This document shows positions 1-64,000 of a DNA stretch of 64,000 nt, in pieces. Source of the stretch: an uncultured Kordia sp. GTDB lineage: Bacteria > Bacteroidota > Bacteroidia > Flavobacteriales > Flavobacteriaceae. The translations under genes and the position numbers were made by a program. The stretch lies in the NCBI RefSeq assembly GCF_947489565.1, contig NZ_CANLEA010000003.1, positions 124,001 through 188,000 of the forward strand, written 5' to 3'. Each line of letters starts with the position of its first letter. Position 1 is the stretch's first letter. The notes under the pieces were generated by a model. The model did no database searches and had not been told where the DNA came from. It was given only the letters and a program-made list of their open reading frames with translations.

Positions 1-818
1 ACATACAATTCAATATGGATTTGCTTCCCAAAAAACTTTTCCAAGTCTTTTCGAGATTGCATTCCTACAGTTTTTAGTGCGCTTCCTTTGTGACCAATGA
101 TGATTCCTTTTTGAGTTTCGCGTTCTACCATGATTACAGAGCGAATTCGGATGATGTTTTCTTCTTCAAAAAACTCTTCCGTCTCTACTTCTACTGCATA
201 TGGAATTTCCTTTTTGTAGTTTAATAAGATTTTTTCGCGAATGGTTTCGTTGACAAAGAAACGTTCTGGTTTGTCTGTCAATTGATCTTTTGGATAAAAT
301 GCTGGCGATGCAGGTAATAATTCAATAATTCTTGAAAATACTTGTGGTACATTGAAGTTTTCCAACGCTGAAATCGGATAAATTTCTGCTGTTGGTACTT
401 TTTCCTTCCACAATTCCATTTGCTCTTCCAACTGTTCTTGTGACGATTTATCAATCTTATTCAACAATAACAATACAGGAATTTTACTGTTGATGATCTT
501 TTTGAAAAATGCTTCATCTTTTAAGCTTTTCTCTCCAATTTCTACGATATAAATTAATACATCAGCATCTTCAAAGGCAGACTTCACAAAGTCCATCATA
601 GAAGATTGTAATTCATACGCAGGTTTTATAATTCCAGGTGTATCTGACAAAATCACCTGAAAATCATCTCCATTTACAATTCCCAAAATGCGGTGACGTG
701 TAGTCTGCGCTTTTGAGGTAATAATGGAAAGTTTTTCACCAACAAACGCGTTCATTAAGGTTGATTTCCCAACATTTGGGTTTCCAATAATATTTACAAA
801 TCCTGCTTTATGTGTCAT
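1..818 (-). CDS. era: GTPase Era (3' end outside window)
   Basis: Reading from the ATG at 818 leftwards gives an uninterrupted frame that leaves the window at base 1, so about 272 residues are present and the C-terminus is missing. Residues 12-19 form the Walker A motif GNPNVGKS, followed by a DTPG switch II motif and NKID (G4). After the GTPase domain comes a KH-type RNA-binding region with the sequence GHKGSALK. This order is that of Era, the GTPase that binds the 3' end of 16S rRNA and assists 30S subunit maturation in the cytoplasm. Era is usually about 295 residues, so only about 25 are cut off. The gene is divergent from the TetR gene at 1069. Confidence 0.95.
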   Translation of the reverse strand, partial: MTHKAGFVNIIGNPNVGKSTLMNAFVGEKLSIITSKAQTTRHRILGIVNGDDFQVILSDTPGIIKPAYELQSSMMDFVKSAFEDADVLIYIVEIGEKSLKDEAFFKKIINSKIPVLLLLNKIDKSSQEQLEEQMELWKEKVPTAEIYPISALENFNVPQVFSRIIELLPASPAFYPKDQLTDKPERFFVNETIREKILLNYKKEIPYAVEVETEEFFEEENIIRIRSVIMVERETQKGIIIGHKGSALKTVGMQSRKDLEKFFGKQIHIELY

Positions 819-1035
819 ATATTGTATTGATATTCAAGTATTGTTCTGTCGATCTTAGATTTTCTAAAAAAACAGCATTCTACTTCTCCTTTACAGCATG
901 CAAAAGTACACATATTTCCCAAGAAACATTGGTTTTCCTGCTTTTTCATTGTTTTGATTTTCAAACAATTCTCATTTATTTTTTTAATTCATTACACATT
1001 TTTTTTCAAAAAAAATAGTTAAACTTTTATTTTTC

Positions 1036-1050
1036 AATAGTATTACTATT
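1036..1050. promoter_or_regulatory. Candidate TetR operator overlapping a -7 element
   Basis: AATAGTATTACTATT is a perfect 15-bp palindrome. Its last base is the first base of TATATTTG (1050-1057), which fits the Bacteroidota -7 consensus TAnnTTTG. The ATG of the TetR gene follows at 1069, so the transcript would have little or no leader. A palindrome overlapping the core promoter is what an autorepressing TetR protein would use. The operator role is inferred. Confidence 0.5.
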
Positions 1051-1068
1051 ATATTTGTAATTAGTAGT

Positions 1069-1737
1069 ATGGATCGTTTGCAAATACATATCGTTATCAG
1101 TGAAGAACTCTACACGAAAAATCCTGAATCGTCAGAATTGGGTAAAAAAATCGTGTCGCGTAGTATTGAAATGATTGATGAATTGGGTTTTGAAGCATTT
1201 ACATTCAAAAAACTCGGACAGTCAATTGGTTCTAACGAGAGTTCTATTTACCGCTATTTTGAAAGCAAACACATGCTGCTAGTGTATCTGATTTGTTGGT
1301 ATTGGAGTTGGATTGAATATAAGTTAGTATTTGCTACGACAAATATTCAGTCGAAAGAAGAAAAATTATCTGCTGCGGTTGAAATTTTGACACGCAAAGT
1401 AGATGTCGATAATTCTTTTTCATACGTAAATGAAGTTATTTTGAATAGAATTATCATTGCAGAATCTTCCAAAGCGTATCATACCAAAGATATCGACACC
1501 GAAAACGAAAAAGGATATTACAAAGTATATAAACGTGTTGTGCAACGTGTAAGCAATATGGTAAAAGAGATTAATGCAGATTTTGATTGTCCGCAAATGT
1601 TAATTTCAACAGTTATTGAAGGCGCGCATCAACAACGCTATTTTTCAGAACATTTGCCATCATTGACAAACGTTCAAGAAGGAAAAGACACTATTGTTCA
1701 ATTTTATAACAATTTAGTTTTTAAAGTAATTAACTAA
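1069..1737 (+). CDS. TetR/AcrR family transcriptional regulator
   Basis: A 222-residue protein with an N-terminal helix-turn-helix of TetR type at about residues 44-67 (phenylalanine-rich turn, then SSIYRYFESK, the usual recognition-helix signature). The remaining 150 residues are helical and diverged, as expected for a ligand-binding domain. It is the first gene of a + strand cluster with a small acidic protein, a SulP transporter, a carbonic anhydrase and a DUF2490 protein, so it probably controls that cluster. A 15-bp palindrome over its own -7 element suggests autorepression. The ligand cannot be read from the sequence. Confidence 0.88.
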   Translation: MDRLQIHIVISEELYTKNPESSELGKKIVSRSIEMIDELGFEAFTFKKLGQSIGSNESSIYRYFESKHMLLVYLICWYWSWIEYKLVFATTNIQSKEEKLSAAVEILTRKVDVDNSFSYVNEVILNRIIIAESSKAYHTKDIDTENEKGYYKVYKRVVQRVSNMVKEINADFDCPQMLISTVIEGAHQQRYFSEHLPSLTNVQEGKDTIVQFYNNLVFKVIN

Positions 1738-1739
1738 GA

Positions 1740-2063
1740 ATGCTAAACAACCACCAAAATATATCAAAATTGCTAAAACAACTTCCGTTTTTGCTGGTGA
1801 TGTGTGCATTATTGTCACAACCTATTATACAAACGTATTCGATACTTTCTGATTCTAATATAGAAGTTGCAGACTTTGACTTTGAGGATGATACCGAAGA
1901 AGAAGCTGAAGATGCATCGGAAGACGAAAAAGTAACACAAGATTCAATTCATTTTATACTTGCTACCAATGATTTATCTTTGTACAATTCTCACTTTTAT
2001 GTACAAAAATCAAATCTTTTGCACAGCATTGAAATATTGATTCCTCCGCCAGAAATGGTCTAA
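1740..2063 (+). CDS. Small acidic secreted or membrane-anchored protein
   Basis: A 107-residue protein starting 2 bp after the TetR stop codon, so translationally coupled to it. It has one hydrophobic stretch at about residues 17-36, which could be a signal peptide or membrane anchor. A strongly acidic region follows at about 40-63 (Asp/Glu in most positions), then a short C-terminal part ending in a proline-rich turn. No catalytic motif is visible and no family is recognised. Coupling to the regulator and position before the SulP gene suggest an accessory role in the same cluster. Confidence 0.7.
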   Translation: MLNNHQNISKLLKQLPFLLVMCALLSQPIIQTYSILSDSNIEVADFDFEDDTEEEAEDASEDEKVTQDSIHFILATNDLSLYNSHFYVQKSNLLHSIEILIPPPEMV

Positions 2064-2224
2064 ATTACCGCTATGTACATCGTGTACATCGGAACAATTT
2101 TCTGTGTATTCTCACAAACTAAAAACACAGTAAAAAGTTCAATTCTCAAAAAAATAAGCTAACTACGAATTTGAAGTAATGTGTATATCACAACTTTCTA
2201 TTCAAAAAACATTTACTTACTATC

Positions 2225-3817
2225 ATGCATAGTTCAAACCCATTTAAAAACTTGAAAGCGGATTTACCCGCTAGTATTATTGTATTTTTCGTCGCTCTTC
2301 CTCTCTGTTTAGGTATCGCTATAGCCAGTGGAGCTGAACCTTTTGCTGGTTTAATTGCCGGAATTATTGGAGGAATTGTTGTCGGAGTTATGAGTGGCTC
2401 ACAAATTGGTGTGAGTGGTCCTGCCGCAGGTTTGGCAGTTATTGTACTTACCGCGATTAACACACTTGGTTTCGAAAACTTTTTAGTAGCCGTTATTATT
2501 GGTGGTGCGATTCAAATTGTCTTTGGAATTCTGAAATTTGGAATTATTGGATATTTCTTTCCATCCTCTGTAATTAAAGGAATGCTAACCGGAATTGGTA
2601 TTATTATTATTTTAAAAGAAATACCACACTTTTTCGGTTATGATAAAGATCCACAAGGAGATTTTGCCTTTTTTCAAGTAGATGGAGAAAACACATTTTC
2701 TGAAATCTTAAACTCTGTCAACCATATTAGTATTGGGGCAACTTTAGTTGCTATTACTGGATTGGCAATTTTGATTCTTTGGAATACCGTTTTATCTAAA
2801 AAAGGAAAAATCTTTCAATTGATCCAAGGACCGCTAGTGGTAGTAGCTTTAGGAATTATCTATTTTGCATTGACTCAAGGTAACGATACTTTTGGAATTT
2901 CTGCAGAACACATGGTAACAGTGCCTGTGCCTGGAGATTTTGATTCGTTCATAGGACAATTTACATTACCAAACTTTGAAGCAATATACGATTATAACAT
3001 CTGGATTACTGGTTTTACCATTGCATTGGTGGCTAGTTTAGAGACATTACTTTGTGTAGAAGCTACCGATAAATTAGATCCGTTAAAACGTGTAACACCA
3101 ACAAACAAAGAATTATTAGCTCAAGGAACAGGAAACGTAGTTTCTGGATTGATTGGTGGATTGCCAATTACGCAGGTAATTGTAAGAAGTTCTGCAAATA
3201 TTCAATCTGGTGGACGTACTAAAATGGCTGCCATTGTACACGGTTTCTTATTATTAATTTCTGTGATTTTAATCCCAGGTTTATTGAATATGATTCCACT
3301 TTCTGTATTAGCAGCAATCTTATTAATTGTAGGATATAAATTGGCTAAACCGAAATTATTCTTACAAATGTATAAAGCGGGTTGGAAGCAATTTGTACCA
3401 TTTATTGTAACGGTATTAGGAATTGTTTTCATCGATCTTTTATGGGGAATTGGATTAGGTCTTGCAGTTGGTATTATAGTGATATTATACAAGAGTTTCC
3501 AAAATTCTCACTTCTTACACATTGAAGATAAGAGTAACGGAAAGCATAGAATTAAAATGACACTAGCTGAAGAAGTAACTTTCTTTAATAAAGGAGCTAT
3601 TTTAAAAGAATTAGACAGTTTACCAAGAGATACATTCTTAGAATTAGACGTTCGTAAAACACGTTTCTTGGATAATGATATTATCGAAATATTAGAAGAT
3701 TTTTCAGAAAAAGCACGTAACCGAAACATTGACATCAAGTTAATTTCAGAACGTGGTATTGTGGAAAATCCACCTAGTTTTATAGAATTCTTTCAGCTAA
3801 GACCTAAAACTACTTAA
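2225..3817 (+). CDS. SulP/SLC26 family inorganic anion transporter
   Basis: A 530-residue inner-membrane protein with 10-14 hydrophobic segments in the first 420 residues. The SulP signature region lies near residues 60-70 (GVSGPAAGL), and a polar C-terminal domain at about 430-525 resembles a STAS domain (LELDVRKTRFLDND). SulP proteins carry bicarbonate, sulfate or other anions. A beta-carbonic anhydrase 225 bp downstream on the same strand makes bicarbonate the most likely substrate, as in other SulP-carbonic anhydrase pairs. The start ATG is about 160 bp after the preceding small gene, so it may have its own promoter. Substrate choice is inferred. Confidence 0.93.
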   Translation: MHSSNPFKNLKADLPASIIVFFVALPLCLGIAIASGAEPFAGLIAGIIGGIVVGVMSGSQIGVSGPAAGLAVIVLTAINTLGFENFLVAVIIGGAIQIVFGILKFGIIGYFFPSSVIKGMLTGIGIIIILKEIPHFFGYDKDPQGDFAFFQVDGENTFSEILNSVNHISIGATLVAITGLAILILWNTVLSKKGKIFQLIQGPLVVVALGIIYFALTQGNDTFGISAEHMVTVPVPGDFDSFIGQFTLPNFEAIYDYNIWITGFTIALVASLETLLCVEATDKLDPLKRVTPTNKELLAQGTGNVVSGLIGGLPITQVIVRSSANIQSGGRTKMAAIVHGFLLLISVILIPGLLNMIPLSVLAAILLIVGYKLAKPKLFLQMYKAGWKQFVPFIVTVLGIVFIDLLWGIGLGLAVGIIVILYKSFQNSHFLHIEDKSNGKHRIKMTLAEEVTFFNKGAILKELDSLPRDTFLELDVRKTRFLDNDIIEILEDFSEKARNRNIDIKLISERGIVENPPSFIEFFQLRPKTT

Positions 3818-3821
3818 GTAG

Positions 3822-4022
3822 ATTCTAATCAAAAAAGATGAATTAAAAGATATTGCTACAACAATTTCTAAAAATAATATTGGATTGTCATACATCAATC
3901 CGAATACAAAGAAAAGTTCGGAATCTTTAAGCAATCTAAAATCTAACTTTAAAGAAGCGATTCAAAAAATCAACGTACTGATTTTAATCGTGAATAATAA
4001 ATCAACAATTCAATTACAATAA
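3822..4022 (+). pseudogene. Start-less open frame, possible gene remnant
   Basis: Between the SulP stop codon and the carbonic anhydrase start there is a frame of 66 sense codons ending with TAA, preceded directly by a TAG stop and containing no methionine. The translation is lysine- and serine-rich and looks protein-like (for example ATTISKNNIGLSYINPNTKK). It has no ATG, GTG or TTG at a usable position. It may be the 3' end of a decayed gene, a gene using ATT at 3822, or chance. No family is recognised. Confidence 0.25.
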
Positions 4023-4041
4023 CACTATAATTAATTATATA

Positions 4042-4668
4042 ATGAAAGCACAAACAAAAGAAACACAGGCAGTAATGACTCCAGATTCTTCAATCCAAGC
4101 ATTGAAAGACGGAAACCAACGCTTTGTAGAAAATACGCAGGTTTCTCGTGACTTACTAGATCAAGTTTCAGACACAAGCACAGGACAATATCCATTTGCG
4201 ACAGTTTTAAGTTGTATAGATTCACGCGTTTCCTCTGAGCTTATTTTTGATCAAGGAATTGGTGATATTTTTAGTGTTCGTATTGCTGGAAACTTCGTAA
4301 ATGAAGATATTTTAGGAAGCATGGAATTTGCTTGTAAACTTGCAGGAACAAAAGTAATCGTAGTTTTAGGACATACAGCATGTGGAGCTGTAAAAGGTGC
4401 TTGTGATCATGCTAGACTTGGAAATTTAACAGCATTGATCAACAAAATAGAACCTGCAGTAGAAGCTGTAACTGAGCCAACAGACGAAAGCTTACGTAAT
4501 TCAAAAAATATTGAATTTGTAAACAATGTTGCGGCTAAAAACGTAGAAATGACAATCGAAAACATTCGCCAGCAAAGTCCTGTATTAGCAGAATTAGAGC
4601 GTGATGGAGACATTAAAATTGTAGGCGGAATGTACGATATCAGTAATGGTAAAGTAACTTTCTACTAG
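4042..4668 (+). CDS. Beta-class carbonic anhydrase
   Basis: A 208-residue cytoplasmic enzyme that interconverts CO2 and bicarbonate. The beta-class zinc site is complete: Cys58 with the Asp60/Arg62 dyad in the motif CIDSR, and His111 and Cys114 in HTACG. The length is normal for the class. It lies between a SulP anion transporter and a DUF2490 outer-membrane protein, whose ATG starts 1 bp after this stop codon. Together they look like a bicarbonate uptake and conversion unit under the upstream TetR regulator. The physiological direction is inferred. Confidence 0.95.
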   Translation: MKAQTKETQAVMTPDSSIQALKDGNQRFVENTQVSRDLLDQVSDTSTGQYPFATVLSCIDSRVSSELIFDQGIGDIFSVRIAGNFVNEDILGSMEFACKLAGTKVIVVLGHTACGAVKGACDHARLGNLTALINKIEPAVEAVTEPTDESLRNSKNIEFVNNVAAKNVEMTIENIRQQSPVLAELERDGDIKIVGGMYDISNGKVTFY

Positions 4669-4669
4669 G

Positions 4670-5368
4670 ATGAAATTAAACATACAGAAAAAAATTATTG
4701 TCCTGCTATTGTGCATGACACCACTAATGAGTTGGAGTCAGGATGAAACAGGAAATTGGTTGATGTATTTTGGATCAAACCGAATTAGTGAAAAATTTAG
4801 TATTCACTCGGAAGTTCAATTTCGTAACCATACCGTATTTCCTAACAATACAGAACAATGGTTGCTACGTACAGGATTAAATTATCATTTTACAAAAAAT
4901 GCTTTTGCAACGGCTGGATATGCCTACATTGGAAGTTTTGTGTACGAAAGTGAACGCGATAGTCCGGAAACGGAAGAACATCGTATTTGGCAACAATTGA
5001 TTACGAATAATTATTTAGGACGTGTAAAATTTGAACATCGCTACCGTGCCGAACAACGTTGGGTAGAAGGCGATTTTAAAACACGTTTCCGTTATCGATT
5101 GATGCTGTTCATTCCAGTAAACAAACCAAAAATGGAACCTGGTGCATTTTTCTTCGGTGTCTATAATGAAATCTTTGTCAATGGACAAGAAGAACTGTTT
5201 GACCGAAACCGTTTGTATGGTGGTATTGGTTATCAGTTAAATAAAAACCTGAATTTACAAACAGGAATGCTCTACCAAAGAGTGCGTACCACTGGAAAAG
5301 GCTACTTACAATTTAGCGTTGTATATAATACCGATTTGCGTAAAAAGAAAAAGGAAAACGATAGTTAA
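4670..5368 (+). CDS. DUF2490 family outer-membrane beta-barrel protein
   Basis: A 232-residue protein with a signal peptide of about 23 residues (hydrophobic core ending in SWSQ). Alternating aromatic and charged strands typical of a small beta-barrel follow, with the pattern GNWLMYFGSNRISEKFSIH near the N-terminus. The sequence style matches DUF2490, an outer-membrane family common in Bacteroidota. It starts 1 bp after the carbonic anhydrase stop and is followed by a strong terminator, so it is the last gene of the cluster. Function is unknown; an outer-membrane channel for the substrate of the SulP system is possible. Confidence 0.82.
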   Translation: MKLNIQKKIIVLLLCMTPLMSWSQDETGNWLMYFGSNRISEKFSIHSEVQFRNHTVFPNNTEQWLLRTGLNYHFTKNAFATAGYAYIGSFVYESERDSPETEEHRIWQQLITNNYLGRVKFEHRYRAEQRWVEGDFKTRFRYRLMLFIPVNKPKMEPGAFFFGVYNEIFVNGQEELFDRNRLYGGIGYQLNKNLNLQTGMLYQRVRTTGKGYLQFSVVYNTDLRKKKKENDS

Positions 5369-5394
5369 AAGAGTTAGCTTATTTAATACTGAGA

Positions 5395-5440
5395 AAAACC
5401 GAAAGTTTCTAATAGAAACTTTCGGTTTTCTATTTTTTTA
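5395..5440 (+). terminator. Rho-independent terminator of the SulP/carbonic anhydrase cluster
   Basis: A perfect 16-bp inverted repeat (5395-5410 and 5414-5429, core CCGAAAGTTTCT) with a 3-base loop is followed by a T-rich tract. It closes the + strand cluster 27 bp after the DUF2490 stop codon. Confidence 0.9.
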
Positions 5441-5664
5441 AGGTTTAAGAAAAATTGGAAATCCAACATTAACTCTTATGAATTCAATAGTAAATGATTA
5501 AAAATACAAAACATTACTGCAAAGAGTTCACGACGTAACTGTCTGTTACAATCATATTCCTATTTTATTTAGAAAATTCTCATACTTTCAAATTTAAAAA
5601 TTTAGCATTTTACATTTATCATTCCATTGTCGTATCTTTACAAGGCTATAAAAAAGAAAAAATT

Positions 5665-5826
5665 ATGTTCGGACTATTCAAAAAGAAATCAGAAAAAGAC
5701 AAACTCTATGAGAAGTATCAAAAGCTAACTCAAGAAGCTTTCAATCTGTCTACATCAAATAGAAAACTAAGCGATCAAAAAACTGCCGAAGCAGAAGCGA
5801 TCATGAAACAAATTGAAGCGTTGTAA
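5665..5826 (+). CDS. Lacal_2735 family small protein
   Basis: A 53-residue protein starting MFGLFKKKSEKDKL and ending IMKQIEAL, rich in Lys and Glu and probably one helical hairpin. It matches from memory the Lacal_2735-type small proteins widespread in Flavobacteriaceae. The ATG lies after an A-rich purine stretch and the gene is followed by its own terminator at 5851, which supports a real monocistronic gene. Function unknown. Confidence 0.82.
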   Translation: MFGLFKKKSEKDKLYEKYQKLTQEAFNLSTSNRKLSDQKTAEAEAIMKQIEAL

Positions 5827-5850
5827 AATTTCACAAAATGTATTTATGAG

Positions 5851-5880
5851 AAAAGCTGCTTGTAATAAGCAGCTTTTTTA
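5851..5880 (+). terminator. Rho-independent terminator
   Basis: AAAAGCTGCTT (5851-5861) pairs with AAGCAGCTTTT (5867-5877) over a 5-base loop and runs into a T tract. It ends the small gene at 5665. Confidence 0.88.
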
Positions 5881-5914
5881 GTGTATTAAACTCTGTTCTC
5901 AGTTCAATTAATGT

Positions 5915-6271
5915 TCATTCTCGTTTACTAGCAGTAACTCTTTTCAAGACAATAGTAGCTTTTCCTTTTTGATCGAATAATGTTAACATTGAATCATCAC
6001 AAGACTTAATTGTTGCCTTATTTTCGTTACCATTAATGACAACTACAATATCATTCCCTTCTATTGTAAATTTTTCTGTTTGAGGTTCTGAATTTCCCAA
6101 AGCAACCGTGACTGTATTATCTTTCTTAAAAATCATAGAACCTTCTTGACTACCTTCATTAATGGTTTCTATTGCCCAATCACCATATATACAATCTTTA
6201 TCTTGCGCAAAAATGGAACCTGATATAAATACCAATAAAATCCAAAAGCGAGATATCATAAAATTTTTCAT
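5915..6271 (-). CDS. Secreted lipocalin-like small protein
   Basis: A 118-residue protein with a signal peptide of about 22 residues ending SIFAQ. The mature part begins with DCIYGDWAIETI and continues as a chain of short beta strands with alternating charge, ending in VLKRV. The GxW motif near the start and the small size resemble lipocalin-like 'heat-shock/extracytoplasmic' domains of Bacteroidota, but the match is weak. It is a single minus-strand gene, back-to-back with the Crp/Fnr gene. Function unknown. Confidence 0.7.
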   Translation of the reverse strand: MKNFMISRFWILLVFISGSIFAQDKDCIYGDWAIETINEGSQEGSMIFKKDNTVTVALGNSEPQTEKFTIEGNDIVVVINGNENKATIKSCDDSMLTLFDQKGKATIVLKRVTASKRE

Positions 6272-6342
6272 CTTGTTATTTTTTTAGTTGTCATAAAAGT
6301 AAGCATTTTTACGTGGAATAGATATTTCTTACAAAGCAATAA

Positions 6343-6358
6343 TGTAACCAATGTTACA
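6343..6358 (+). promoter_or_regulatory. Candidate Crp/Fnr site upstream of the crp-type gene
   Basis: TGTAAC-CAAT-GTTACA is a perfect palindrome. TAATTTTG (6380-6387), a full TAnnTTTG -7 element, follows 21 bp after it, and the gene starts at 6446. Four similar sites lie upstream of the sulfur genes, so this one suggests autoregulation. Confidence 0.72.
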
Positions 6359-6445
6359 GCACAGTATTTTCAAAAGCGGTAATTTTGAAAATCAAATACT
6401 TTCATTACTTTTAGAAAGCTATGATAAAAATCTAAATTGTGCTTC

Positions 6446-7081
6446 ATGATTCAAGAACTTAAAGACAACTACGGACATCTCTTTGAAGAAGATTTACTCA
6501 ATGAAATTGCACACGTAGGAACATTTAAAGAAGTGCCTGCAGGTTTTACCATGATGGCCATTGGCGATTACGTACGCGGAATGCCTTTGCTTGTTTCTGG
6601 AGCCATTAAAGTGATGCGAGAAGACAAAGAAGGAGACGAATTGCTATTGTACTACTTAGAAAGTGGTGAAACCTGTTCTATGACCATGAATTGTTGTATG
6701 GGGCAAACCAAAAGCGAAATCAAAGCTGTAGCCGAACAAGATACCACACTTATTATGGTTCCCATTCAAAAAATGGAAGAATGGACTGCAAAGTATAAAA
6801 CTTGGCGCGATTTTGTGTTTCAAACTTATCATAACCGACTCAATGAAGTATTGCATATATTGGATAGTGTAGCGTTTGAAAAAATGGATCAACGCTTACT
6901 AAACTATCTTAAGGAGAAAATTCGCATCAATAAATCAAACACAATTCACAATACACATCAAGAAATTGCTTATGATTTACACAGCTCGAGAGTAGTCATA
7001 TCAAGGCTTTTGAAAAAATTAGAGCAAATGGGACGCATAGAATTGCATAGAAATCATATTAAAATCATAAATTTAGCCTGA
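6446..7081 (+). CDS. Crp/Fnr family regulator of the sulfur cluster
   Basis: A 211-residue regulator with an N-terminal cyclic-nucleotide-binding-type beta-roll (about 20-120), a long dimer helix and a C-terminal winged helix-turn-helix (about 165-200, with EIAYDLHSSRVVISRLLKKL). ATG 6446 is preferred to an in-frame TTG 9 bp upstream. A cysteine group in the effector domain (Cys77, Cys83, Cys84 in CSMTMNCCMG) replaces the usual cAMP contacts. Thiol or persulfide sensing is therefore possible, but this is inference. Upstream lies a palindrome TGTAAC-N4-GTTACA, and four related sites precede the TauE, MBL-rhodanese, rhodanese and YeeE genes, so this protein is their likely activator. Confidence 0.9.
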   Translation: MIQELKDNYGHLFEEDLLNEIAHVGTFKEVPAGFTMMAIGDYVRGMPLLVSGAIKVMREDKEGDELLLYYLESGETCSMTMNCCMGQTKSEIKAVAEQDTTLIMVPIQKMEEWTAKYKTWRDFVFQTYHNRLNEVLHILDSVAFEKMDQRLLNYLKEKIRINKSNTIHNTHQEIAYDLHSSRVVISRLLKKLEQMGRIELHRNHIKIINLA

Positions 7082-7084
7082 ATA

Positions 7085-7100
7085 TGTAACTTTTGTTACT
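7085..7100 (+). promoter_or_regulatory. Candidate Crp/Fnr site upstream of TauE
   Basis: TGTAAC-TTTT-GTTACT starts 3 bp after the crp-type stop codon. Its centre is 59.5 bp before the TauE ATG, and a CTTTG -7-like end (TTTG at 7125-7128) lies 32.5 bp after the centre. Confidence 0.72.
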
Positions 7101-7151
7101 GCAAAATCATTGCATGTACTATACTTTGCACTGACAAATATTTGAACAATT

Positions 7152-7949
7152 ATGGAAATACTTGGCTATGTTAGTGCCTTGGTTATTGGAATTTCTCTAG
7201 GTCTTATTGGCGGCGGCGGCTCAATATTAGCTGTTCCTGTACTTGCGTATCTATTTGCTGTAAACGAAAAAATAGCAACCGCATACTCTTTATTTATTGT
7301 CGGAACAAGTGCACTTGTTGGTGGACTTAAACAGCACTTAAAAGGATTTGTTGACTGGCGTACCGCAATCGTTTTCGGAATTCCTTCCATTATAGGCGTA
7401 ACACTGGTTCGCTATTATGTAATTCCTTCTTTACCTGATACTATATTTACCGTAGGAGACTTTGAATTTACACGCAGAATGGGCATGTTTGGCTTGTTTG
7501 CAATGCTTATGTTTCCTGCTGCCATTTCTATGCTGAAAGAACGTAAAGAAAAAACAAACTCAGGACAAGTTTCATATAATTATCCGCTCATTCTTTTGGA
7601 AGGTTTGGTCGTTGGAGCAGTTACCGGAATGATTGGTGCTGGTGGCGGTTTTTTAATTATTCCTGCGTTGGTATTATTGGCTAATGTAGAAATGAAAGTC
7701 GCTGTAGGAACTTCATTAATTATTATTGCCTTTAAATCTTTATTAGGTTTCTTTTTAGGCGATGCGATAACCATGGAAATTGATTGGCAATTTTTAGCAA
7801 TTTTCACTTCCATTTCTTTAGTTGGAATCTTTATTGGAAGTTACTTAGGAAATTTTATCGATGGAAAAAAACTCAAAAAAGGATTTGGCTATTTTATCTT
7901 CATCATGGCCATTTTTATCTTTTATATGGAATTTTTTGTGAAGCAATAA
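7152..7949 (+). CDS. TauE/SafE family sulfite or organosulfur exporter
   Basis: A 265-residue inner-membrane protein with about eight hydrophobic segments and the two glycine-rich repeats of the family. The first is near residues 10-25 (GISLGLIGGGGSILAVP) and the second near 150-175 (GAVTGMIGAGGGFLIIP). TauE/SafE proteins move sulfite, sulfoacetate or related anions out of the cell. It follows the crp-type gene and has its own Crp-type palindrome, and it lies next to a persulfide-dioxygenase-like enzyme whose product is sulfite. Export of sulfite made from persulfide oxidation is the most likely role, inferred from context. Confidence 0.9.
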   Translation: MEILGYVSALVIGISLGLIGGGGSILAVPVLAYLFAVNEKIATAYSLFIVGTSALVGGLKQHLKGFVDWRTAIVFGIPSIIGVTLVRYYVIPSLPDTIFTVGDFEFTRRMGMFGLFAMLMFPAAISMLKERKEKTNSGQVSYNYPLILLEGLVVGAVTGMIGAGGGFLIIPALVLLANVEMKVAVGTSLIIIAFKSLLGFFLGDAITMEIDWQFLAIFTSISLVGIFIGSYLGNFIDGKKLKKGFGYFIFIMAIFIFYMEFFVKQ

Positions 7950-7970
7950 AGACTTCAAAAAACACGATTC

Positions 7971-7986
7971 TGTAACACAAGTTACT
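7971..7986 (+). promoter_or_regulatory. Candidate Crp/Fnr site upstream of the MBL-rhodanese gene
   Basis: TGTAAC-ACAA-GTTACT, centre 59.5 bp before the ATG at 8038, the same distance as at TauE. TAATTTTA (8008-8015) follows after 21 bp and resembles the -7 element. Confidence 0.72.
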
Positions 7987-8037
7987 GTGTATGAATGTTT
8001 GACTATGTAATTTTATATCATCTTAAAATTACTACTT

Positions 8038-9444
8038 ATGAAGATTGAACAAATATATACAGGCTGCCTAGCACAAGGCGCATATTACATCGAAAGCAAC
8101 GGCGAAGTTGCTATTATTGATCCATTACGCGAAGTACAATCGTACATTGACAAAGCACAACAACAAAACGCTAAAATCAAATACATTTTTGAAACACATT
8201 TTCATGCTGACTTTGTGAGCGGACATGTAACTTTAGCAAAACAAACTGGTGCGCCAATTATATACGGACCTAATGCAACACCAGCGTTTGATGCTATTAT
8301 TGCACAAGACAATCAAGAGTTTCGTTTAGGAAATAGTACGATCATTGCTTTGCATACGCCAGGTCATACCATGGAAAGTACTTCGTATTTATTACGTGAT
8401 GAACACGGGAAAGATCATGCATTATTTAGCGGAGACACTTTATTTTTAGGCGATGTTGGCAGACCTGATTTAGCACAAAAAACAGGAGAAATTACCGTAG
8501 AAGATTTGGCAAGTCATTTATATGATAGTTTGCGTAAAAAAATTATGCCTTTGGCAGATGATGTCATTGTATATCCTGCGCACGGAGCGGGTTCAGCTTG
8601 CGGAAAAAATATGATGAAGGAAACGGTAGATACTTTAGGCAATCAGAAGAAGGTAAACTATGCGTTACGTGAAGATATGACACGAACAGAATTTATCAAA
8701 GAAGTTACGGAAGGTTTATTACCGCCACCAAGTTATTTCCCAGACAATGTAAGACTCAATAAAGAAGGCTATGATGATATTTCGAAAATCTTACAACGTG
8801 GTACGACTCCTTTGTTGCCAACAGAGTTTGAAGTCATTGCCAACGAAACCAATGCTATTATCTTAGATGTGCGTCATCAAGATGATTTTGTCAAAGGACA
8901 TATTCCGCGTTCTATATTCATAGGATTGGATGGAAGTTTTGCTCCTTGGGTTGGCGCTTTGATTGCCGATATTCAACAACCTATTTTATTAATAACACCC
9001 GAAAATCGCGAAGAAGAAGCTGTCACGCGATTATCGAGAGTTGGTTTCGATCATACCTTAGGATATTTACAAGGAGGATTTGAAGCATGGAAAAAAGCTT
9101 CGAAAGAATATGATACTATCAGTTCAATGTCTACCAAAGCTTTTCAAGAAAGTTTCCAAAAAGAAACACTCATATTTGACGTAAGACGCACCTCTGAATT
9201 TACTTCAGAACATATCCTAGAAGCAAAAAATACACCATTAGATTATATCAACAATCATTTAGCGGAGTTTCCACAAGAAGATACATTTTATGTGCATTGT
9301 GCTGGCGGTTATCGAAGTGTCATTGCTGCTTCTATCCTAAAAAGTAGAGGCATTCATAACCTCATCAATATTGAAGGTGGATTTAAAGCCATCAAAGAAA
9401 CCACAATTCCTATTTCAGAATTTGTGTGTCCATCGAGTTTGTAA
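8038..9444 (+). CDS. MBL-fold persulfide dioxygenase-like protein fused to two rhodanese domains
   Basis: A 468-residue cytoplasmic protein. The N-terminal metallo-beta-lactamase domain (about 1-235) has the metal motif THFHADFVSGH (His54, His56, Asp58), TPGH with His110, SGD with Asp133 and a late PAHG histidine, as in ETHE1/BlhA-type persulfide dioxygenases. Two rhodanese domains follow. The first (about 255-355) has no cysteine in its active-site loop (TPENREE), so it is probably structural. The second (about 365-460) has Cys421 in HCAGGYRS. It probably oxidises glutathione- or thiol-bound persulfide to sulfite, which the TauE protein just upstream would export. A Crp-type palindrome precedes it. 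Confidence 0.92.
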   Translation: MKIEQIYTGCLAQGAYYIESNGEVAIIDPLREVQSYIDKAQQQNAKIKYIFETHFHADFVSGHVTLAKQTGAPIIYGPNATPAFDAIIAQDNQEFRLGNSTIIALHTPGHTMESTSYLLRDEHGKDHALFSGDTLFLGDVGRPDLAQKTGEITVEDLASHLYDSLRKKIMPLADDVIVYPAHGAGSACGKNMMKETVDTLGNQKKVNYALREDMTRTEFIKEVTEGLLPPPSYFPDNVRLNKEGYDDISKILQRGTTPLLPTEFEVIANETNAIILDVRHQDDFVKGHIPRSIFIGLDGSFAPWVGALIADIQQPILLITPENREEEAVTRLSRVGFDHTLGYLQGGFEAWKKASKEYDTISSMSTKAFQESFQKETLIFDVRRTSEFTSEHILEAKNTPLDYINNHLAEFPQEDTFYVHCAGGYRSVIAASILKSRGIHNLINIEGGFKAIKETTIPISEFVCPSSL

Positions 9445-9452
9445 ATACTATT

Positions 9453-9514
9453 TGAGTGCAGTTGAGCAAAAAATGTTTTGAGTTTGTTATGGTATAATCG
9501 CTCGGCTGCGCTCA
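9453..9514. repeat. Palindromic intergenic element (REP-like hairpin)
   Basis: TGAGTGCAGTTGAGCA (9453-9468) and CGCTCGGCTGCGCTCA (9499-9514) are inverted copies that pair along all 16 positions if G-U pairs are allowed. The TGAGCGCAG core with a GAGC end is the type of short palindromic repeat often scattered between genes of Bacteroidota. It lies just after the MBL-rhodanese stop codon. No T tract follows, so it is not a classical terminator. Confidence 0.55.
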
Positions 9515-9534
9515 AAAATAATAATCATATATTT

Positions 9535-9550
9535 TGTGACTAAGGTTACT
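9535..9550 (+). promoter_or_regulatory. Candidate Crp/Fnr site upstream of the rhodanese gene
   Basis: TGTGAC-TAAG-GTTACT, one mismatch from the palindrome. TATTTTTG (9572-9579), a full TAnnTTTG -7 element, lies 21 bp downstream, and the ATG is at 9607. Confidence 0.7.
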
Positions 9551-9606
9551 GTATACTATCAACAGACACCCTATTTTTGTAACAGAAAACCTCTAAATCT
9601 GAATAC

Positions 9607-9951
9607 ATGTCTTTTTTCAATTCCTTATTTGGCGCAACATCAAAAGCTACTGAAGCCATCGAAATTATAGATGCTATAGCTTTCAAAGAAGCAATTTCCG
9701 CTGAAAACGTTCAATTAGTAGATGTACGAACAAAATTAGAATACAATGCGGGACATATTGAAAACGCTATAAATATTGACTTTTTTGATCGTTCAAATTT
9801 CGCAGAAAGCTTTGCTAGTTTTAACAGAGAACAGCCTATGTATTTATATTGTCGTTCTGGACATAGAAGTCAACGCGCAGCCAAAAAGTTAGCTAAAATA
9901 GGCTTTCAAAAAATCTACGATTTACAAGGTGGTTTTAAAGCTTGGAAGTAA
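9607..9951 (+). CDS. Single-domain rhodanese sulfurtransferase
   Basis: A 114-residue protein made of one rhodanese domain. It has LVDVRTKLEYNAGHIENAINI near the N-terminal half and the active-site loop with Cys82 in YCRSGHRS, which would carry the persulfide, then DLQGGFKAWK at the end. There is no signal peptide, so it is cytoplasmic. It has its own Crp-type palindrome and TAnnTTTG element and ends at a bidirectional terminator. It probably moves sulfane sulfur between carriers in the same pathway as the MBL-rhodanese protein. Confidence 0.92.
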   Translation: MSFFNSLFGATSKATEAIEIIDAIAFKEAISAENVQLVDVRTKLEYNAGHIENAINIDFFDRSNFAESFASFNREQPMYLYCRSGHRSQRAAKKLAKIGFQKIYDLQGGFKAWK

Positions 9952-9965
9952 ATACTATTATATAA

Positions 9966-10002
9966 AAAAAGCGACTTAAACACATAACTTAAGTCGCTTT
10001 TT
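9966..10002. terminator. Bidirectional terminator between rhodanese and DUF1330 genes
   Basis: AAAAAGCGACTTAA (9966-9979) is the perfect inverted copy of 9989-10002. The A and T tracts at both ends let it terminate the + strand rhodanese and the convergent minus-strand DUF1330 operon. Confidence 0.88.
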
Positions 10003-10013
10003 CATGTTATCTT

Positions 10014-10307
10014 CTACTCACTAATATAGGCTTCTAACTTAGAAAATGCTTTTTCTCTGTAGGGAATTAATGCTTGATATGCGTCACTCTCAAATACTGC
10101 ATTAAGCGCATCCATATCTGGAAATTCCATGATCGATACGATATTCGGTGTATACGCACCAATCAATGGTTTCGTGACTTTAAACTTATTCACAGGTTTT
10201 GCATTTACTTTTTTGTAAAGATCACCTACTTTTTCGATATAGTGTGACAATTGTTCTTTTCCTTCTGGATTGATCGTACCTACGATCGTTACATTTACTT
10301 TTCCCAT
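10014..10307 (-). CDS. DUF1330 family dimeric alpha-beta barrel protein
   Basis: A 97-residue cytoplasmic protein with a ferredoxin-like pattern. It opens with the strand VNVTIVGTINPEGKEQL; a central IVSIMEFPDMDALNAVFES and a last YQALIPYREKAFSKLEAYI are the marks of DUF1330. It lies 17 bp after the NudC stop codon in a three-gene operon HxlR-NudC-DUF1330. Enzymatic activity for the family is not established. Confidence 0.82.
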   Translation of the reverse strand: MGKVNVTIVGTINPEGKEQLSHYIEKVGDLYKKVNAKPVNKFKVTKPLIGAYTPNIVSIMEFPDMDALNAVFESDAYQALIPYREKAFSKLEAYISE

Positions 10308-10324
10308 GCTTTTAATATTATTTG

Positions 10325-11227
10325 TTAACTATTTTGCTTGACCCATTGCATGATAATGTAATGAGAAATAGAATCTTCTCTAGAAACCACGAGTTTCTTT
10401 GCTTGCACTAATTCTGTAATCTCAGCAGCTGAAAACCATTGTGCTTTCTTGATTTCTTTATCGTCTATTTTAAATTTTTTACTATTTGTTTTCGCTGTAA
10501 AACCTAGCATCATAGAAGCTGGAAATACCCAAGGTTGCGAAGCCACATAGTTGATATGACTCACATCCACATTTACCTCTTCTTTCATTTCTCTGACTAC
10601 GGTATCTTCTAAGCTTTCTCCTATCTCTGAAAATCCTGAAAACAACGAACACATATATCCATAATCCTTTTGATGCATATTCAACAAACACAAAGGCGAT
10701 TGATTCGTTCCTTGATATTCTATCAATACAATGACTGCTGGATTAATTCTTGGAAAATGCGGAATTCCACAACTTGAGTTAGTACATTTTCGACGATGTC
10801 CTTTTTCTTCCATTACCGTTGAAGCGCCACAATTGTTACAGAATTGATGTGTATTATTCCAATTGATAAGACCTTTTGCATACGCCAATAAAGATGCTTC
10901 TTGTTCATTGATAAGATGTAGACAATCACGAACAGAAAGTAACACTACATTTGGAAGATATTTTGCAATGGTTTCCTGTGCTATCTCCGAAAGATCAATA
11001 CACCAAACCTCTTGATTGTCAACAATACCTAAAAAATAATACTTATCTGTTTTGCTGACTAATTCCATGGGCGTTTGCATCAAAACCGAGGCAGTTTCGC
11101 CTTGAAGCACAAAAAAGTCTCCTTTATACATTGGAACAAACGAAATATTCGTTACATCCGTAACAACTTCACGTAATTCAGCAGCTCTATTAAATTGTTT
11201 ATTACTATAAAACTGTACGTTATGCAT
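10325..11227 (-). CDS. nudC: NAD(+)/NADH pyrophosphatase NudC
   Basis: A 300-residue enzyme with the NudC order: a variable N-terminal domain, a zinc ribbon with Cys130, Cys133, Cys148 and Cys153, and a Nudix domain. The Nudix box begins at Gly198 (GFSEIGES, then VREMKEE at 211-217). The NudC-specific SQPW motif is at 230-233 with FPAS after it. The enzyme splits NAD(H) to NMN(H) and AMP and removes NAD caps from RNA. Its start overlaps the end of the HxlR gene by 8 bp, so the two are translationally coupled. Confidence 0.92.
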   Translation of the reverse strand: MHNVQFYSNKQFNRAAELREVVTDVTNISFVPMYKGDFFVLQGETASVLMQTPMELVSKTDKYYFLGIVDNQEVWCIDLSEIAQETIAKYLPNVVLLSVRDCLHLINEQEASLLAYAKGLINWNNTHQFCNNCGASTVMEEKGHRRKCTNSSCGIPHFPRINPAVIVLIEYQGTNQSPLCLLNMHQKDYGYMCSLFSGFSEIGESLEDTVVREMKEEVNVDVSHINYVASQPWVFPASMMLGFTAKTNSKKFKIDDKEIKKAQWFSAAEITELVQAKKLVVSREDSISHYIIMQWVKQNS

Positions 11228-11555
11228 CTTCCTTAAAGTTTTTTGCCCATACTCTAGCCCATGATTCTAATGGTGCTAACAACTCAAAAATTTCTTTTCC
11301 TTGCTCGGTGAGTGCATAACCATCTACGGTTCTTTCTATTAAAAAAGCTTTGGTTAGTTCTTTGATTCTTCTGTTGAGTGTTGTGGGAGAAATGGACTCG
11401 CATCGTTCCTGTAAAGCTCTAAACGTACAAGAACCTTCATTCAACCTCCAAATAATTCCCATTGCCCAACTTCTTCCTAATAAATCAAAAAGCGCCATTA
11501 AATGGTTTCCTGATTTTGATCCTCTTACGGGTTTGCCTGGAATTGGTAATGACAT
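11220..11555 (-). CDS. HxlR family winged-helix regulator
   Basis: A 111-residue protein of one winged-helix domain with the HxlR features: LLGRSWAMGIIWRLNEGSCTF, then RALQERCESISPTTLNRRIKEL as recognition region, and a YALTEQGKEIFELLAPLESW wing and last helix. It heads the HxlR-NudC-DUF1330 operon. Two 17-bp palindromes 20 bp apart lie 14-50 bp before its start and enclose a TAnnTTTG element on its strand, so it most likely represses its own operon. HxlR proteins often sense aldehydes or oxidants; the signal here is unknown. Confidence 0.9.
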   Translation of the reverse strand: MSLPIPGKPVRGSKSGNHLMALFDLLGRSWAMGIIWRLNEGSCTFRALQERCESISPTTLNRRIKELTKAFLIERTVDGYALTEQGKEIFELLAPLESWARVWAKNFKEDA

Positions 11556-11565
11556 ATTAAATAAA

Positions 11566-11605
11566 TTTGCTACATTTTACGTAGCAAAGCTACACAATGT
11601 GTAGC
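11566..11605 (-). promoter_or_regulatory. Double operator of the HxlR operon around its -7 element
   Basis: Two palindromes of form GCTAC-N7-GTAGC lie at 11569-11585 and 11589-11605, centres exactly 20 bp (about two helical turns) apart. On the minus strand TAGCTTTG (11592 to 11585) fits the -7 consensus TAnnTTTG and sits between them. This is the layout of a repressor site; binding by HxlR is inferred. Confidence 0.65.
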
Positions 11606-11684
11606 AAATAAAAAATAGAAATGTTATTTATTTTGAATTCAAAAGATCTTAATCCAAATTAAAGCTTAGAAGTCCTTTTAAAAA

Positions 11685-12332
11685 TCAATATACCGTTTGA
11701 ACGTATAAATGATTCAATGTTTTGTCCACACAAGATTCTTCTTGAATTTTGGTTGTCAAATTTATGATTTCTAAACCATACGTATTGGTAAGACGTGCTG
11801 ATATTGTTTGAAAAGCAGGAAATTCACTCAGTACTTTAAGTTGGTATTTTGTCACAAGTTTTGCAATCTCTTCTTTGGTGGTTTTAGGATGAAAACTAAT
11901 ATCAATTGTTCTTTGAAGACCTACTCCATAGTTCATCTCGATATCATAAATTTGCGGTCCAAAAAATTGTATTTTATCGTACGAGTATAGTGTTTGATAT
12001 ATGTTTCTTAGCGTTATGCTATCCATGACTGTGTTTTGAAAAACGAGTTTTCTGTAAAAAACATGCCCTATTTTATCATCTGCGATTCCTTTGTGTTCTA
12101 TGGTAAATTTATAGTTTTTAAGCAGTTTTAAAAGCTCTTTGTCTCTTTGTTCATTTTTAATGCTATCGTGTAACGATTCATTTATCAAACTCAAATAAAA
12201 TACATTTGGTTTTATGTCTTTTGAATACTTTTTCACACCGTGTTCCCAATAAAAATTAGGTACAGTCGTATTGTTTTGACAAAAAACGTTGGTCAAACTA
12301 AAAACAAACAAAATACATATACTAATTCTCAT
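11685..12332 (-). CDS. Secreted protein resembling a subtilase propeptide-like region
   Basis: A 215-residue protein with a signal peptide of about 18 residues ending VFCQ. The mature part has no catalytic motif. Its C-terminal 90 residues (SFHPKTTKEEIAKLVTKYQL, then SARLTNTYGLEIINLTTKIQ) resemble the strand-helix-strand domain placed before the peptidase in secreted S8 serine proteases of Bacteroidota, but no peptidase follows. It could be a free inhibitor or chaperone-like domain, or a remnant. This likeness is from memory and uncertain. It is a single gene between the HxlR operon and a methyltransferase on the same strand. Confidence 0.6.
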   Translation of the reverse strand: MRISICILFVFSLTNVFCQNNTTVPNFYWEHGVKKYSKDIKPNVFYLSLINESLHDSIKNEQRDKELLKLLKNYKFTIEHKGIADDKIGHVFYRKLVFQNTVMDSITLRNIYQTLYSYDKIQFFGPQIYDIEMNYGVGLQRTIDISFHPKTTKEEIAKLVTKYQLKVLSEFPAFQTISARLTNTYGLEIINLTTKIQEESCVDKTLNHLYVQTVY

Positions 12333-12344
12333 AGATGATAAAAA

Positions 12345-12941
12345 TTACTTCATTAACACCAAGGTTGTCATGCTTCGTAAGTCACTGACATTGGTACTTT
12401 TCACATGTTCCAATAATGAAAGTTGATGTGTTACCATCATTTCATTTAATAATGAACGTGTCAACAAAAAGCGTTCCGAATCATCTGGTAAAAAATACAC
12501 ACCGTTGTGCAAATGTTTGGGTTTTCCTTCAATACCAATATCCGAAGTCATTCGTATAAATAAGCTTCCGCCCTTTTTCAATACACGCACCAATTCTGAA
12601 AACATCGTTTTAAAATGCGCTTCACTTTTTGCAAAATGTAGTACGGCATTGCACAAAATATGATCAAAAATAGCTGATTCAAAAGGTATATTTTCTAAAG
12701 CTGCTACTTTGAAATTGGCAGAAAGTTCAGGATATCGCTGTTGAAGGTCTTCAATTTGTGCTGCATTCGTATCAATGGCATAAAACGTATAATCGCTTTC
12801 ATGGAAATAGTGTAAATTTCGTCCACTTCCACAACCTGCATCTAAAATTAAGTCGTCGTTTTTGTAGCGTCCTTTTAAAATTTGATCGATCAAATAAATA
12901 TCTGCATTCCCTAAAATTTCAGTCAACATTTTTTGCTTCAT
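12345..12941 (-). CDS. Class I SAM-dependent methyltransferase
   Basis: A 198-residue cytoplasmic protein. The SAM-binding motif I is LDAGCGSGRN at residues 33-42, an acidic residue of motif II follows in YAIDTNAAQ, and HILCNAVLHF is motif IV. The start is set at 12941 (MKQKM) rather than at an in-frame ATG 27 bp upstream, whose extra residues look unlike a domain start. The gene is divergent from the first YeeE gene; the Crp-type palindrome at 12982 lies between them and could affect both. The methyl acceptor is unknown. Confidence 0.85.
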   Translation of the reverse strand: MKQKMLTEILGNADIYLIDQILKGRYKNDDLILDAGCGSGRNLHYFHESDYTFYAIDTNAAQIEDLQQRYPELSANFKVAALENIPFESAIFDHILCNAVLHFAKSEAHFKTMFSELVRVLKKGGSLFIRMTSDIGIEGKPKHLHNGVYFLPDDSERFLLTRSLLNEMMVTHQLSLLEHVKSTNVSDLRSMTTLVLMK

Positions 12942-12981
12942 GCATCTAAAATAAATAAACAAATACACATTTTAACAACTC

Positions 12982-12997
12982 TGTAACTTAAGTTACT
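12982..12997. promoter_or_regulatory. Candidate Crp/Fnr site between methyltransferase and YeeE
   Basis: TGTAAC-TTAA-GTTACT, centre 53.5 bp before the YeeE ATG at 13043. TTTG at 13023-13026 begins 33.5 bp after the centre, the same offset as at the other sites, although the TA of the -7 element is missing. Confidence 0.7.
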
Positions 12998-13042
12998 TTC
13001 TACTGCTTTTTATTTTCTTTTTTTTGTTAGAAATTACTTGTT

Positions 13043-13600
13043 ATGGAATGGATATATGAACCTTGGCCATGGTACGTTTCTGGTGTGATGATTGCGCTGG
13101 TCATGTTTTTATTAATTATGGTTGGAAAGAACTTTGGAATGTCTGGAAACCTGCGTACAATTTGTAGCATTTGCGGTGCCGGAAATAAAGCAGGTTTTTT
13201 TCAGTTTGACTGGAAAGCACAGCGTTGGAATTTAATCGTAGTGCTAGGAACTATTATTGGCGGATTCATTGCTCATGAATTTTTAATGATCGATGATTCG
13301 GTGGCTATCAACTCAGATACTGTGGCAGATTTACAGTCTTTAGGATTCAAAAGTGCAGGAAAAGCCTATCTCCCTGAAACCTTGTTTTCTCTAGAAGCTT
13401 TTACAGATATAAAAAGTCTTTCCTTATTAATTATTGGCGGATTTTTAGTTGGTTTTGGCGCTCGATACGCTGGCGGTTGCACTTCTGGTCATGCCATTTC
13501 TGGTTTGAGTAATTTACAAGTCCCTTCTCTCCTAGCCGTCATTGGTTTCTTTATTGGCGGTTTATTGATGATTCATTTTATTTTTCCTTTACTTTTTTAA
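13043..13600 (+). CDS. YeeE/YedE family thiosulfate/sulfur transporter, first half
   Basis: A 185-residue membrane protein with about four to five hydrophobic segments. It has the family cysteine motifs ICSICGAG near residues 46-53 and GARYAGGCTSGHAISGL near 140-156. YeeE/YedE proteins import thiosulfate or sulfane sulfur by passing it along cysteine ligands. In this subtype the protein is split in two; the partner begins 3 bp after this stop codon. It belongs to the Crp-controlled sulfur genes through the palindrome at 12982. Confidence 0.9.
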   Translation: MEWIYEPWPWYVSGVMIALVMFLLIMVGKNFGMSGNLRTICSICGAGNKAGFFQFDWKAQRWNLIVVLGTIIGGFIAHEFLMIDDSVAINSDTVADLQSLGFKSAGKAYLPETLFSLEAFTDIKSLSLLIIGGFLVGFGARYAGGCTSGHAISGLSNLQVPSLLAVIGFFIGGLLMIHFIFPLLF

Positions 13601-13603
13601 ATT

Positions 13604-14020
13604 ATGAAAAGAACACTCGCTTATTTATTGATCGGAATTGTATTCGGAATTACCATGATGAAGTCAGAAGCAGCTTCCTGGTTTCGCATTTACGAAATGT
13701 TCAAATTTGATTCGTTTCACATGTACGGAATTATTGGAATTGCATTTTTCTTGGGTGTAATCATGACACAAATTATCAAACATTATAAGGTGAAATCATT
13801 GTATGGGGAAACTATTCAATTTCCACCAAAACAAAAAAAAGTGCTTCGATATGCCTTCGGCGGAATCATTTTCGGATTCGGTTGGGCTTTGGCAGGCGCT
13901 TGTCCTGGACCAATGTTTACATTACTTGGCGCAGGTTTTCTTCCTGTTGGTATTCTCATTGTTGCAGCATTGGCAGGAACTTTTGTATATGGATTGTTGA
14001 AAGATAAGTTGCCACATTAA
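13604..14020 (+). CDS. YeeE/YedE family transporter, second half (DUF6691-like)
   Basis: A 138-residue membrane protein with four hydrophobic segments and the conserved motif GWALAGACPGPMFTLLGAG near residues 88-107, whose cysteine is the likely sulfur ligand. It begins 3 bp after the first YeeE gene, so the two are co-translated and probably form one transporter. The pair closes the sulfur cluster. Thiosulfate uptake is the likely role by family and context. Confidence 0.9.
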   Translation: MKRTLAYLLIGIVFGITMMKSEAASWFRIYEMFKFDSFHMYGIIGIAFFLGVIMTQIIKHYKVKSLYGETIQFPPKQKKVLRYAFGGIIFGFGWALAGACPGPMFTLLGAGFLPVGILIVAALAGTFVYGLLKDKLPH

Positions 14021-14122
14021 TTCTGGTATTGGATTTTAGGTTTTTGGTGTTAGAAAAATCATAAAGAAATACTATATTAAAAAAGTAATCGTTTCATAAT
14101 TTAGACAACTTAAAATCCAATA

Positions 14123-15262
14123 ATGAAACGAATTTTACCTTTACTTTTTTTAATGCTTGCTATGGTTTGCTTTGCGCAAGATCAAGATATTTTTGAAGTA
14201 ACAGTGGATGCCAATGTAGAAAATGCCAATGATGCTAATGAGAAAGAAATTATAGCACTTTGGACGGCTTATTTACAATCTGGCGAATATAAAAATCCAG
14301 CAACTCCTTTTTGGGACACAAGTCAGTATCGCATTCCAGATGATTTTTTATGGATGATTGATCTTAGATCATTGCGTACGCGAACTCCCAAAGTCCAATG
14401 CACTGTATTAGGTGTATTTGCAGTTGAAAACGATCATTATGCGATTAAAACTTCTTTAGCACATCTTACGGAAGATAATACTATTGTTTTAGAAGCCATT
14501 CTTTCTGTATATGCTAAAAAAGTGAATGGAAAATATGTACTCGTAAACAGTTCACAATACCACAAAGGTGTTTGGCAAAAAAAGCAGATTGGTGCTATTA
14601 CCTATTATATTCACCCTACACATCAATTTGATGAGAAAGATGCTGCTAGAATGAATGTTTTTAACGAAGAGATTGCAAAAATTTTCAAGGTCGCTCCTAT
14701 TTCGTTTGATTATTTTGTGAGTAGTTATTCCAGAGAAATTGTACGTTTGTTAGGCTATGATTATATGGCAAAAATTTACATTCCGGGACAAACTGGTGGC
14801 GTTGCCGATATCCAGAATCGAATTGTATATGCTGGAAACAACTCTGCCTATTATGCGCATGAGTTGGTTCATATTTACACTCACGAACTGTTCCCTGAAG
14901 CAAATCATTTTTGGTTGAATGAAGGGTATGCAACGTATATGGATGGAAGCGGCGGCTATGATTTGGCTTGGCATACTAAAAAGCTTAAAGCGTATCTTTT
15001 AGAAAATCCAGATTTTGAAATTTCATTGAGTGAATTACGCGGTTATATTCCGAATGGCGAACATCATACAGAGTTTCGATATGTTATTGGCGGATTGATT
15101 TGTAAAAAGGTGTTTGAAAAACATGGAATGAAAGGCGTTATTGATGGTTTGCGAACTGTAGATACAGATGATGATTTTTTTAAGTTTATTAAAGAGAAAT
15201 TAGGCGTAGATCGAGATGATTTTTCTGCGTATGTTAGAAAAATTGCTACTGAACAGTTTTAG
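14123..15262 (+). CDS. Secreted gluzincin-type metallopeptidase
   Basis: A 379-residue protein with a signal peptide of about 18 residues (core LPLLFLMLAMVCFA). The zinc-binding HELVH is at 246-250 and NEGYATY, with Glu267 as probable third ligand, at 266-272. This is the HExxH plus E arrangement of the peptidase MA clan (gluzincins). The N-terminal 190 residues contain a steroid-isomerase-like or cystatin-like region (YAIKTSLAHL) and no motif of note. It is likely periplasmic or a surface protein; no lipobox or T9SS tail is seen. Substrate unknown. A long tandem repeat array lies directly after it. Confidence 0.85.
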   Translation: MKRILPLLFLMLAMVCFAQDQDIFEVTVDANVENANDANEKEIIALWTAYLQSGEYKNPATPFWDTSQYRIPDDFLWMIDLRSLRTRTPKVQCTVLGVFAVENDHYAIKTSLAHLTEDNTIVLEAILSVYAKKVNGKYVLVNSSQYHKGVWQKKQIGAITYYIHPTHQFDEKDAARMNVFNEEIAKIFKVAPISFDYFVSSYSREIVRLLGYDYMAKIYIPGQTGGVADIQNRIVYAGNNSAYYAHELVHIYTHELFPEANHFWLNEGYATYMDGSGGYDLAWHTKKLKAYLLENPDFEISLSELRGYIPNGEHHTEFRYVIGGLICKKVFEKHGMKGVIDGLRTVDTDDDFFKFIKEKLGVDRDDFSAYVRKIATEQF

Positions 15263-15290
15263 TCTGATTATTATAAATACATGTTTTTGT

Positions 15291-16204
15291 CACGAATTCA
15301 CGAATTGTTTTTGTGTTGTTTCCTTTGAATAATTGGCACAAATCGTTTCGATTTCAAAAGAAAGTAGGTTGTTTTTTTATAGATTGTACTTCGGAAGTAT
15401 CTCAATTCTAATTAAAGCTTCACCACGAATTCACGAATTGTTTTTGTATTGCTTCCTTTGAATAATTGGCACGAATTGTTTTGGTTTCAAAAGAAAGTAG
15501 GTTGTTTTTTTAAAGATTGTACTTTTGAAGGTATCTCAATTTTAATTAAAGTTTTACCACGAATTCACGAATTGTTTTTGTGTTGTTTCCTTTGAATAAT
15601 TGGCACGAATTATTTCGATTTCAAAAGAAAGTAGGTTGTTTTTTATAGATTGTACTTCGAAGGTATGTCTATTCTAATTAAAGTTTTACCACGAATTCAC
15701 GAATTGTTTTTGTATTGTTTCCTTGGAATAATTGGCACGAATCGTTTTGGTTTCAAAAGAAAGTAGGTTGTTTTTTTATAGATTGTACTTCGGAAGTATC
15801 TCAATTCTAATTAAAGTTTTACCACGAATTCACGAATTGTTTTTGTGTTGTTTCCTTTGAATGATTGGTACGAATCGTTTCGATTTCAAAAGAAAGTAGG
15901 TTGTTTTTTTAAAAGATTGTACTTCGAAGGTATCTCAATTTTAATTAAAGTTTCACCACGAATTCACGAATTGTTTTTGTGTTGCTTCCTTTGAATGATT
16001 GGTACAAATCGTTTCGATTTCAAAAGAAAGTAGGTTGTTTTTTTTAAGATTGTACTTTGAAGGTATGTCTATTCTAATTAAAGTTTTACCACGAATTCAC
16101 GAATTGTTTTTGTGTTGTTTCCTTTGAATAATTGGCACGAATCGTTTCGATTTCAAAAGAAAGTAGGTTGTTTTTTTATAGATTGTACTTCGAAGGTATC
16201 TCAA
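15291..16204. repeat. Tandem array of seven ~133-bp non-coding repeats
   Basis: The landmark CACGAATTCACGAATTG occurs at 15291, 15424, 15558, 15690, 15823, 15957 and 16090, so periods are 132-134 bp. The first six units are full; the last stops at about 16204. Each unit also holds a TTGG-CACGAAT-type second copy of the landmark, AAAGAAAGTAGGTTG, a T run of 6-8, and GTATCTCAAT followed by TAATTAAAG. The period is not a multiple of three and no unit is open in any frame. The array fills the gap between convergent genes (peptidase and response regulator). Units differ at few positions, so it is recent or homogenised. Confidence 0.95.
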
Positions 16205-16242
16205 TACCCAATACTAATATCTCAGTTCTAATAACTAAAAAT

Positions 16243-16893
16243 TCAAATCAACTTCTGAGATCTCGCTTTTTGAACAGCTTCCATTTTGTTGTGGACTTTT
16301 AGTTTTCGGTATATGTTTTCTATATGTTTGCGAATGGTTCCTGAAGAAATGAATAGGTTTTCTGCGATTTCGTTATAGTTTAAACCTTTGCTTAGTTGTA
16401 ATAAAACATCGGTTTCTCGTTTGGTGAGTTTTACTTTTTCGATTTCTGAATCTGTTGTGATTTGAAGTGGGTTTCGCAGTAAATTCAGTGCTTTTAAAGC
16501 AATACTTGGTGACATGGGCGCACCATCGTTCACAACTTCCAGAATTGATTTATGAATGTTTTCTGCATTGATTTCTTTCAACAAATAACCATCAGCACCT
16601 GCCTGAATCGCTTTAAATATGTTTTCTTCATCATCAAAAACTGTCAACATAATGATTTTGATTTGCGGATGTTTTTCCTTGATGATTTCTGTTGCTTTGA
16701 TTCCGTCCATTTCAGGCATTTGAATGTCCATCAGAATGACATCAATATTATGGTTTGCTTCTAATTTTCCAACCATTTCTGCACCATTAGCCGCTTTAAA
16801 TTTAAACACAAAATCGTCAAAGAAAGATAGTTTTTCAATCACAGCTTTCGCTAAAAAATGGTTGTCTTCGGCAATGGCTATTTTGAGTTTCAT
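16243..16893 (-). CDS. NarL/FixJ-type response regulator
   Basis: A 216-residue regulator. The receiver domain has the acidic pair Glu9/Asp10, phospho-acceptor Asp56 in ILMDIQMPEMDG, and a late conserved Lys in GYLLKE. The C-terminal LuxR-type helix-turn-helix at about 150-210 contains LTKRETDVLLQLSKGLNYNE and SGTIRKHIENIYRKLKVH. The kinase gene ends 12 bp upstream, so the two form one operon. Three 18-bp palindromes ATACG-N8-CGTAT upstream of the kinase and of two envelope genes are its candidate binding sites. Confidence 0.93.
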   Translation of the reverse strand: MKLKIAIAEDNHFLAKAVIEKLSFFDDFVFKFKAANGAEMVGKLEANHNIDVILMDIQMPEMDGIKATEIIKEKHPQIKIIMLTVFDDEENIFKAIQAGADGYLLKEINAENIHKSILEVVNDGAPMSPSIALKALNLLRNPLQITTDSEIEKVKLTKRETDVLLQLSKGLNYNEIAENLFISSGTIRKHIENIYRKLKVHNKMEAVQKARSQKLI

Positions 16894-16905
16894 GGGTTTT
16901 GGGTT

Positions 16906-18756
16906 TTAAAGAATACTGTTTATCGATTTAAAATTATCAAATTTCACCACAATTTCAGTTCCTTTTGATGACGCTGAATTGATCGTAATATCTGCATTGA
17001 TTTCATCCATACGTTTTTGCATATTAGACAATCCGTTGCCTAATTGCACAGTTTCTTTTTTAAATCCGATGCCGTTATCTTTTATTCTAAATATGATTTG
17101 ATTGTTTTCTTCTTTAAAATCAACCGTTACCAAATTCGCATTCGCATATTTTAATGAATTATTGATCGCTTCTTGGATGACACGAAATAAATGCATTCCT
17201 TGAATTGCTGTGAATTGCATGGAAGTATTGACTTCATTATTGAATTTAAATTTAACTTCCTGCTTGGCTATTTTGGCTTTTTCAATAAACGCTAGTGTTC
17301 TGCTTTGCAAGTCCGTCAATGAGATTTCATCTTTGTTCATTGCCCAAATAGTGTCTCGCAATTGATCTATCGTTGCTGATGTGAATTCACTGATATAACT
17401 GAGTTTGTCTTTGAATTTAGCAGATGTTTCTTTGGAGGCATATTGTAAGTTGTCAATCGACGAAATGATGAATGACAATTGTGCACCAATATTATCGTGC
17501 AAATCGCGCGAAATCCGCAAGCGTTGTTCCTGCAATTTGTTTTGCGTTTCTATTTCTTTTAGTGCAACTTTTAGCTTGTTTTCTTTGACTAATTGTCGGT
17601 TTTTCAACTTCTGTTGATTGTAAAAAAGATAACCTAAAACTAATATTAATAACGCCAATCCTAAAGCACCATAAATTTGATATTTGCGTTCTTGCAGCAA
17701 TAATCCTTGTTCAGCGATATCAGCACGTTGTTCTAAGATTTGACGTTCTTTTTCGGCGGTTTTGTATTTGGTTTCCATTTCCGAAATTCCATCCGCAAAA
17801 CGTTTGTTGTAATTCTTAATGGTTAATGAATAAATAGAATCTCCCAATTTGCTAGCAGCTTCATAGTCTTCTTTTAACATTAACAAGCGTTTTTTTTCTA
17901 CATAACCGTATAACAATCCTGGATTATCCGTGACCTTTTTGTAGGTTTCAATAGCAGTATCATACATTTTTTGTGCAACTGCATACTGTTTTTGGTCTGC
18001 TAATAGCTTTCCTTTTTTTATTAATGCGAAACCTTCTTGCGCAGCATTTTGAGCTTTTTCTGCAAAATAAATCGCGCTATCTAATAATTTCAATGTTTTT
18101 TGACGGTTCTTGAGCTGATTGTAACTTTCTGCCAATAAACTGTAATTGGACGCTAGTTTTGTATATTTTTTGTTTTTACGATTGATTGATATTGCGTTGT
18201 TTAACCTTTCAATTGCATCTAAAAACAAAGCTTTGTCTTTTTGCTGCATGCCCAATTCTATATTGACCGCCGCAACATTTGCTAAGGCACTTGTGGCTAA
18301 ATCTTCATCGACATATTGTTTATTTTCCAAGACTTCTAACATGGTACTTTTCGTGTCTTCGCGTCGATTTACATAGTAATAACAGATCCCAATTTTATAG
18401 CGTCCGCGGTAATAATTTTTATAGTCTTTTTGAAGTTTGAAGAATTCCGTTGCTTGTAATAAGACTTTCATTGCTTGATCTGATTCTGTATTTCGTATGA
18501 GTGCCGAACCGCGAATGAGATCTGCTCTGTAATGATAGGATGAGTCTTGTATTATGGGAAGTAATTTGTCTAGTTTTTTCAAATAGACTTGCATGGAATC
18601 AAATTCTCGTTTTTGATTAAAGGCTTCTCCCTGTTGTTCATAGGTTTCAAACAATACGATTGCTTCTTCTTTTGTAGATACTGAGTTTGCAGTATTCGTT
18701 TGGGCAACAAGCAATGCTGTTACAAATAAGAAGAATATAAATATGCGTAATTTCAT
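16906..18756 (-). CDS. TPR-containing sensor histidine kinase (HisKA_3/NarX type)
   Basis: A 616-residue membrane kinase. It has a signal peptide (about 1-18), periplasmic tetratricopeptide repeats (about 60-320), a coiled coil, one transmembrane segment (about 360-380), and a HisKA_3 domain with phospho-acceptor His420 in SRDLHDNIG. The HATPase domain has NN in EAINNSLKYAN and a GIGFK G-box. It would phosphorylate the response regulator encoded 12 bp downstream. The TPR part probably senses a protein or peptide outside the inner membrane. An ATACG-N8-CGTAT palindrome 87 bp before the start suggests that the pair controls itself. Confidence 0.92.
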   Translation of the reverse strand: MKLRIFIFFLFVTALLVAQTNTANSVSTKEEAIVLFETYEQQGEAFNQKREFDSMQVYLKKLDKLLPIIQDSSYHYRADLIRGSALIRNTESDQAMKVLLQATEFFKLQKDYKNYYRGRYKIGICYYYVNRREDTKSTMLEVLENKQYVDEDLATSALANVAAVNIELGMQQKDKALFLDAIERLNNAISINRKNKKYTKLASNYSLLAESYNQLKNRQKTLKLLDSAIYFAEKAQNAAQEGFALIKKGKLLADQKQYAVAQKMYDTAIETYKKVTDNPGLLYGYVEKKRLLMLKEDYEAASKLGDSIYSLTIKNYNKRFADGISEMETKYKTAEKERQILEQRADIAEQGLLLQERKYQIYGALGLALLILVLGYLFYNQQKLKNRQLVKENKLKVALKEIETQNKLQEQRLRISRDLHDNIGAQLSFIISSIDNLQYASKETSAKFKDKLSYISEFTSATIDQLRDTIWAMNKDEISLTDLQSRTLAFIEKAKIAKQEVKFKFNNEVNTSMQFTAIQGMHLFRVIQEAINNSLKYANANLVTVDFKEENNQIIFRIKDNGIGFKKETVQLGNGLSNMQKRMDEINADITINSASSKGTEIVVKFDNFKSINSIL

Positions 18757-18842
18757 CTTTATAAAGATAGAAAATGTTTTGGTGCTTTTGTTTTGTGTGA
18801 TGATTCACTAAACAATATTCTTACTTTTTTACGGTATTTCCT

Positions 18843-18860
18843 ATACGAAGAGTTGCGTAT
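18843..18860 (-). promoter_or_regulatory. Candidate response-regulator site upstream of the kinase
   Basis: ATACGAAGAGTTGCGTAT, inverted ends ATACG/CGTAT. On the minus strand GAATATTG (18820 to 18813) follows after 22 bp. The same two elements at the same spacing precede two other genes (23084 and 23792). Confidence 0.62.
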
Positions 18861-18888
18861 ATTTTTGGATTTGAAAGCTGTTATGTGA

Positions 18889-18914
18889 AATGCAGAATCA
18901 GGTTCAGCATGACG
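18889..18914. repeat. Dispersed 26-bp intergenic repeat, copy 1
   Basis: A stretch reading ATGCAGAATCAGGTTCAG and then CATGACG matches, with four changes, the one at about 25862-25886 (ATGCTGAATCAAGTTCAG, AATGACG). Both are between genes. It is a half element here, without the inverted arm seen at the second copy. Confidence 0.5.
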
Positions 18915-18935
18915 AGAAAACGAATTATACTCTTT

Positions 18936-19484
18936 TTACAGAATTCGAATTCTAAAGGATTGATCTACATAAATAATCGCCCAACTTACGATCAGTACAA
19001 TGATGAATGTTGCTAGTTGAAACTTCCAATTGAGTTTGTATTTTTTACTCACAATATATACCAATGAAAATAAAAAGATGCTGATTATGAGTGATAATGT
19101 ATGTGTTCCTATTCCCAAATATTGACCAACACGTGCTTCATCATTTGGATTTAAAAAGTTCATAAAACCTGCAAAAAGACGCATGTAAAACGCCGTGAAT
19201 AGAAATAGGTATGCGTATTTATTCCAGCCCTTAGATTTTAGTAGTACAAAAACAATCACACCTTGCAAAATGGTAATTATGGGTCCTGAAATAGAAATAA
19301 TTGCTTTGTGTCCTTCGTTAGAGATAGCTCCGTTTACAGGTCCTACACTGTTGAGTCGCATGAAGGCTTCATATCCTAATAATTCACTTGTAATCCAATG
19401 TGTAAATTCGTGAATACACCAAGTTATCAATACAGCTAGTATTCCAATGAAAGTATATTTCAGCGTTATTTTTTGATTTTTCAT
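18936..19484 (-). CDS. M50-like intramembrane zinc metallopeptidase
   Basis: A 182-residue protein with about five hydrophobic segments. HEFTH (25-29) lies inside the first one. SGPI at 66-69 and NPNDEARVG at 112-120, where Asp115 is a likely third zinc ligand, fit the layout of small membrane proteases of the M50 type. It is probably in the inner membrane. The substrate is unknown. It is a single gene between the kinase operon and a lipoprotein operon, both on the same strand, and a terminator at 19566 separates it from the latter. Confidence 0.78.
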   Translation of the reverse strand: MKNQKITLKYTFIGILAVLITWCIHEFTHWITSELLGYEAFMRLNSVGPVNGAISNEGHKAIISISGPIITILQGVIVFVLLKSKGWNKYAYLFLFTAFYMRLFAGFMNFLNPNDEARVGQYLGIGTHTLSLIISIFLFSLVYIVSKKYKLNWKFQLATFIIVLIVSWAIIYVDQSFRIRIL

Positions 19485-19565
19485 GCAATGAATTTCTAGG
19501 ATTTGCGATGTAAATTAACAAAAATCCTGTGATTCTTACTTATAAAATCTATGTTTCCTAAAAAG

Positions 19566-19605
19566 AAAGAGATCACTTAAAAAAAGTATTTTAAGCAATC
19601 TCTTT
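19566..19605 (-). terminator. Terminator of the MORN/lipoprotein operon
   Basis: AAAGAGAT (19566-19573) pairs with ATCTCTTT (19598-19605), and inside it CTTAAAA pairs with TTTTAAG across a 2-base internal bulge. On the minus strand a T-rich tail (CTTTTT) follows. It lies 17 bp after the stop of the gene at 19622. Confidence 0.8.
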
Positions 19606-19621
19606 ACCACGACTAACTGGG

Positions 19622-20239
19622 TTATTTTAGGTATTTAAAACTGTTCCAAACAGTTGAAATCGTTAGTTTGTCTTTGAAGTCTTCATACGTTTTTACTTGA
19701 TCTTCTCGTGCTGCCATGAGCATGATGATGTTTGTGTCTCCATACGGATTTGGCTTTGCAACTACATTAAAGAAATATCTGCCTACAAATTCTTTACTGA
19801 TGCCTTCTTTCATTGTTCCGATAGCACGTAATGTCATGTATTCTTTTCCATCAAATTCTTGTACTCCAATATTTTTTTCTTCTATTTTGTAGCCGCCACT
19901 TTTAAGCATTTGCAAGATTTGATCCATAAAAGAGCCACCATCTTTTTTGAGTGACATGTTTCCTTCCATTTTAATGTATCCAAAAGAGCACATTTCTCTA
20001 GTAACACTATCTTCTCCAACTTCCTGAATCATTCCATACGAATATGTTTTTTTGCCTTCAACAGGTTTGTCAAATTTTAGATTTTTAGGAATGTCTACTA
20101 TAAAATGCACTTCTGGCTTGTCAATTTTTTTAGCAAATTCTGGGGTCACTTCATACGTTTCTACTTCAATCTTCTCTTTGCATTGAACGAAACAGATGTG
20201 CACACAAAGAAGCATTATAATACTTGTAATTTTCTTCAT
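19622..20239 (-). CDS. Putative lipoprotein
   Basis: A 205-residue protein with a lipoprotein-like signal (hydrophobic core, then CFVQC, Cys at residue 21). The mature part is a mix of strands and helices, with LKFDKPVEGKKTYSYGMIQE near the start and VVAKPNPYGDTNIIMLMAAR near the end. The style is like PsbP/DcrB-type folds seen in small lipoproteins, but no family is firmly recognised. It is the last gene of a minus-strand group with the MORN protein 21 bp upstream. Function unknown. Confidence 0.72.
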   Translation of the reverse strand: MKKITSIIMLLCVHICFVQCKEKIEVETYEVTPEFAKKIDKPEVHFIVDIPKNLKFDKPVEGKKTYSYGMIQEVGEDSVTREMCSFGYIKMEGNMSLKKDGGSFMDQILQMLKSGGYKIEEKNIGVQEFDGKEYMTLRAIGTMKEGISKEFVGRYFFNVVAKPNPYGDTNIIMLMAAREDQVKTYEDFKDKLTISTVWNSFKYLK

Positions 20240-20260
20240 TTAAATGTTTTATTTATCGTT

Positions 20261-22345
20261 TTAATATTCTTTAATTTTTGCTCCTTTATTATTAAATACA
20301 CCGTGAACTATGTTTCCTGTTTTCTTGTATTTCATTCTTCCTAAGCCATCAATTCTATCATTGACAAATACACCTCTATATATAGAGCCATCTATGTACA
20401 TATAAATTCCAAAGCCATTGCGTTTTCCATCTGCAGTGTACACTCCTGTATATTCACTTGAGTTGCTCCAAATATAATTCCCTACAGAATAGCGTTGACT
20501 ATTTTTGAAGAATCCTAAATAAGTATCGCCATTGTTATACGTATATTTTCCAAAACCATTGCTGCAGTTTCCTTTACAGTTTCCAGCCGTTTTTCCAGCT
20601 ATATAATCGGTTGCTTGTTTTTCGACAAGTTTTCCGTTTTCAAATCGACCAGCCGAAGTCACCTTCAAACCTTTGTCTAAAGTATATCCCAATCCGTGTT
20701 GTTTGCCATCTTTCCAATATCCTATATATGAATTTCCGTTTGCCCATCTGTAATACCCGAATCCGTCACGTCGATTATTTTTGTATTTGCCGTGATAGTA
20801 TGCATCATTCGGATATGATATATACGCTACACCATCAATAGCACCATTTTTAAAGGTTGCTTTGGTAATGATTTCACCAACTTTTATTTTCCCCCAACCT
20901 TCGTTACAATCGCCTTCAAGACATTCTAACTTATTCGTTGTTTTTGTTGTTTCTGAAGTTTTTTGAGCATTGTCTAATTCGCCATTATATCTTTTCCCAA
21001 AAAGCACTTCTCCATCTTGCGCCATTCTAAATCCTGTGAGCACATAGCTAGGTTTTTCATTAATAAAAATGACAGGATCACCATTGGTTAAATACTCAAA
21101 TCGCGCTTTTTTATAATCAATATGTTTTCCTTTATCTAGGATGAAGAAATTGTCTTTTTTCAATTCACGCGTATATAAAATAGAAGCTGTGTCTGCTGAA
21201 AACAGTTCCATTTGTTTTACTTTCTGCTCTTTGATGTTTTTGTAGTTTCGGATGATGTATGTTCTTCCAAGGGTTTTGTCAATTCGATAATCGATCATGT
21301 GTGCGCCAAGAAAAGCAAAGTCACGCGATTTTACTTTATTAAAACCATATACATAGTTGATAAATTTTCCATCACTTACATAATTGATATACGGTTTTCC
21401 TTTAGAAAGTACCGTTGTCACTGGAATTCTAGTATCTATGGTATGATTTTCAGGCACAATGTTTGGAACTGCATAATAGGTATGTGTTAAGCCATCATAA
21501 ATGACTTTTTCATTTGGTTTTACACCTTTACTAATGGTAATATCTGTACTTCGTGTTCCATTTACATATATAGTTGTCGCTTTTTTAGCTGTTGTACTCT
21601 CGTTTACTTTGTAATACCCTAATTCAAGTTTTATAGGCTTGTTTGCATCACTAAAATAACGGTTGAATGTTCTGTAGTGTTTTGGATTTGGTACACCCGC
21701 AGTATAAAAATCAATTTTATTTTGCTTGGCATCTGTTTTAACCACATACGTATAGGTTCCTGAAGAAAGCTGCTCTTTTACCAAAAATCCATTGATATAG
21801 TATGATTTCGTCATAAATCCGTTTTTTCCATTGGTATACATATATTCCATATCTACAATGAGAGAATCTCCTTTTTTGCTATATGTAAACAAACGTTTTT
21901 GACTCAGTTTTCCTTTCTTTTTAATGATCGTACTGCTCAAACGATCTTTGTTGTCGTATGTATACGTTTTTTCATCTCCATACGAGCTTTTTTCATGTAC
22001 GAGCAAGTCTTTTGGACTGAATTTGTAGGTAGTAATTCCGCCGCTTTTATATTTGAATTTTATGATGTTTCCTCGCGAATCATATTCAAAAGTATCATCA
22101 TAGTTGTTGCCCGTAATTCTCCCATTAGCATTATAATAATAGCGTGTTCCATAATTGAATATTAAATTTCCTTTTTGGTCAAAAATCTTTCCTGAAGAAG
22201 AATAGATATCGCCACGTAAAAAGAAATGCTCTTTTTTATGTTTGAAACCTATAGGATTTCGTGGTGCATTGACCATGTCTATTTTTTGCGCCTTTGTCAG
22301 TTGACACATCAAACAAAAAAGCAGCATCAGTACTATATTTTTCAT
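20261..22345 (-). CDS. Secreted MORN-repeat protein
   Basis: A 694-residue protein with a signal peptide of about 19 residues ending TKAQ. Residues about 40-190 contain YD-like strand repeats (FEYDSRGNIIKFKY, YTYDNKDRLS). The last 230 residues hold at least six MORN-type repeats (YHGKYKNNRRDGFGYYRWANG, YIGYWKDGKQHGLGY and others) broken by two short cysteine pairs (CLEGDCNEGWG, CKGNCSNGFG). MORN repeats form beta-hairpin sheets that bind membranes or proteins. It is probably in the periplasm or on the outer membrane. It lies between two lipoprotein-like genes, 25 bp and 21 bp apart, in one operon. Confidence 0.85.
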   Translation of the reverse strand: MKNIVLMLLFCLMCQLTKAQKIDMVNAPRNPIGFKHKKEHFFLRGDIYSSSGKIFDQKGNLIFNYGTRYYYNANGRITGNNYDDTFEYDSRGNIIKFKYKSGGITTYKFSPKDLLVHEKSSYGDEKTYTYDNKDRLSSTIIKKKGKLSQKRLFTYSKKGDSLIVDMEYMYTNGKNGFMTKSYYINGFLVKEQLSSGTYTYVVKTDAKQNKIDFYTAGVPNPKHYRTFNRYFSDANKPIKLELGYYKVNESTTAKKATTIYVNGTRSTDITISKGVKPNEKVIYDGLTHTYYAVPNIVPENHTIDTRIPVTTVLSKGKPYINYVSDGKFINYVYGFNKVKSRDFAFLGAHMIDYRIDKTLGRTYIIRNYKNIKEQKVKQMELFSADTASILYTRELKKDNFFILDKGKHIDYKKARFEYLTNGDPVIFINEKPSYVLTGFRMAQDGEVLFGKRYNGELDNAQKTSETTKTTNKLECLEGDCNEGWGKIKVGEIITKATFKNGAIDGVAYISYPNDAYYHGKYKNNRRDGFGYYRWANGNSYIGYWKDGKQHGLGYTLDKGLKVTSAGRFENGKLVEKQATDYIAGKTAGNCKGNCSNGFGKYTYNNGDTYLGFFKNSQRYSVGNYIWSNSSEYTGVYTADGKRNGFGIYMYIDGSIYRGVFVNDRIDGLGRMKYKKTGNIVHGVFNNKGAKIKEY

Positions 22346-22370
22346 TTACAATTATTTATTTGATTCGTTT

Positions 22371-23084
22371 TTAAAATTCTTTAAGTGTATTCATCATCTC
22401 ATCACACATATGTATTTTTACAGGCAAGCCACTAAATACTTTTTTTGTCAATTCCATTTTTAAGCGTGTCAAATAGCTTAGAACAGCTTCGTTTTCCAGT
22501 TTGTTTTTAGCAATGATTAGTTTAAAAATGTAGGTCATACTTTCTCTATCGAGTTCAACAGTTTTCTCTACGTTATCACTTGAAAACCCATATTCAATCA
22601 AAAAGTCTTTTAACTTTTCAACATCTTCAATCATTACCTTATCTGTATAGCGAATTTCAGTTCTTTTCGCCATCATGGTTTTGAATGCATCTTCTAGTTT
22701 ATACACTCGTAACGTGTTGAATTGGCTATCACAAAGGTGTAAATCGATCGGCAAATCCATATAGCCTGAAAGTTCTTTTGGAAAGATATTAAAGATGTTT
22801 TCCAATGATTTGTCTTCTAAAAATTGTTCTTTAATGACCATTTTAAATAGATACATATCACCATCTTTGACAAACTGAACAGATTTCACTTCGCCATTAG
22901 TAAATTCTGCATCCATCAAACTTTTTCCAAGTTTATCTGCTTGAGCTTCTGTAACGCCATCTTTATAATATATTTCTGTACCATCAAAGATTTTCTTTTC
23001 TCCATAATTGGTACAAGAAGAAAGAAGCGTTAGTATAAAAAGTAGTATTCCTGTTTTTTTTATCATGTCCTTAGTTTTGATCAT
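22371..23084 (-). CDS. Putative lipoprotein with two duplicated alpha-beta domains
   Basis: A 237-residue protein with a lipobox-like LLSSC (Cys at about residue 24). Two similar halves follow. The first has GTEIYYKDGVTEAQADKLGKSL and ends IHLCDSQFNTLRVYKLED; the second has EIRYTDKVMIEDVEKLKDFL and ends IHMCDEMMNTLKEF. So an internal duplication of about 100 residues is visible, with a cysteine-aspartate pair at equal positions. It is the first gene of the MORN operon, and an ATACG-N8-CGTAT palindrome precedes it. Function unknown. Confidence 0.75.
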   Translation of the reverse strand: MIKTKDMIKKTGILLFILTLLSSCTNYGEKKIFDGTEIYYKDGVTEAQADKLGKSLMDAEFTNGEVKSVQFVKDGDMYLFKMVIKEQFLEDKSLENIFNIFPKELSGYMDLPIDLHLCDSQFNTLRVYKLEDAFKTMMAKRTEIRYTDKVMIEDVEKLKDFLIEYGFSSDNVEKTVELDRESMTYIFKLIIAKNKLENEAVLSYLTRLKMELTKKVFSGLPVKIHMCDEMMNTLKEF

Positions 23085-23124
23085 TCTGATATGTCAAAAT
23101 TCTCTTTTTTAAACAGTTTGTACA

Positions 23125-23142
23125 ATACGACATATTGCGTAT
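23125..23142 (-). promoter_or_regulatory. Candidate response-regulator site upstream of the MORN operon
   Basis: ATACGACATATTGCGTAT. On the minus strand GAATTTTG (23102 to 23095) follows after exactly 22 bp; the lipoprotein ATG is at 23084. Same architecture as at 18843 and 23842. Confidence 0.65.
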
Positions 23143-23153
23143 TTTCTACAGAT

Positions 23154-23792
23154 TTAGTTTTGCTTACACTTTGCCATGTATCGTCTTTGATTGCCTGTGT
23201 ATCCTAGCTCTATAGCTTTTTTCCAGTTGGCACATGCGTTTTTAAGATCACGCTTCATGTCGTAAATATTTCCTTTGTTGGAATAGGCTTTTCCATACGA
23301 CGGATTGAAAATAATTGCCTTTTCAAAGTAGCTCATGGCCATATCTATATTTCCTTTTTTCGCATTACAAACGCCCATACTATTGTACACTTCGGGTTGA
23401 TTTACTTCTATAGCAATTGATTGTTGATAATCTACCAATGCATCTTCTATAAAACCCATCGCATCATGCGCGCCACCACGAAAAAAGAATGCTTTTGCAT
23501 GTTTTAGATCTAGTTCAATTACTTTGGAATAGTTTGCAATAGCAGCTTTGTAATTTTGATAATCTGCACTCGCATTTTTCTTGTTGATTAATGCTGTATG
23601 AAATCCTGCTTTATAGAAATAAGCATCTATGGAAGTACTGTCTAAAGCTATTGCTTGTTCACATAATGCAATGCCTTCCGTAAACTTTAGTTGCTCTTTT
23701 TTTACCAAAGCACTATCGAGTAAGGTTTTAGTAGTTTGTGCCATTGCGAATGATGTGATACAAAGGCTCAACAGTAGATATATGTATTTCAT
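23154..23792 (-). CDS. Secreted tetratricopeptide-repeat protein
   Basis: A 212-residue protein with a signal peptide of about 18 residues ending AMAQ and about five TPR units filling the rest, for example FFFRGGAHDAMGFIEDALVDY, VYNSMGVCNAKKGNIDMAMSY and AYSNKGNIYDMKRDLKNACAN. It is probably a periplasmic scaffold. It stands alone on the minus strand, 69 bp before the MORN operon, and has its own ATACG-N8-CGTAT palindrome. It is therefore a likely target of the two-component system at 16243-18756. Confidence 0.85.
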   Translation of the reverse strand: MKYIYLLLSLCITSFAMAQTTKTLLDSALVKKEQLKFTEGIALCEQAIALDSTSIDAYFYKAGFHTALINKKNASADYQNYKAAIANYSKVIELDLKHAKAFFFRGGAHDAMGFIEDALVDYQQSIAIEVNQPEVYNSMGVCNAKKGNIDMAMSYFEKAIIFNPSYGKAYSNKGNIYDMKRDLKNACANWKKAIELGYTGNQRRYMAKCKQN

Positions 23793-23841
23793 GAGTGATA
23801 AATTTAGAGTTTAAAATTCCGCATTTACACTGCATCAAACA

Positions 23842-23859
23842 ATACGACAAATTGCGTAT
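23842..23859. promoter_or_regulatory. Candidate response-regulator site between TPR gene and zinc-ribbon gene
   Basis: ATACGACAAATTGCGTAT. On the minus strand GAATTTTA (23819 to 23812) follows after 22 bp, and the TPR gene starts at 23792. The gene at 23916 on the + strand is also within reach (centre 65.5 bp). Confidence 0.62.
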
Positions 23860-23915
23860 TTACAGTATTGTTAAAAAAATATGTACCTTGAACTCGTATC
23901 ATAAAAACAACACCT

Positions 23916-24104
23916 ATGAATACGCAATCAATGCCATGTCCAAATTGTAAAAAAGGAAAAATCCATTATACTCTTGAAACATTATTAGCTGGACAAACAT
24001 TTAAATGTGATTCTTGTGATATAAGCATATCTCTAGGGACAAATGGTGAGGAACTTACCAAAGGAAGTTTGGATGCTTTGGAAAAATTAAAACATAAAAA
24101 ATAA
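23916..24104 (+). CDS. Small zinc-ribbon protein
   Basis: A 62-residue protein with two CxxC pairs: Cys8/Cys11 in CPNCKKG and Cys31/Cys34 in CDSCD, spaced as in zinc ribbons. The sequence ends in a lysine-rich helix. It is cytoplasmic. The next gene begins 12 bp downstream, so the two are probably cotranscribed. Function unknown. Confidence 0.72.
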   Translation: MNTQSMPCPNCKKGKIHYTLETLLAGQTFKCDSCDISISLGTNGEELTKGSLDALEKLKHKK

Positions 24105-24115
24105 ATATCTATAGT

Positions 24116-24472
24116 TTGGAATTATTTTATATTATAATTAGTGGTTTTGCAGTAATTGCTTTGTTTGACGCAATTGGCTCAATATTATCTAGACAGTTAA
24201 ATTTTAATTATGCTTTTTTAACACTCGGTTCTATTGTAATTTATGCTTTCATTGCAATATATGCAGCAAAATCTGGAGGAACTATTACAGGAATTATCAT
24301 CAGTTTTTTAATGGGGATTTTTGATTCAACTGTAGGACTGAAAATTTCTGAAAAACTAAAAGCGAATATTCAAAATACTGGCGTTAACTTTGCTATTGAT
24401 GTTAAAACCGTTTTGGGTGTAAGCATTTTTGCTGCCATTATTGGTGCTATTGCCATTAGTATTTTTCTTTAA
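24116..24472 (+). CDS. Small three- or four-helix membrane protein
   Basis: A 118-residue protein with hydrophobic segments at about 3-20, 30-50, 56-76 and 97-117. The start is a TTG at 24116, because the first in-frame ATG would remove half the protein. No family is recognised. It lies between the zinc-ribbon gene and a lipoprotein gene on the same strand, with gaps of 12 and 17 bp, so the three are probably one unit. The zinc-ribbon protein may be its soluble partner, which is speculation. Confidence 0.65.
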   Translation: MELFYIIISGFAVIALFDAIGSILSRQLNFNYAFLTLGSIVIYAFIAIYAAKSGGTITGIIISFLMGIFDSTVGLKISEKLKANIQNTGVNFAIDVKTVLGVSIFAAIIGAIAISIFL

Positions 24473-24489
24473 AAAACAATGTATCACTT

Positions 24490-25047
24490 ATGAAAACAAC
24501 AATTACATACCTATTTATTTTTTCTAGTTTATTGCTGGTTTTGAGTTGTTCTGACAAAAAGAAAACACAAGAAACAACTGAGCAAAAAGCAACTACTATA
24601 GAAACATCGAAAGAAGTAAGAGAAGCGAGTGATGTGAAAGACACAAAAGAAACGAAAAATACTACTGATACTTCAACTGAGGAAATAAAAATACGTCCGT
24701 ACCATTATATTTGCTACACCAATGACGACAAACCTTCTTTACAATTATCAATTGCGTTCAATGAAGAAGGAAATGCTTTATTTGTAAGGTATAAAGGACA
24801 ACAAAGTAGTATTCCATTAGTAAACGTAAAAGAAAATTTTGAAAATGATGGTGCGTATCCAACAATTACTCAGTTTTACAACGAAATGTACAATGGGAAG
24901 AAAAATGGGGTTTATGAATTGACTCATTCTGGAAATTGGGACTACGCAAAATACATACGCGAAAAAGATGGAAAAGTATTCAAATTCACTATAAATCACG
25001 AATTGACAGTCACGGGAAATGGATACAGAGCCACACCATGTTGGTAG
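24490..25047 (+). CDS. Putative lipoprotein with charged linker
   Basis: A 185-residue protein with a lipoprotein signal (VLSCSDKKK, Cys at about residue 20). A low-complexity stretch rich in Thr, Glu and Lys follows (about 25-65), then a compact domain of about 115 residues with YHYICYTNDDKPSLQLSIAF and ending in CW. There is no known motif. It is the third gene of a short + strand group and is convergent with the WYL regulator. Confidence 0.72.
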   Translation: MKTTITYLFIFSSLLLVLSCSDKKKTQETTEQKATTIETSKEVREASDVKDTKETKNTTDTSTEEIKIRPYHYICYTNDDKPSLQLSIAFNEEGNALFVRYKGQQSSIPLVNVKENFENDGAYPTITQFYNEMYNGKKNGVYELTHSGNWDYAKYIREKDGKVFKFTINHELTVTGNGYRATPCW

Positions 25048-25066
25048 TTATAAATAAGACTATTTT

Positions 25067-25771
25067 TTAATCTTTATACGAATGACTAGAATATGGATGT
25101 GAAGAAAAGTAGTCGCTAATATTGAATTTTCGATCTTCAAATTTCTCTTCCGATATTTTAAAATTTTGAATTCGATCAATTCTAAAAGAACGCATTTCAT
25201 TACGCAAATGACACCAGGCAATTAAAATCCACTTATTGTCAGTAGAATACATTGCACAAGGTTCAATTTTTCGATGGGAAACTTGATAATCATTTGCCTT
25301 CTTATAATTGATTTCCATGATATTGAAATTAGTAATTGCCAACTGAATTTCCGAAAGTGCATCACTAGAAGTATCTTCCAATTTCCAATTAAATACATGA
25401 ATTTTATCGCTCAATAATTCACTTTTTTCTTGTATCGATGTTTTAAAAACCGATTTAATTTTAATCAGTGCTTCTTTAAAATCATTTACAAACGAAACAT
25501 CTTTGGATTGATTGATGATATGTTCAGCCGTAATAAGCGCATTGGCTTGTTTTTCGGTAAACTGCACCGGCGCAATCGTATACGTATCAATCAAACTATA
25601 ACCTCTACCTTCTACGGTATATACAGGCACGCCAGCTTCTTCTAGCTTTCGAATATCTCTGTAAATTGTACGTACACTCACATCGTATTTTTCTGCGAGT
25701 TCTGTTGCTGTTAACAATCGTTTTGATCGTAACAATGTTAGTATTGATATCAATCTTGCAAGTTGTGTCAT
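25067..25771 (-). CDS. YafY-type HTH/WYL transcriptional regulator
   Basis: A 234-residue protein. The N-terminal HTH_11 domain contains LTATELAEKYDVSVRTIYRD and GVPVYTVEGRGYSLID. The C-terminal WYL-type domain has the YKKANDYQVSHRKIEPCAMY and NKWILIAWCHLRNEMRSFRIDRI regions. Such proteins regulate neighbouring genes, often in response to nucleic acids or small ligands. The closest target is the VOC gene that starts at 26277 on the same strand. The ligand is unknown. Confidence 0.9.
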   Translation of the reverse strand: MTQLARLISILTLLRSKRLLTATELAEKYDVSVRTIYRDIRKLEEAGVPVYTVEGRGYSLIDTYTIAPVQFTEKQANALITAEHIINQSKDVSFVNDFKEALIKIKSVFKTSIQEKSELLSDKIHVFNWKLEDTSSDALSEIQLAITNFNIMEINYKKANDYQVSHRKIEPCAMYSTDNKWILIAWCHLRNEMRSFRIDRIQNFKISEEKFEDRKFNISDYFSSHPYSSHSYKD

Positions 25772-25819
25772 GATCTATTTTTCAATCATTATAAAAAATT
25801 CAATTTCGAACAAGCCAAA

Positions 25820-25886
25820 CTTGATTCAGTATCTCTTTAAACATGCATCACCACTTTATGAGATGCTGAATCAAGTTCAGAATGAC
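25820..25886. repeat. REP-like hairpin repeat, copy 2
   Basis: CTTGATTCAGTATCTC (25820-25835) pairs with GAGATGCTGAATCAAG (25860-25875) at 15 of 16 positions, the last being G-T, with a 24-base loop. The right arm continues TTCAGAATGACG, matching the copy at 18889. It lies between the regulator and the VOC gene. Confidence 0.68.
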
Positions 25887-25905
25887 GTTAAAATAGTCTT
25901 TTTTG

Positions 25906-26277
25906 TTAACTCATAGAATGTAACGCTACTCTATTTCCTTCGGTGTCTAGAAATTGTGCGATAAATCCATTTTCTTGAATGTCCGTTTTTGGCATCACAA
26001 TTTTTCCGCCTGCTGCTTCTACTCTGGCCAATGAAATACTTAAATCGGCTCCACCATTTAAATACACTGTTGAACCATCTTGTGAAGGATTTGAACCTTC
26101 CATTTGCATGATAGCGCCTCCAACATTATGATTTTCCATATCGTATGGAAAAATTCCATATTTCATATTGTCCATATGATGGTCTTTAATTTCTTCTCCC
26201 AAAACTTCAGAGTAGAATTTTTTGGCTCTTTCATAATCTGTTACTGGAATTTCAAACCAATTTACTGCGTTTTTCAT
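25906..26277 (-). CDS. VOC family (glyoxalase-like) protein
   Basis: A 123-residue protein with the paired beta-alpha-beta-beta-beta modules of the vicinal oxygen chelate family. It opens with VNWFEIPVTDYERAKKFYSEVLG, has FPYDMENHNVGGAIMQ in the middle, and closes with GFIAQFLDTEGNRVALHS. The metal-site positions are only partly conserved, so catalytic action is not certain. It is cytoplasmic. The WYL regulator lies just downstream on the same strand. Substrate unknown. Confidence 0.88.
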   Translation of the reverse strand: MKNAVNWFEIPVTDYERAKKFYSEVLGEEIKDHHMDNMKYGIFPYDMENHNVGGAIMQMEGSNPSQDGSTVYLNGGADLSISLARVEAAGGKIVMPKTDIQENGFIAQFLDTEGNRVALHSMS

Positions 26278-26351
26278 GTTGTTGTATTTTTTTAAGAATT
26301 AATAATACTGCAAATGTATCCGCGTCTTTGACAGATGATGTCAGAGGTATT

Positions 26352-27296
26352 TTATTTTTTAAAAATTAAAGTTCCTCGTTGATATTTACATACATATTCC
26401 ACGTTTGAAAGCTGTTTGTATTTTTTAATAATATCTTCATGAATTGCTGCTGCTGGCAATGGATGATGCGCTCTGTAATTTTCGCCTATAAAATCAATAA
26501 CCGTCAATTCGTTTGCTTCACACAATTCTAAATAATACAGGTACGACAAGCGATTGGTATAAGCGATATCGTTGCCTGCCCAAAAATTCCAAGTTGCATC
26601 TGAATACTTTAAAAAGTTAAATTCTGAAATATTTTTGTCTTGAAAAAAACCTGGATTCGCAAAGTGATCTATAAAATTGATCGTATGCACAGCGCGACCA
26701 TCTTCGGTTAACCAAACTTTCATTTTTGCAAACAAGTCTTGTAAAAATGCAGGTGGAATGTGTTCAAAAACAACTTGTGAACAGATATAATCAAATGAAT
26801 TCTGTGTGCTTTCTATAGCGTCTAAGGTATATCTTGGAATGTAGATAATATTGCAAAACGCAACTACCTTTTCAAGTGTTTTAAAAGATTGTATCTGTGT
26901 CAATTTCTCTTTGATTTCTGATAGACTAAACTTTCCATGTTTTACAATGGTTTGAAGCAATGCATCATCGTTTAGATATTGGATTTGTTTTTGAAAGGTT
27001 TTCATTGAAACATCTTTGGAAATATCGACTGTTACAACGGTTTCAAAACCTAGCAGATACAAAATTACAGGTGCAATCAACGAATATCCTGTACCAATTT
27101 CTAAAGCAGACTTTTTAGTTTCTGTAGCTAACTGAATGTTTGAAGCTTCAAACTTTCGAATGCATTCGTAATATTGATACAAACACACATTTTTATGGTA
27201 GTCTTTTATAAGCGTAGCCGGAATATGATTGAGCTGATCACCAATCTTTGTGAAATGCAATATTTTTTGCAAACTCGCTTTAATTTTCCAGTGCAT
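26352..27296 (-). CDS. SAM-dependent methyltransferase-like protein
   Basis: A 314-residue cytoplasmic protein. The SAM-binding motif is ALEIGTGYSLIAPVILYLLG at about residues 64-83, with VVTVDISKD after it and YICSQVVFEHI as motif IV. The N-terminal 60 residues are helical and may form a cap. The C-terminal half has NFIDHFANPGFFQ and AHHPLPAAAIHED, which could shape an acceptor site. The family may belong to small-molecule or glycan methyltransferases; no close relative is recalled. Single gene. Confidence 0.78.
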   Translation of the reverse strand: MHWKIKASLQKILHFTKIGDQLNHIPATLIKDYHKNVCLYQYYECIRKFEASNIQLATETKKSALEIGTGYSLIAPVILYLLGFETVVTVDISKDVSMKTFQKQIQYLNDDALLQTIVKHGKFSLSEIKEKLTQIQSFKTLEKVVAFCNIIYIPRYTLDAIESTQNSFDYICSQVVFEHIPPAFLQDLFAKMKVWLTEDGRAVHTINFIDHFANPGFFQDKNISEFNFLKYSDATWNFWAGNDIAYTNRLSYLYYLELCEANELTVIDFIGENYRAHHPLPAAAIHEDIIKKYKQLSNVEYVCKYQRGTLIFKK

Positions 27297-27582
27297 ACGT
27301 TTTCATTTAGTAAAATCCTTCTTAACTTTTCTATGTATGAAAAGAGAATTGGCATCCATACTTCAATATTAAAAATTTTAAAGCAGACGATATCAATAGA
27401 ATCGTGATAAATACATTTTTGAAACGTGATTTTCTATGAATTCAGATAAATTATTCAATTTTTTCTAATAAATTTTAACATATTTTTAACTTTTTGATTA
27501 ACTTGTACTAAGCCATTAACTCGTTCACTATACAAACCTATTTTGAACGCTAACCGAAACCAGTTAAAACCCATTTCTTATT

Positions 27583-27972
27583 TTGAAAGAAATTCATAAA
27601 AACCTACATCTTACCTTATCTTCCATTGCTATTTTGGTTGTCGGTGTTACTTACGGACTCTATCCGAGCACTTTTTTACCACTATTCTTTGATTTTAGTG
27701 TTGAAACTACTGATTTAAATCATGTTTTTAGAGCCATGATGGGCTGTTATTTTGCACTTGGTTTTTATTGGGGCTACAGTGTTCTTTTCCAAAAACATTG
27801 GCGTAGTGCTACCTATTCTGTTGTCTTTTTTATGGGCGGATTGGCGTCTGGACGCTTGTTAAGTATGCTTATTGATGGAATTCCTTCTACAGCATTTACA
27901 GTCGGTACTTTTTTAGAAATCCTATTTGTTATTTGGGGCTGTTATAATTTAAAAGTCTACGAAAAAGAATAA
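27583..27972 (+). CDS. DUF4345 family membrane protein
   Basis: A 129-residue protein with four hydrophobic segments and the DUF4345 style (GLYPSTFLPLFFDF, HVFRAMMGCYFALGFYWGY, FFMGGLASGRLLSMLIDG). The start is a TTG at 27583; no in-frame ATG lies near. It is in the inner membrane, function unknown. The FAD oxidoreductase gene begins 100 bp downstream on the same strand. Confidence 0.8.
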   Translation: MKEIHKNLHLTLSSIAILVVGVTYGLYPSTFLPLFFDFSVETTDLNHVFRAMMGCYFALGFYWGYSVLFQKHWRSATYSVVFFMGGLASGRLLSMLIDGIPSTAFTVGTFLEILFVIWGCYNLKVYEKE

Positions 27973-28072
27973 TTATCTTTCTATTTTTCACAACATATAT
28001 TTAGTTTGTTAGCTATATGAATGTACTTGTTTTGTTGTATTTTTACGCTGATTGTTTAGCATAAAAATTACA

Positions 28073-29320
28073 ATGAAAAAAGAAGCGCACAAAATTTATA
28101 TTGTTGGAGCAGGAATTAGCGGATTAATCGCTGCACAAGTTTTAGAAAATCACGGATTTCATCCAGAAATTATTGAAGCTACCGATCGTGTTGGTGGACG
28201 CGTAAAGACTGATATTGTAAATAATTATCAATTAGATCACGGATTTCAAGTATTGCTGACTTCCTATCCTGCTGCTACAAAATATTTAGACTATGATGCG
28301 CTCGATTTACAGCAGTTTTTGCCTGGTGCTACTGTTTTTACAAAAGGAAAACAAAAAACGATTGGCGATCCATTGCGAAAGTTTTCTTTATTATTCCCAA
28401 CACTTTTTTCAGGAATTGGGAATTTTTCAGATAAACTTAAAGTGCTAAAGCTAAATTCAAGTTTGAAGAAGAAATCGTTGGACGAAATCTTTGCGCAGCC
28501 AGAAACTACAACACTTGCACATTTGCAAAAACTAGGTTTCTCAGATAATATGATTGCAAAATTTTTCAAACCCTTTTTTAGCGGAATCTTTTTAGAATCA
28601 AACCTAGAAACATCCAATAGAATGTTTGAGTTTGTATATAAAATGTTTGGCGATGGTTTTGCTGCTTTGCCAAAATCAGGAATTGAAGCCATTCCTAAGC
28701 AATTACAATCCAAATTAAAACACACAAAATTTCATTTCAACACAAAAGTACAAACGGTAGAAGATGGAAGAATCACTTTAGAAAACGGAACGGTTTTAGA
28801 AAGTTATTTTACCATTGTAGCCACGGAAGCTAGCCAATTGATTTCAAATTTGAAGTCGCAAGAAACCGCTTGGAAATCTTGCGAAACTCTATATTTTGAA
28901 ACTCCTAAACGTACCATTTCGAAACCGCTCATCGGATTGGCAGCCGATAATACATTGTTTGTAAACAATATCTTTTTTCATCATAGTTTGCCTGTAACTT
29001 CTAAAGGAAACAAAGAATTGTTATCCGTTACCGTGGTAAAAAATCATAATGTATCTAACGAATTTTTGATTAAAAAAGTTCAAGAAGAATTGCAGCAATA
29101 TTGTGGCATCACGGATTGTACATTTTTAAAACAATACACCATTCCGAAAGCGTTGCCAAATTTACAACAGCTTCAATATAGCGTATTGCCTTCAGAAACA
29201 CGTTTAACCACACACACTTTTCTGGCAGGAGATGTACAACTAAATGGTTCATTAAACGCGGCAATGTTGGCAGGAGAAGCTTCGGCTTTAGGAGTTATTG
29301 AAGCATTGGGAAACATATAG
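28073..29320 (+). CDS. FAD-dependent amine oxidase/protoporphyrinogen-oxidase-like protein
   Basis: A 415-residue flavoprotein. The dinucleotide-binding GAGISGL is at residues 12-18 and DRVGGRVKTD at 38-47 completes the amine-oxidase N-terminal signature. The C-terminal LAGDVQLNGSLNAAMLAGEASA is the second FAD contact region. The ATG at 28073 is used rather than an upstream TTG, which would add seven residues before the conserved start. Likely substrates are a carotenoid, porphyrin or amine; it cannot be decided from sequence. Single gene. Confidence 0.87.
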   Translation: MKKEAHKIYIVGAGISGLIAAQVLENHGFHPEIIEATDRVGGRVKTDIVNNYQLDHGFQVLLTSYPAATKYLDYDALDLQQFLPGATVFTKGKQKTIGDPLRKFSLLFPTLFSGIGNFSDKLKVLKLNSSLKKKSLDEIFAQPETTTLAHLQKLGFSDNMIAKFFKPFFSGIFLESNLETSNRMFEFVYKMFGDGFAALPKSGIEAIPKQLQSKLKHTKFHFNTKVQTVEDGRITLENGTVLESYFTIVATEASQLISNLKSQETAWKSCETLYFETPKRTISKPLIGLAADNTLFVNNIFFHHSLPVTSKGNKELLSVTVVKNHNVSNEFLIKKVQEELQQYCGITDCTFLKQYTIPKALPNLQQLQYSVLPSETRLTTHTFLAGDVQLNGSLNAAMLAGEASALGVIEALGNI

Positions 29321-29444
29321 CCACAATTTGCAAAAATTGAAATAACAATGCTGCTCTATAAAATTTCTCAACTCTTTTGTCGTTATTAGCTTAATTATAT
29401 TGAATCGTTTATCTTTCAACGCCCAAAAAGCGTAATTTTAGTAC

Positions 29445-30326
29445 ATGTCAAATCTTACCCGAATTGTTATCGTAATAGTATTCTGTTGTTCTTCAGCTGT
29501 ATATGCACAATTGGGCGATTTAGCACGTATCGATTACACATACATTCCAAATGCAAAATCAGATGTAGAGTATGAACGTTTTCGTGCGTTGTTCAACTAT
29601 CCTATCAAATTAAAAAATGATGATACTTATTTATTTTTAGGATTAGATTACAGCAAAATTCATTTAAAATCTGAGGTTCAATTTCCTTTTCCTACCAGAG
29701 ATTTAAACGATTTTCAATTGCTCGATTTGAGTATTGGATATACAACTCCATTACGCAACAATTGGCGATTAGGCATCCGATTTCAACCTGGAGTAAGCAC
29801 CAATTTGGTAGCTGATGCGCTTAGTGTAAAAGATATTGTTCTTTCGGGAACTGTCGTATTTATTAAAAAGGGAAAAATGTATAACGGGAAAGCTCAGAAA
29901 TTAATTTTAGGTGTTTCTTATGCTGGAAATTCAGGATTTAACTTTCCACTACCTTTTATTAGTTATTTTAAGAAGTTTCACCCAAAATGGTCGTTCAATT
30001 TGGGAATTCCCAAAACAAATCTGCAGCATTATTTTTCCCAAAAACACCGACTCAAAGCGTATGCGCAATTGGATGGTTTTACTTCCAATTTGCAACGAGA
30101 AGTTCCTGTGATTAATGGAGAAGCAGCTAGAAGCATCAATATGTCGCTCATTTTATCTGGATTGCAATATGAGTATTACTTCACCAAACAATTGCAATTG
30201 TATGTACGTGCCGCTTATATTTTTTCGTTGGATAATGAACTTCGAAATGAAAATCGAGAAACAATTTTTTCTTTAGATAATGAAGCAAAAATCTATTTGA
30301 GAACTGGAATTAAGTTTAAGATTTAA
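29445..30326 (+). CDS. DUF6268 family outer-membrane protein
   Basis: A 293-residue protein with a signal peptide of about 21 residues ending VYAQ. The mature part is a series of amphipathic strands (LFLGLDYSKIHL, LSIGYTTPLRNNWRLGIRFQ, AKIYLRTGIKFKI at the C-terminus), which suggests a beta-barrel. The style matches DUF6268, an outer-membrane family of Bacteroidota with no known function. It is a single gene, convergent with the DNA-repair pair. Confidence 0.8.
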   Translation: MSNLTRIVIVIVFCCSSAVYAQLGDLARIDYTYIPNAKSDVEYERFRALFNYPIKLKNDDTYLFLGLDYSKIHLKSEVQFPFPTRDLNDFQLLDLSIGYTTPLRNNWRLGIRFQPGVSTNLVADALSVKDIVLSGTVVFIKKGKMYNGKAQKLILGVSYAGNSGFNFPLPFISYFKKFHPKWSFNLGIPKTNLQHYFSQKHRLKAYAQLDGFTSNLQREVPVINGEAARSINMSLILSGLQYEYYFTKQLQLYVRAAYIFSLDNELRNENRETIFSLDNEAKIYLRTGIKFKI

Positions 30327-30351
30327 GAAGTTTTATAGCATTCGATTTCAA

Positions 30352-31122
30352 CTAAAATGGTTGTTTTTCACTTAAGTATTTCCAATAGCGTTTTGGAACA
30401 TGTCGCACATGCAACAACATATTTTTCCTGGATTCTATATTGGTGCTTTTGAAGTAGTTTTGCCATAATTCTTGAAATTCCAATTCTTCTTTGGCGAAAA
30501 AATCTTCGGACGTTTTTGTAAAATCAAAGTGTTTCGGAAATTCCATCACAATGGTCTCTACATGTTCTAAATTGTAATGCAATCCATAATTTCGTTGGAT
30601 ATCATAAATCACCCATTTCTGGTCTGCATACCGCGATTTAAAATGCTTCGCTAACAATGGTAATACATTAAAATCTGGTGCTACATTCGCAAAATACAAA
30701 CCATCTTTGGTCAGTTTGAAACGCACAAAAGCTTCCATTCTATGCTTCTCGCGTCCAACGCTTCTCGTAATTTTTGATAGCTTTAAAACGGTACTGTTTG
30801 AAAAGTCTTTTTCTATATTTTCTGTAGTGTCAAACACTTGCCGAATGTAGTCTAACAATGTATTTTCAATTGAATCCATTTCGCTTAGAAACGAATAATA
30901 CAATTGATTTCGACCGTAAGATGTTAATTTCTTTTGAAGTCCTTTCCAAACACGATCCGCATGTGTTTTGTTGGTAATTATTTCCTCAGTCGCTCCAAAA
31001 AAAGAACCTTGCACATTGCTTTCACGCTGAATATCTACTTGCGATAATTTTTCTTCATATACTTTAAAAACAGTACTTAGAAAACCTTCAAACGTACCAT
31101 CATAACTTAAAACTTTCTGCAT
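30352..31122 (-). CDS. TIGR03915 family putative DNA metabolism protein
   Basis: A 256-residue protein with YDGTFEGFLSTVFKVYEEKL at the N-terminus and LEHVETIVMEFPKHFDF near residue 200, the marks of the TIGR03915 family that always accompanies a SplB-like radical SAM protein. It begins on the last base of the preceding radical SAM gene (TAATG overlap), so the pair is co-translated. It is probably a partner or nucleic-acid-binding subunit in DNA repair. The exact lesion is unknown. Confidence 0.88.
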   Translation of the reverse strand: MQKVLSYDGTFEGFLSTVFKVYEEKLSQVDIQRESNVQGSFFGATEEIITNKTHADRVWKGLQKKLTSYGRNQLYYSFLSEMDSIENTLLDYIRQVFDTTENIEKDFSNSTVLKLSKITRSVGREKHRMEAFVRFKLTKDGLYFANVAPDFNVLPLLAKHFKSRYADQKWVIYDIQRNYGLHYNLEHVETIVMEFPKHFDFTKTSEDFFAKEELEFQELWQNYFKSTNIESRKNMLLHVRHVPKRYWKYLSEKQPF

Positions 31123-32384
31123 TATCCAAATAGATTTAACTGATTACTTGTAGCATTTCTGAACTTACTTTTTGAGTTTTGAAGAATGAGTCCTTTAATT
31201 TTATCAGGTGCTAAATCGCGGCGTTCAAAATCGTTCGAATTACAGATCAAAAAATATTTTGCTCTATTGAGCGCAACACCTAAACGTTTTAAATGTTCCC
31301 AATTGAGTTGACGAAATTTTCGAGCATTCAATATTTTGTACACAGACGTCATTCCCAAACCTGGAACGCGCGCCAACATACGTTTATTAGCACGATTTAC
31401 GTCTACGGGAAACTCATGAATATTCCGCAAAGCCCATGATAGTTTTGGATCAATATCTAAGTCCAAATGTTGATGTGTTTCATTGACAATTTCGTGAATA
31501 TGAAAACCGTAGAAGCGCATTAACCAATCGGTTTGATACAATCTATTTTCACGTAACATCGGAACTTCGCTTCCTATTTGTGGCAAACGACTGTCATAAC
31601 TTATAGGCACATATCCTGAATAATACACACGTTTTAGATTGAACTTTTTATAGAAAAAATTAGACGCAGTCATAATTTGATAATCATTTTCTCCACTGGC
31701 GCCAATAATCATCTGCGTACTTTGTCCTGCTGGTGCATATTTTGGTGTGCTTTTGATAATTTTCTTCTCAGCCTTGTATTGAATAATTTCCTGTGTCACC
31801 TTTTTCATAGGTTTGATAAAATCTTCACGTTTTTTATCAGGAGCAAGTCGCTTCAGACCTTCACGAGTTGGGATTTCAATATTAACACTCAATCGGTCTG
31901 CATACAATCCTGCTTCGCGCATTAATTCGTCTGAAGCACCTGGAATTGATTTTAGGTGAATATATCCATTAAAGTTTTCTTCCAAACGCAATCTCTTCGC
32001 GACAGCCACTAAGCGTTCCATCGTATAATCTGCATTTTTGAAAATCCCTGAACTCAAAAACAAGCCTTCGATATAATTTCTGCGGTAAAAATTAATGGTT
32101 AAATCCACAACTTCCTGAACTTTGAAAGCTGCGCGTTTGATATCATTACTTTTTCGCGTGACACAATAAGCACAATCAAAAATGCAATGATTTGTCAATA
32201 GAATTTTCAACAAAGAAACACAGCGACCATCTTCGGTATATGTATGACAAATTCCCATACCTTTTGCATCGCCTAAACCTTTGTTTTTATTGGTTCGATC
32301 GCTTCCACTAGATGCACAGGAAACATCATACTTTGCAGCATCTGCTAGAATGCTAAGTTTTTCTTTGATACGTTCAAAAGACAT
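31122..32384 (-). CDS. SplB-like radical SAM DNA-repair protein (TIGR03916)
   Basis: A 420-residue radical SAM enzyme. The iron-sulfur cluster motif is Cys67-x3-Cys71-x2-Cys74 in NHCIFDCAYC. Further cysteines lie in the N-terminal part (Cys23, Cys46, Cys55). A helix-hairpin-helix near residues 340-365 (ARVPGLGMTSVYKILNARKF) suggests DNA binding. The family is described as a putative DNA modification/repair radical SAM protein and is paired with the TIGR03915 protein that overlaps it by one base. The substrate lesion is not established. Confidence 0.9.
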   Translation of the reverse strand: MSFERIKEKLSILADAAKYDVSCASSGSDRTNKNKGLGDAKGMGICHTYTEDGRCVSLLKILLTNHCIFDCAYCVTRKSNDIKRAAFKVQEVVDLTINFYRRNYIEGLFLSSGIFKNADYTMERLVAVAKRLRLEENFNGYIHLKSIPGASDELMREAGLYADRLSVNIEIPTREGLKRLAPDKKREDFIKPMKKVTQEIIQYKAEKKIIKSTPKYAPAGQSTQMIIGASGENDYQIMTASNFFYKKFNLKRVYYSGYVPISYDSRLPQIGSEVPMLRENRLYQTDWLMRFYGFHIHEIVNETHQHLDLDIDPKLSWALRNIHEFPVDVNRANKRMLARVPGLGMTSVYKILNARKFRQLNWEHLKRLGVALNRAKYFLICNSNDFERRDLAPDKIKGLILQNSKSKFRNATSNQLNLFG

Positions 32385-32590
32385 AAAATGATTTCTTTTA
32401 TTGATGGTAAATACGCGTTGATCAGGTTTTTACAAATATAACATTTTACAGATTTAAATTAAAACATATTTTAAATAATTCTGTTAAATGTTTTAAAATT
32501 ATTTTTATATACAATTGAAATTCAACTGTTACGGAATAATTATTGCTACCATTAACATCATATTACATGAACATTTTACCATTTTTATTT

Positions 32591-33136
32591 ATGAAAAAAA
32601 TTACACTTTTATGCTTGTTTCTCACAAGCTTGTCATTCACAGCAATTGCTTCAAATCAAAGTAGCATTCAAAAAGCACAAAAATCCACTAACGAACGTAC
32701 ATTTTGCGAAGGCTGGAAAGATGGATATGAAGTAGGTTTTAGTTATTACAATCTAACGAATCGCAAAGTGAAACCTATTTTTATTACGCCTATTTGTCCT
32801 ATAGCACGTATCGGACAAGATTCGTATCAAGATGGATATAATCGCGGGTTAATTAAAGGGAAAAAAGATTTTAAAAAGCGCAATCCATCCATAAAAGATG
32901 ATGATAGTCATCCATTGGCGATTCCTGTAGTTGATAACGATGATAAACGTTCGTATTGTGACGGCTGGGAAGATGGTTACAGAGCTGGATATACTTACGA
33001 GAGTTCCGTCAAAAGAAGAATAAAACCCATTTTTATCACACCCATATGTCCTATCGCTAAAATTGGTGCTGACACTTACCAAGATGGCTACAATAGAGGA
33101 CTGCGTAAAGGCTTGGAAGATTTTAAAAAACGATAG
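32591..33136 (+). CDS. Secreted protein with two copies of a 61-residue cysteine domain
   Basis: A 181-residue protein. Two more upstream ATG/TTA-type starts are open, but the ATG at 32591 gives a clean signal peptide (MKKITLLCLFLTSLSFTAIA). The mature part has two 61-residue repeats, 37-97 and 121-181, at an offset of exactly 84. Each has CxGWxDGY, KPIFITPICPIAxIG and YQDGYNRG, with Cys39/Cys69 and Cys123/Cys153 at equal positions. The two cysteines could form a disulfide. No known family is recognised. It is convergent with the GG-leader peptide gene. Confidence 0.78.
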   Translation: MKKITLLCLFLTSLSFTAIASNQSSIQKAQKSTNERTFCEGWKDGYEVGFSYYNLTNRKVKPIFITPICPIARIGQDSYQDGYNRGLIKGKKDFKKRNPSIKDDDSHPLAIPVVDNDDKRSYCDGWEDGYRAGYTYESSVKRRIKPIFITPICPIAKIGADTYQDGYNRGLRKGLEDFKKR

Positions 33137-33149
33137 TTCTAAAAAGAAA

Positions 33150-33170
33150 AAGCGGACATAAAGTCCGCTT
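33150..33170 (-). terminator. Terminator of the GG-leader peptide gene
   Basis: AAGCGGAC (33150-33157) pairs with GTCCGCTT (33163-33170) over a 5-base loop. On the minus strand it runs into TTTTTCTTTTT, which makes a good terminator 9 bp after the peptide gene's stop codon. Confidence 0.75.
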
Positions 33171-33178
33171 CCTATTCG

Positions 33179-33346
33179 TTATAAAAATATACATATTCCA
33201 TTTACACACCTGGAAGCACGGTCGATAAAAAAGCAATCAGAACGACGTACACATCCTATAGGAAATCGTATTCCTCCATTGATATTTCCCTGTTCTTTTT
33301 TGTTTAATTCTTTTGCTCCTTCTAAGTTTAAAATTGATTTTAACAT
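33179..33346 (-). CDS. Double-glycine leader peptide (bacteriocin/signal-peptide precursor-like)
   Basis: A 55-residue precursor read from ATG 33346. The leader MLKSILNLEGAKELNKKEQG is followed by NINGG, so the double glycine ends at residue 25. This is the typical leader of Bacteroidota peptides exported and trimmed by a peptidase-containing (C39) ABC transporter. The 30-residue mature part starts IRFPIGCVRR and holds four cysteines (32, 38, 47, 52), which could make two disulfides or be modified. It has its own minus-strand terminator. No transporter, immunity or maturation gene lies nearby, so these would be elsewhere. The gene is too short for most gene finders. Confidence 0.78.
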   Translation of the reverse strand: MLKSILNLEGAKELNKKEQGNINGGIRFPIGCVRRSDCFFIDRASRCVNGICIFL

Positions 33347-33454
33347 AATCTAAGTTTTTGGTTATACCGTAAATTATTAAATATAATTTTGATACGTTTA
33401 CGGGAATCCCATATTTAACATTGACCAATTTTAGGGCACCGATTTTACTACAAA

Positions 33455-33480
33455 AAAGCTTCACATTCCTGCGAAGCTTT
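33455..33480 (-). terminator. Terminator-like hairpin without a clear gene
   Basis: AAAGCTTC (33455-33462) pairs with GAAGCTTT (33473-33480); on the minus strand TTTTTT follows. No convincing gene to its right on the minus strand was found, so it may be a relic or may protect the peptide gene from read-through. Confidence 0.5.
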
Positions 33481-34031
33481 CGTGTATGAGCACAACTCCT
33501 AATTTACCTGAAATAAAACTTTTTATTACTGAGATCCGAAGTAAAAAAGGAGTTGCTAATCATTCATAAATCATATTTGACATGCATAATCTTCAAACAT
33601 ATTTAACAGTGAAATTAACTATGAATTGTAGTTATAAAAAGGAGTTGATATCGTATTTATTTAATTTCGAGTAGTAAAAAACTGGTCCCTTTCGAGTATT
33701 TAGAATGCTTTACACCATTTTTCAATCTATTTTGAAAATGTGTGTATTTTCATGAATATAATGAAATATCATACAATAATAATCATGAAAAAAAGTACGA
33801 TACACTTCTCAAACTTTATATTTTCTTCACAATTAGAATCTATCTTAACCATAAGATAAATAATTCATAACTCTTAATATATTTTACAATTAAAAGTAAG
33901 TATTTACACTTGTATTTGAAAAATAGGGGTTTCCACTTCTATAAAGAAACAGAAAGAAACCTATGTTTACATAACATAAGAATAAAAACTCAACCACCTG
34001 TAAATGAATTAAATACATAATATCAGCAGTC

Positions 34032-34039
34032 TATTTTTG
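34032..34039 (+). promoter_or_regulatory. Candidate -7 element of the decarboxylase operon
   Basis: TATTTTTG fits TAnnTTTG. No TTG-type -33 element lies at the right distance upstream, so an activator may be needed. The first ATG is 73 bp downstream. Confidence 0.35.
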
Positions 34040-34111
34040 AAAGTGATTAAAATTGGAAGAAGTATTCATAAAATAACTGTGAATTGTATTTAAAGAGTCA
34101 CTTACAAAAGA

Positions 34112-35677
34112 ATGAATTCACCATTTGGTAACCTAAACAACAAACCAATGTACAGCCTAGAGAATCCTGCCCAACCTCAGCTAGTAGAAGAGCTTGATCC
34201 TTCTTCAAATTTCCAAGATGCATTTGACGCTCAAATTTTAAAAAAAGCTACTTCAGTCGCCATTGAAAAACTTAAAGACAATATTTCAAATTCGAATCCT
34301 AGAGGACTGAAATTGCTATCGCCTGATAAATTAATGACACTCGTAGAAGCATTTGCAAAAAGAAACTCAACATCTTCAGCATTATTAGATACACAACTTT
34401 TAGAAGAAATTATTGATTTGTATACTGCGACCGGAATTCCTGTGTATTCCACAGGTTATATGGGACGACAGTTTTCTGGTGTCATTCCAATTACAGGACT
34501 TACCGATTTATTGACTTCTATGATGAGTCAGCCTTCATCCTTTTACGAATCTGCACAACTTCCTAGCATGGTAGAAAAAGTAATTGCAAAAGAATTTGGC
34601 GATTTACTCGGATGGAAACACGGAACTTACGATATGGTCACTACCTCTGGCGGATCCTTGGCAAATATTACTGCGATTTTAACTGCCAGAAATAGCAAAA
34701 TACCTGATTTTACAAATTTCAAAATCAAAAGAAAAACCATTCCCGCAATTGCCGTAAGTGCCGATGTGCATTATTCTATTAAAAGAGCTGTGGGAATTTT
34801 GGGAATTGGTGAAAATCAAATTATTCCATTACCCATTAACGACAAAGGGCAAATTTGCATGTCGCAGGCAGAAAATACTTTGCTAGAAGCTGAAAATAAT
34901 GGTTACCATGTGTTTTGTTTGGTCGCTACTGCAGGAACAACTGTCGTTGGTGCTATTGATCCATTGGAAGAATTGACTGCATTATGCAAACAAAAAGACT
35001 ATTGGTTTCATATCGATGGCGCGCATGGCGGAAGCTTTTTAGTTTCAGACACCTTACGAAGTCGTCTCAAAGGAATTGAATTGGCAGATTCTTTTGCCTT
35101 AGATGCGCACAAAACTATGTTTTTACCTGCTTCTTGCACACTTTTATTTTATAAAGATATTGCTTCGCCCAAGAAGACTTTTTATAAAGAAGCCAGTTAT
35201 ATTTTTGAAAACGAATCCAACAATTTTGATGGCGGAGAAAAAAGCTTCGAATGTACCAAACGGCCTATGATTATGAATCTTTGGATTCCGTGGGTTTTAT
35301 ATGGGAAAGAAATCTTCGCTCAAAAATTAGAAGCCTTATGTAATATTGCAATGCAAGCGTATAATGAACTTACCATAGCTTCCGATTTTGAGTGTTTACA
35401 CCAACCACAAACAAATATTTTATGTTTTCGATATCAGTCTGAAGATGCGCAGTATATGGAAGGTTTTGACTTTCAAATTGCAATTCGAAATAAAATAAAA
35501 GAAGAAGGTAAATTTTTCATTTCTAAAGTAGAAGTTCAAGGAAAAACGGCTTTACGCGTGGTTTTTATGAATCATGAAATTAATATCGAACATTTTAGAA
35601 GTCTCTTAGACGAAATCCGAAGCATCGGTCAAAAAATAGCATCCAACAACAACATAGAACAAGCGATCACAATCTAA
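34112..35677 (+). CDS. PLP-dependent group II decarboxylase
   Basis: A 521-residue cytoplasmic enzyme of the aspartate/glutamate/aromatic decarboxylase fold. Visible contacts with pyridoxal phosphate are TSGGSLAN (178-185), His220 in ADVHYSIKRA that stacks on the ring, Asp302 in HIDGAHGG, and Lys334 in LDAHKTMF that forms the Schiff base. It would convert an amino acid to its amine; the substrate cannot be read off. It is the first gene of the operon, and the next ATG follows its stop codon with no gap. It is a paralogue of the N-terminal half of the fused protein at 37244 (both share GYMGRQFS and SQPSSFYE-type blocks). Confidence 0.88.
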   Translation: MNSPFGNLNNKPMYSLENPAQPQLVEELDPSSNFQDAFDAQILKKATSVAIEKLKDNISNSNPRGLKLLSPDKLMTLVEAFAKRNSTSSALLDTQLLEEIIDLYTATGIPVYSTGYMGRQFSGVIPITGLTDLLTSMMSQPSSFYESAQLPSMVEKVIAKEFGDLLGWKHGTYDMVTTSGGSLANITAILTARNSKIPDFTNFKIKRKTIPAIAVSADVHYSIKRAVGILGIGENQIIPLPINDKGQICMSQAENTLLEAENNGYHVFCLVATAGTTVVGAIDPLEELTALCKQKDYWFHIDGAHGGSFLVSDTLRSRLKGIELADSFALDAHKTMFLPASCTLLFYKDIASPKKTFYKEASYIFENESNNFDGGEKSFECTKRPMIMNLWIPWVLYGKEIFAQKLEALCNIAMQAYNELTIASDFECLHQPQTNILCFRYQSEDAQYMEGFDFQIAIRNKIKEEGKFFISKVEVQGKTALRVVFMNHEINIEHFRSLLDEIRSIGQKIASNNNIEQAITI

Positions 35678-37240
35678 ATGGAAACAACTACACCTACACA
35701 AAGCAAGCAGGAAACGTTTATAAACCAACTATTTCCAAATGCCGAACTGACGCCAACATCCATAGATCAGGTAGTACAATTACCTCGATTCCTTAGTAAA
35801 ATTGAGCAATGTGAGCAGCATTTCGGAATTCCCTTTGATGCCTTAGCTTATGAAACACAACAAGAAATTATAGGAACACGATTGCACCAAATCGTAAACA
35901 TTCTAATGTTAAATCCGTTGTGGAAAGCGCGTTTTGAAGAACACGGAATTACAGAAGCGCCAAAAACCTTTGAAGATTGGCAACGTATTCCTATTACGGA
36001 TAAAGAAACAGCTATCAACTTTTATTCGGAAGAACGAAAAGGAATGGTGGTTTCGTTAGAATATGGCGGTTTTGAAATTGTTGCCAGTGGTGGAACAAGT
36101 ACTGGAAAACCTTCTGAAACAGTATATTCTTTAGAAGAATTAGACGATACGTATCATCTTTCAGGGAAATTTATGGGCGATCATTTATTACCTAGATTTT
36201 TTTCCGAAGAAGACGGAATGCCGATTATATCTACCACATACGCAGATTTTCAATTGTGGAGTAGCGGAACGATGGTTGGTGGCGTTTTGCAGCGAATTCC
36301 AAATACGAATTACATCGCGGCTGGTCCAATTGATAAAAAGGTTTACGAATTAATGATGAGTTATGAAGGTCCAAAAGTAATTTTGGGATATATCGAATCT
36401 ATTTGTCAGTTGTATGATAATGGTTTGGATTTAGATCAAGAAGCAAAAGACAGCTTGCGTTTGGCATTATATTGTAGCGGATTGCTGTCTAAAAAGAAAC
36501 AGAAAGAATTAAAAACACTCTATCCAAATCTTGATATTCTAAGTTATTTTTCTGCCACGCAAGCAGAAGCCATTGCCATTCAGTTTGATCCGAATGATGA
36601 TGCTTTAACCACGGTTCCGGCGTTACATTTTATAGAAGTTGTTGACGAAAATGGAAAATGGGTAGAAGAAGGTGAAGAAGGCGAATTGGTAATTACACGA
36701 TTGCACTGTAACAAAGCGCCTATTATTCGTTATAAATTAGGTGATAGAGCTATCAGGTTACCGATACGAGAAGAAGAAAACTTAAAAACATTTCAGTTTG
36801 AATTTAGAGGACGAAGCGGAGATGTAATTCACATAGAAGATCATCAATTTTCAGCATTGAATACCTTTGATTACGTGAAGTATCAGTTGAATAATTATCA
36901 CAACATCGATTTGGATGATATTGCTTCAGAAACACAAATTACACATTACAGAGATCAAAAATTACTCTCCATTGTCATTGCAACTGATTATTCTGGTTAT
37001 TACGAATCTGTATTACAGACAACTTTAGGAACAGAAGGTGTTCAATATTTGGTAAAAGATGCACTTATGAAATCAATGGGATTGTACAGTAAATCATCAA
37101 TCAAAGAAAATTCGCTAGACCAAATAGGATACACATTCAAAATTACATTCGTAAACACACATTCCGATCAAATTTACAAAACGTCACTTGGAAAAATTCC
37201 ATTCTACAGAGATGTCCTAGACTCAACATCAAAATCGTAA
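35678..37240 (+). CDS. PaaK/CoF-synthetase-type adenylate-forming ligase
   Basis: A 520-residue enzyme of the phenylacetate-CoA ligase/F390-synthetase type. The ATP loop is ASGGTSTGKPSETV (136-149). SYFSATQAEA is the A5-like motif, RYKLGDRAIRL the A7/A8 region, and FRGRSGDVIH the hinge. Lys506 in KTSLGKIPF is placed like the catalytic A10 lysine of the family. It would activate a carboxylic acid with ATP and pass it to CoA, an amine or another acceptor. Its ATG abuts the decarboxylase stop codon, so the two are co-translated and probably work in one pathway. Confidence 0.85.
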   Translation: METTTPTQSKQETFINQLFPNAELTPTSIDQVVQLPRFLSKIEQCEQHFGIPFDALAYETQQEIIGTRLHQIVNILMLNPLWKARFEEHGITEAPKTFEDWQRIPITDKETAINFYSEERKGMVVSLEYGGFEIVASGGTSTGKPSETVYSLEELDDTYHLSGKFMGDHLLPRFFSEEDGMPIISTTYADFQLWSSGTMVGGVLQRIPNTNYIAAGPIDKKVYELMMSYEGPKVILGYIESICQLYDNGLDLDQEAKDSLRLALYCSGLLSKKKQKELKTLYPNLDILSYFSATQAEAIAIQFDPNDDALTTVPALHFIEVVDENGKWVEEGEEGELVITRLHCNKAPIIRYKLGDRAIRLPIREEENLKTFQFEFRGRSGDVIHIEDHQFSALNTFDYVKYQLNNYHNIDLDDIASETQITHYRDQKLLSIVIATDYSGYYESVLQTTLGTEGVQYLVKDALMKSMGLYSKSSIKENSLDQIGYTFKITFVNTHSDQIYKTSLGKIPFYRDVLDSTSKS

Positions 37241-37243
37241 GCA

Positions 37244-40200
37244 ATGGAAACCACAACCAATATAGAAATTATAGAAAATCTTATTCATGGGAATACGAAA
37301 GAACTTCCATTAGATTTTAAGAAAGTATTTGACACGAATTTGTTTGAGAAACATTCCGATATTATTGTCGATAAGCTCGAAGCATATTTGTTAGAGAGTC
37401 AGCAAACTCCAAAAGGAATTGACCTGAGAAAACCGGAAGAATTATTGGAAGAAATCCAGGATTTAATGAATTCCGAATCTTCGAACACTGAAGATACCTT
37501 GAAAAGTATTATCGATTTATATCTTCAAACAGGTGTACAAGCCAATTCGCCAGGGTACATGGGAAGACAGTTTTCTTCTGTATTTCCGTTAGCCAGCGTG
37601 TTCGATTTTATAAGTTCCATGTTAACGCAACCTTCTTCTTTTTATGAAGCCGCGCAATTGCCTAGTGTAGTTCGTGTATACATGGCAAAAGAACTGAATA
37701 AATACATCAACTATCCTGAAGATGAATTTGATATGGTCACTACTTCTGGTGGATCATTGGCAAATTTAACCGCTTTATTATCAGCCAGAAACTATTACTT
37801 TCCAGAGTTTTGGGAACAAGGAATTTTGAGTATTAAAGAAAACGAGATTCCAGCAATTGCCGTGAGTGAAGAAGCGCATTACAGCATTATTCGTACGGTA
37901 GAAATGTTAGGTTTTCATAAAGATCAAATTGTAAAATTGCCTGTCAATCAAAAACGACAAGTAGATATCAAAAAAGTACAACCTGCACTTGATCAAGCTA
38001 AAAAAGAAGGTTTTAAAGTATTTTGTATTGTTGCCAATGCTGCTACGACTGCCGTTGGTGCTTTTGATCCTATTGATGATTTGGCAGCTGCAGCTGAAAA
38101 AAACGATTGTTGGTTACATATTGATGGCGCTCATGGTGCGAGTTTTTTACTTTCAGAAAAACACCGTGGAAAATTAAAAGGCATTGAAAAAGCAGATTCA
38201 ATTACGTGGGACGCGCATAAGATGATGTTTATTCCGGGAACCTGTAGTATGCTTTTTTATAAAGACAAGCGTCGAAGCAAATTAGCGTTCAGACAGAATG
38301 CGAGTTATGTGTTTGAAAAAGAAGAAGATCAATACACAAAATATGATGGCGCTAAGAAAAATATAGAATGCACCAAACGACCTATGATTATGAATTTGTG
38401 GGGAATTTGGATGTTTTACGGACCTGAAGTTTTTCAACAGAAAATTGATCATCTCTGCGATCTTGGTCGTAAAGCATACAACGTATTAAAAGCAAATTCC
38501 CATTTTCAATCTTTACACGAACCAGAAGCAAATATGCTCTGTTTTCGATATAAACCTAAAGGTTTCGACAGTAGCAAACTCAAAGATTTCCAGTTACAAA
38601 TCCGAAATCAGATTAAAGCAAACGGTAATTTTTTCATCTCTAAAGTTAATATTGACGGAGAACCTGCATTGCGCGTGGTTTTCATGAATCACCGAATTCA
38701 AATAGACCATTTTAAAATGCTTTTAGCAGAAATTCAACAAATAGGCAATCGTATACTAAACCCAAATACCAAAGCTATGGACGTACACAATCATATCTCC
38801 ATAAAAAATACTCCAATCAACGGAGCGGCAAGCATTCAGAAAAAGACGAAAAAAAATAGTAATAGCAAAGCTTCAAAAGCAGCTGCATTTGCTAAAAAAA
38901 TTATTCCCGACACGGAGTTTTCTCCAAAAAGCATTGATGATGTAAAGAAACAACCAATGTTTTATGAGAAGATTAAAATGGTGGAAGCAGAAAAAGGAAC
39001 CAACTTTTACAAAGTAGATTTTGACACACAAGATGCTTTGGTATTGAGAAGGTTGCAACAAATGGTCAATAATCTCTTTTTAAATCCTTTTTGGAAAAAT
39101 AGATTGGAAACTGCTGGCATTACAGAAACACCGATTGATTTTGAAGCTTGGCAAAATATTCCTTTAACCGATAAAGAAACAATGACGACGGCTTTTAATG
39201 GAAAAAGAGAAGGAATGGTCGTACCCTTTAGCGATGGCGGTTTTGAAATTGTTGCCAGTGGCGGAACTACTTCTGGAATTCCATTAGAAACTGTATACGA
39301 ATTGCAAGAATTACAGGATACATATAAAATTGCAGGAGAGTTTATGGGGAAATTTATTGCGGATAAATATTTTAAAAAGAAGACTCCAAAATGGATTATT
39401 ACCACTTTAGCAGACACACAAATGTGGAGCAGTGGAACCATGGTTGGCGGTGTTTTACAAAAAATTCCAAATACAAATTTCTTAGGCGCAGGTCCATTAA
39501 ATCTTAGCGTGTACGATCATATGATGTCGTATAAAGGAGATAAACTTATTATGTCTATTTCTTCAGCAATTGCCGCTTTAGCAGATTACGGAAAAGAAAT
39601 GAGCGAAGAAAAACGAGCGAGTTTTCAATTGGCCATGTATGGAAGCGGATTGATGTCTCAACAACAAGAAACTGCGTTAAAAGAGGTGTATCCAAATGTA
39701 AAACTACTCAGCTATTTTGCAGCGACACAAGCAGAAACTATTGGACTTCAATTAGATCATAAAAGCAAAACTTTATCGGCAGTTCCGGGACTTCATTTTA
39801 TAGAAATTGTAGATGAAAACGGAAAATGGGTCAAAGAAGGTGAAGAAGGAGAATTAGTTGTGACAAGATTGCACAGTAACAAAGTTCCTAATGTTCGTTA
39901 CAAATTGGGTGACAGAGCGATTCGATTGAAAAGAAAAAACACCAAAACCTTACGAACTGACCAATTTTTATTCCAAGGACGTAGTGGAGATATCATTCAC
40001 ATTACAGATTCACACTTTTCAACAATTAAAGTAATGAATGCTTTGTTTGCTGAGTTGGACAAAATTGGAGTCGAAATTTCCAAGCAGGCTTTAGAAATTC
40101 AGTTTTTAAATGATAGAGCAAATTGTAAACTAACCTTGCTCGTTTCCACAGAAACTCCCAAAAAATTATATGAAATGGTACAGCAGCATTCAAAGGAAAA

Positions 40201-40384
40201 AATTGATGAATTATTTGTGAATTCATTAGTGCAATCCTTACCAATATTCAATGCTTGGGAATCGAACGTAGCGTATATCAAAAAAAGCAAATACGAGTTT
40301 GAATTGAAGGTTGTTGACAAAGGATCAGATGCCATATTTAGAACTCCATTAGGAAAAACTCCCTTGATTAAAGATCAATTTTAA
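37244..40384 (+). CDS. Fusion of PLP decarboxylase and PaaK/CoF-type ligase
   Basis: A 1046-residue protein. Residues 1-510 are a second decarboxylase (TSGGSLAN 168-175, His212, Asp294, Lys326 in WDAHKMMF). A linker of about 35 residues rich in Lys, Ser and Ala follows (about 515-550), and residues 550-1046 are a second ligase (ASGGTTSGIPLETV, RYKLGDRAIRL, Lys1038 in RTPLGKTPL). All key residues are kept in both halves, so it should be active in both. It starts 3 bp after the separate ligase and opens with the same METTT as that ligase. The order suggests tandem duplication of a decarboxylase-ligase pair and then fusion. No such fusion is known to me. Confidence 0.85.
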   Translation: METTTNIEIIENLIHGNTKELPLDFKKVFDTNLFEKHSDIIVDKLEAYLLESQQTPKGIDLRKPEELLEEIQDLMNSESSNTEDTLKSIIDLYLQTGVQANSPGYMGRQFSSVFPLASVFDFISSMLTQPSSFYEAAQLPSVVRVYMAKELNKYINYPEDEFDMVTTSGGSLANLTALLSARNYYFPEFWEQGILSIKENEIPAIAVSEEAHYSIIRTVEMLGFHKDQIVKLPVNQKRQVDIKKVQPALDQAKKEGFKVFCIVANAATTAVGAFDPIDDLAAAAEKNDCWLHIDGAHGASFLLSEKHRGKLKGIEKADSITWDAHKMMFIPGTCSMLFYKDKRRSKLAFRQNASYVFEKEEDQYTKYDGAKKNIECTKRPMIMNLWGIWMFYGPEVFQQKIDHLCDLGRKAYNVLKANSHFQSLHEPEANMLCFRYKPKGFDSSKLKDFQLQIRNQIKANGNFFISKVNIDGEPALRVVFMNHRIQIDHFKMLLAEIQQIGNRILNPNTKAMDVHNHISIKNTPINGAASIQKKTKKNSNSKASKAAAFAKKIIPDTEFSPKSIDDVKKQPMFYEKIKMVEAEKGTNFYKVDFDTQDALVLRRLQQMVNNLFLNPFWKNRLETAGITETPIDFEAWQNIPLTDKETMTTAFNGKREGMVVPFSDGGFEIVASGGTTSGIPLETVYELQELQDTYKIAGEFMGKFIADKYFKKKTPKWIITTLADTQMWSSGTMVGGVLQKIPNTNFLGAGPLNLSVYDHMMSYKGDKLIMSISSAIAALADYGKEMSEEKRASFQLAMYGSGLMSQQQETALKEVYPNVKLLSYFAATQAETIGLQLDHKSKTLSAVPGLHFIEIVDENGKWVKEGEEGELVVTRLHSNKVPNVRYKLGDRAIRLKRKNTKTLRTDQFLFQGRSGDIIHITDSHFSTIKVMNALFAELDKIGVEISKQALEIQFLNDRANCKLTLLVSTETPKKLYEMVQQHSKEKIDELFVNSLVQSLPIFNAWESNVAYIKKSKYEFELKVVDKGSDAIFRTPLGKTPLIKDQF

Positions 40385-40404
40385 CCATAAAAAACCTTAC
40401 CATT

Positions 40405-40818
40405 ATGCGAGAGCAAATTAATATCATGATTATGGTAGATTCTATCAAAGCTTTAGTAGATCAAAGCTTAGAAGGAAACTGCTTCATGGTGGACGATAGC
40501 TGTTTTTTTAGTAAACAGAAAGGAACGCTTTATCTGGACACACAATGCATTCCGGATCAAAAAATACATTGGACGGTAAAAGCGGTGGATGTACAAACGC
40601 CGGTTAGCATCAAACAAATTTCTTTTGAACCGTATCAAGTGTATTTTAACACTACACATGTAGACAACTTAGATGCCTTAGTTTGGAATGGAATTGTGCC
40701 ATATGTAGGCAGCAAACAAATGACTTACAAATACAAAATTGTATTACAGATTGGGAAAGGAAAGAAAAGTAGACTTGCAACGTTTACACCTTCATTAACC
40801 ATTTTACCACCTTATTAA
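40405..40818 (+). CDS. AidA/PixA-like inclusion-body protein, paralogue 1
   Basis: A 137-residue protein with NIMIMVDSIKALVDQSLEG near the start, a KGTLYLDT turn, and KIHWTVKAVD. The same core (MIMxD, then a V-Y/F-I/L-x-D strand, then S-x-x-KGT, then W) recurs in the next three genes and matches the AidA/PixA family (PF12306-type) of inclusion-body or quorum-controlled proteins as I remember it. There is no signal peptide. It begins 20 bp after the fusion gene. Confidence 0.72.
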   Translation: MREQINIMIMVDSIKALVDQSLEGNCFMVDDSCFFSKQKGTLYLDTQCIPDQKIHWTVKAVDVQTPVSIKQISFEPYQVYFNTTHVDNLDALVWNGIVPYVGSKQMTYKYKIVLQIGKGKKSRLATFTPSLTILPPY

Positions 40819-40837
40819 TCATCTAACACAACACATT

Positions 40838-41689
40838 ATGAGTCAACAATTTGGAATCATGATTATGATCGATGTGAAAGCAGCCTTAAAAACGCGAAAT
40901 CTAAAGGATCATGTATATTTAATTGACAATATGAAAGACTTTGGATCTCAAAACGAAGGAACCAATGCTTTAATCTCAAAAGTGAATGGAACTTATTGGG
41001 CAGATGGAACACAAGCTGGTGAAGAAGTAATGAATTGGCTTGCTATCGATATTAATGATATGCCTCGAACCGTACAAAAACCTTCTTATTATACCTATTT
41101 CAAAACCAAAGCCATTGAAAGTTTTTTAAAGAATCATTTGTTAGATGTCAGAGAAAAGAAGAATGACAAAAAGGATGAAAAAACGAACTATGAAATCGAA
41201 ATGACATCCGATGGTTTTAATACTATGTTTGACAAACTTCAAGACATTGCGAATGTAGCGCAAGGAGGATTGAAAACGAATACCGATTCTACTAAAAATA
41301 TTGAAACCGTGTGGCCATTAGTAAGTGTTACTGGAGAAATAGAAGGTCAAAACACAACAGATATCAAAGAAGACGATTATATAAACCTTCCTCCTATTGT
41401 GACCAATATTACGGGAGAAGCTGTGGATCTAGGTATTATTTATCCTGCGCAATATGGATCGCCGAATTTCATTACAGAAGGTTGGTATTGGTGTGCTACG
41501 GTGAATACTGCAAAGGCAGGAAAATATAGATATACAGCACATATCACGTTGTTTGATTTGGTTACCAAAGAAGGTAAAATTTCTTGGAAGCCTGTACAAA
41601 TGACGTTTGATTCGCACATATTAATTTCTAGAGATCCGATGCGAAACGGATTTACAGGAGCAGGCGATAGTTATTTACCTATTTATTAA
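40838..41689 (+). CDS. AidA/PixA-like inclusion-body protein, paralogue 2 (long form)
   Basis: A 283-residue protein, the longest of the four and closest to AidA/PixA. It has FGIMIMIDVKAALKTRNLKD at the start, NGTYWADGTQAGEEVMNWLA in the middle, and IIYPAQYGSPN and GWYWCATVNTAKAGKYRYTA near the end, with DSHILISRDPMRNGF last. An insertion of about 90 charged residues (about 105-195) separates the two halves. PixA-type proteins pile up as cytoplasmic crystals in Xenorhabdus and AidA is quorum controlled in Burkholderiales; what they do is unclear. Confidence 0.78.
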   Translation: MSQQFGIMIMIDVKAALKTRNLKDHVYLIDNMKDFGSQNEGTNALISKVNGTYWADGTQAGEEVMNWLAIDINDMPRTVQKPSYYTYFKTKAIESFLKNHLLDVREKKNDKKDEKTNYEIEMTSDGFNTMFDKLQDIANVAQGGLKTNTDSTKNIETVWPLVSVTGEIEGQNTTDIKEDDYINLPPIVTNITGEAVDLGIIYPAQYGSPNFITEGWYWCATVNTAKAGKYRYTAHITLFDLVTKEGKISWKPVQMTFDSHILISRDPMRNGFTGAGDSYLPIY

Positions 41690-41706
41690 TTTAATCAAGA
41701 AACATC

Positions 41707-42120
41707 ATGAGTTATGTAAATATAAAAGCACTTGTAGACGTTGTTGCAGTGCTCTCAAACGATCAATTGGAAGGCAATGTATACATTTTAGACACTAACA
41801 AGTTAAAAGGATCTAGCAAAGAAGGAACTATTTATTTAGAAACTGCCGTTGAAAAGAATGATATTATTCTTTGGAGTACTTACGGATTGGAAGTAGAATC
41901 GTATGTGAAAATTTGTGACATTCAGGTAAATGAAACCTATTTATCGAAACCTACGGAAGAATACTATCAAGGTACAAACATACAGTATTGGACATCGACA
42001 GTTAAGAAAGTACCAACACAAAACATTCCATACAGTATTCATTTTGAAGTTGGAAACACGACTACTCTTTTCGCTACGAAAAGTAACGGACCAAGTGTCA
42101 AATCAGTAACAAACAGCTAG
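41707..42120 (+). CDS. AidA/PixA-like inclusion-body protein, paralogue 3
   Basis: A 137-residue protein with the same core as its neighbours: IKALVDVVAVLSNDQLEGNVY, then SSKEGTIYLETAV, then DIILWSTYGLEVE. It lacks the long insertion and has the same length as paralogue 1, so these two may be short-form partners. It starts 17 bp after paralogue 2 and is followed 5 bp later by the fourth. No signal peptide is present. Confidence 0.7.
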   Translation: MSYVNIKALVDVVAVLSNDQLEGNVYILDTNKLKGSSKEGTIYLETAVEKNDIILWSTYGLEVESYVKICDIQVNETYLSKPTEEYYQGTNIQYWTSTVKKVPTQNIPYSIHFEVGNTTTLFATKSNGPSVKSVTNS

Positions 42121-42125
42121 AAATC

Positions 42126-42674
42126 ATGAGTAAAAAAGAAATACCTCAAGGAGTAGTCAATGGAATTCAATTAAATATTGTGAGTACTATTGACTATAAA
42201 AGTATTAAGCGAAGTGGATACAAATCATTGAACAATGCCGTGTTTTTGACTGATAATGCCTTTGAAAGCACTAAAAAAGGAACACCCGATTTGGAAACGG
42301 TTTGCACACAAGGACAAGTATTGAATTGGTTAGTTTTTCCTATAAATATTGATGAATTTAAAGATCCTTTTGTTTATAGTCCGACTATACGAATAAGCAA
42401 TATTGTTTTTCTTAGAGACAATGGTGAAATCTATCAGGAAAAAATCTGTGAGAACCTACATTCTTATGGTAGTTTAGAAAAAGGAAGACCGTATTTATGT
42501 CCTCCAGTATTTTTCTATTGGGCAGCGAATGTACGTGTAAATCTTCCGCCAGGACGTTATAAATATAGGCTCATTTATGAAGTAGACGATTATACTTCAC
42601 CAGCTATAAAGTACTATTTAAATTTAGATTCTGCGAGTTTGTGCGTTGTGCCTTTACAAACAAAAACCGCATAA
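42126..42674 (+). CDS. AidA/PixA-like inclusion-body protein, paralogue 4
   Basis: A 182-residue protein, more diverged. The core is still seen: IQLNIVSTIDYKSIKRSGYK, NNAVFLTDNAFESTKKGTPD, and GQVLNWLVFPINI. The C-terminal part (YWAANVRVNLPPGRYKYRLI) matches the GWYWCATVN...AGKYRYTA part of paralogue 2. It is the last gene of the operon, closed by a terminator 18 bp after its stop codon. Confidence 0.68.
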   Translation: MSKKEIPQGVVNGIQLNIVSTIDYKSIKRSGYKSLNNAVFLTDNAFESTKKGTPDLETVCTQGQVLNWLVFPINIDEFKDPFVYSPTIRISNIVFLRDNGEIYQEKICENLHSYGSLEKGRPYLCPPVFFYWAANVRVNLPPGRYKYRLIYEVDDYTSPAIKYYLNLDSASLCVVPLQTKTA

Positions 42675-42692
42675 AATTATCATATAAGAAAG

Positions 42693-42717
42693 CTTCACAG
42701 AGATGTGGAGTTTTTTT
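42693..42717 (+). terminator. Terminator of the decarboxylase-ligase-PixA operon
   Basis: CTTCACA (42693-42699) pairs with TGTGGAG (42704-42710), one G-T pair, over a GAGA loop, and is followed by seven T. It sets the 3' end of the operon starting at 34112. Confidence 0.78.
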
Positions 42718-42751
42718 GTTTTACGGCAATAATTATTTTAAAGAAAATACT

Positions 42752-42759
42752 TACTTTTG
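42752..42759 (+). promoter_or_regulatory. Candidate -7 element of the membrane-protein gene
   Basis: TACTTTTG fits TAnnTTTG and lies 33 bp before the ATG at 42793, after the terminator at 42693, so the next gene has its own promoter. Confidence 0.45.
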
Positions 42760-42792
42760 ATTATTGCTAACAAAATAGCATTTTAACAAATT

Positions 42793-43740
42793 ATGAGTAA
42801 TGATAAGTATAGTGAAGTTTATGACAAATGGATAGAACTGTATAAGTTTTCTATGTTTATAGTACTTCCAGCTGCTATCATTTGTATGGTAGTATTTAAC
42901 TTATTTTCATACGCTTACTATTCAATGCTATTTGTTTTTTTACTTGTAGGTATTTTATATTACAAGTATATTATGTTCAAAAAACAATGTGCACAATACA
43001 ATTTACCAATATTCTTTACCAACAAAAATCCTGTTTTATGGATTCGGAAATTTTCAAAAGGATCAGATATATGGAAATCACATGCATTTATAGACATTGT
43101 ATTACGACCTTGGTCAACGGTTATTACTTTAGCTGATAATAAAATTAAATATGGTGTTGAAACTAGAGTGTACAAACGAAAAATAATTGTCATCATTATA
43201 CTTCTCTTCTTATTGATTCTTTATACAATTCACTATTTCAAATCTTATGATTCTTTTGCTACGTATATCATAAGTGCTACTGTATTTATTATAATATTTG
43301 GCTACATTTATTTGAAGCAACTTACAACAAGCGGAAGTGTAACAATTTTAGAAAAAGATATTTCAAAACTAAATATCTCTGAAAGCAAAATAGCAGGAAA
43401 GCATTTTAATGGAAATGTTTTAAGAGCTCCTAGTGAAGGAAATTTATGGTGGGAAATCATTTTGAAAATATCGCCGTCAGTTTCTGCTGTTATTGTTGAC
43501 TGTGAAGATATTATTATGGAATCTGTTAGTCTCAAAAGAGAAATTCATCATTTCTTAGACACATTGGGAGCAAATCGTTTGATTCTGTTGACAAATGGAA
43601 ACGACCAAGGAAAAGTTCTTGAATTATATCCTGAGCTAAAAAACAGTCTTTTTATTAAGAAACCTAAACGTATGGGATTTCGTTATTTCTCTGCTGAATA
43701 CCGTGCTATTTCTATACAAATTGCAAAAGCTATTTTTTAA
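42793..43740 (+). CDS. Four-helix membrane protein with cytoplasmic C-terminal domain, unknown
   Basis: A 315-residue protein with hydrophobic segments at about 18-40, 42-58, 129-148 and 155-173. Between the pairs is a polar loop with WIRKFSKGSDIWKSHAFIDI and LRPWSTVITLAD. The last 130 residues are soluble, with LWWEIILKISPSVSAVIVDCED and ANRLILLTNGNDQG, which look like a Rossmann-type sheet. Membrane proteins with a 'VLxLRxF' loop and such a domain occur near effector systems, but I do not recognise the family. It is a single gene with its own -7 element, separated from the operon before it by a terminator. Confidence 0.68.
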   Translation: MSNDKYSEVYDKWIELYKFSMFIVLPAAIICMVVFNLFSYAYYSMLFVFLLVGILYYKYIMFKKQCAQYNLPIFFTNKNPVLWIRKFSKGSDIWKSHAFIDIVLRPWSTVITLADNKIKYGVETRVYKRKIIVIIILLFLLILYTIHYFKSYDSFATYIISATVFIIIFGYIYLKQLTTSGSVTILEKDISKLNISESKIAGKHFNGNVLRAPSEGNLWWEIILKISPSVSAVIVDCEDIIMESVSLKREIHHFLDTLGANRLILLTNGNDQGKVLELYPELKNSLFIKKPKRMGFRYFSAEYRAISIQIAKAIF

Positions 43741-43823
43741 AAATAATACGTATCATTTCTAAAAATTACCATTGGAATTTCTGAATCATTTTATTGTTTC
43801 CTTTTTAGCTAACAATATTTCAA

Positions 43824-45362
43824 TTAGTCTTTTACTACTTTAAAAGTTTGCGTTCCTTTATCACTTAAGGCTTTTACAATGTATAATCCTTTGGACAGAT
43901 TTTCGACATTGACTTCTGAAATAGCTGCTGATTGTAGTGATTTAACAAGTTCTCCTTGTAAACTATAAAGTTGTACTTCTGTAATACTTGTGGTATTTGT
44001 TTTGAAATATATGGTGTTTGAAGCTGGATTGGGATATGTAATTATATCCTTAGCAGTACTTACTTCATCAACAGAAAGGCTTCCATCGTACTCGAAAAAG
44101 TATGCTGAACCAGCATTTTGTATAAAATTGATATCCATACTGTCTTCATCTTCATCTGATGCGCCTACAAAACAAGTCGTACCGTCTATAGCTACTGATC
44201 GGCCAAAAAAGTCATTTGCAGCCCTTGAAGGAGCTATAATTCTTTGTTGTTCTGCCCAGATTCCATTTACATCTCTATGAAAAACGTATGCAGCACCTGC
44301 ATTACTATTTATAGATCTTGAACCACAGATAATTGCATTTCCTGAAATAGATATAGAATCTCCAAAATTAGCACTGGAAACTCTATCAGAGGCGACTAAT
44401 TTCTGTACAAATATCCATTCTCCTTGGTTATTTAATTCATAGACAAAAGCGGCTCCGTTATTAAATCCTGGATTCATATCGTTGGCATCCGTATCATCTC
44501 CAAAATTGGCTAGTACTAAATAATTCGTGTCTATAACAACTTCATTAGCAAATAAATCATCTTCATCTCTTGAAAAAGGGTTTACAATTTTTTGTATTTC
44601 CTCCCATACACCAGAATTATTTCGTTTAAAAACATAAGCTGCTCCTTCATCTGTATCAATTGCATTATTAATATCTTCTAGTAATGCTCCAACCACAATG
44701 TGATCTCCAGAAATGGCAACCGCTTCTCCAAAATCATCGCCATCATCTCCATCAGAAGGTACTAAGCGTTGAATTTCGGCCCAAATCCCATTGGTACCAC
44801 GCTCATACACATATATAGCTCCCGTGGTTGGTGTAGTGATATCTCCAGTTCGTTCACTTTGTGAACTAACTACAATATAATTTCCATCAATCGCAACGTT
44901 TCTTCCGAATAGGTTTGCTGAAGAAGTTGAAGTAGTAGTTAATATCTGTACTTCCTGCCAAACTCCATTGGAATCACGTTCAAAAATATAAGCGTTATCA
45001 TTATCAAATTTACCTACAACTGCGGTATCTCCAGAAATGCCTACTGAAAATCCAAAAAACTCTCCTGCTACCAATCTATCTGAAGGAACTATCTTTTGAG
45101 TTTCTATCCAATCACCCAAAGCATTTTTTTCAAAAAAGTAAATAGAACCTGCATCATTAATAAAGTTCATATTATTTTCATCTGTATCATCTGCAGGGAC
45201 TCCTACTATAGCATAATTTCCTGAAATTCCTGTAGACCATCCAAAACTATCAGTTTCAGATCGATCGGAAGCTACTATTTTCTGCGTAAAATCCCAATTC
45301 TGAGCAATAAGATTTATTGGGATTATAAATAAAATAACCCAAAAATATGTGGTTGGTTTCAT
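43824..45362 (-). CDS. FG-GAP repeat protein with type IX secretion tail
   Basis: A 512-residue surface or secreted protein. The start ATG at 45362 gives a signal peptide of about 20 residues (FWVILFIIPINLIA). At least seven FG-GAP-like beta-propeller repeats follow, each with a 'FGxSVAISGNxxVVGA' strand (for example FGEAVAISGDHIVVGAL). The C-terminal 75 residues form a Por-type sorting domain (TYPNPASNTIYFKTN, GLYIVKALSDKGTQTFKVV). It would cross the outer membrane by the type IX system and could be a binding protein. It is downstream of the tail-fibre-like gene on the same strand, 110 bp away, but its Sec signal sets it apart. Confidence 0.9.
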   Translation of the reverse strand: MKPTTYFWVILFIIPINLIAQNWDFTQKIVASDRSETDSFGWSTGISGNYAIVGVPADDTDENNMNFINDAGSIYFFEKNALGDWIETQKIVPSDRLVAGEFFGFSVGISGDTAVVGKFDNDNAYIFERDSNGVWQEVQILTTTSTSSANLFGRNVAIDGNYIVVSSQSERTGDITTPTTGAIYVYERGTNGIWAEIQRLVPSDGDDGDDFGEAVAISGDHIVVGALLEDINNAIDTDEGAAYVFKRNNSGVWEEIQKIVNPFSRDEDDLFANEVVIDTNYLVLANFGDDTDANDMNPGFNNGAAFVYELNNQGEWIFVQKLVASDRVSSANFGDSISISGNAIICGSRSINSNAGAAYVFHRDVNGIWAEQQRIIAPSRAANDFFGRSVAIDGTTCFVGASDEDEDSMDINFIQNAGSAYFFEYDGSLSVDEVSTAKDIITYPNPASNTIYFKTNTTSITEVQLYSLQGELVKSLQSAAISEVNVENLSKGLYIVKALSDKGTQTFKVVKD

Positions 45363-45472
45363 GGTTAATCTTTTAAAAAGAGCACTTTTAATAATCATGT
45401 AAATGTATGTACAAAAATTCAAGTTCACATGAAACTATAAGAAAATGCTATATTTTCATATAAAAGTAAGCA

Positions 45473-46207
45473 TTATAATTCTAATTCAGTACTTACAATT
45501 ACTTCTAAGTCTCCTTCTTGTAATAATGTACCATTTCCAACTCGTATTGTATCTATTTTAAAAGTCACCACATAGGTATATTCGGGTTTAAACCATAAAT
45601 AAATATGATTATCAGAACCTATATATTGTCCTGCTGTGATAGTAGCTCCTTTATCAACATGGGCGTTTGTATTGATTAGATTTGTAGATCCACTTGCATA
45701 ACAATATCCTACCCAAGTAACATCAATAACTTCTGCTGTTTTATAACTATATCCAAGTGCTTGAATATAATACATTTTATTATCAACATCTGATTTATAT
45801 GGTAGCTTAATGTGGAAATACTTATCTGATTCATTATATGCTCCACCATGATAATATTTTAGGATTCCTTCATTAGAAGAACCTCTTCCAGTATCTGTAT
45901 TTCCTAAATTCAATACAACATTCCCTGTTTGCCCATTGATACTTTGCACAGGAGCAAATGTTTCTGCGGCACGCTTAGCGCCTTTTGGTGTTACAAAACG
46001 TGTATCATCAGTTGCAGCTTGTACTTCCGTTAAGGTCGCTTGTTCTACAATTCCTTTTTGTGTAGTTGTTGCATCTGGTAATGTGGATACAAAGTCATCA
46101 TCTAATCTACTTACAAAACTATCTATCAAATCTTCAAATTGATTTCCAGTAGGTCTTAAATGTGGTTGAAAATATCCTTTTAATTCTTCTCTGCTTTTTT
46201 CTGCCAT
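45473..46207 (-). CDS. Phage tail fibre-like protein
   Basis: A 244-residue protein. The N-terminus MAEKSREELKGYFQPHLRPT is a start seen in tail-fibre-type proteins of Bacteroidota (from memory). It is followed by TTTQKGIVEQATLTEVQAAT and RFVTPKGAK, the tail-fibre repeat type of phage and tail-like particles, then a collagen-free beta region with VQSINGQTGNVVLNL. The C-terminal 140 residues are beta-rich and may be the receptor-binding tip. There is no signal peptide or T9SS tail. It is the last gene of the minus-strand run, 18 bp after the 2707-residue gene. Confidence 0.75.
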   Translation of the reverse strand: MAEKSREELKGYFQPHLRPTGNQFEDLIDSFVSRLDDDFVSTLPDATTTQKGIVEQATLTEVQAATDDTRFVTPKGAKRAAETFAPVQSINGQTGNVVLNLGNTDTGRGSSNEGILKYYHGGAYNESDKYFHIKLPYKSDVDNKMYYIQALGYSYKTAEVIDVTWVGYCYASGSTNLINTNAHVDKGATITAGQYIGSDNHIYLWFKPEYTYVVTFKIDTIRVGNGTLLQEGDLEVIVSTELEL

Positions 46208-46225
46208 GATTTATTTTTTATTTTT

Positions 46226-49200
46226 TTATTCGTTTGGTCGTACTACAAATGTTCCTTCTAGAATCATCCCATCGGTTCCATCTAATGAAATTCCTCCAAT
46301 ATATTGCCAAGTACTTTCATCGTATATGGTTAGTATATGCTCTTCTGTACTAAACATTCCCGAAGTATTTTCGGCAATTACTTTAAAGTGATGATATAAT
46401 GGATTATTATCTGCATTTGTAGTTGCTAATGTTGCTGACTCTAATGTTGTTGCATGTAATGGAATATACAGGTTATTCATATTTGATTGTATCTCAAAGA
46501 TTTTAGCCCAATTTCCATTTTTATTCATCTGATACACATGATATTTTCCTTTATAACATGTTTTCTGCCAGTGCAAGGTTACTTCATGTAATTCATTCGT
46601 TTCAGTAATAGGTTCTGAATAATAATTCAACACTGGAGAAGCTGGATTAGATACTTCTGCCATAAAAGACGCTACTATTTTTGATGCTTTGGAAGGTGCA
46701 TATTCCGTAACAATAGTTCCATTTTTGTCTGCATATTCTATTTCTCTAGAAGCTGTGACTCTATAAAACAAGGCTTCTTTGTATGGAACTTCTTCCAAAT
46801 CTTCGAAAGTATCGTATACTTTCCAAACGGCATCGTCAAGTATTCCTTCTTCAGTCAAATCAACAGTTTTTACTAATTTCATGGTTCGGATCGATTGTGC
46901 ATCTAGTCGACTCATGGTTCTGTAAATACTTAGTTTTTTCACATTTTGAATGCTTGGATATGCATTGATTTCAAACTGAATAGAAGGAGTAATTCCTAAA
47001 ATTTGATTTTCTAAAACAGGCATGATACGTTTTACTTCTGGCGCTTCTGGCGCATTCGTATTTACTTGCTTTACTGGACCTAAAAAAGGACTAAATTCTC
47101 CTAGTTTCATTCTAGAACCTACTTCTCTAACCGCATAGAAATATAGGTTATCTGAAGTCCCATCTAGATTAAAGTCTGTGTATACTGTACTATGCGGACT
47201 TGTTCCGGAAACACGCATCATTGGCGCCATATCAAAATCTTCATGAGTTGGCGACAATACATGTCCGTTTTCATCACGAATTATTTGTTTTTTATTTATC
47301 GGTTGATACGGTTCGCCAGTACTATCTACTTCTTTTATATATTCATAGATAATAGGTACTTCTGTGAGTGATACAAAAGCATTTAAAATAGCTCCTTTTA
47401 CAAAGTTTACAATTTGAGGGTTTCCTGCACGTAAACTTCCTGGGGTAGCTGTTATGAGTGGTTGTTCTAATTGTGTTAGAATTCCATTCGCCCATTCAAA
47501 TAATCCTGGCTTATCAGGTTCAGGAAACTTATATCCAACATATTCAGCATAATCTCCTGTAGCTGCAAGAGCATCAAAGTCTAAAAAGTTTCGCCAACGA
47601 TCTACAATAAAATGTTCTACTCCACTAATATCTTTTAATGCAGTTTTAATTTCTTTGATTTTTTCTTTTGTATACAATGCATTTAATAAAGCCTCATCGC
47701 TAGAACGATAAAATAATACACCATGTGGTTGATGTGCATACCCAACATTAAATGTAAAGGTAGAACGACCAAAGAAATCTGGACGTGTAGCATATATAAA
47801 TCCTTCTGGCAATTCAATGGTTGGCACTTGAGGTTCTATAATTTCTTGTGCAAACATCAAGGCTGGCACGCTAATTTTAGAACGATACGGTTGTCCCATT
47901 ACATCAAACTGATCACTATCTTCGCTTCTAAATCCGAATATAGAATTTCTAATTCCTTCTCCTATTTGAGGTAAGGTATTTGTTTCTGTGAGTCCGTGAA
48001 TTGTATTTTTATGCAGATATACTTTATATCCTGGATAAAAGTTTACATCGATGTTATCTCCTATTACAATAGGATCATAACTGCTTTCTAAAGAAAATGT
48101 CGGGTCTTTTGCATATACAATTACATTTGGTGCTCCAATATTTTCAATTTTTAGAACATGCAGCATTTTTCTTGTTTTTGAAGGAACTGAGCCTTCGCTA
48201 CTTTCTTCTGTATGCACTCGTATGATTCCTTGATGCCACTCCACCGAATCTCCAGTTTCACTATGTTGTGGGTGCTGCGCTAACGACTCATTAATCGTAA
48301 TTTTATACTTTCCTTGGTGTGCTTCACTTGTCACATTGCCGTCTGTATCAATCTCGGTTGGATCGAGCACTTCTTCTATGAGTGCTGAATTCCATATTCC
48401 TCGAGTTTTTTCAACTTTTCGTTCTGTTTCTCCATAATTATTTACATATTCAATGACCTCTCTATGTATTTCATCATATACTTTTACGTTTACTTGTAAA
48501 GTATGCGGATTTGTAATTCCAGGCATTTCCCAACTCGAAGTATTCAGCATATTTTCTACTGCCATAAATAGTGCATCACCAACCATTTGCGGTATTTGTA
48601 AGCTTTCTGCATCTGCTGATGGAATGGTATCCATGACTAGTGCTGTACTTATTTCTCTTTTATAAACTGTAAATATTGGCCATGTAGCTGAAGTGTTTAT
48701 TTCATGAATAACATATGGTTCTTCATTAATAATGATGGTTCCTCCTATATAATTACCTTCAGTTCCCTCTGTAATTGTAGGCTCTAAATTTTGATTGATA
48801 CTTGCTAAATAATAGTCTTGTGTTGTGATAATAGCTAATATCGGATTGCTTGGATGCTCTTGTATAGATACGATTTGTCCATTTATTTGATTTGGAATTT
48901 GATTCCTAAAAAAGACATCTACATGGCTTGCAAAAACTTCCTGATTATCAGGGAATAATACATCTGCATCACCTGTATTAAGCTCTAGTTCAGAATTATC
49001 ATAGATTGACAAAGCATCTATATTATAATTAATTAACTCATGTGCTGAGTGATAGTTGAATGTCAATCGTACTAGCGTTTTGTCATCACCTGTTATTGCG
49101 GCTAGTCGTGTTTGTTCTTCTACTGAAGTTAACAATAAAGGACTTTCTTGGCGTATCAATAATGCTTTTGTATTTGACGGCGGCACTAGTGGATTTACAG

Positions 49201-52200
49201 GCCGTAAATCAGTATCGATTGTTAAGATTGTATTTCCAGAAACGGCTCTTGAGAACCAGTTAATTCCATAGGAATTATAATAATGCGTTCCACTAACTTT
49301 TTGCCTATGCACATATAATGGATGATTTGGCTCTGGAAATAAAATAGGTAGTGTTTCCGCATGCGCGAAATCACCTGCTGGCACAGCATTTAGATATGCT
49401 AAATCATGAGATAACTCTGGTTTTTGCCATGTTGTCTCTTCATTTTTTCGATATTCTAATCCCGCATACAATGGAAAAGTAAACGTTGATCTATCTATTT
49501 CATCTGAAATATTGTAAAATGGTACATTTATTTCGTCTTCTGGTAAATCATAACAATGTAGACTTACAAAGCGATATCTTCCATCATGACTATATCCATC
49601 TTCTGCTGTTAGACTTTGTGCTTCATCAGCATCATTTCCAACAAACGCTCCTGGAATGATTTCCTCTAAATCTATCGCTAATGGCAAACGTTGCTCGTTG
49701 GTACTTGTAGGCAAGCTCATAGATAAGTGTTGTACTTCTCTAGCTCCTAATCCATCTTCTAAGTTTCCAAACGTTGTGTATTCTGTAACATAAATATATT
49801 GATTACCACTAGTTGCTTGGCTATCTAAATCTAAAAATCCAAGTCCTAACATACGTGCCACATGATAGTCATATGCTGCTAAGTTTAGCATATCTAGATT
49901 TGAAATATCCATCGTATCATTGTCACTAATTGGTACTGCTTCTACTGCTGCTGGATTGTCGGCATCTTCATCACTAAGTGCTATGAAGTTTTGGACAATT
50001 TGCTTGATATTTCTATCCCAAGTATCTACTGGACCACTCCATTTATCTTTATAGTTTTGCGTGTTTACGTATGCATCATCATTGTAGCGTTGCCAATGTC
50101 CATGTACGCTACCATCTACAGGTTCTAGTCCATTAAAGGCTGTTCCATCTTCTAATGTTAATCCATAGTCACCTTTGAATTCCCAGCTTTGTGTTTCATT
50201 CGCAGTTCTGATAAAGTCTTCATACAACTCAAATTTAACAGTAGAGACATTACAACTCACTGCTCTGTATCTAATACTTCTTCCATTTTCACAAACTATA
50301 CGAACATTATTTAGTTCTGAAGCTGAAAATGTTTTTCTATTTCCAATTGTTTTTAAAGCTATAAGTATATTTTCTGAAACATATAAACTTTCCGTTTGTA
50401 AAGAACTACTTCCTGTATTATTTTCAACAAGAAGTTCTGCGGCAAAGAATAATGCTGTTTTATTTTCAATTTCAATTAACTCATTTCCATAGTTTTGTAT
50501 AAACTGAGCTGGATTTGTTAACGGGTTTATAGATGCTCTTACAATATTGTATTGTGCTATGTTTCTAAAATACACATAGAATTCTCTTCCTGCTACAGGT
50601 CTAAAAATCCAAAGTGCATTTGTATTATCAACTACGTTTGGCGTTGCATGTAAATTCAACGATACTTGTTGTTTCACATAAGGTGCTCTGTATACTTTTA
50701 CAACATCATTTGGCTTGTTGAAATTATAATTTGTAGTTGCATAATTACGTTTTGGCAAGTGTTTCTCTCCTAATGTACCTCTAAACATCCAACGTAAATG
50801 AATTCCTAGCGTACTTTCTTCTCCTAGAGAACCCGCTGCTTGCATGTAAAAATTAGGTGACTGTAACGATGTGATTTCTGTAATCGGAACCACTCGGATT
50901 TCATGATATAAGTTAACCGTAGCAGTATTCCCAATCGCTTCTTGCCCTCCAACAGTAAAACTGACAATTACATTTTCTTCTATTGTAGAAGATTGTAGTG
51001 TTGCCGTGTATATATTTCCACTTCCAGTAGTGTCTTGTAGATTTGCACTAAATGTCATTCCATTCGCAAATACCACCTGCACAGGAAGTGATGTTGATAC
51101 AGGGTTTCCATCACTATCTAAGAGTGTTACCGTAATCGTTGATGTAGAAGTTCCATTGGCTTCTATTGCGTTAGGAGATGCTACAATGGTACTTACATTA
51201 AGATCTACCGTTGCTCCTCCACTATCTGATGTTAGTGTAACTGTATCTGTATTTGACGCAGTTACCGTATTTACTATAAAGCCAACTGTGGCTAGTCCAT
51301 CTGTAGTTCCTGTTAGTTCTGCTTTGTATTGTCCGTCACTTACATCAAAAGTTGTCAACGTAATGCTTCCAAAATTCGTAGTGATTTCAACGGAATAACT
51401 ATTCGTTGTAATTGGGTTTCCGCTTGTATCTACTAATTGTACACAGACTGTAGATGTATCTACACCATTGCTTTGTATGATACTTGGTATGGCAACAATT
51501 GTACTTGCATTTAAGTCTAACGTACTTTCTCCATCACAATTATTAGAAAAAACAACAATAGTCGAATTTGGACTTTGCAATCCATTTATTGTGAAAGTTA
51601 TGGTTGCACTTCCAGATGCATTGTGCGATAAAAGTGCTGTATACGTTCCATTTCCATTGTCATTTGTAAATGAGATTGAACCTAAACTTGTTTGAATTGC
51701 TATATTTTCACCTCCTGTATTGATAGGATTTCCATCCGTATCATACAATTGCACCGTTATTGTAGCTTGTTCTGTTCCATTAGATGGAATACAAGGTGAT
51801 GAGGCTGTAATTGTACTATGTCGCACATCAGGTTGGATTCCGCAACTTCTTGAGATAACAACTGAAACAGAATTAGCGCTCATTTGCCCATTGACTAGGA
51901 AAGAAATTACAGCTATTCCTGCTTGGGCACTACTAAATGCTGCTGTATAAGTTCCATTATTATGATCTATTACACTTGTTAATTGACCAATACTACTTTG
52001 AATAACCACATTATCTCCTCCAACTAAAATAGGGTTCCCATTTTGATCGTATAATGCTACCGTTATTTGATTATTTTCATTAGGTCTGATACAGTCTGAT
52101 TGTGCTGTAATAGTACTTTGATCTGGATCTGGACTTATGGTAATTCCACAATTTTTTGATATCGTTACAATCGTGAAGTTTTGGCTCAGCACTCCGTTTA

Positions 52201-54349
52201 CAGAGAAAGTTATGAAAGCAGTTCCTGTATTAGAACTATTTAAATTTGCTGAATATGTTCCATCTCCATGATCTGTAGTCGCAGTAATATTACCGTAATT
52301 TGTTTGGATTTGAACTGTATGTCCTCCAGAGGTAATTAGATTTCCATTTCCGTCTACTAATTGAACTGTAATTGTTGAAGTATCTGAACCTTTGGACGGT
52401 GTTATACACGTTGGCGAAGCCGTAATTGTACTTAAATCTGGATTTGGCTCTTCTTTTCCACAAGCTTTAGAGACTGTAATCGTAGCAGATTGTAATGCCA
52501 ACTCTCCATTAATAGAGAATGTTATTGTGGCAATTCCTTCTGTTTCACTGAAGAAATCTGCTATATAGCTTCCATTGTTTAAGTCCTGTAATCCAACTAC
52601 TTCCCCTAAGTTTGTATAGATTAGAATATCGTATCCTCCAGAAGTTATGATATTTCCTGCCGTATCATACAATTGAATTGTAATTGATCCATTTGCAGTA
52701 CTACTCGGAGTAATACAAGCTGGCTTTACCATAATTTTACTCAAGCGTTTACTAACTGTATTGTTTCTACATTTCGTTGAGATAGTTACATTGACTGAAT
52801 TTGGAGATTGCGCTCCATCCACTGTAAAAGTAACATTTGCCTCTACTCCATCTACGGTTCCTGTTAATGAAGCTGAATACGTACCATTTCCATGATCTGT
52901 TACTGATGACAATTGTCCTTCAGTTGTTTGTATAGAAACATTTTCGCCTCCAACGGTCATGGCATTTCCTTCTGTATCGTACAATTTGACAGATATGATG
53001 GATTGCATTACTCCATTTGGAACAATACATGTTGGATTGGCATGTATAGTACTTATTTTTATATCTGGTTTAGGAGGTGAACTAACGGTTTCGCATAATT
53101 TAATCTCCGGTATAAAATTAAGTGATTCTGCAATTATTTGTGGCGTGGTATACTGCACAGGATTAAAACCTTGCATTAAAAGTCGAATTTCATTTGCTTC
53201 AACAGCTAATGTTTCAAAATTATACGACGCATCTATGTTTTGTGTTTCGCAAGTACTAAAATCGTCTTTAGTTTTTCCAATTACATAATAACCATTTACG
53301 CCATTTTTCGAGTATTGCGCATAGATGTAATTATCTTTATCATAATCAACAGGTATTACTTGTCTATTTACTGATGACAGTCTTATTTCCTTTGACCACT
53401 CTAAATTTTTATTATTATTTAATTGATGTAATACACCTTTTTTACAAAACTGATATCCTTGATCTTCTCGTTCAATATTTCCATAGCTTTGGTGAAAGTA
53501 AGTATCTGATGTATATACAGTATTTATATCTCTTATACCAGTAGGTTTTACATCTACTAAAAATGTATTAAATCCGTTTGGAGAAGCATAAGCTCCTAAT
53601 AAAGAGAACTCTCCTATATTTGTATTTACGTCACTGGAATGATAGAAATGAAAGTTATGATATCCACCAGGATTGTTGGCGATTGAAACCTGATACGATT
53701 CTTCAATTTCAAGGTTTTTATCTACTTTAAAAATAAGTCCGTTTCCTCCTGATAGAATAATTGTGTTGTTATACATAATTTGGTCTCTGACAACCCAATA
53801 TGGATTTTCCGAAGCCAATACATTGGTTTTGACAACTGCTCCATTCCCAATAGCAATTTTAAAAAACTTATAATCTATTTTTCGAACGCCTCCATTGTAT
53901 GAATGAATATCACTGATTACCAAAACCATTTCTACAGGAGAAATTTGATGCAGTTTGGTTTGTATGCTTAGATGACTAAAAGCTAACGGAGTATCAGATC
54001 GATCATAGTATTTTTTAGACCAAATTAAATCTCCATCAGGTGTCAATTTAAGTAATAATACATTGTCAAAATCTCTCGCTAACAATAATAAATTACCTTG
54101 ACTGTCTACCTTTTTTATATCAACAAAATGTAGTTTATGTATCGGCGAACCTCCAATTGAGGTATTGGCATATGCGAAACGTTTGCTCCAAAGCATTTTT
54201 CCCGAAGCATCTAATTTTGCTATATATAAACGATATTTTGGAGTTTCACTTGGATCGTAATCGTATCCTAAAACAAAAGCATTTCCTTCTATTTCAACGG
54301 TATGATATATGTTTGCACCTGAGTGATTATATTGATTTAAAAATGTCAT
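46226..54349 (-). CDS. Giant protein with propeller-like start and seven Ig-like (Big_1) repeats
   Basis: A 2707-residue protein. Residues 1-430 have propeller-like blades (LDASGKMLWSKRF, LTPDGDLIWSKKY). Residues about 431-1146 hold seven bacterial Ig-like repeats of the invasin/intimin type, about 102 residues each, beginning STIxAxPxC and ending GTYxA...TFxVNG. The other 1550 residues are beta-rich and contain fibronectin-like parts near 2430-2560 (IQNVKKLSIYRTMSRLD). It has no signal peptide, no T9SS tail and no anchor, odd for an adhesin-like protein. The gaps to its neighbours are 12 and 18 bp. Confidence 0.78.
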   Translation of the reverse strand: MTFLNQYNHSGANIYHTVEIEGNAFVLGYDYDPSETPKYRLYIAKLDASGKMLWSKRFAYANTSIGGSPIHKLHFVDIKKVDSQGNLLLLARDFDNVLLLKLTPDGDLIWSKKYYDRSDTPLAFSHLSIQTKLHQISPVEMVLVISDIHSYNGGVRKIDYKFFKIAIGNGAVVKTNVLASENPYWVVRDQIMYNNTIILSGGNGLIFKVDKNLEIEESYQVSIANNPGGYHNFHFYHSSDVNTNIGEFSLLGAYASPNGFNTFLVDVKPTGIRDINTVYTSDTYFHQSYGNIEREDQGYQFCKKGVLHQLNNNKNLEWSKEIRLSSVNRQVIPVDYDKDNYIYAQYSKNGVNGYYVIGKTKDDFSTCETQNIDASYNFETLAVEANEIRLLMQGFNPVQYTTPQIIAESLNFIPEIKLCETVSSPPKPDIKISTIHANPTCIVPNGVMQSIISVKLYDTEGNAMTVGGENVSIQTTEGQLSSVTDHGNGTYSASLTGTVDGVEANVTFTVDGAQSPNSVNVTISTKCRNNTVSKRLSKIMVKPACITPSSTANGSITIQLYDTAGNIITSGGYDILIYTNLGEVVGLQDLNNGSYIADFFSETEGIATITFSINGELALQSATITVSKACGKEEPNPDLSTITASPTCITPSKGSDTSTITVQLVDGNGNLITSGGHTVQIQTNYGNITATTDHGDGTYSANLNSSNTGTAFITFSVNGVLSQNFTIVTISKNCGITISPDPDQSTITAQSDCIRPNENNQITVALYDQNGNPILVGGDNVVIQSSIGQLTSVIDHNNGTYTAAFSSAQAGIAVISFLVNGQMSANSVSVVISRSCGIQPDVRHSTITASSPCIPSNGTEQATITVQLYDTDGNPINTGGENIAIQTSLGSISFTNDNGNGTYTALLSHNASGSATITFTINGLQSPNSTIVVFSNNCDGESTLDLNASTIVAIPSIIQSNGVDTSTVCVQLVDTSGNPITTNSYSVEITTNFGSITLTTFDVSDGQYKAELTGTTDGLATVGFIVNTVTASNTDTVTLTSDSGGATVDLNVSTIVASPNAIEANGTSTSTITVTLLDSDGNPVSTSLPVQVVFANGMTFSANLQDTTGSGNIYTATLQSSTIEENVIVSFTVGGQEAIGNTATVNLYHEIRVVPITEITSLQSPNFYMQAAGSLGEESTLGIHLRWMFRGTLGEKHLPKRNYATTNYNFNKPNDVVKVYRAPYVKQQVSLNLHATPNVVDNTNALWIFRPVAGREFYVYFRNIAQYNIVRASINPLTNPAQFIQNYGNELIEIENKTALFFAAELLVENNTGSSSLQTESLYVSENILIALKTIGNRKTFSASELNNVRIVCENGRSIRYRAVSCNVSTVKFELYEDFIRTANETQSWEFKGDYGLTLEDGTAFNGLEPVDGSVHGHWQRYNDDAYVNTQNYKDKWSGPVDTWDRNIKQIVQNFIALSDEDADNPAAVEAVPISDNDTMDISNLDMLNLAAYDYHVARMLGLGFLDLDSQATSGNQYIYVTEYTTFGNLEDGLGAREVQHLSMSLPTSTNEQRLPLAIDLEEIIPGAFVGNDADEAQSLTAEDGYSHDGRYRFVSLHCYDLPEDEINVPFYNISDEIDRSTFTFPLYAGLEYRKNEETTWQKPELSHDLAYLNAVPAGDFAHAETLPILFPEPNHPLYVHRQKVSGTHYYNSYGINWFSRAVSGNTILTIDTDLRPVNPLVPPSNTKALLIRQESPLLLTSVEEQTRLAAITGDDKTLVRLTFNYHSAHELINYNIDALSIYDNSELELNTGDADVLFPDNQEVFASHVDVFFRNQIPNQINGQIVSIQEHPSNPILAIITTQDYYLASINQNLEPTITEGTEGNYIGGTIIINEEPYVIHEINTSATWPIFTVYKREISTALVMDTIPSADAESLQIPQMVGDALFMAVENMLNTSSWEMPGITNPHTLQVNVKVYDEIHREVIEYVNNYGETERKVEKTRGIWNSALIEEVLDPTEIDTDGNVTSEAHQGKYKITINESLAQHPQHSETGDSVEWHQGIIRVHTEESSEGSVPSKTRKMLHVLKIENIGAPNVIVYAKDPTFSLESSYDPIVIGDNIDVNFYPGYKVYLHKNTIHGLTETNTLPQIGEGIRNSIFGFRSEDSDQFDVMGQPYRSKISVPALMFAQEIIEPQVPTIELPEGFIYATRPDFFGRSTFTFNVGYAHQPHGVLFYRSSDEALLNALYTKEKIKEIKTALKDISGVEHFIVDRWRNFLDFDALAATGDYAEYVGYKFPEPDKPGLFEWANGILTQLEQPLITATPGSLRAGNPQIVNFVKGAILNAFVSLTEVPIIYEYIKEVDSTGEPYQPINKKQIIRDENGHVLSPTHEDFDMAPMMRVSGTSPHSTVYTDFNLDGTSDNLYFYAVREVGSRMKLGEFSPFLGPVKQVNTNAPEAPEVKRIMPVLENQILGITPSIQFEINAYPSIQNVKKLSIYRTMSRLDAQSIRTMKLVKTVDLTEEGILDDAVWKVYDTFEDLEEVPYKEALFYRVTASREIEYADKNGTIVTEYAPSKASKIVASFMAEVSNPASPVLNYYSEPITETNELHEVTLHWQKTCYKGKYHVYQMNKNGNWAKIFEIQSNMNNLYIPLHATTLESATLATTNADNNPLYHHFKVIAENTSGMFSTEEHILTIYDESTWQYIGGISLDGTDGMILEGTFVVRPNE

Positions 54350-54361
54350 TTTCTTTTGTTT

Positions 54362-57300
54362 TTATTGAATCTGTAATTCCTGAATAGTTACCGTATCTGC
54401 GATTGTGTATTGTCGGCTATTTCCGTCCCAAGTTTTGTAAATAAATCGGAGTGAAATTGTAGAAGCTTCTATTTGTCCACTTGAATGCATGATGAGTGCT
54501 TGAGAATAATCTTTAGCATGTAAAACTTTGTAATCTTCCATGATTTCTCCTTCACTGTTTACAACAACAATTGTATTTTGTATTGTATCTAGTGGAATTT
54601 TTGGAATATTAAATGGTTCAGGATTACGAATTAATAGTCCAATGGTTTTACCATCTGTTTTATTAACAATTACATTAAATTCTGTGGTTGATGGAGGATC
54701 TAATGGTTTGAAACTAAGAACTCCTTCTAAGACTCTATCAAAATGATGTTGGTATTGCGTTTCTAAAGCATTGCTTTGCTCGTCATTCTCTCCTGCTACA
54801 ATATTGTAAGCCGTCATTACTTCTTCAGCGGTTGCAGTAATTGACACGTCAAAAATTGCAGGCTTCTCGTTATCTTGTCCATCATTTAATAAATAACTTT
54901 TCACCTGTTCACTAAAGTCTTTGTAACGTGATGTTTGGAAGACATATTGATGTATTTCCTTATTTTCTAAAAGATCATCATTATTTACTTCAAAAGCATT
55001 GTAAAATAGTGCTGTATATAACTTTTGAGGTTTCAATTTTGTTAACGTTACCTCATACGTATATCCTGCAGGAGATAATGGATCTCCAATTTCTAAATTA
55101 CAGTTAATCACACTACTGTGTTGATTGATATGATTGATCAAATTATTTAACAGTAAAATACCTGCTGGAATATTTGGATCTGTATCACTGTCCCATGATT
55201 CATTTTCTGGAACTGGCACTGTTTCATTAGCACTGATTTCTTCAGGTAAAGGATATGGAATTATGACATCGGTAACTGGGTCTTTGATCGCAATATTTAA
55301 CGCACCTTGTAGTTCATCCATATTATTATATTCTGCCCAAGTATTCAGCATATGATATGCCCATTGTTTGTCAAAGAATAAGTTAATCTTACATTGATTT
55401 GCTCCATAGAATATTGGTTTTGCTTGTAATAAGCTACCATCTGCATTCGGGTATGAACGATTGTAATCGATGTACTGTCTTAATGACGTAATAGGATATT
55501 GATCTGGATTTTCTCCTTCAGCTATATAATTAACTTCTGGGTGATGTTGGAAATGACCAACTGGACCAACTGTTTTGAATCCATAGTAATAGTTATAAAC
55601 ACCTGGTGTACTTTCTCCATTATCTACTTCATCTTTCAAGGTAAATTTCACATAGTATTTCGTATTTGGACGCCAAACAGGTTGTACTATTTTTTCAATA
55701 GCTTCTTCCATGGCTAATTGATCTTCGACAATTGCTGCTTGACTTGGAATTGCTATATTAAACTCATGATTTTCTAGTGTCATCCAACAGATTTCCTGTA
55801 AGGTTGTAAAACATTTTGAAGGAGCTATATCATCAAATGTAACTGGACAGATTTCTTCTTTTAAAAGATTAACTCCTGCTTGTGATTTTTCTCCTTCTAT
55901 TACTTCATATTCTTCGTTCTTGGATCTTCTTTCTAATTCCATTGAAGAAAATTCAAGATTAGTAAAGCCATGACTAACAGCGTATGAATTAAAAATACAT
56001 GAGTTAAAGTCCGATTTTACAATTCCGGTATACGTTTCTGAAATATCGGTTGTCTCATCAATCATACAAGAAACTACAAAATGTTTTTCAATAGTATTAT
56101 ATCTAATATGTTGGATTAAATTCCTTAAATCTGATAATACCCATGAACTAGTTATGATATGTGAACTAGACTCAGACAGTTTCACTTTGAATATGTATTG
56201 TGTATTTCTTACAAATACCTCATCATTATCATGATAGCCTTCAATAAAATTGAGGTTCTTGAACTTTATTTCATTTGAAAATTGTGTTGAAGTGAATTCA
56301 AGATTAGTTTCTAATCGTCTTGCGATTGTAATGCAATTTTTACTACCAATTTCCGCTGTAATTAGTAATTTATCACCTTTAATATTATGAATATCAAAGA
56401 CACTCTTAACACTTAATTCATATACTGAACTGGCAATGATTCTACTTGAATCTATTCTAAAATCTAACAAATAAAATGTATCTGCAGTTTCTACTAAAAT
56501 ACTTGCTCCTACAGTATCTACAAGCGGGCTTATTTTATGAATTATTGTCCTACTATCTACAGGAATACTATCCGAAGAACCAAAATGTACAGCAGTTCCT
56601 TGTCCGTCAAATAGCGTTAGACTTATCGTTGCATCTTTGTGATTTGCATAGCTAAAAATTGTATACCTAGAGTTTAATTCCTTCATGTAAGCTGAAGGAA
56701 ACTTAGTGATATCTTCAACTAGAATGTCATATTTTACATCTTTATTCCAAACAACTTCTAGATCATTTGTGAAGTTAGTTACTTGTAGATTAAATATATT
56801 TCCTCCTTGAGTTACAAATTTGTAATCTAACCATCCTTCATTAGTAGCTATTAAATCATCTCCTGAAATTGCTACCGCATTTCTATCTGTAATCATGGAG
56901 GAATTTAAGATTTCTCCTTGATCGGTTAGTTTCATTAATACTCTACTATCTAATTCTGTAGGATTTTTGGTAAAGTTTCCATTAGCATAATAATGAATTC
57001 CTGATTTATGTAGATCTGGAATTTGTATGGTTACTTTTGAAACTGCTTCTTCGTATGTATTTACAAAATAGTAATTCCTAACTGGCAGAGAACATGCTTC
57101 TCCTTTTAAGGCTGCTAGTTCTGCATCCCAAATATCTAATTGTTGTTCTTGAGCAGCAGTTAATATCACCACATCTTCTCCTACAGCATTGTTATACGCT
57201 TCTAACCATAACTCCTCAATTTGTAATTCTATCGCATTGATATCATCAGAATTTGGTGTATTAGGTGAAATAACTATTTTACTGATAAACGCTTCTTCAT

Positions 57301-60300
57301 TGACATATGAAACAGCATTTTGAAGTTCGTTTGCTGCTTTAGTTTGCAAGCCAATTTGTTGATATATCGCATTAGGACTTGTATCATTTAACACTGATTT
57401 ATAGTATCTAATCGTAACTCCTTGCGCATGTGTATTTAAAAGTAGATCAACACGTACAGAAGGTTCTGGTGTCAGTATTTCTAAGCTATTGTAATTATCA
57501 AATTCTAATGATTTTGTATATCCATGTGAATTTGAAGCGTTAGATATTCTGAAATTATCATCACTTACAGGAATAAGGCTTCCTTCATCGTCTGCTTCTC
57601 CAAAATAGACTCCAACTAAGTTAAATTGAACTCCATTGATGTCATGTGCTTCATACTGCGTTGGCGGATAATATGTAGTTCCAACGTTGTTCGTTAGGAA
57701 GTTCATACAATCAAGTCCCCTTTGTTGTGTTTCACAGAATAAATCAGAAGGTCCTATTCCCATTTGTTCAGGAATAAACCAACCTGGCTCTCCTGCTGTT
57801 AAGTATGAGAATGGATTTGTCGCTAATAAACGTACTGTATTGTATTGCTTACTAGATTTTTGCCAATATCCTATTCGTAAATGTGATACATCACCGATAC
57901 CATCTTCTGGTTTTACAACAGCCTGAAATGGATGATACGATTCCCATTCTCCATTTCTATTCAGCGCATTTATTTCAATGCTTTCAATACTATATTTATG
58001 TTTTACTTGACGTAATTCTCTTCCGCCTCGTACCACTCTTTGTGGTGGAATTAAATCTACATGATTTGTTGGCGCATTATTATATCCTCCAATAAGTCCT
58101 GAAACTGCTCCTGGTAAGAGACCTTTCATCACTTTGAAATCAATAAAAGTATCAACAGGAATTATTTTTGTAATACTATTTGGAAATATTTCTAGCTCTC
58201 CATCATTATCAATAACTCCAAGGAAATCTACATCAAAGGCTTCATTGGTGAGCATATGGATTCCTTTTACAGACTGTTCTGTTCTATCTACATGATTATT
58301 TCCTCCAATAGGCAATGGTGCAAGAGGATTTCCTGCAAATGGTAATGGAGGAATTGGTGTTCTATTTGGTTCATTATCTCCTCCCCATTTAAGTTTTACA
58401 GTGACTCTCTTGCATATTTTTACTATTATTCGAATACAGATACGAAGTCTGAGTTCTGCATATAGTAAGAAAGGTTCTGCTGCTTCACCAGACAGAATAG
58501 CGTCTAAGCCAATTGTAAATCCAACAATTTTCCAGAAACTAATACTTATTTGACCTCCCATTGCTATGTATCCTCCAAATTGAGGGCGTTCAAAGCTAAT
58601 TGCTCCTCCAGCTTCTACATAAGCATATAGATGTACTTTGATTCCGAAGAAATTTCTTCGTAGATCAAATTCAACACGTGCTCCGGCTTCTATTCCTTGT
58701 GCGGATAACATTAGGAATGATTGTGCTGTAAGAACTGTTAAGAAACGTGCTGAGATTGGATTTTCTTTTGTTCCGAAATTGATATACCAAGCTGACGGAT
58801 TGTTAAAGAAGAAACCTGCCTGTACTTCAGCATATAAATCTATGATAAATCCGTTACTAGGCAATTGATAGTCTGCTCCAAACCAAAACTCTAATGAGTT
58901 GTCACCAAAAGCGACTCCTGCAAAGAATGGTGGTTCGCTATGATCTAGCATCGCAATACGTTCTCCAAGTACATTGGCTCTACCATCTAGTATAAATACT
59001 GATGGTAATGACAGTATTGCCATTAAGCGTGTGGAAAATGTGTAACCATCATCAAACATGGTTCCTAGCACAGTTCCTGCTCCAACTGAGAATGGCATAT
59101 TATGTTCTCTTTCTGGACCACTGAATTTCATTTGATTGACACCGCGTTCTGGATGTACAAAATATTCATACCAAGTATTTTCTCCAGATACTAAACCGAT
59201 GGCTTCTTTTTCAGCAACGTAGTTGTATCCTAATAGACCTCCAAAAGCAAAGAAACCTATTCCTGTAGCTGCTAATGGTATTGGTTTAGCCATATCAATC
59301 CCTGCTTCTATTAAAAAAGCAGGATGCTTTGGTTGTAAACGCATGGCTGCATTACCTCCTGCTATTTTAGCTTGCGGTAATTGCACCGATACTTCACCTA
59401 TATATTCTTGACTTTCTCCTGGCTCTGGAATTGTTAACATTCCATGAATAATTGCTAATGCATTGTCTGGATCTTCATTCCCAGGAATGATTAAGTCTAT
59501 TTCTATTGTTTTTATGTGTAAATAACTATGCCCATTATCTCCATGTTCATCATTATCTACTGTATAATAATATTTTACACCTTCTCCTCTCGCATCAAAT
59601 CCTAGTGGATCTAAGTTAATTGCTCCATCAAATCCCCAATAATCATATTTACGCATCACTCCGTTATGTTCACGTTGGTGTGAACCGAAATGAATTCCTG
59701 AAACTGCTATTTCAATTGGCCCAAGATTTAAAGAAATATTTGTTGGAATAAAACCATTTCCTCCAACGATTTCTATGCTTCCGTTGTCATACATACGTAA
59801 ATGCGGAAGTACTATTTTTTGTCCATCAAGAATTCTATTCATGATTTCATTATCAAACCATATTTCACAAGCGGTTCCGATAAAGAAATTATCATCATCT
59901 TTTCCAATTTCTGCCGATAAGAAATTGATCGTCATAAAATTGAATAAGTTCAATGGAAAACCGCCTGGTAAGAATGAAGCTGTAAGCGAAAAATCTTCTT
60001 CACTATACCAATGTCCTTCTAAGTTGATAATTGCTGTTTCATCCGGATTATCAGGATCCTTGAATTTTGGAATTTCAAGACGTGCTTTTAGATTTGATTC
60101 TACGACTGATCCATGATGAAATGTTAAATCAAATCGGTTAAAACCTAATCGCCATGCTCTTTCTTCATTTTTTCCAAGTTGAAACCACATGAATTGGTTT
60201 GGATCAATGGCACTGATAAACGCATTGTATTCTGCTTCTTTTTGGAATGTGGTTGCCCCTGTATTTGTTAGGATTGTTAATGGATATGCAAATCGTAATG

Positions 60301-61732
60301 CATACGGTGAATTCAATCCATTTATATGTGTTAGCAACGCAGCTTGATCTGCAATGATTTCTTCGCTACCATTGGATACTACTTTTACAACTGTACCATA
60401 ATCTATTTGGAAATACTCAGAAAAATAGTCTGTTACTTCTCCTGATTGCTGTACCGCATAGGTTGCTCTCAAAGCAATAGTTCCAGACATTCCTCCTGTA
60501 CCAATTAACAAACGTTCTCCAGTGATAGCTAGTGTTTGTCCTGTATCTTTTTTAAACCATTTTTTAGGCAGATAAATAGTCGTCACATCTGTATAAATTC
60601 CCATGAATTCAGGTGGACGATTGTCTAAATCGGCTTCTATGATGTTTGAATTCCTACTTAAATCAATTTTTAAGTTCTGGATATCTACGATGAGTCCTGT
60701 ATTTCCTATTTGTGCAGGATAGTTTGTATTTAATACAACATCTAAGTTGTACCCAAAACCTTCTTCGGTATCTGCATAGAATAGTGCTTGTCCAAAAGAT
60801 AGCATTACTTTTGGATTTCCACCTTCTTCTTCTGGTAATTCCGTTAATGGTTCTCCTGTTAGTGGTTCTACAGTTGGTGGTTCTGATGATGATGGCTCAA
60901 CACCCGGATATTCACCAAATTCATTGTATACAGGTTTTAGAATGCTTCTTGGGAATTCTATGGCTGCAGATAATAATAATGTAGCTCTTGCCTTGGGAGT
61001 AACTATATCTTTGATATATTTCTCTATATTTTGAGAAAGTAAAGATTTAAAATATGTATTTAATTTTCTTTTAGTTGTCTCAAAATCAGAATTCAATATA
61101 TAAATCCCAAAAGCTATTAATGAACTGTACTCACCTGTATGTCCCTGTAATGATTGTAAAATCTCGGGAATTGCATTTGTTGTATCCGCAGGCAGGGTAT
61201 AAGTCCAGTCTGGATATACCATTTTGACATCATTTACAAATTGATGTATTTGTTCTATATCTTCTTCAATAGGGTCTACAAACTCATTTATAAATTGTAA
61301 TATTGCTTTTTCTTCTGAAATATTAAGAGCCTGAAGAGCTGTTTCAAAAATATCTTTAGGAATAAAAGAAAACTCATTCAAATTGAATCTACTTATATAC
61401 CCTAATATCTTCCATTGATATTCTACAGTAATGGGAAAAGCTGAAATTTGACTACTATCTACATTGGGGTTTAAAACTAAATATATTCCTGTCCCAGGAA
61501 TTTCTATGTCTAAGCGTTTTTTAGTAACTATCGATAGACTGTAAAAAGCCTCATCTCCATATACACTTTTACTAAATTGTAAATCTTTGTAATGTATATT
61601 ATCAAATAAATAAACGATCCCGTCTTTTATAAACCCTAACATATCAGGAATATCATCTTCATTTATTAAAGAAGATATTGTAGGGTAATATCTAGAAGCT
61701 ATGATTGCTGTATTATTTTCTTCGCTTGACAT
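54362..61732 (-). CDS. Giant beta-rich protein with a DUF6603-like region
   Basis: A 2456-residue protein. Residues 1-265 are helical and strand-mixed; a Pro/Glu-rich linker lies at about 267-300. A glycine-rich beta region at about 305-1110 resembles DUF6603 (GFFAFGGLLGYNYV near 817-836, then FGADYQLP and VEAGGAISFERPQF). A second proline-rich linker (PIPPLPFAGNPLAPLPIGG, about 1121-1143) follows, and 1150-2456 is a long beta-rich C-terminal part. There is no signal peptide or sorting tail. No enzyme motif is seen. It is coupled to the 2707-residue gene by a 12-bp gap, so the two are probably made together. Confidence 0.75.
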   Translation of the reverse strand: MSSEENNTAIIASRYYPTISSLINEDDIPDMLGFIKDGIVYLFDNIHYKDLQFSKSVYGDEAFYSLSIVTKKRLDIEIPGTGIYLVLNPNVDSSQISAFPITVEYQWKILGYISRFNLNEFSFIPKDIFETALQALNISEEKAILQFINEFVDPIEEDIEQIHQFVNDVKMVYPDWTYTLPADTTNAIPEILQSLQGHTGEYSSLIAFGIYILNSDFETTKRKLNTYFKSLLSQNIEKYIKDIVTPKARATLLLSAAIEFPRSILKPVYNEFGEYPGVEPSSSEPPTVEPLTGEPLTELPEEEGGNPKVMLSFGQALFYADTEEGFGYNLDVVLNTNYPAQIGNTGLIVDIQNLKIDLSRNSNIIEADLDNRPPEFMGIYTDVTTIYLPKKWFKKDTGQTLAITGERLLIGTGGMSGTIALRATYAVQQSGEVTDYFSEYFQIDYGTVVKVVSNGSEEIIADQAALLTHINGLNSPYALRFAYPLTILTNTGATTFQKEAEYNAFISAIDPNQFMWFQLGKNEERAWRLGFNRFDLTFHHGSVVESNLKARLEIPKFKDPDNPDETAIINLEGHWYSEEDFSLTASFLPGGFPLNLFNFMTINFLSAEIGKDDDNFFIGTACEIWFDNEIMNRILDGQKIVLPHLRMYDNGSIEIVGGNGFIPTNISLNLGPIEIAVSGIHFGSHQREHNGVMRKYDYWGFDGAINLDPLGFDARGEGVKYYYTVDNDEHGDNGHSYLHIKTIEIDLIIPGNEDPDNALAIIHGMLTIPEPGESQEYIGEVSVQLPQAKIAGGNAAMRLQPKHPAFLIEAGIDMAKPIPLAATGIGFFAFGGLLGYNYVAEKEAIGLVSGENTWYEYFVHPERGVNQMKFSGPEREHNMPFSVGAGTVLGTMFDDGYTFSTRLMAILSLPSVFILDGRANVLGERIAMLDHSEPPFFAGVAFGDNSLEFWFGADYQLPSNGFIIDLYAEVQAGFFFNNPSAWYINFGTKENPISARFLTVLTAQSFLMLSAQGIEAGARVEFDLRRNFFGIKVHLYAYVEAGGAISFERPQFGGYIAMGGQISISFWKIVGFTIGLDAILSGEAAEPFLLYAELRLRICIRIIVKICKRVTVKLKWGGDNEPNRTPIPPLPFAGNPLAPLPIGGNNHVDRTEQSVKGIHMLTNEAFDVDFLGVIDNDGELEIFPNSITKIIPVDTFIDFKVMKGLLPGAVSGLIGGYNNAPTNHVDLIPPQRVVRGGRELRQVKHKYSIESIEINALNRNGEWESYHPFQAVVKPEDGIGDVSHLRIGYWQKSSKQYNTVRLLATNPFSYLTAGEPGWFIPEQMGIGPSDLFCETQQRGLDCMNFLTNNVGTTYYPPTQYEAHDINGVQFNLVGVYFGEADDEGSLIPVSDDNFRISNASNSHGYTKSLEFDNYNSLEILTPEPSVRVDLLLNTHAQGVTIRYYKSVLNDTSPNAIYQQIGLQTKAANELQNAVSYVNEEAFISKIVISPNTPNSDDINAIELQIEELWLEAYNNAVGEDVVILTAAQEQQLDIWDAELAALKGEACSLPVRNYYFVNTYEEAVSKVTIQIPDLHKSGIHYYANGNFTKNPTELDSRVLMKLTDQGEILNSSMITDRNAVAISGDDLIATNEGWLDYKFVTQGGNIFNLQVTNFTNDLEVVWNKDVKYDILVEDITKFPSAYMKELNSRYTIFSYANHKDATISLTLFDGQGTAVHFGSSDSIPVDSRTIIHKISPLVDTVGASILVETADTFYLLDFRIDSSRIIASSVYELSVKSVFDIHNIKGDKLLITAEIGSKNCITIARRLETNLEFTSTQFSNEIKFKNLNFIEGYHDNDEVFVRNTQYIFKVKLSESSSHIITSSWVLSDLRNLIQHIRYNTIEKHFVVSCMIDETTDISETYTGIVKSDFNSCIFNSYAVSHGFTNLEFSSMELERRSKNEEYEVIEGEKSQAGVNLLKEEICPVTFDDIAPSKCFTTLQEICWMTLENHEFNIAIPSQAAIVEDQLAMEEAIEKIVQPVWRPNTKYYVKFTLKDEVDNGESTPGVYNYYYGFKTVGPVGHFQHHPEVNYIAEGENPDQYPITSLRQYIDYNRSYPNADGSLLQAKPIFYGANQCKINLFFDKQWAYHMLNTWAEYNNMDELQGALNIAIKDPVTDVIIPYPLPEEISANETVPVPENESWDSDTDPNIPAGILLLNNLINHINQHSSVINCNLEIGDPLSPAGYTYEVTLTKLKPQKLYTALFYNAFEVNNDDLLENKEIHQYVFQTSRYKDFSEQVKSYLLNDGQDNEKPAIFDVSITATAEEVMTAYNIVAGENDEQSNALETQYQHHFDRVLEGVLSFKPLDPPSTTEFNVIVNKTDGKTIGLLIRNPEPFNIPKIPLDTIQNTIVVVNSEGEIMEDYKVLHAKDYSQALIMHSSGQIEASTISLRFIYKTWDGNSRQYTIADTVTIQELQIQ

Positions 61733-61857
61733 ATTTTTATTTCTTTAAATTTTAATCTTTCTATTTTCCTAGAAAAAAACTAACATTAACCACTTAAAAC
61801 TAAATAGTTAATCAATCAAAAAATTGACATCTCACTTCAATATTTTAGTTGATCTTT

Positions 61858-62385
61858 TCAGATATTAAACTTTATTCCTAAGTTTTTTTCATTAAATCTT
61901 TCCATTTCATTATTGTTAAAAAAGGATGTATCTTCTATTGGTATGTTTTTATCCAAATAACTTCTATTTATGTAATCAACTAATGAGTGCCAGTCCAATA
62001 CAGTATCGAATTCTGTTCCTATCTTGGATAAATAATAGTGCATGTATATAAAAATGTATGTGTAATTTTCGAAAGCTATAGACAATAGCGATTCTGTAAC
62101 TTCTCTTCTAGTAAGAAATTTTTCTTTTATTAAAAAATGAAAAATTGTAAAAATTTCAAATAAATTAGTTCCATATGGGTTTACAGCCATATTTCCTGCA
62201 TATTTATATTGGTAAGTACTGTATTCATTTTTCCCTTTTAAAATCTCTTTTATTTTATTTTCTTTTAAAAAGTTATAAATCACTTCAAATAAATTACTGT
62301 TTATTTTAACAAAAGTTTCATCATTTGCTAGCTCTTTTCTATCATTTGTTATAAATTCTATGTATTTGGCTGTAATGTTTTTCAT
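61858..62385 (-). CDS. Candidate immunity protein for the upstream toxin-like protein
   Basis: A 175-residue cytoplasmic protein, mostly helical and acidic to neutral, with YNFLKENKIKEILKGKNEY, LFEIFTIFHFLIKEKFLTRR and YIFIYMHYYLSKIG. No known family is recognised. It starts 32 bp after the stop codon of a protein whose C-terminus looks like a polymorphic toxin, on the same strand. Small helical proteins in that position are usually immunity proteins. The call rests on position only. Confidence 0.5.
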   Translation of the reverse strand: MKNITAKYIEFITNDRKELANDETFVKINSNLFEVIYNFLKENKIKEILKGKNEYSTYQYKYAGNMAVNPYGTNLFEIFTIFHFLIKEKFLTRREVTESLLSIAFENYTYIFIYMHYYLSKIGTEFDTVLDWHSLVDYINRSYLDKNIPIEDTSFFNNNEMERFNEKNLGIKFNI

Positions 62386-62417
62386 AATTATTTTTAATAT
62401 TGAAAATCAATTCGTTA

Positions 62418-64000
62418 TTATTTTAAAGTTATATATCTTACTTGACTGGAATTAATAGTTGATTTTTGTATAGATTCTATTATCAATTCTGCCCAATTTT
62501 TAGGAGTAATTCCTCCTGGCAACCAAAGAGGGTTTGCCCCTCCTTCATTACCCTTAGGGATATTTGACCATGGTACTTGACTTGGGGTTAAGTCTACTCT
62601 TATTATTCTTGCTCCATTTCTCACTTGCCCTACCCAATCATCAGGTCCTGCCACTATCCCCAATTCATCTTGAATTTTTGCTAGATTACCATTTGTTCTA
62701 TTTAATAGCTGAGTCATTTCATCATATGCAGCTGTAAATTTGCCTCCTGGAGGACCAATTGTAGGGTAGCCAGTAGTTAGCCATGGTGATCCCGCAGGTT
62801 CAACTGCTAAAAATGAATATCCATTATCAAATTTTGCAAGGTGAGAATTAATGTAAGATTCTTTTAAATACACTGATGGTTCATGAAAAATACCACTAGC
62901 TCTATCTTCTAAAACTCTTCCTACTGTCCAACCTGGTTTAAAAGCATTATTAACAGTGTTTAAATATGCTTCCCACTCTTTTAATACAAGATCTAATTGT
63001 GCAAATCCATTTTCCATTAATGGTTTTAATTTTGCTCTTAATTGAGGGGAAAAAGAATCATACTTAGCTTTAAATTGATTCATTGCCGTTCTGTAAGTAA
63101 CATAGTCATTAACCATACTAGCTATGTTTCTCACACCAAAAAGTCCCAAATGAGCCAAATCTAATATAAGAACTGCTTGTTTGATAGTATTCCAATTCGC
63201 AATAAAATCAGGATGATTTTCTTCTAAATAAGCACTTACTGTAGGGTCGCTAAAAACAATACTTCCTGAAAAGGTCACTACTGTAGCAATACTCAAAGCT
63301 CCAGTAATAGACATAACAGGAAACTTTAATAACGATGCAGCTCCAGCCTGAAGAGTTACTACGTCTATTGCATGAGAAATAATAGCTGATTGCTGTGCTT
63401 CACATAATGCCATTATATATATTCTAGGCAGATACGTGTACTGTAAATTTTCATCATTAGCATCTACAGCCAAATACGATTTCAATAATTTATCCTTAGT
63501 ATCCAATTTAGATAATTCCTCTCTTCCATTAATGAAATAAAGCTTTACAAGGTCAAAAGGATCTAATCCTGGTTCATTAACATCATAATGAGGATTATTT
63601 GCAAATTCCCAATCTCTGTAACAATAATATTTAAAAAATATTTTCCCTAAATCGTTGATTCTTTCAATACCCGATAAATAATTGAATCGTGTCCAAAATT
63701 GAGCATCTATATTTAAACTTCCAAGCTTATTATTAAAAAAATAAGTATTTGCTTCTATAGCCAATTTCATAAATAGAAAACGATCGTTTTCATATTCTTC
63801 ATAAACAGCAACCTCTTGATTTACAACAGAAATAGTATCATACAACTCAAGTGTTTTTTGATACGTTTGAGCTAATGTATCGTAATAATTAAGATATATT
63901 GTAGTACTTTCATCTCTAAAAAACTCATCCAAACGTTTTAATAAGCCTGTCGTATCAGATTTTAAATTATTTATTAATCTTATAGCATTTATTTTATTTT
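62418..64000 (-). CDS. Polymorphic toxin-like protein (5' end outside window)
   Basis: The frame runs open to the right edge without a stop (about 527 codons inside the window), so its start lies beyond base 64000; an in-frame TTG at 63932 is not a likely start. The N-terminal part is helical. A hydrophobic stretch near 63270-63370 (FPVMSITGALSIATVVTFSG) is typical of the region before a toxin domain. The last 160 residues contain FDNGYSFLAVE, LLNRTNGNLAKIQDELG and GNEGGANPLWLPGGITP, like the C-terminal toxin domains of effectors that end with '...GNEAGANxLWxPGG'. The activity is unknown. The next gene is a candidate immunity protein. Confidence 0.68.
   Translation of the reverse strand, partial: NKINAIRLINNLKSDTTGLLKRLDEFFRDESTTIYLNYYDTLAQTYQKTLELYDTISVVNQEVAVYEEYENDRFLFMKLAIEANTYFFNNKLGSLNIDAQFWTRFNYLSGIERINDLGKIFFKYYCYRDWEFANNPHYDVNEPGLDPFDLVKLYFINGREELSKLDTKDKLLKSYLAVDANDENLQYTYLPRIYIMALCEAQQSAIISHAIDVVTLQAGAASLLKFPVMSITGALSIATVVTFSGSIVFSDPTVSAYLEENHPDFIANWNTIKQAVLILDLAHLGLFGVRNIASMVNDYVTYRTAMNQFKAKYDSFSPQLRAKLKPLMENGFAQLDLVLKEWEAYLNTVNNAFKPGWTVGRVLEDRASGIFHEPSVYLKESYINSHLAKFDNGYSFLAVEPAGSPWLTTGYPTIGPPGGKFTAAYDEMTQLLNRTNGNLAKIQDELGIVAGPDDWVGQVRNGARIIRVDLTPSQVPWSNIPKGNEGGANPLWLPGGITPKNWAELIIESIQKSTINSSQVRYITLK

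Follow-up and report, generated by a model that had tools for sequence, protein, structure and literature searches.

PixA, AidA, MakC and MakD are well-known names for proteins that, to our knowledge, have no known function. Passages of PMC9060813 present PixA proteins as stationary-phase inclusion proteins, and passages of PMC11484084 describe MakC and MakD as cytosolic accessory proteins of unknown function and the Mak operon as encoding two such proteins alongside a pore-forming toxin. In GAD67, according to a passage of PMC11357613, Gln190 and Arg567 hold the carboxylate of GABA; PMC7447512 is silent on the site. The window, the 64,000-nucleotide stretch of DNA analysed here, carries the flavobacterial version of a conserved six-gene cassette whose core is one decarboxylase (D), one ligase (L) and four PixA/Mak-like proteins (P1 to P4). 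That widely differing bacteria keep the cassette together in one order suggests a small-molecule system not yet described.

The operon in the window consists of seven open reading frames on the + strand between positions 34112 and 42674, separated by 0, 3, 20, 19, 17 and 5 bp. A preceding sequence-only reading of this DNA had described a run of seven genes with gaps of 0-20 bp and a 1046-residue fusion, and every frame lies where it had been placed. The first two genes encode an extra, divergent group II PLP decarboxylase, D1 (34112-35677, 521 aa), and an extra, divergent ANL-type adenylating ligase that is a distant PaaK relative, L1 (35678-37240, 520 aa). They are followed by the fused D2-L2 (37244-40384, 1046 aa), whose two parts, D2 at residues ~1-525 and L2 at residues ~541-1046, are the ones similar to the core cassette of other loci. 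The four PixA/Mak-like proteins complete the set: P1 (40405-40818, 137 aa), P2 (40838-41689, 283 aa), which contains a long variable, partly helical insertion, P3 (41707-42120, 137 aa) and P4 (42126-42674, 182 aa), more strongly conserved than the other three. The operon had also been said to end at a terminator, and a terminator-like hairpin on the + strand at 42684-42719 (-16.6 kcal/mol, z -6.6, equalled by 0 of 200 shuffles), with its 3' arm running into a U tract, agrees with this, though a simple terminator scan omitted it from its list. One element of the sequence-only reading has to be given up, namely the duplicated decarboxylase-ligase pair as the system itself. The core has a single D and a single L beside the four P, to which flavobacteria have added the second pair and the fusion: flavobacterial cassettes carry the additional divergent D1-L1 pair, and the D2-L2 fusion occurs only in the window, with none among 79 related loci (from the best 80 of 89).

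The order D-L-P1-P2-P3-P4 on a single strand was found in 77 of these 79 loci, spread over six named phyla; this is a biased rate, the locus set having required one of two exact peptide patterns and comprising the best 80 of 89, and D is only a fragment in three of the 77 ordered loci (L036, L048 and L078). Reciprocal genome counts are fairer, but each takes in its centre genome, itself a carrier. Of 120 genomes from one actinobacterial family, the same 7 contain full-score D, L and P4, and D scores 765-795 bits in them against 295 for the next best match; the 24 of 120 genomes that pass E 1e-60 in the D search include lower-scoring decarboxylases. Of 120 genomes from one cyanobacterial order, the same 4 have L and P4. 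Both are present in 1 of 296 Bacteroidota genomes, the window's own, and P4 is present in 1 of 385 alphaproteobacterial genomes, an already known carrier. Whole-genome searches of 35 carriers, out of the genomes of the 79 loci, placed all P-like matches inside the cassette in 34. Across 70 loci, the six genes have pairwise distances with correlations of 0.83-0.96, a height reached by 0 of 300 permutations for each of the 15 pairs; shared host phylogeny also contributes to these correlations, and the trees come from FastTree or from distances alone.

Across phyla, the six genes are passed on and lost as a unit of fixed order. Because 77 of 79 loci (best 80 of 89) keep this order and co-occurrence is reciprocal, clustering of unrelated genes by chance has practically no probability left, and it was rejected. 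The proposal that the genes form one functional set, against which their independent occurrence elsewhere would speak, was upheld when such occurrence was sought: D, L and P4 share the same 7 of 120 genomes, L and P4 the same 4 of 120. Locus L111 carries D, L and a hydrolase with no P anywhere in its genome, so that D-L can exist without P. Carriers include Streptomyces, Actinomadura, bloom-forming cyanobacteria and rhizobial plasmids, and in three annotated plasmid records (three of seven plasmid matches) the ligase and P genes are labelled just 'hypothetical'. A phage origin, considered for P4 only, was set aside, P4 having no match in 50,697 phage records.

A stretch of ~9.0 kb on the + strand (33682-42711) that holds the whole cassette is absent from a same-genus genome, where 74 bp replaces it. 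In that genome (L119, G004), positions 520-3539 match window 30352-33681 and positions 3614-4224 match window 42712-43324. No repeats of at least 10 bp are common to 33561-33800 and 42601-42800. Seven of the eight same-genus regions compared share the left flank of the locus, not both flanks, which leaves a single clean empty site. According to this one site, the ~9.0 kb is either there or missing as a whole.

The decarboxylases match their family model above its cut-off. Pfam PF00282 recognizes D1 (E 1.5e-51, 175.7 bits) and the fused protein (E 3.5e-55, 187.7 bits) against a cut-off of 27, and the PLP lysine, stacking histidine, aspartate and loop tyrosine of group II PLP decarboxylases accompany this match. 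K326, H212, D294, R477, Q109 and Y355 are conserved in 81 of 81 rows of the locus set (best 80 of 89); residue counts here and below exclude three D fragments and one L fragment. The best alignments of D are with GAD67, GAD65, GADL1 and CSAD. Q109 and R477 align with Gln190 and Arg567 of GAD67, and Y355 with Tyr434, the GAD67 numbering being taken via 2okj with a constant offset of 92 that correctly places Gln190 and Arg567. By this alignment the distal-carboxylate pair that is a feature of acidic amino acid decarboxylases is present as Q109 and R477 in all 81 rows; DABA decarboxylases, whose substrates are not acidic amino acids, match D too. D1 lacks a separate tyrosine that lies late in the active-site loop, and 17 of 81 rows lack it. 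This residue is not the counterpart of Tyr434, which corresponds to Y355, kept in 81 of 81, so its loss does not mark D1 as crippled; D1 has only a 3-residue deletion further on, late in the loop and common to the four flavobacterial cassettes.

The ligases are more distant from their described relatives. Pfam AMP-binding scores 15.9 and 13.6 bits on them, below its cut-off of 29.9, their best NCBIfam match reaches ~45 bits against cut-offs of 300-520, and PaaK phenylacetate-CoA ligase (TIGR02155) scores 33 and 35 bits against 646, which places them far below the PaaK and FlxY cut-offs. S137, G138, G139, T140, E297, G355, D356, R379 and D382 are present in 84 of 84 rows; K506 is kept by 83 of 83 rows extending to that position (best 80 of 89 loci). 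We take these residues to be the nucleotide loop, acidic motif and arginine of ANL enzymes (84 of 84) and their C-terminal lysine (83 of 83), features found here together with a sub-cut-off Pfam AMP-binding score. Called PaaK/CoF-type ligases in the sequence-only reading, the proteins keep the adenylation motifs but are distant PaaK relatives only, below the Pfam and NCBIfam cut-offs. At 54.7 bits with the family profile, L lies too far from PaaK for its acceptor to be deduced. The predicted active sites of D and L are complete in the residues checked (D 81 of 81, L 84 of 84, K506 83 of 83), and to that extent the PLP and ATP site residues are intact in every copy, as had been claimed.

The P proteins lie outside the existing family models, with a recognizable fold in the two that were modelled. 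P1 to P4 match no Pfam family at E 0.1, nor do five P proteins from four other loci at E 0.01, and NCBIfam MakCD (NF049870) gives P1 to P4 51, 42, 61 and 35 bits, all below its cut-off of 110. A plain filing as PixA/AidA or MakCD was rejected on these scores. Predicted models of P4 (pLDDT 85) and P2 (pLDDT 74) match 4lzk with E 1.6e-7 and 1.9e-4, respectively, and on these models P4 and P2 have the PixA/Mak fold. The earlier description of the four genes as AidA/PixA-like therefore stands for the fold, as modelled for P4 and P2, and fails for family membership.

Our preferred reading, held tentatively and at somewhat less than an even chance, is that D would strip the alpha-carboxylate from a small amino acid with an acidic side chain (aspartate, glutamate or a sulfur analogue) to give an omega-amino acid, that L would activate the remaining carboxylate by adenylation and hand it over to an acceptor, CoA or an amine, and that a hetero-oligomer of P1 to P4 would serve this pathway, a chemistry that we infer from the sequences of the cassette. 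The natural D2-L2 fusion suggests a direct handover of the D product to L. P1 to P4, long-separated paralogues of a jelly-roll-like fold that are always co-encoded, would most likely combine into a mixed assembly, either to hold the enzymes or to sequester the product. Roughly one cassette in three also has a cysteine hydrolase of an amide-cleaving superfamily, which the window lacks (best E 7.5), and a few have an acetyltransferase or aminotransferase; by these enzymes the product would be trimmed or decorated. The flavobacterial D1-L1 duplicate has diverged, perhaps for a second substrate. The stronger proposal, that the four PixA-like jelly-roll proteins co-assemble as a defined hetero-oligomer that organises the decarboxylase-ligase pathway and holds its product over a wide bacterial distribution, is speculative, and we regard it as doubtful.

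Other arrangements of the same enzymes have to be weighed. D could make an amine and L activate a different carboxylic acid and join both, as an amide synthase route of the kind put forward in the sequence-only reading. D and L are always side by side, amides and ureides are the substrates of the hydrolase family associated with the cassette (biuret hydrolase, RutB, nicotinamidase), and 6 of 79 loci (best 80 of 89) have a downstream acetyltransferase that could use an amine; the residues of D that keep the second carboxylate argue instead that L probably finds the acid it needs in the product of D itself, and flanking ORF clustering revealed no conserved gene for the supply of a second acid among recurrent neighbours. 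We consider this route unlikely, though a serious competitor. The GAD-like character of D would also suit an acid or osmotic stress system in which D consumes protons like bacterial Gad and L recycles the product. The same clustering placed no antiporter among recurrent neighbours, and the sporadic distribution (7/120, 4/120, 1/296) speaks against such a role, which would surprise us greatly.

The P proteins invite two further readings. They could build a Xenorhabdus-like intracellular inclusion, a storage or density body that D-L tune or enter as cargo, in keeping with the inclusion proteins of the PixA passages (PMC9060813) and with the 4lzk fold of the P4 and P2 models. Their nearest solved relatives, however, are MakC and MakD, cytosolic accessory proteins in the passages of PMC11484084, and the invariant residues differ among the four retained paralogues, which points to distinct roles; we consider this reading improbable. 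P1 to P4 could also be substrates: D and L would make a small acid, and L would then couple it to a residue of the P proteins. L and P are obligately linked, the set contains no conserved carrier-protein gene, and P4 keeps a cysteine in 76 of 78 rows (best 80 of 89), but the cassette alignments contain no conserved lysine or cysteine common to P1, P2 and P3, and we judge modification of P to be very improbable.

The gene set had been thought to match no described pathway, and the open-licence papers searched, those on PixA included, yielded no description of the cassette or its pathway; the passages of PMC10455584 establish no tie between the AidA-like protein of Jeongeupia and a cassette. Cross-phylum obligate co-occurrence ties the PixA/AidA/Mak fold to two enzymes with readable chemistry, which makes the function of these proteins testable in harmless producers, and the D2-L2 fusion offers a natural handle on the order of steps. 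In the carriers named above, the conserved gene set would stand for an unread metabolite. If true, the hetero-oligomer reading would provide a new kind of protein-scaffolded small-molecule factory and the first enzymatic context for this fold.

A comparison with known systems sets the cassette apart from each of its relatives. GAD65/67, GADL1, CSAD and bacterial PanP are the best sequence relatives of D and have its catalytic and distal-carboxylate residues in common; unlike them, D always adjoins L and has its own ECTKRP and GRQFS blocks, and it falls far below the PanP (TIGR03799) cut-off (170 and 167 bits vs 606). PaaK-type ANL ligases share the adenylation motifs and C-terminal lysine of L, whose best solved relative is 4r1l, but L is ~80 residues longer than 4r1l and is an obligate partner of D and P. 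PixA/AidA proteins (PF12306; solved as 4lzk and 4pib) have their fold in common with the P4 and P2 models, but the PF12306 model is unmatched by the P1 to P4 of the window or the five P proteins of four other loci. In the literature passages PixA and AidA appear single or paired, whereas the cassette has four fixed paralogues and two enzymes. MakC and MakD (8rqy, 6tct) of the Vibrio makDCBAE operon are the nearest solved sequences and folds to the P proteins. By Pfam and NCBIfam profiles, the other genes of the window operon are two decarboxylases and two ligases, with no toxin gene among them. The Mak operon joins two MakCD-type proteins to a pore-forming toxin, whereas the cassette joins four P proteins to a decarboxylase and a ligase.

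Seven ORFs on the forward strand of the window (34112–42674), separated by gaps of 0, 3, 20, 19, 17 and 5 bp, are followed by a hairpin leading into a U tract, bearing out the tight seven-gene run ending at a terminator described in the sequence-only reading. Both D1 and the decarboxylase part of the fused 1046-residue D2-L2 ORF belong to the group II PLP decarboxylases, and they are 46% identical. L1 and the L half of the fusion, which are about 45% identical, are adenylating ligases remote from PaaK, with a Pfam AMP-binding score below the cut-off. The four remaining genes, P1–P4, had been called AidA/PixA-like, a description that holds at the level of structure, as models of P4 (pLDDT 85) and P2 (pLDDT 74) best match the solved MakC/MakD and PixA structures, but not at the level of family assignment: none of the four has a Pfam match, and NCBIfam MakCD matches all four below its cut-off.

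The cassette is widespread. A ligase alignment was scanned against 84,980 species genomes with one of two exact peptide patterns required, and the best 80 of 89 were kept, giving 79 loci. Seventy-seven of these 79 (best 80 of 89) carry D, L, P1, P2, P3 and P4 in this order on a single strand, including three in which D is a fragment only (L036, L048 and L078). One exception is L084, where the contig end falls within L; the other is the Commensalibacter locus L111, where D and L are present and the genome, searched whole, contains no P4-like match. L111 (8428–11494, Commensalibacter melissae) pairs D and L with a hydrolase, and its ligase is the longest branch in the ligase tree. As titled, the 79 loci (best 80 of 89) comprise 44 from Actinomycetota, 13 from Cyanobacteriota, 11 from Pseudomonadota, eight from Bacteroidota and one each from Acidobacteriota, Chloroflexota and an Aminicenantes-titled metagenome bin. 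The latter (L039:1876–8776, Candidatus Aminicenantes) is placed among cyanobacteria in the ligase tree, reflecting either transfer or a misbinned contig. In a Symploca bin (L036:57–2939), a complete ligase is preceded by a fragment of D and one of a ligase 3' end, which look like a decayed second pair. Of seven plasmid matches, the three examined, the rhizobial plasmids L117, L118 and L127, carry D, L, P1–P4 and a cysteine hydrolase in order; one is typed as conjugative, one as mobilizable and one as non-mobilizable.

Linkage of D, L and P was tested in both directions, in genome samples that each contain a known carrier. Co-occurrence of these genes, which the sequence-only reading had proposed as a check, is found: among 120 genomes of the Actinomadura carrier's family, P4 occurs in seven, L in the same seven, and D in the same seven, where it scores 765–795 bits against 295 for the next-best decarboxylase. 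At a cut-off of E 1e-60, D is counted in 24 of the 120, a figure that includes lower-scoring decarboxylases. P4 and L occur in the same four of 120 genomes of a cyanobacterial order and in one of 296 Bacteroidota genomes, the window's own, while P4 occurs in one of 385 Alphaproteobacteria, the genome at the centre of that sample. When carrier genomes were searched whole, P-like matches were present and confined to the cassette in 34 of 35. Across 70 loci the pairwise distances calculated for the six genes are correlated (0.83–0.96), and for every gene pair 300 permutations gave no value as high; host phylogeny contributes to this correlation. The existence of the cassette as a conserved set is beyond reasonable doubt.

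Within the genus, none of ten genomes has a cassette match. The window's two flanks lie 74 bp apart in one of these ten, G004, and are separated by about 9.0 kb in the window; the G004 flank region contains no D, L or P match, and no repeat of at least 10 bp common to both block ends was seen. A 315-residue ORF adjoining the cassette (42793–43740, forward strand), without a Pfam or NCBIfam match, lies just outside the block absent from G004. Beyond it, on the reverse strand, lie an FG-GAP repeat protein that bears a Por_Secre_tail domain for type IX secretion sorting (43824–45428), a 2707-residue protein in which Invasin_D3 and Big_1 domains recur (46226–54349) and a 2456-residue ORF without a Pfam match at E 0.001 (54362–61732).

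A flavobacterium (L033, genome G029) and two Tenacibaculum (L034 and L035) carry D1, L1, D2, L2 and P1–P4 with D2 and L2 separate. No single ORF matches both D and L in the 79 loci (best 80 of 89); compared with these, the fusion is found in the window only. In a FastTree of the ligases, L2 clusters with the single-copy ligases of other Bacteroidota, while L1 is a long branch outside this group. D1, though weakly placed, is divergent too. This makes D2-L2 the core copy and leaves D1-L1 as an additional pair.

The chemistry of D and L is partly readable. The D profile aligns best with GAD67, GAD65, GADL1 and CSAD; diaminobutyrate and aromatic decarboxylases rank below these, except 8zpi, which falls between GADL1 and CSAD. 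The PLP lysine, stacking histidine and aspartate are present in 81 of 81 D rows and L retains its adenylation residues, in agreement with the intact active sites reported earlier. In 2okj numbering, D residues Q109, R477 and Y355 (81/81 rows) correspond to GAD67 Gln190, Arg567 and Tyr434, the first two of which bind the carboxylate of GABA (PMC11357613), and the D product therefore probably retains a second carboxylate. An acid-bearing product beside an acid-activating enzyme, in one case fused to D, suggests that L acts on the D product. This step is inferred, as are the acceptor of the activated acid and the part played by P1–P4.

Accessory genes accompany some cassettes. In 24–25 of 79 loci (best 80 of 89) the neighbourhood includes an isochorismatase-superfamily cysteine hydrolase, with biuret hydrolase, RutB and nicotinamidase among its solved relatives; in the three rhizobial plasmids it lies 3' of P4. 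In L038 and L039 an aminotransferase separates L from P1, and L041 has a same-cluster member; a GNAT acetyltransferase lies downstream in six cyanobacterial loci, and a SnoaL-like protein in three of the loci examined. The window's operon contains none of these, and the 64-kb window has no cysteine hydrolase.

P1–P4 are mutually related, with profile comparison probabilities of 98.3–99.9% in the four of six pairs compared. A different set of residues is invariant in each, so the four are not interchangeable. P2 and P4 have an NW pair and a YWA-type block in common, and their distances correlate best (0.963); P2 also contains a long, variable insertion that its model shows as partly helical. 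MakC and MakD are described as cytosolic homodimers of unknown function (PMC11484084), and a Burkholderia PixA protein as a dimer with a jelly-roll model (PMC9060813). A mixed P1–P4 assembly is a natural expectation rather than a result.

Of the families tested, the cassette's parts fall within the broad ones only (group II decarboxylase, ANL enzyme, PixA/Mak fold), and the open-licence literature searched yielded no description of the cassette, in line with the sequence-only reading, which recognised no described pathway in the gene set. The gene set is assembled from known folds, and the function proposed for it is putative.
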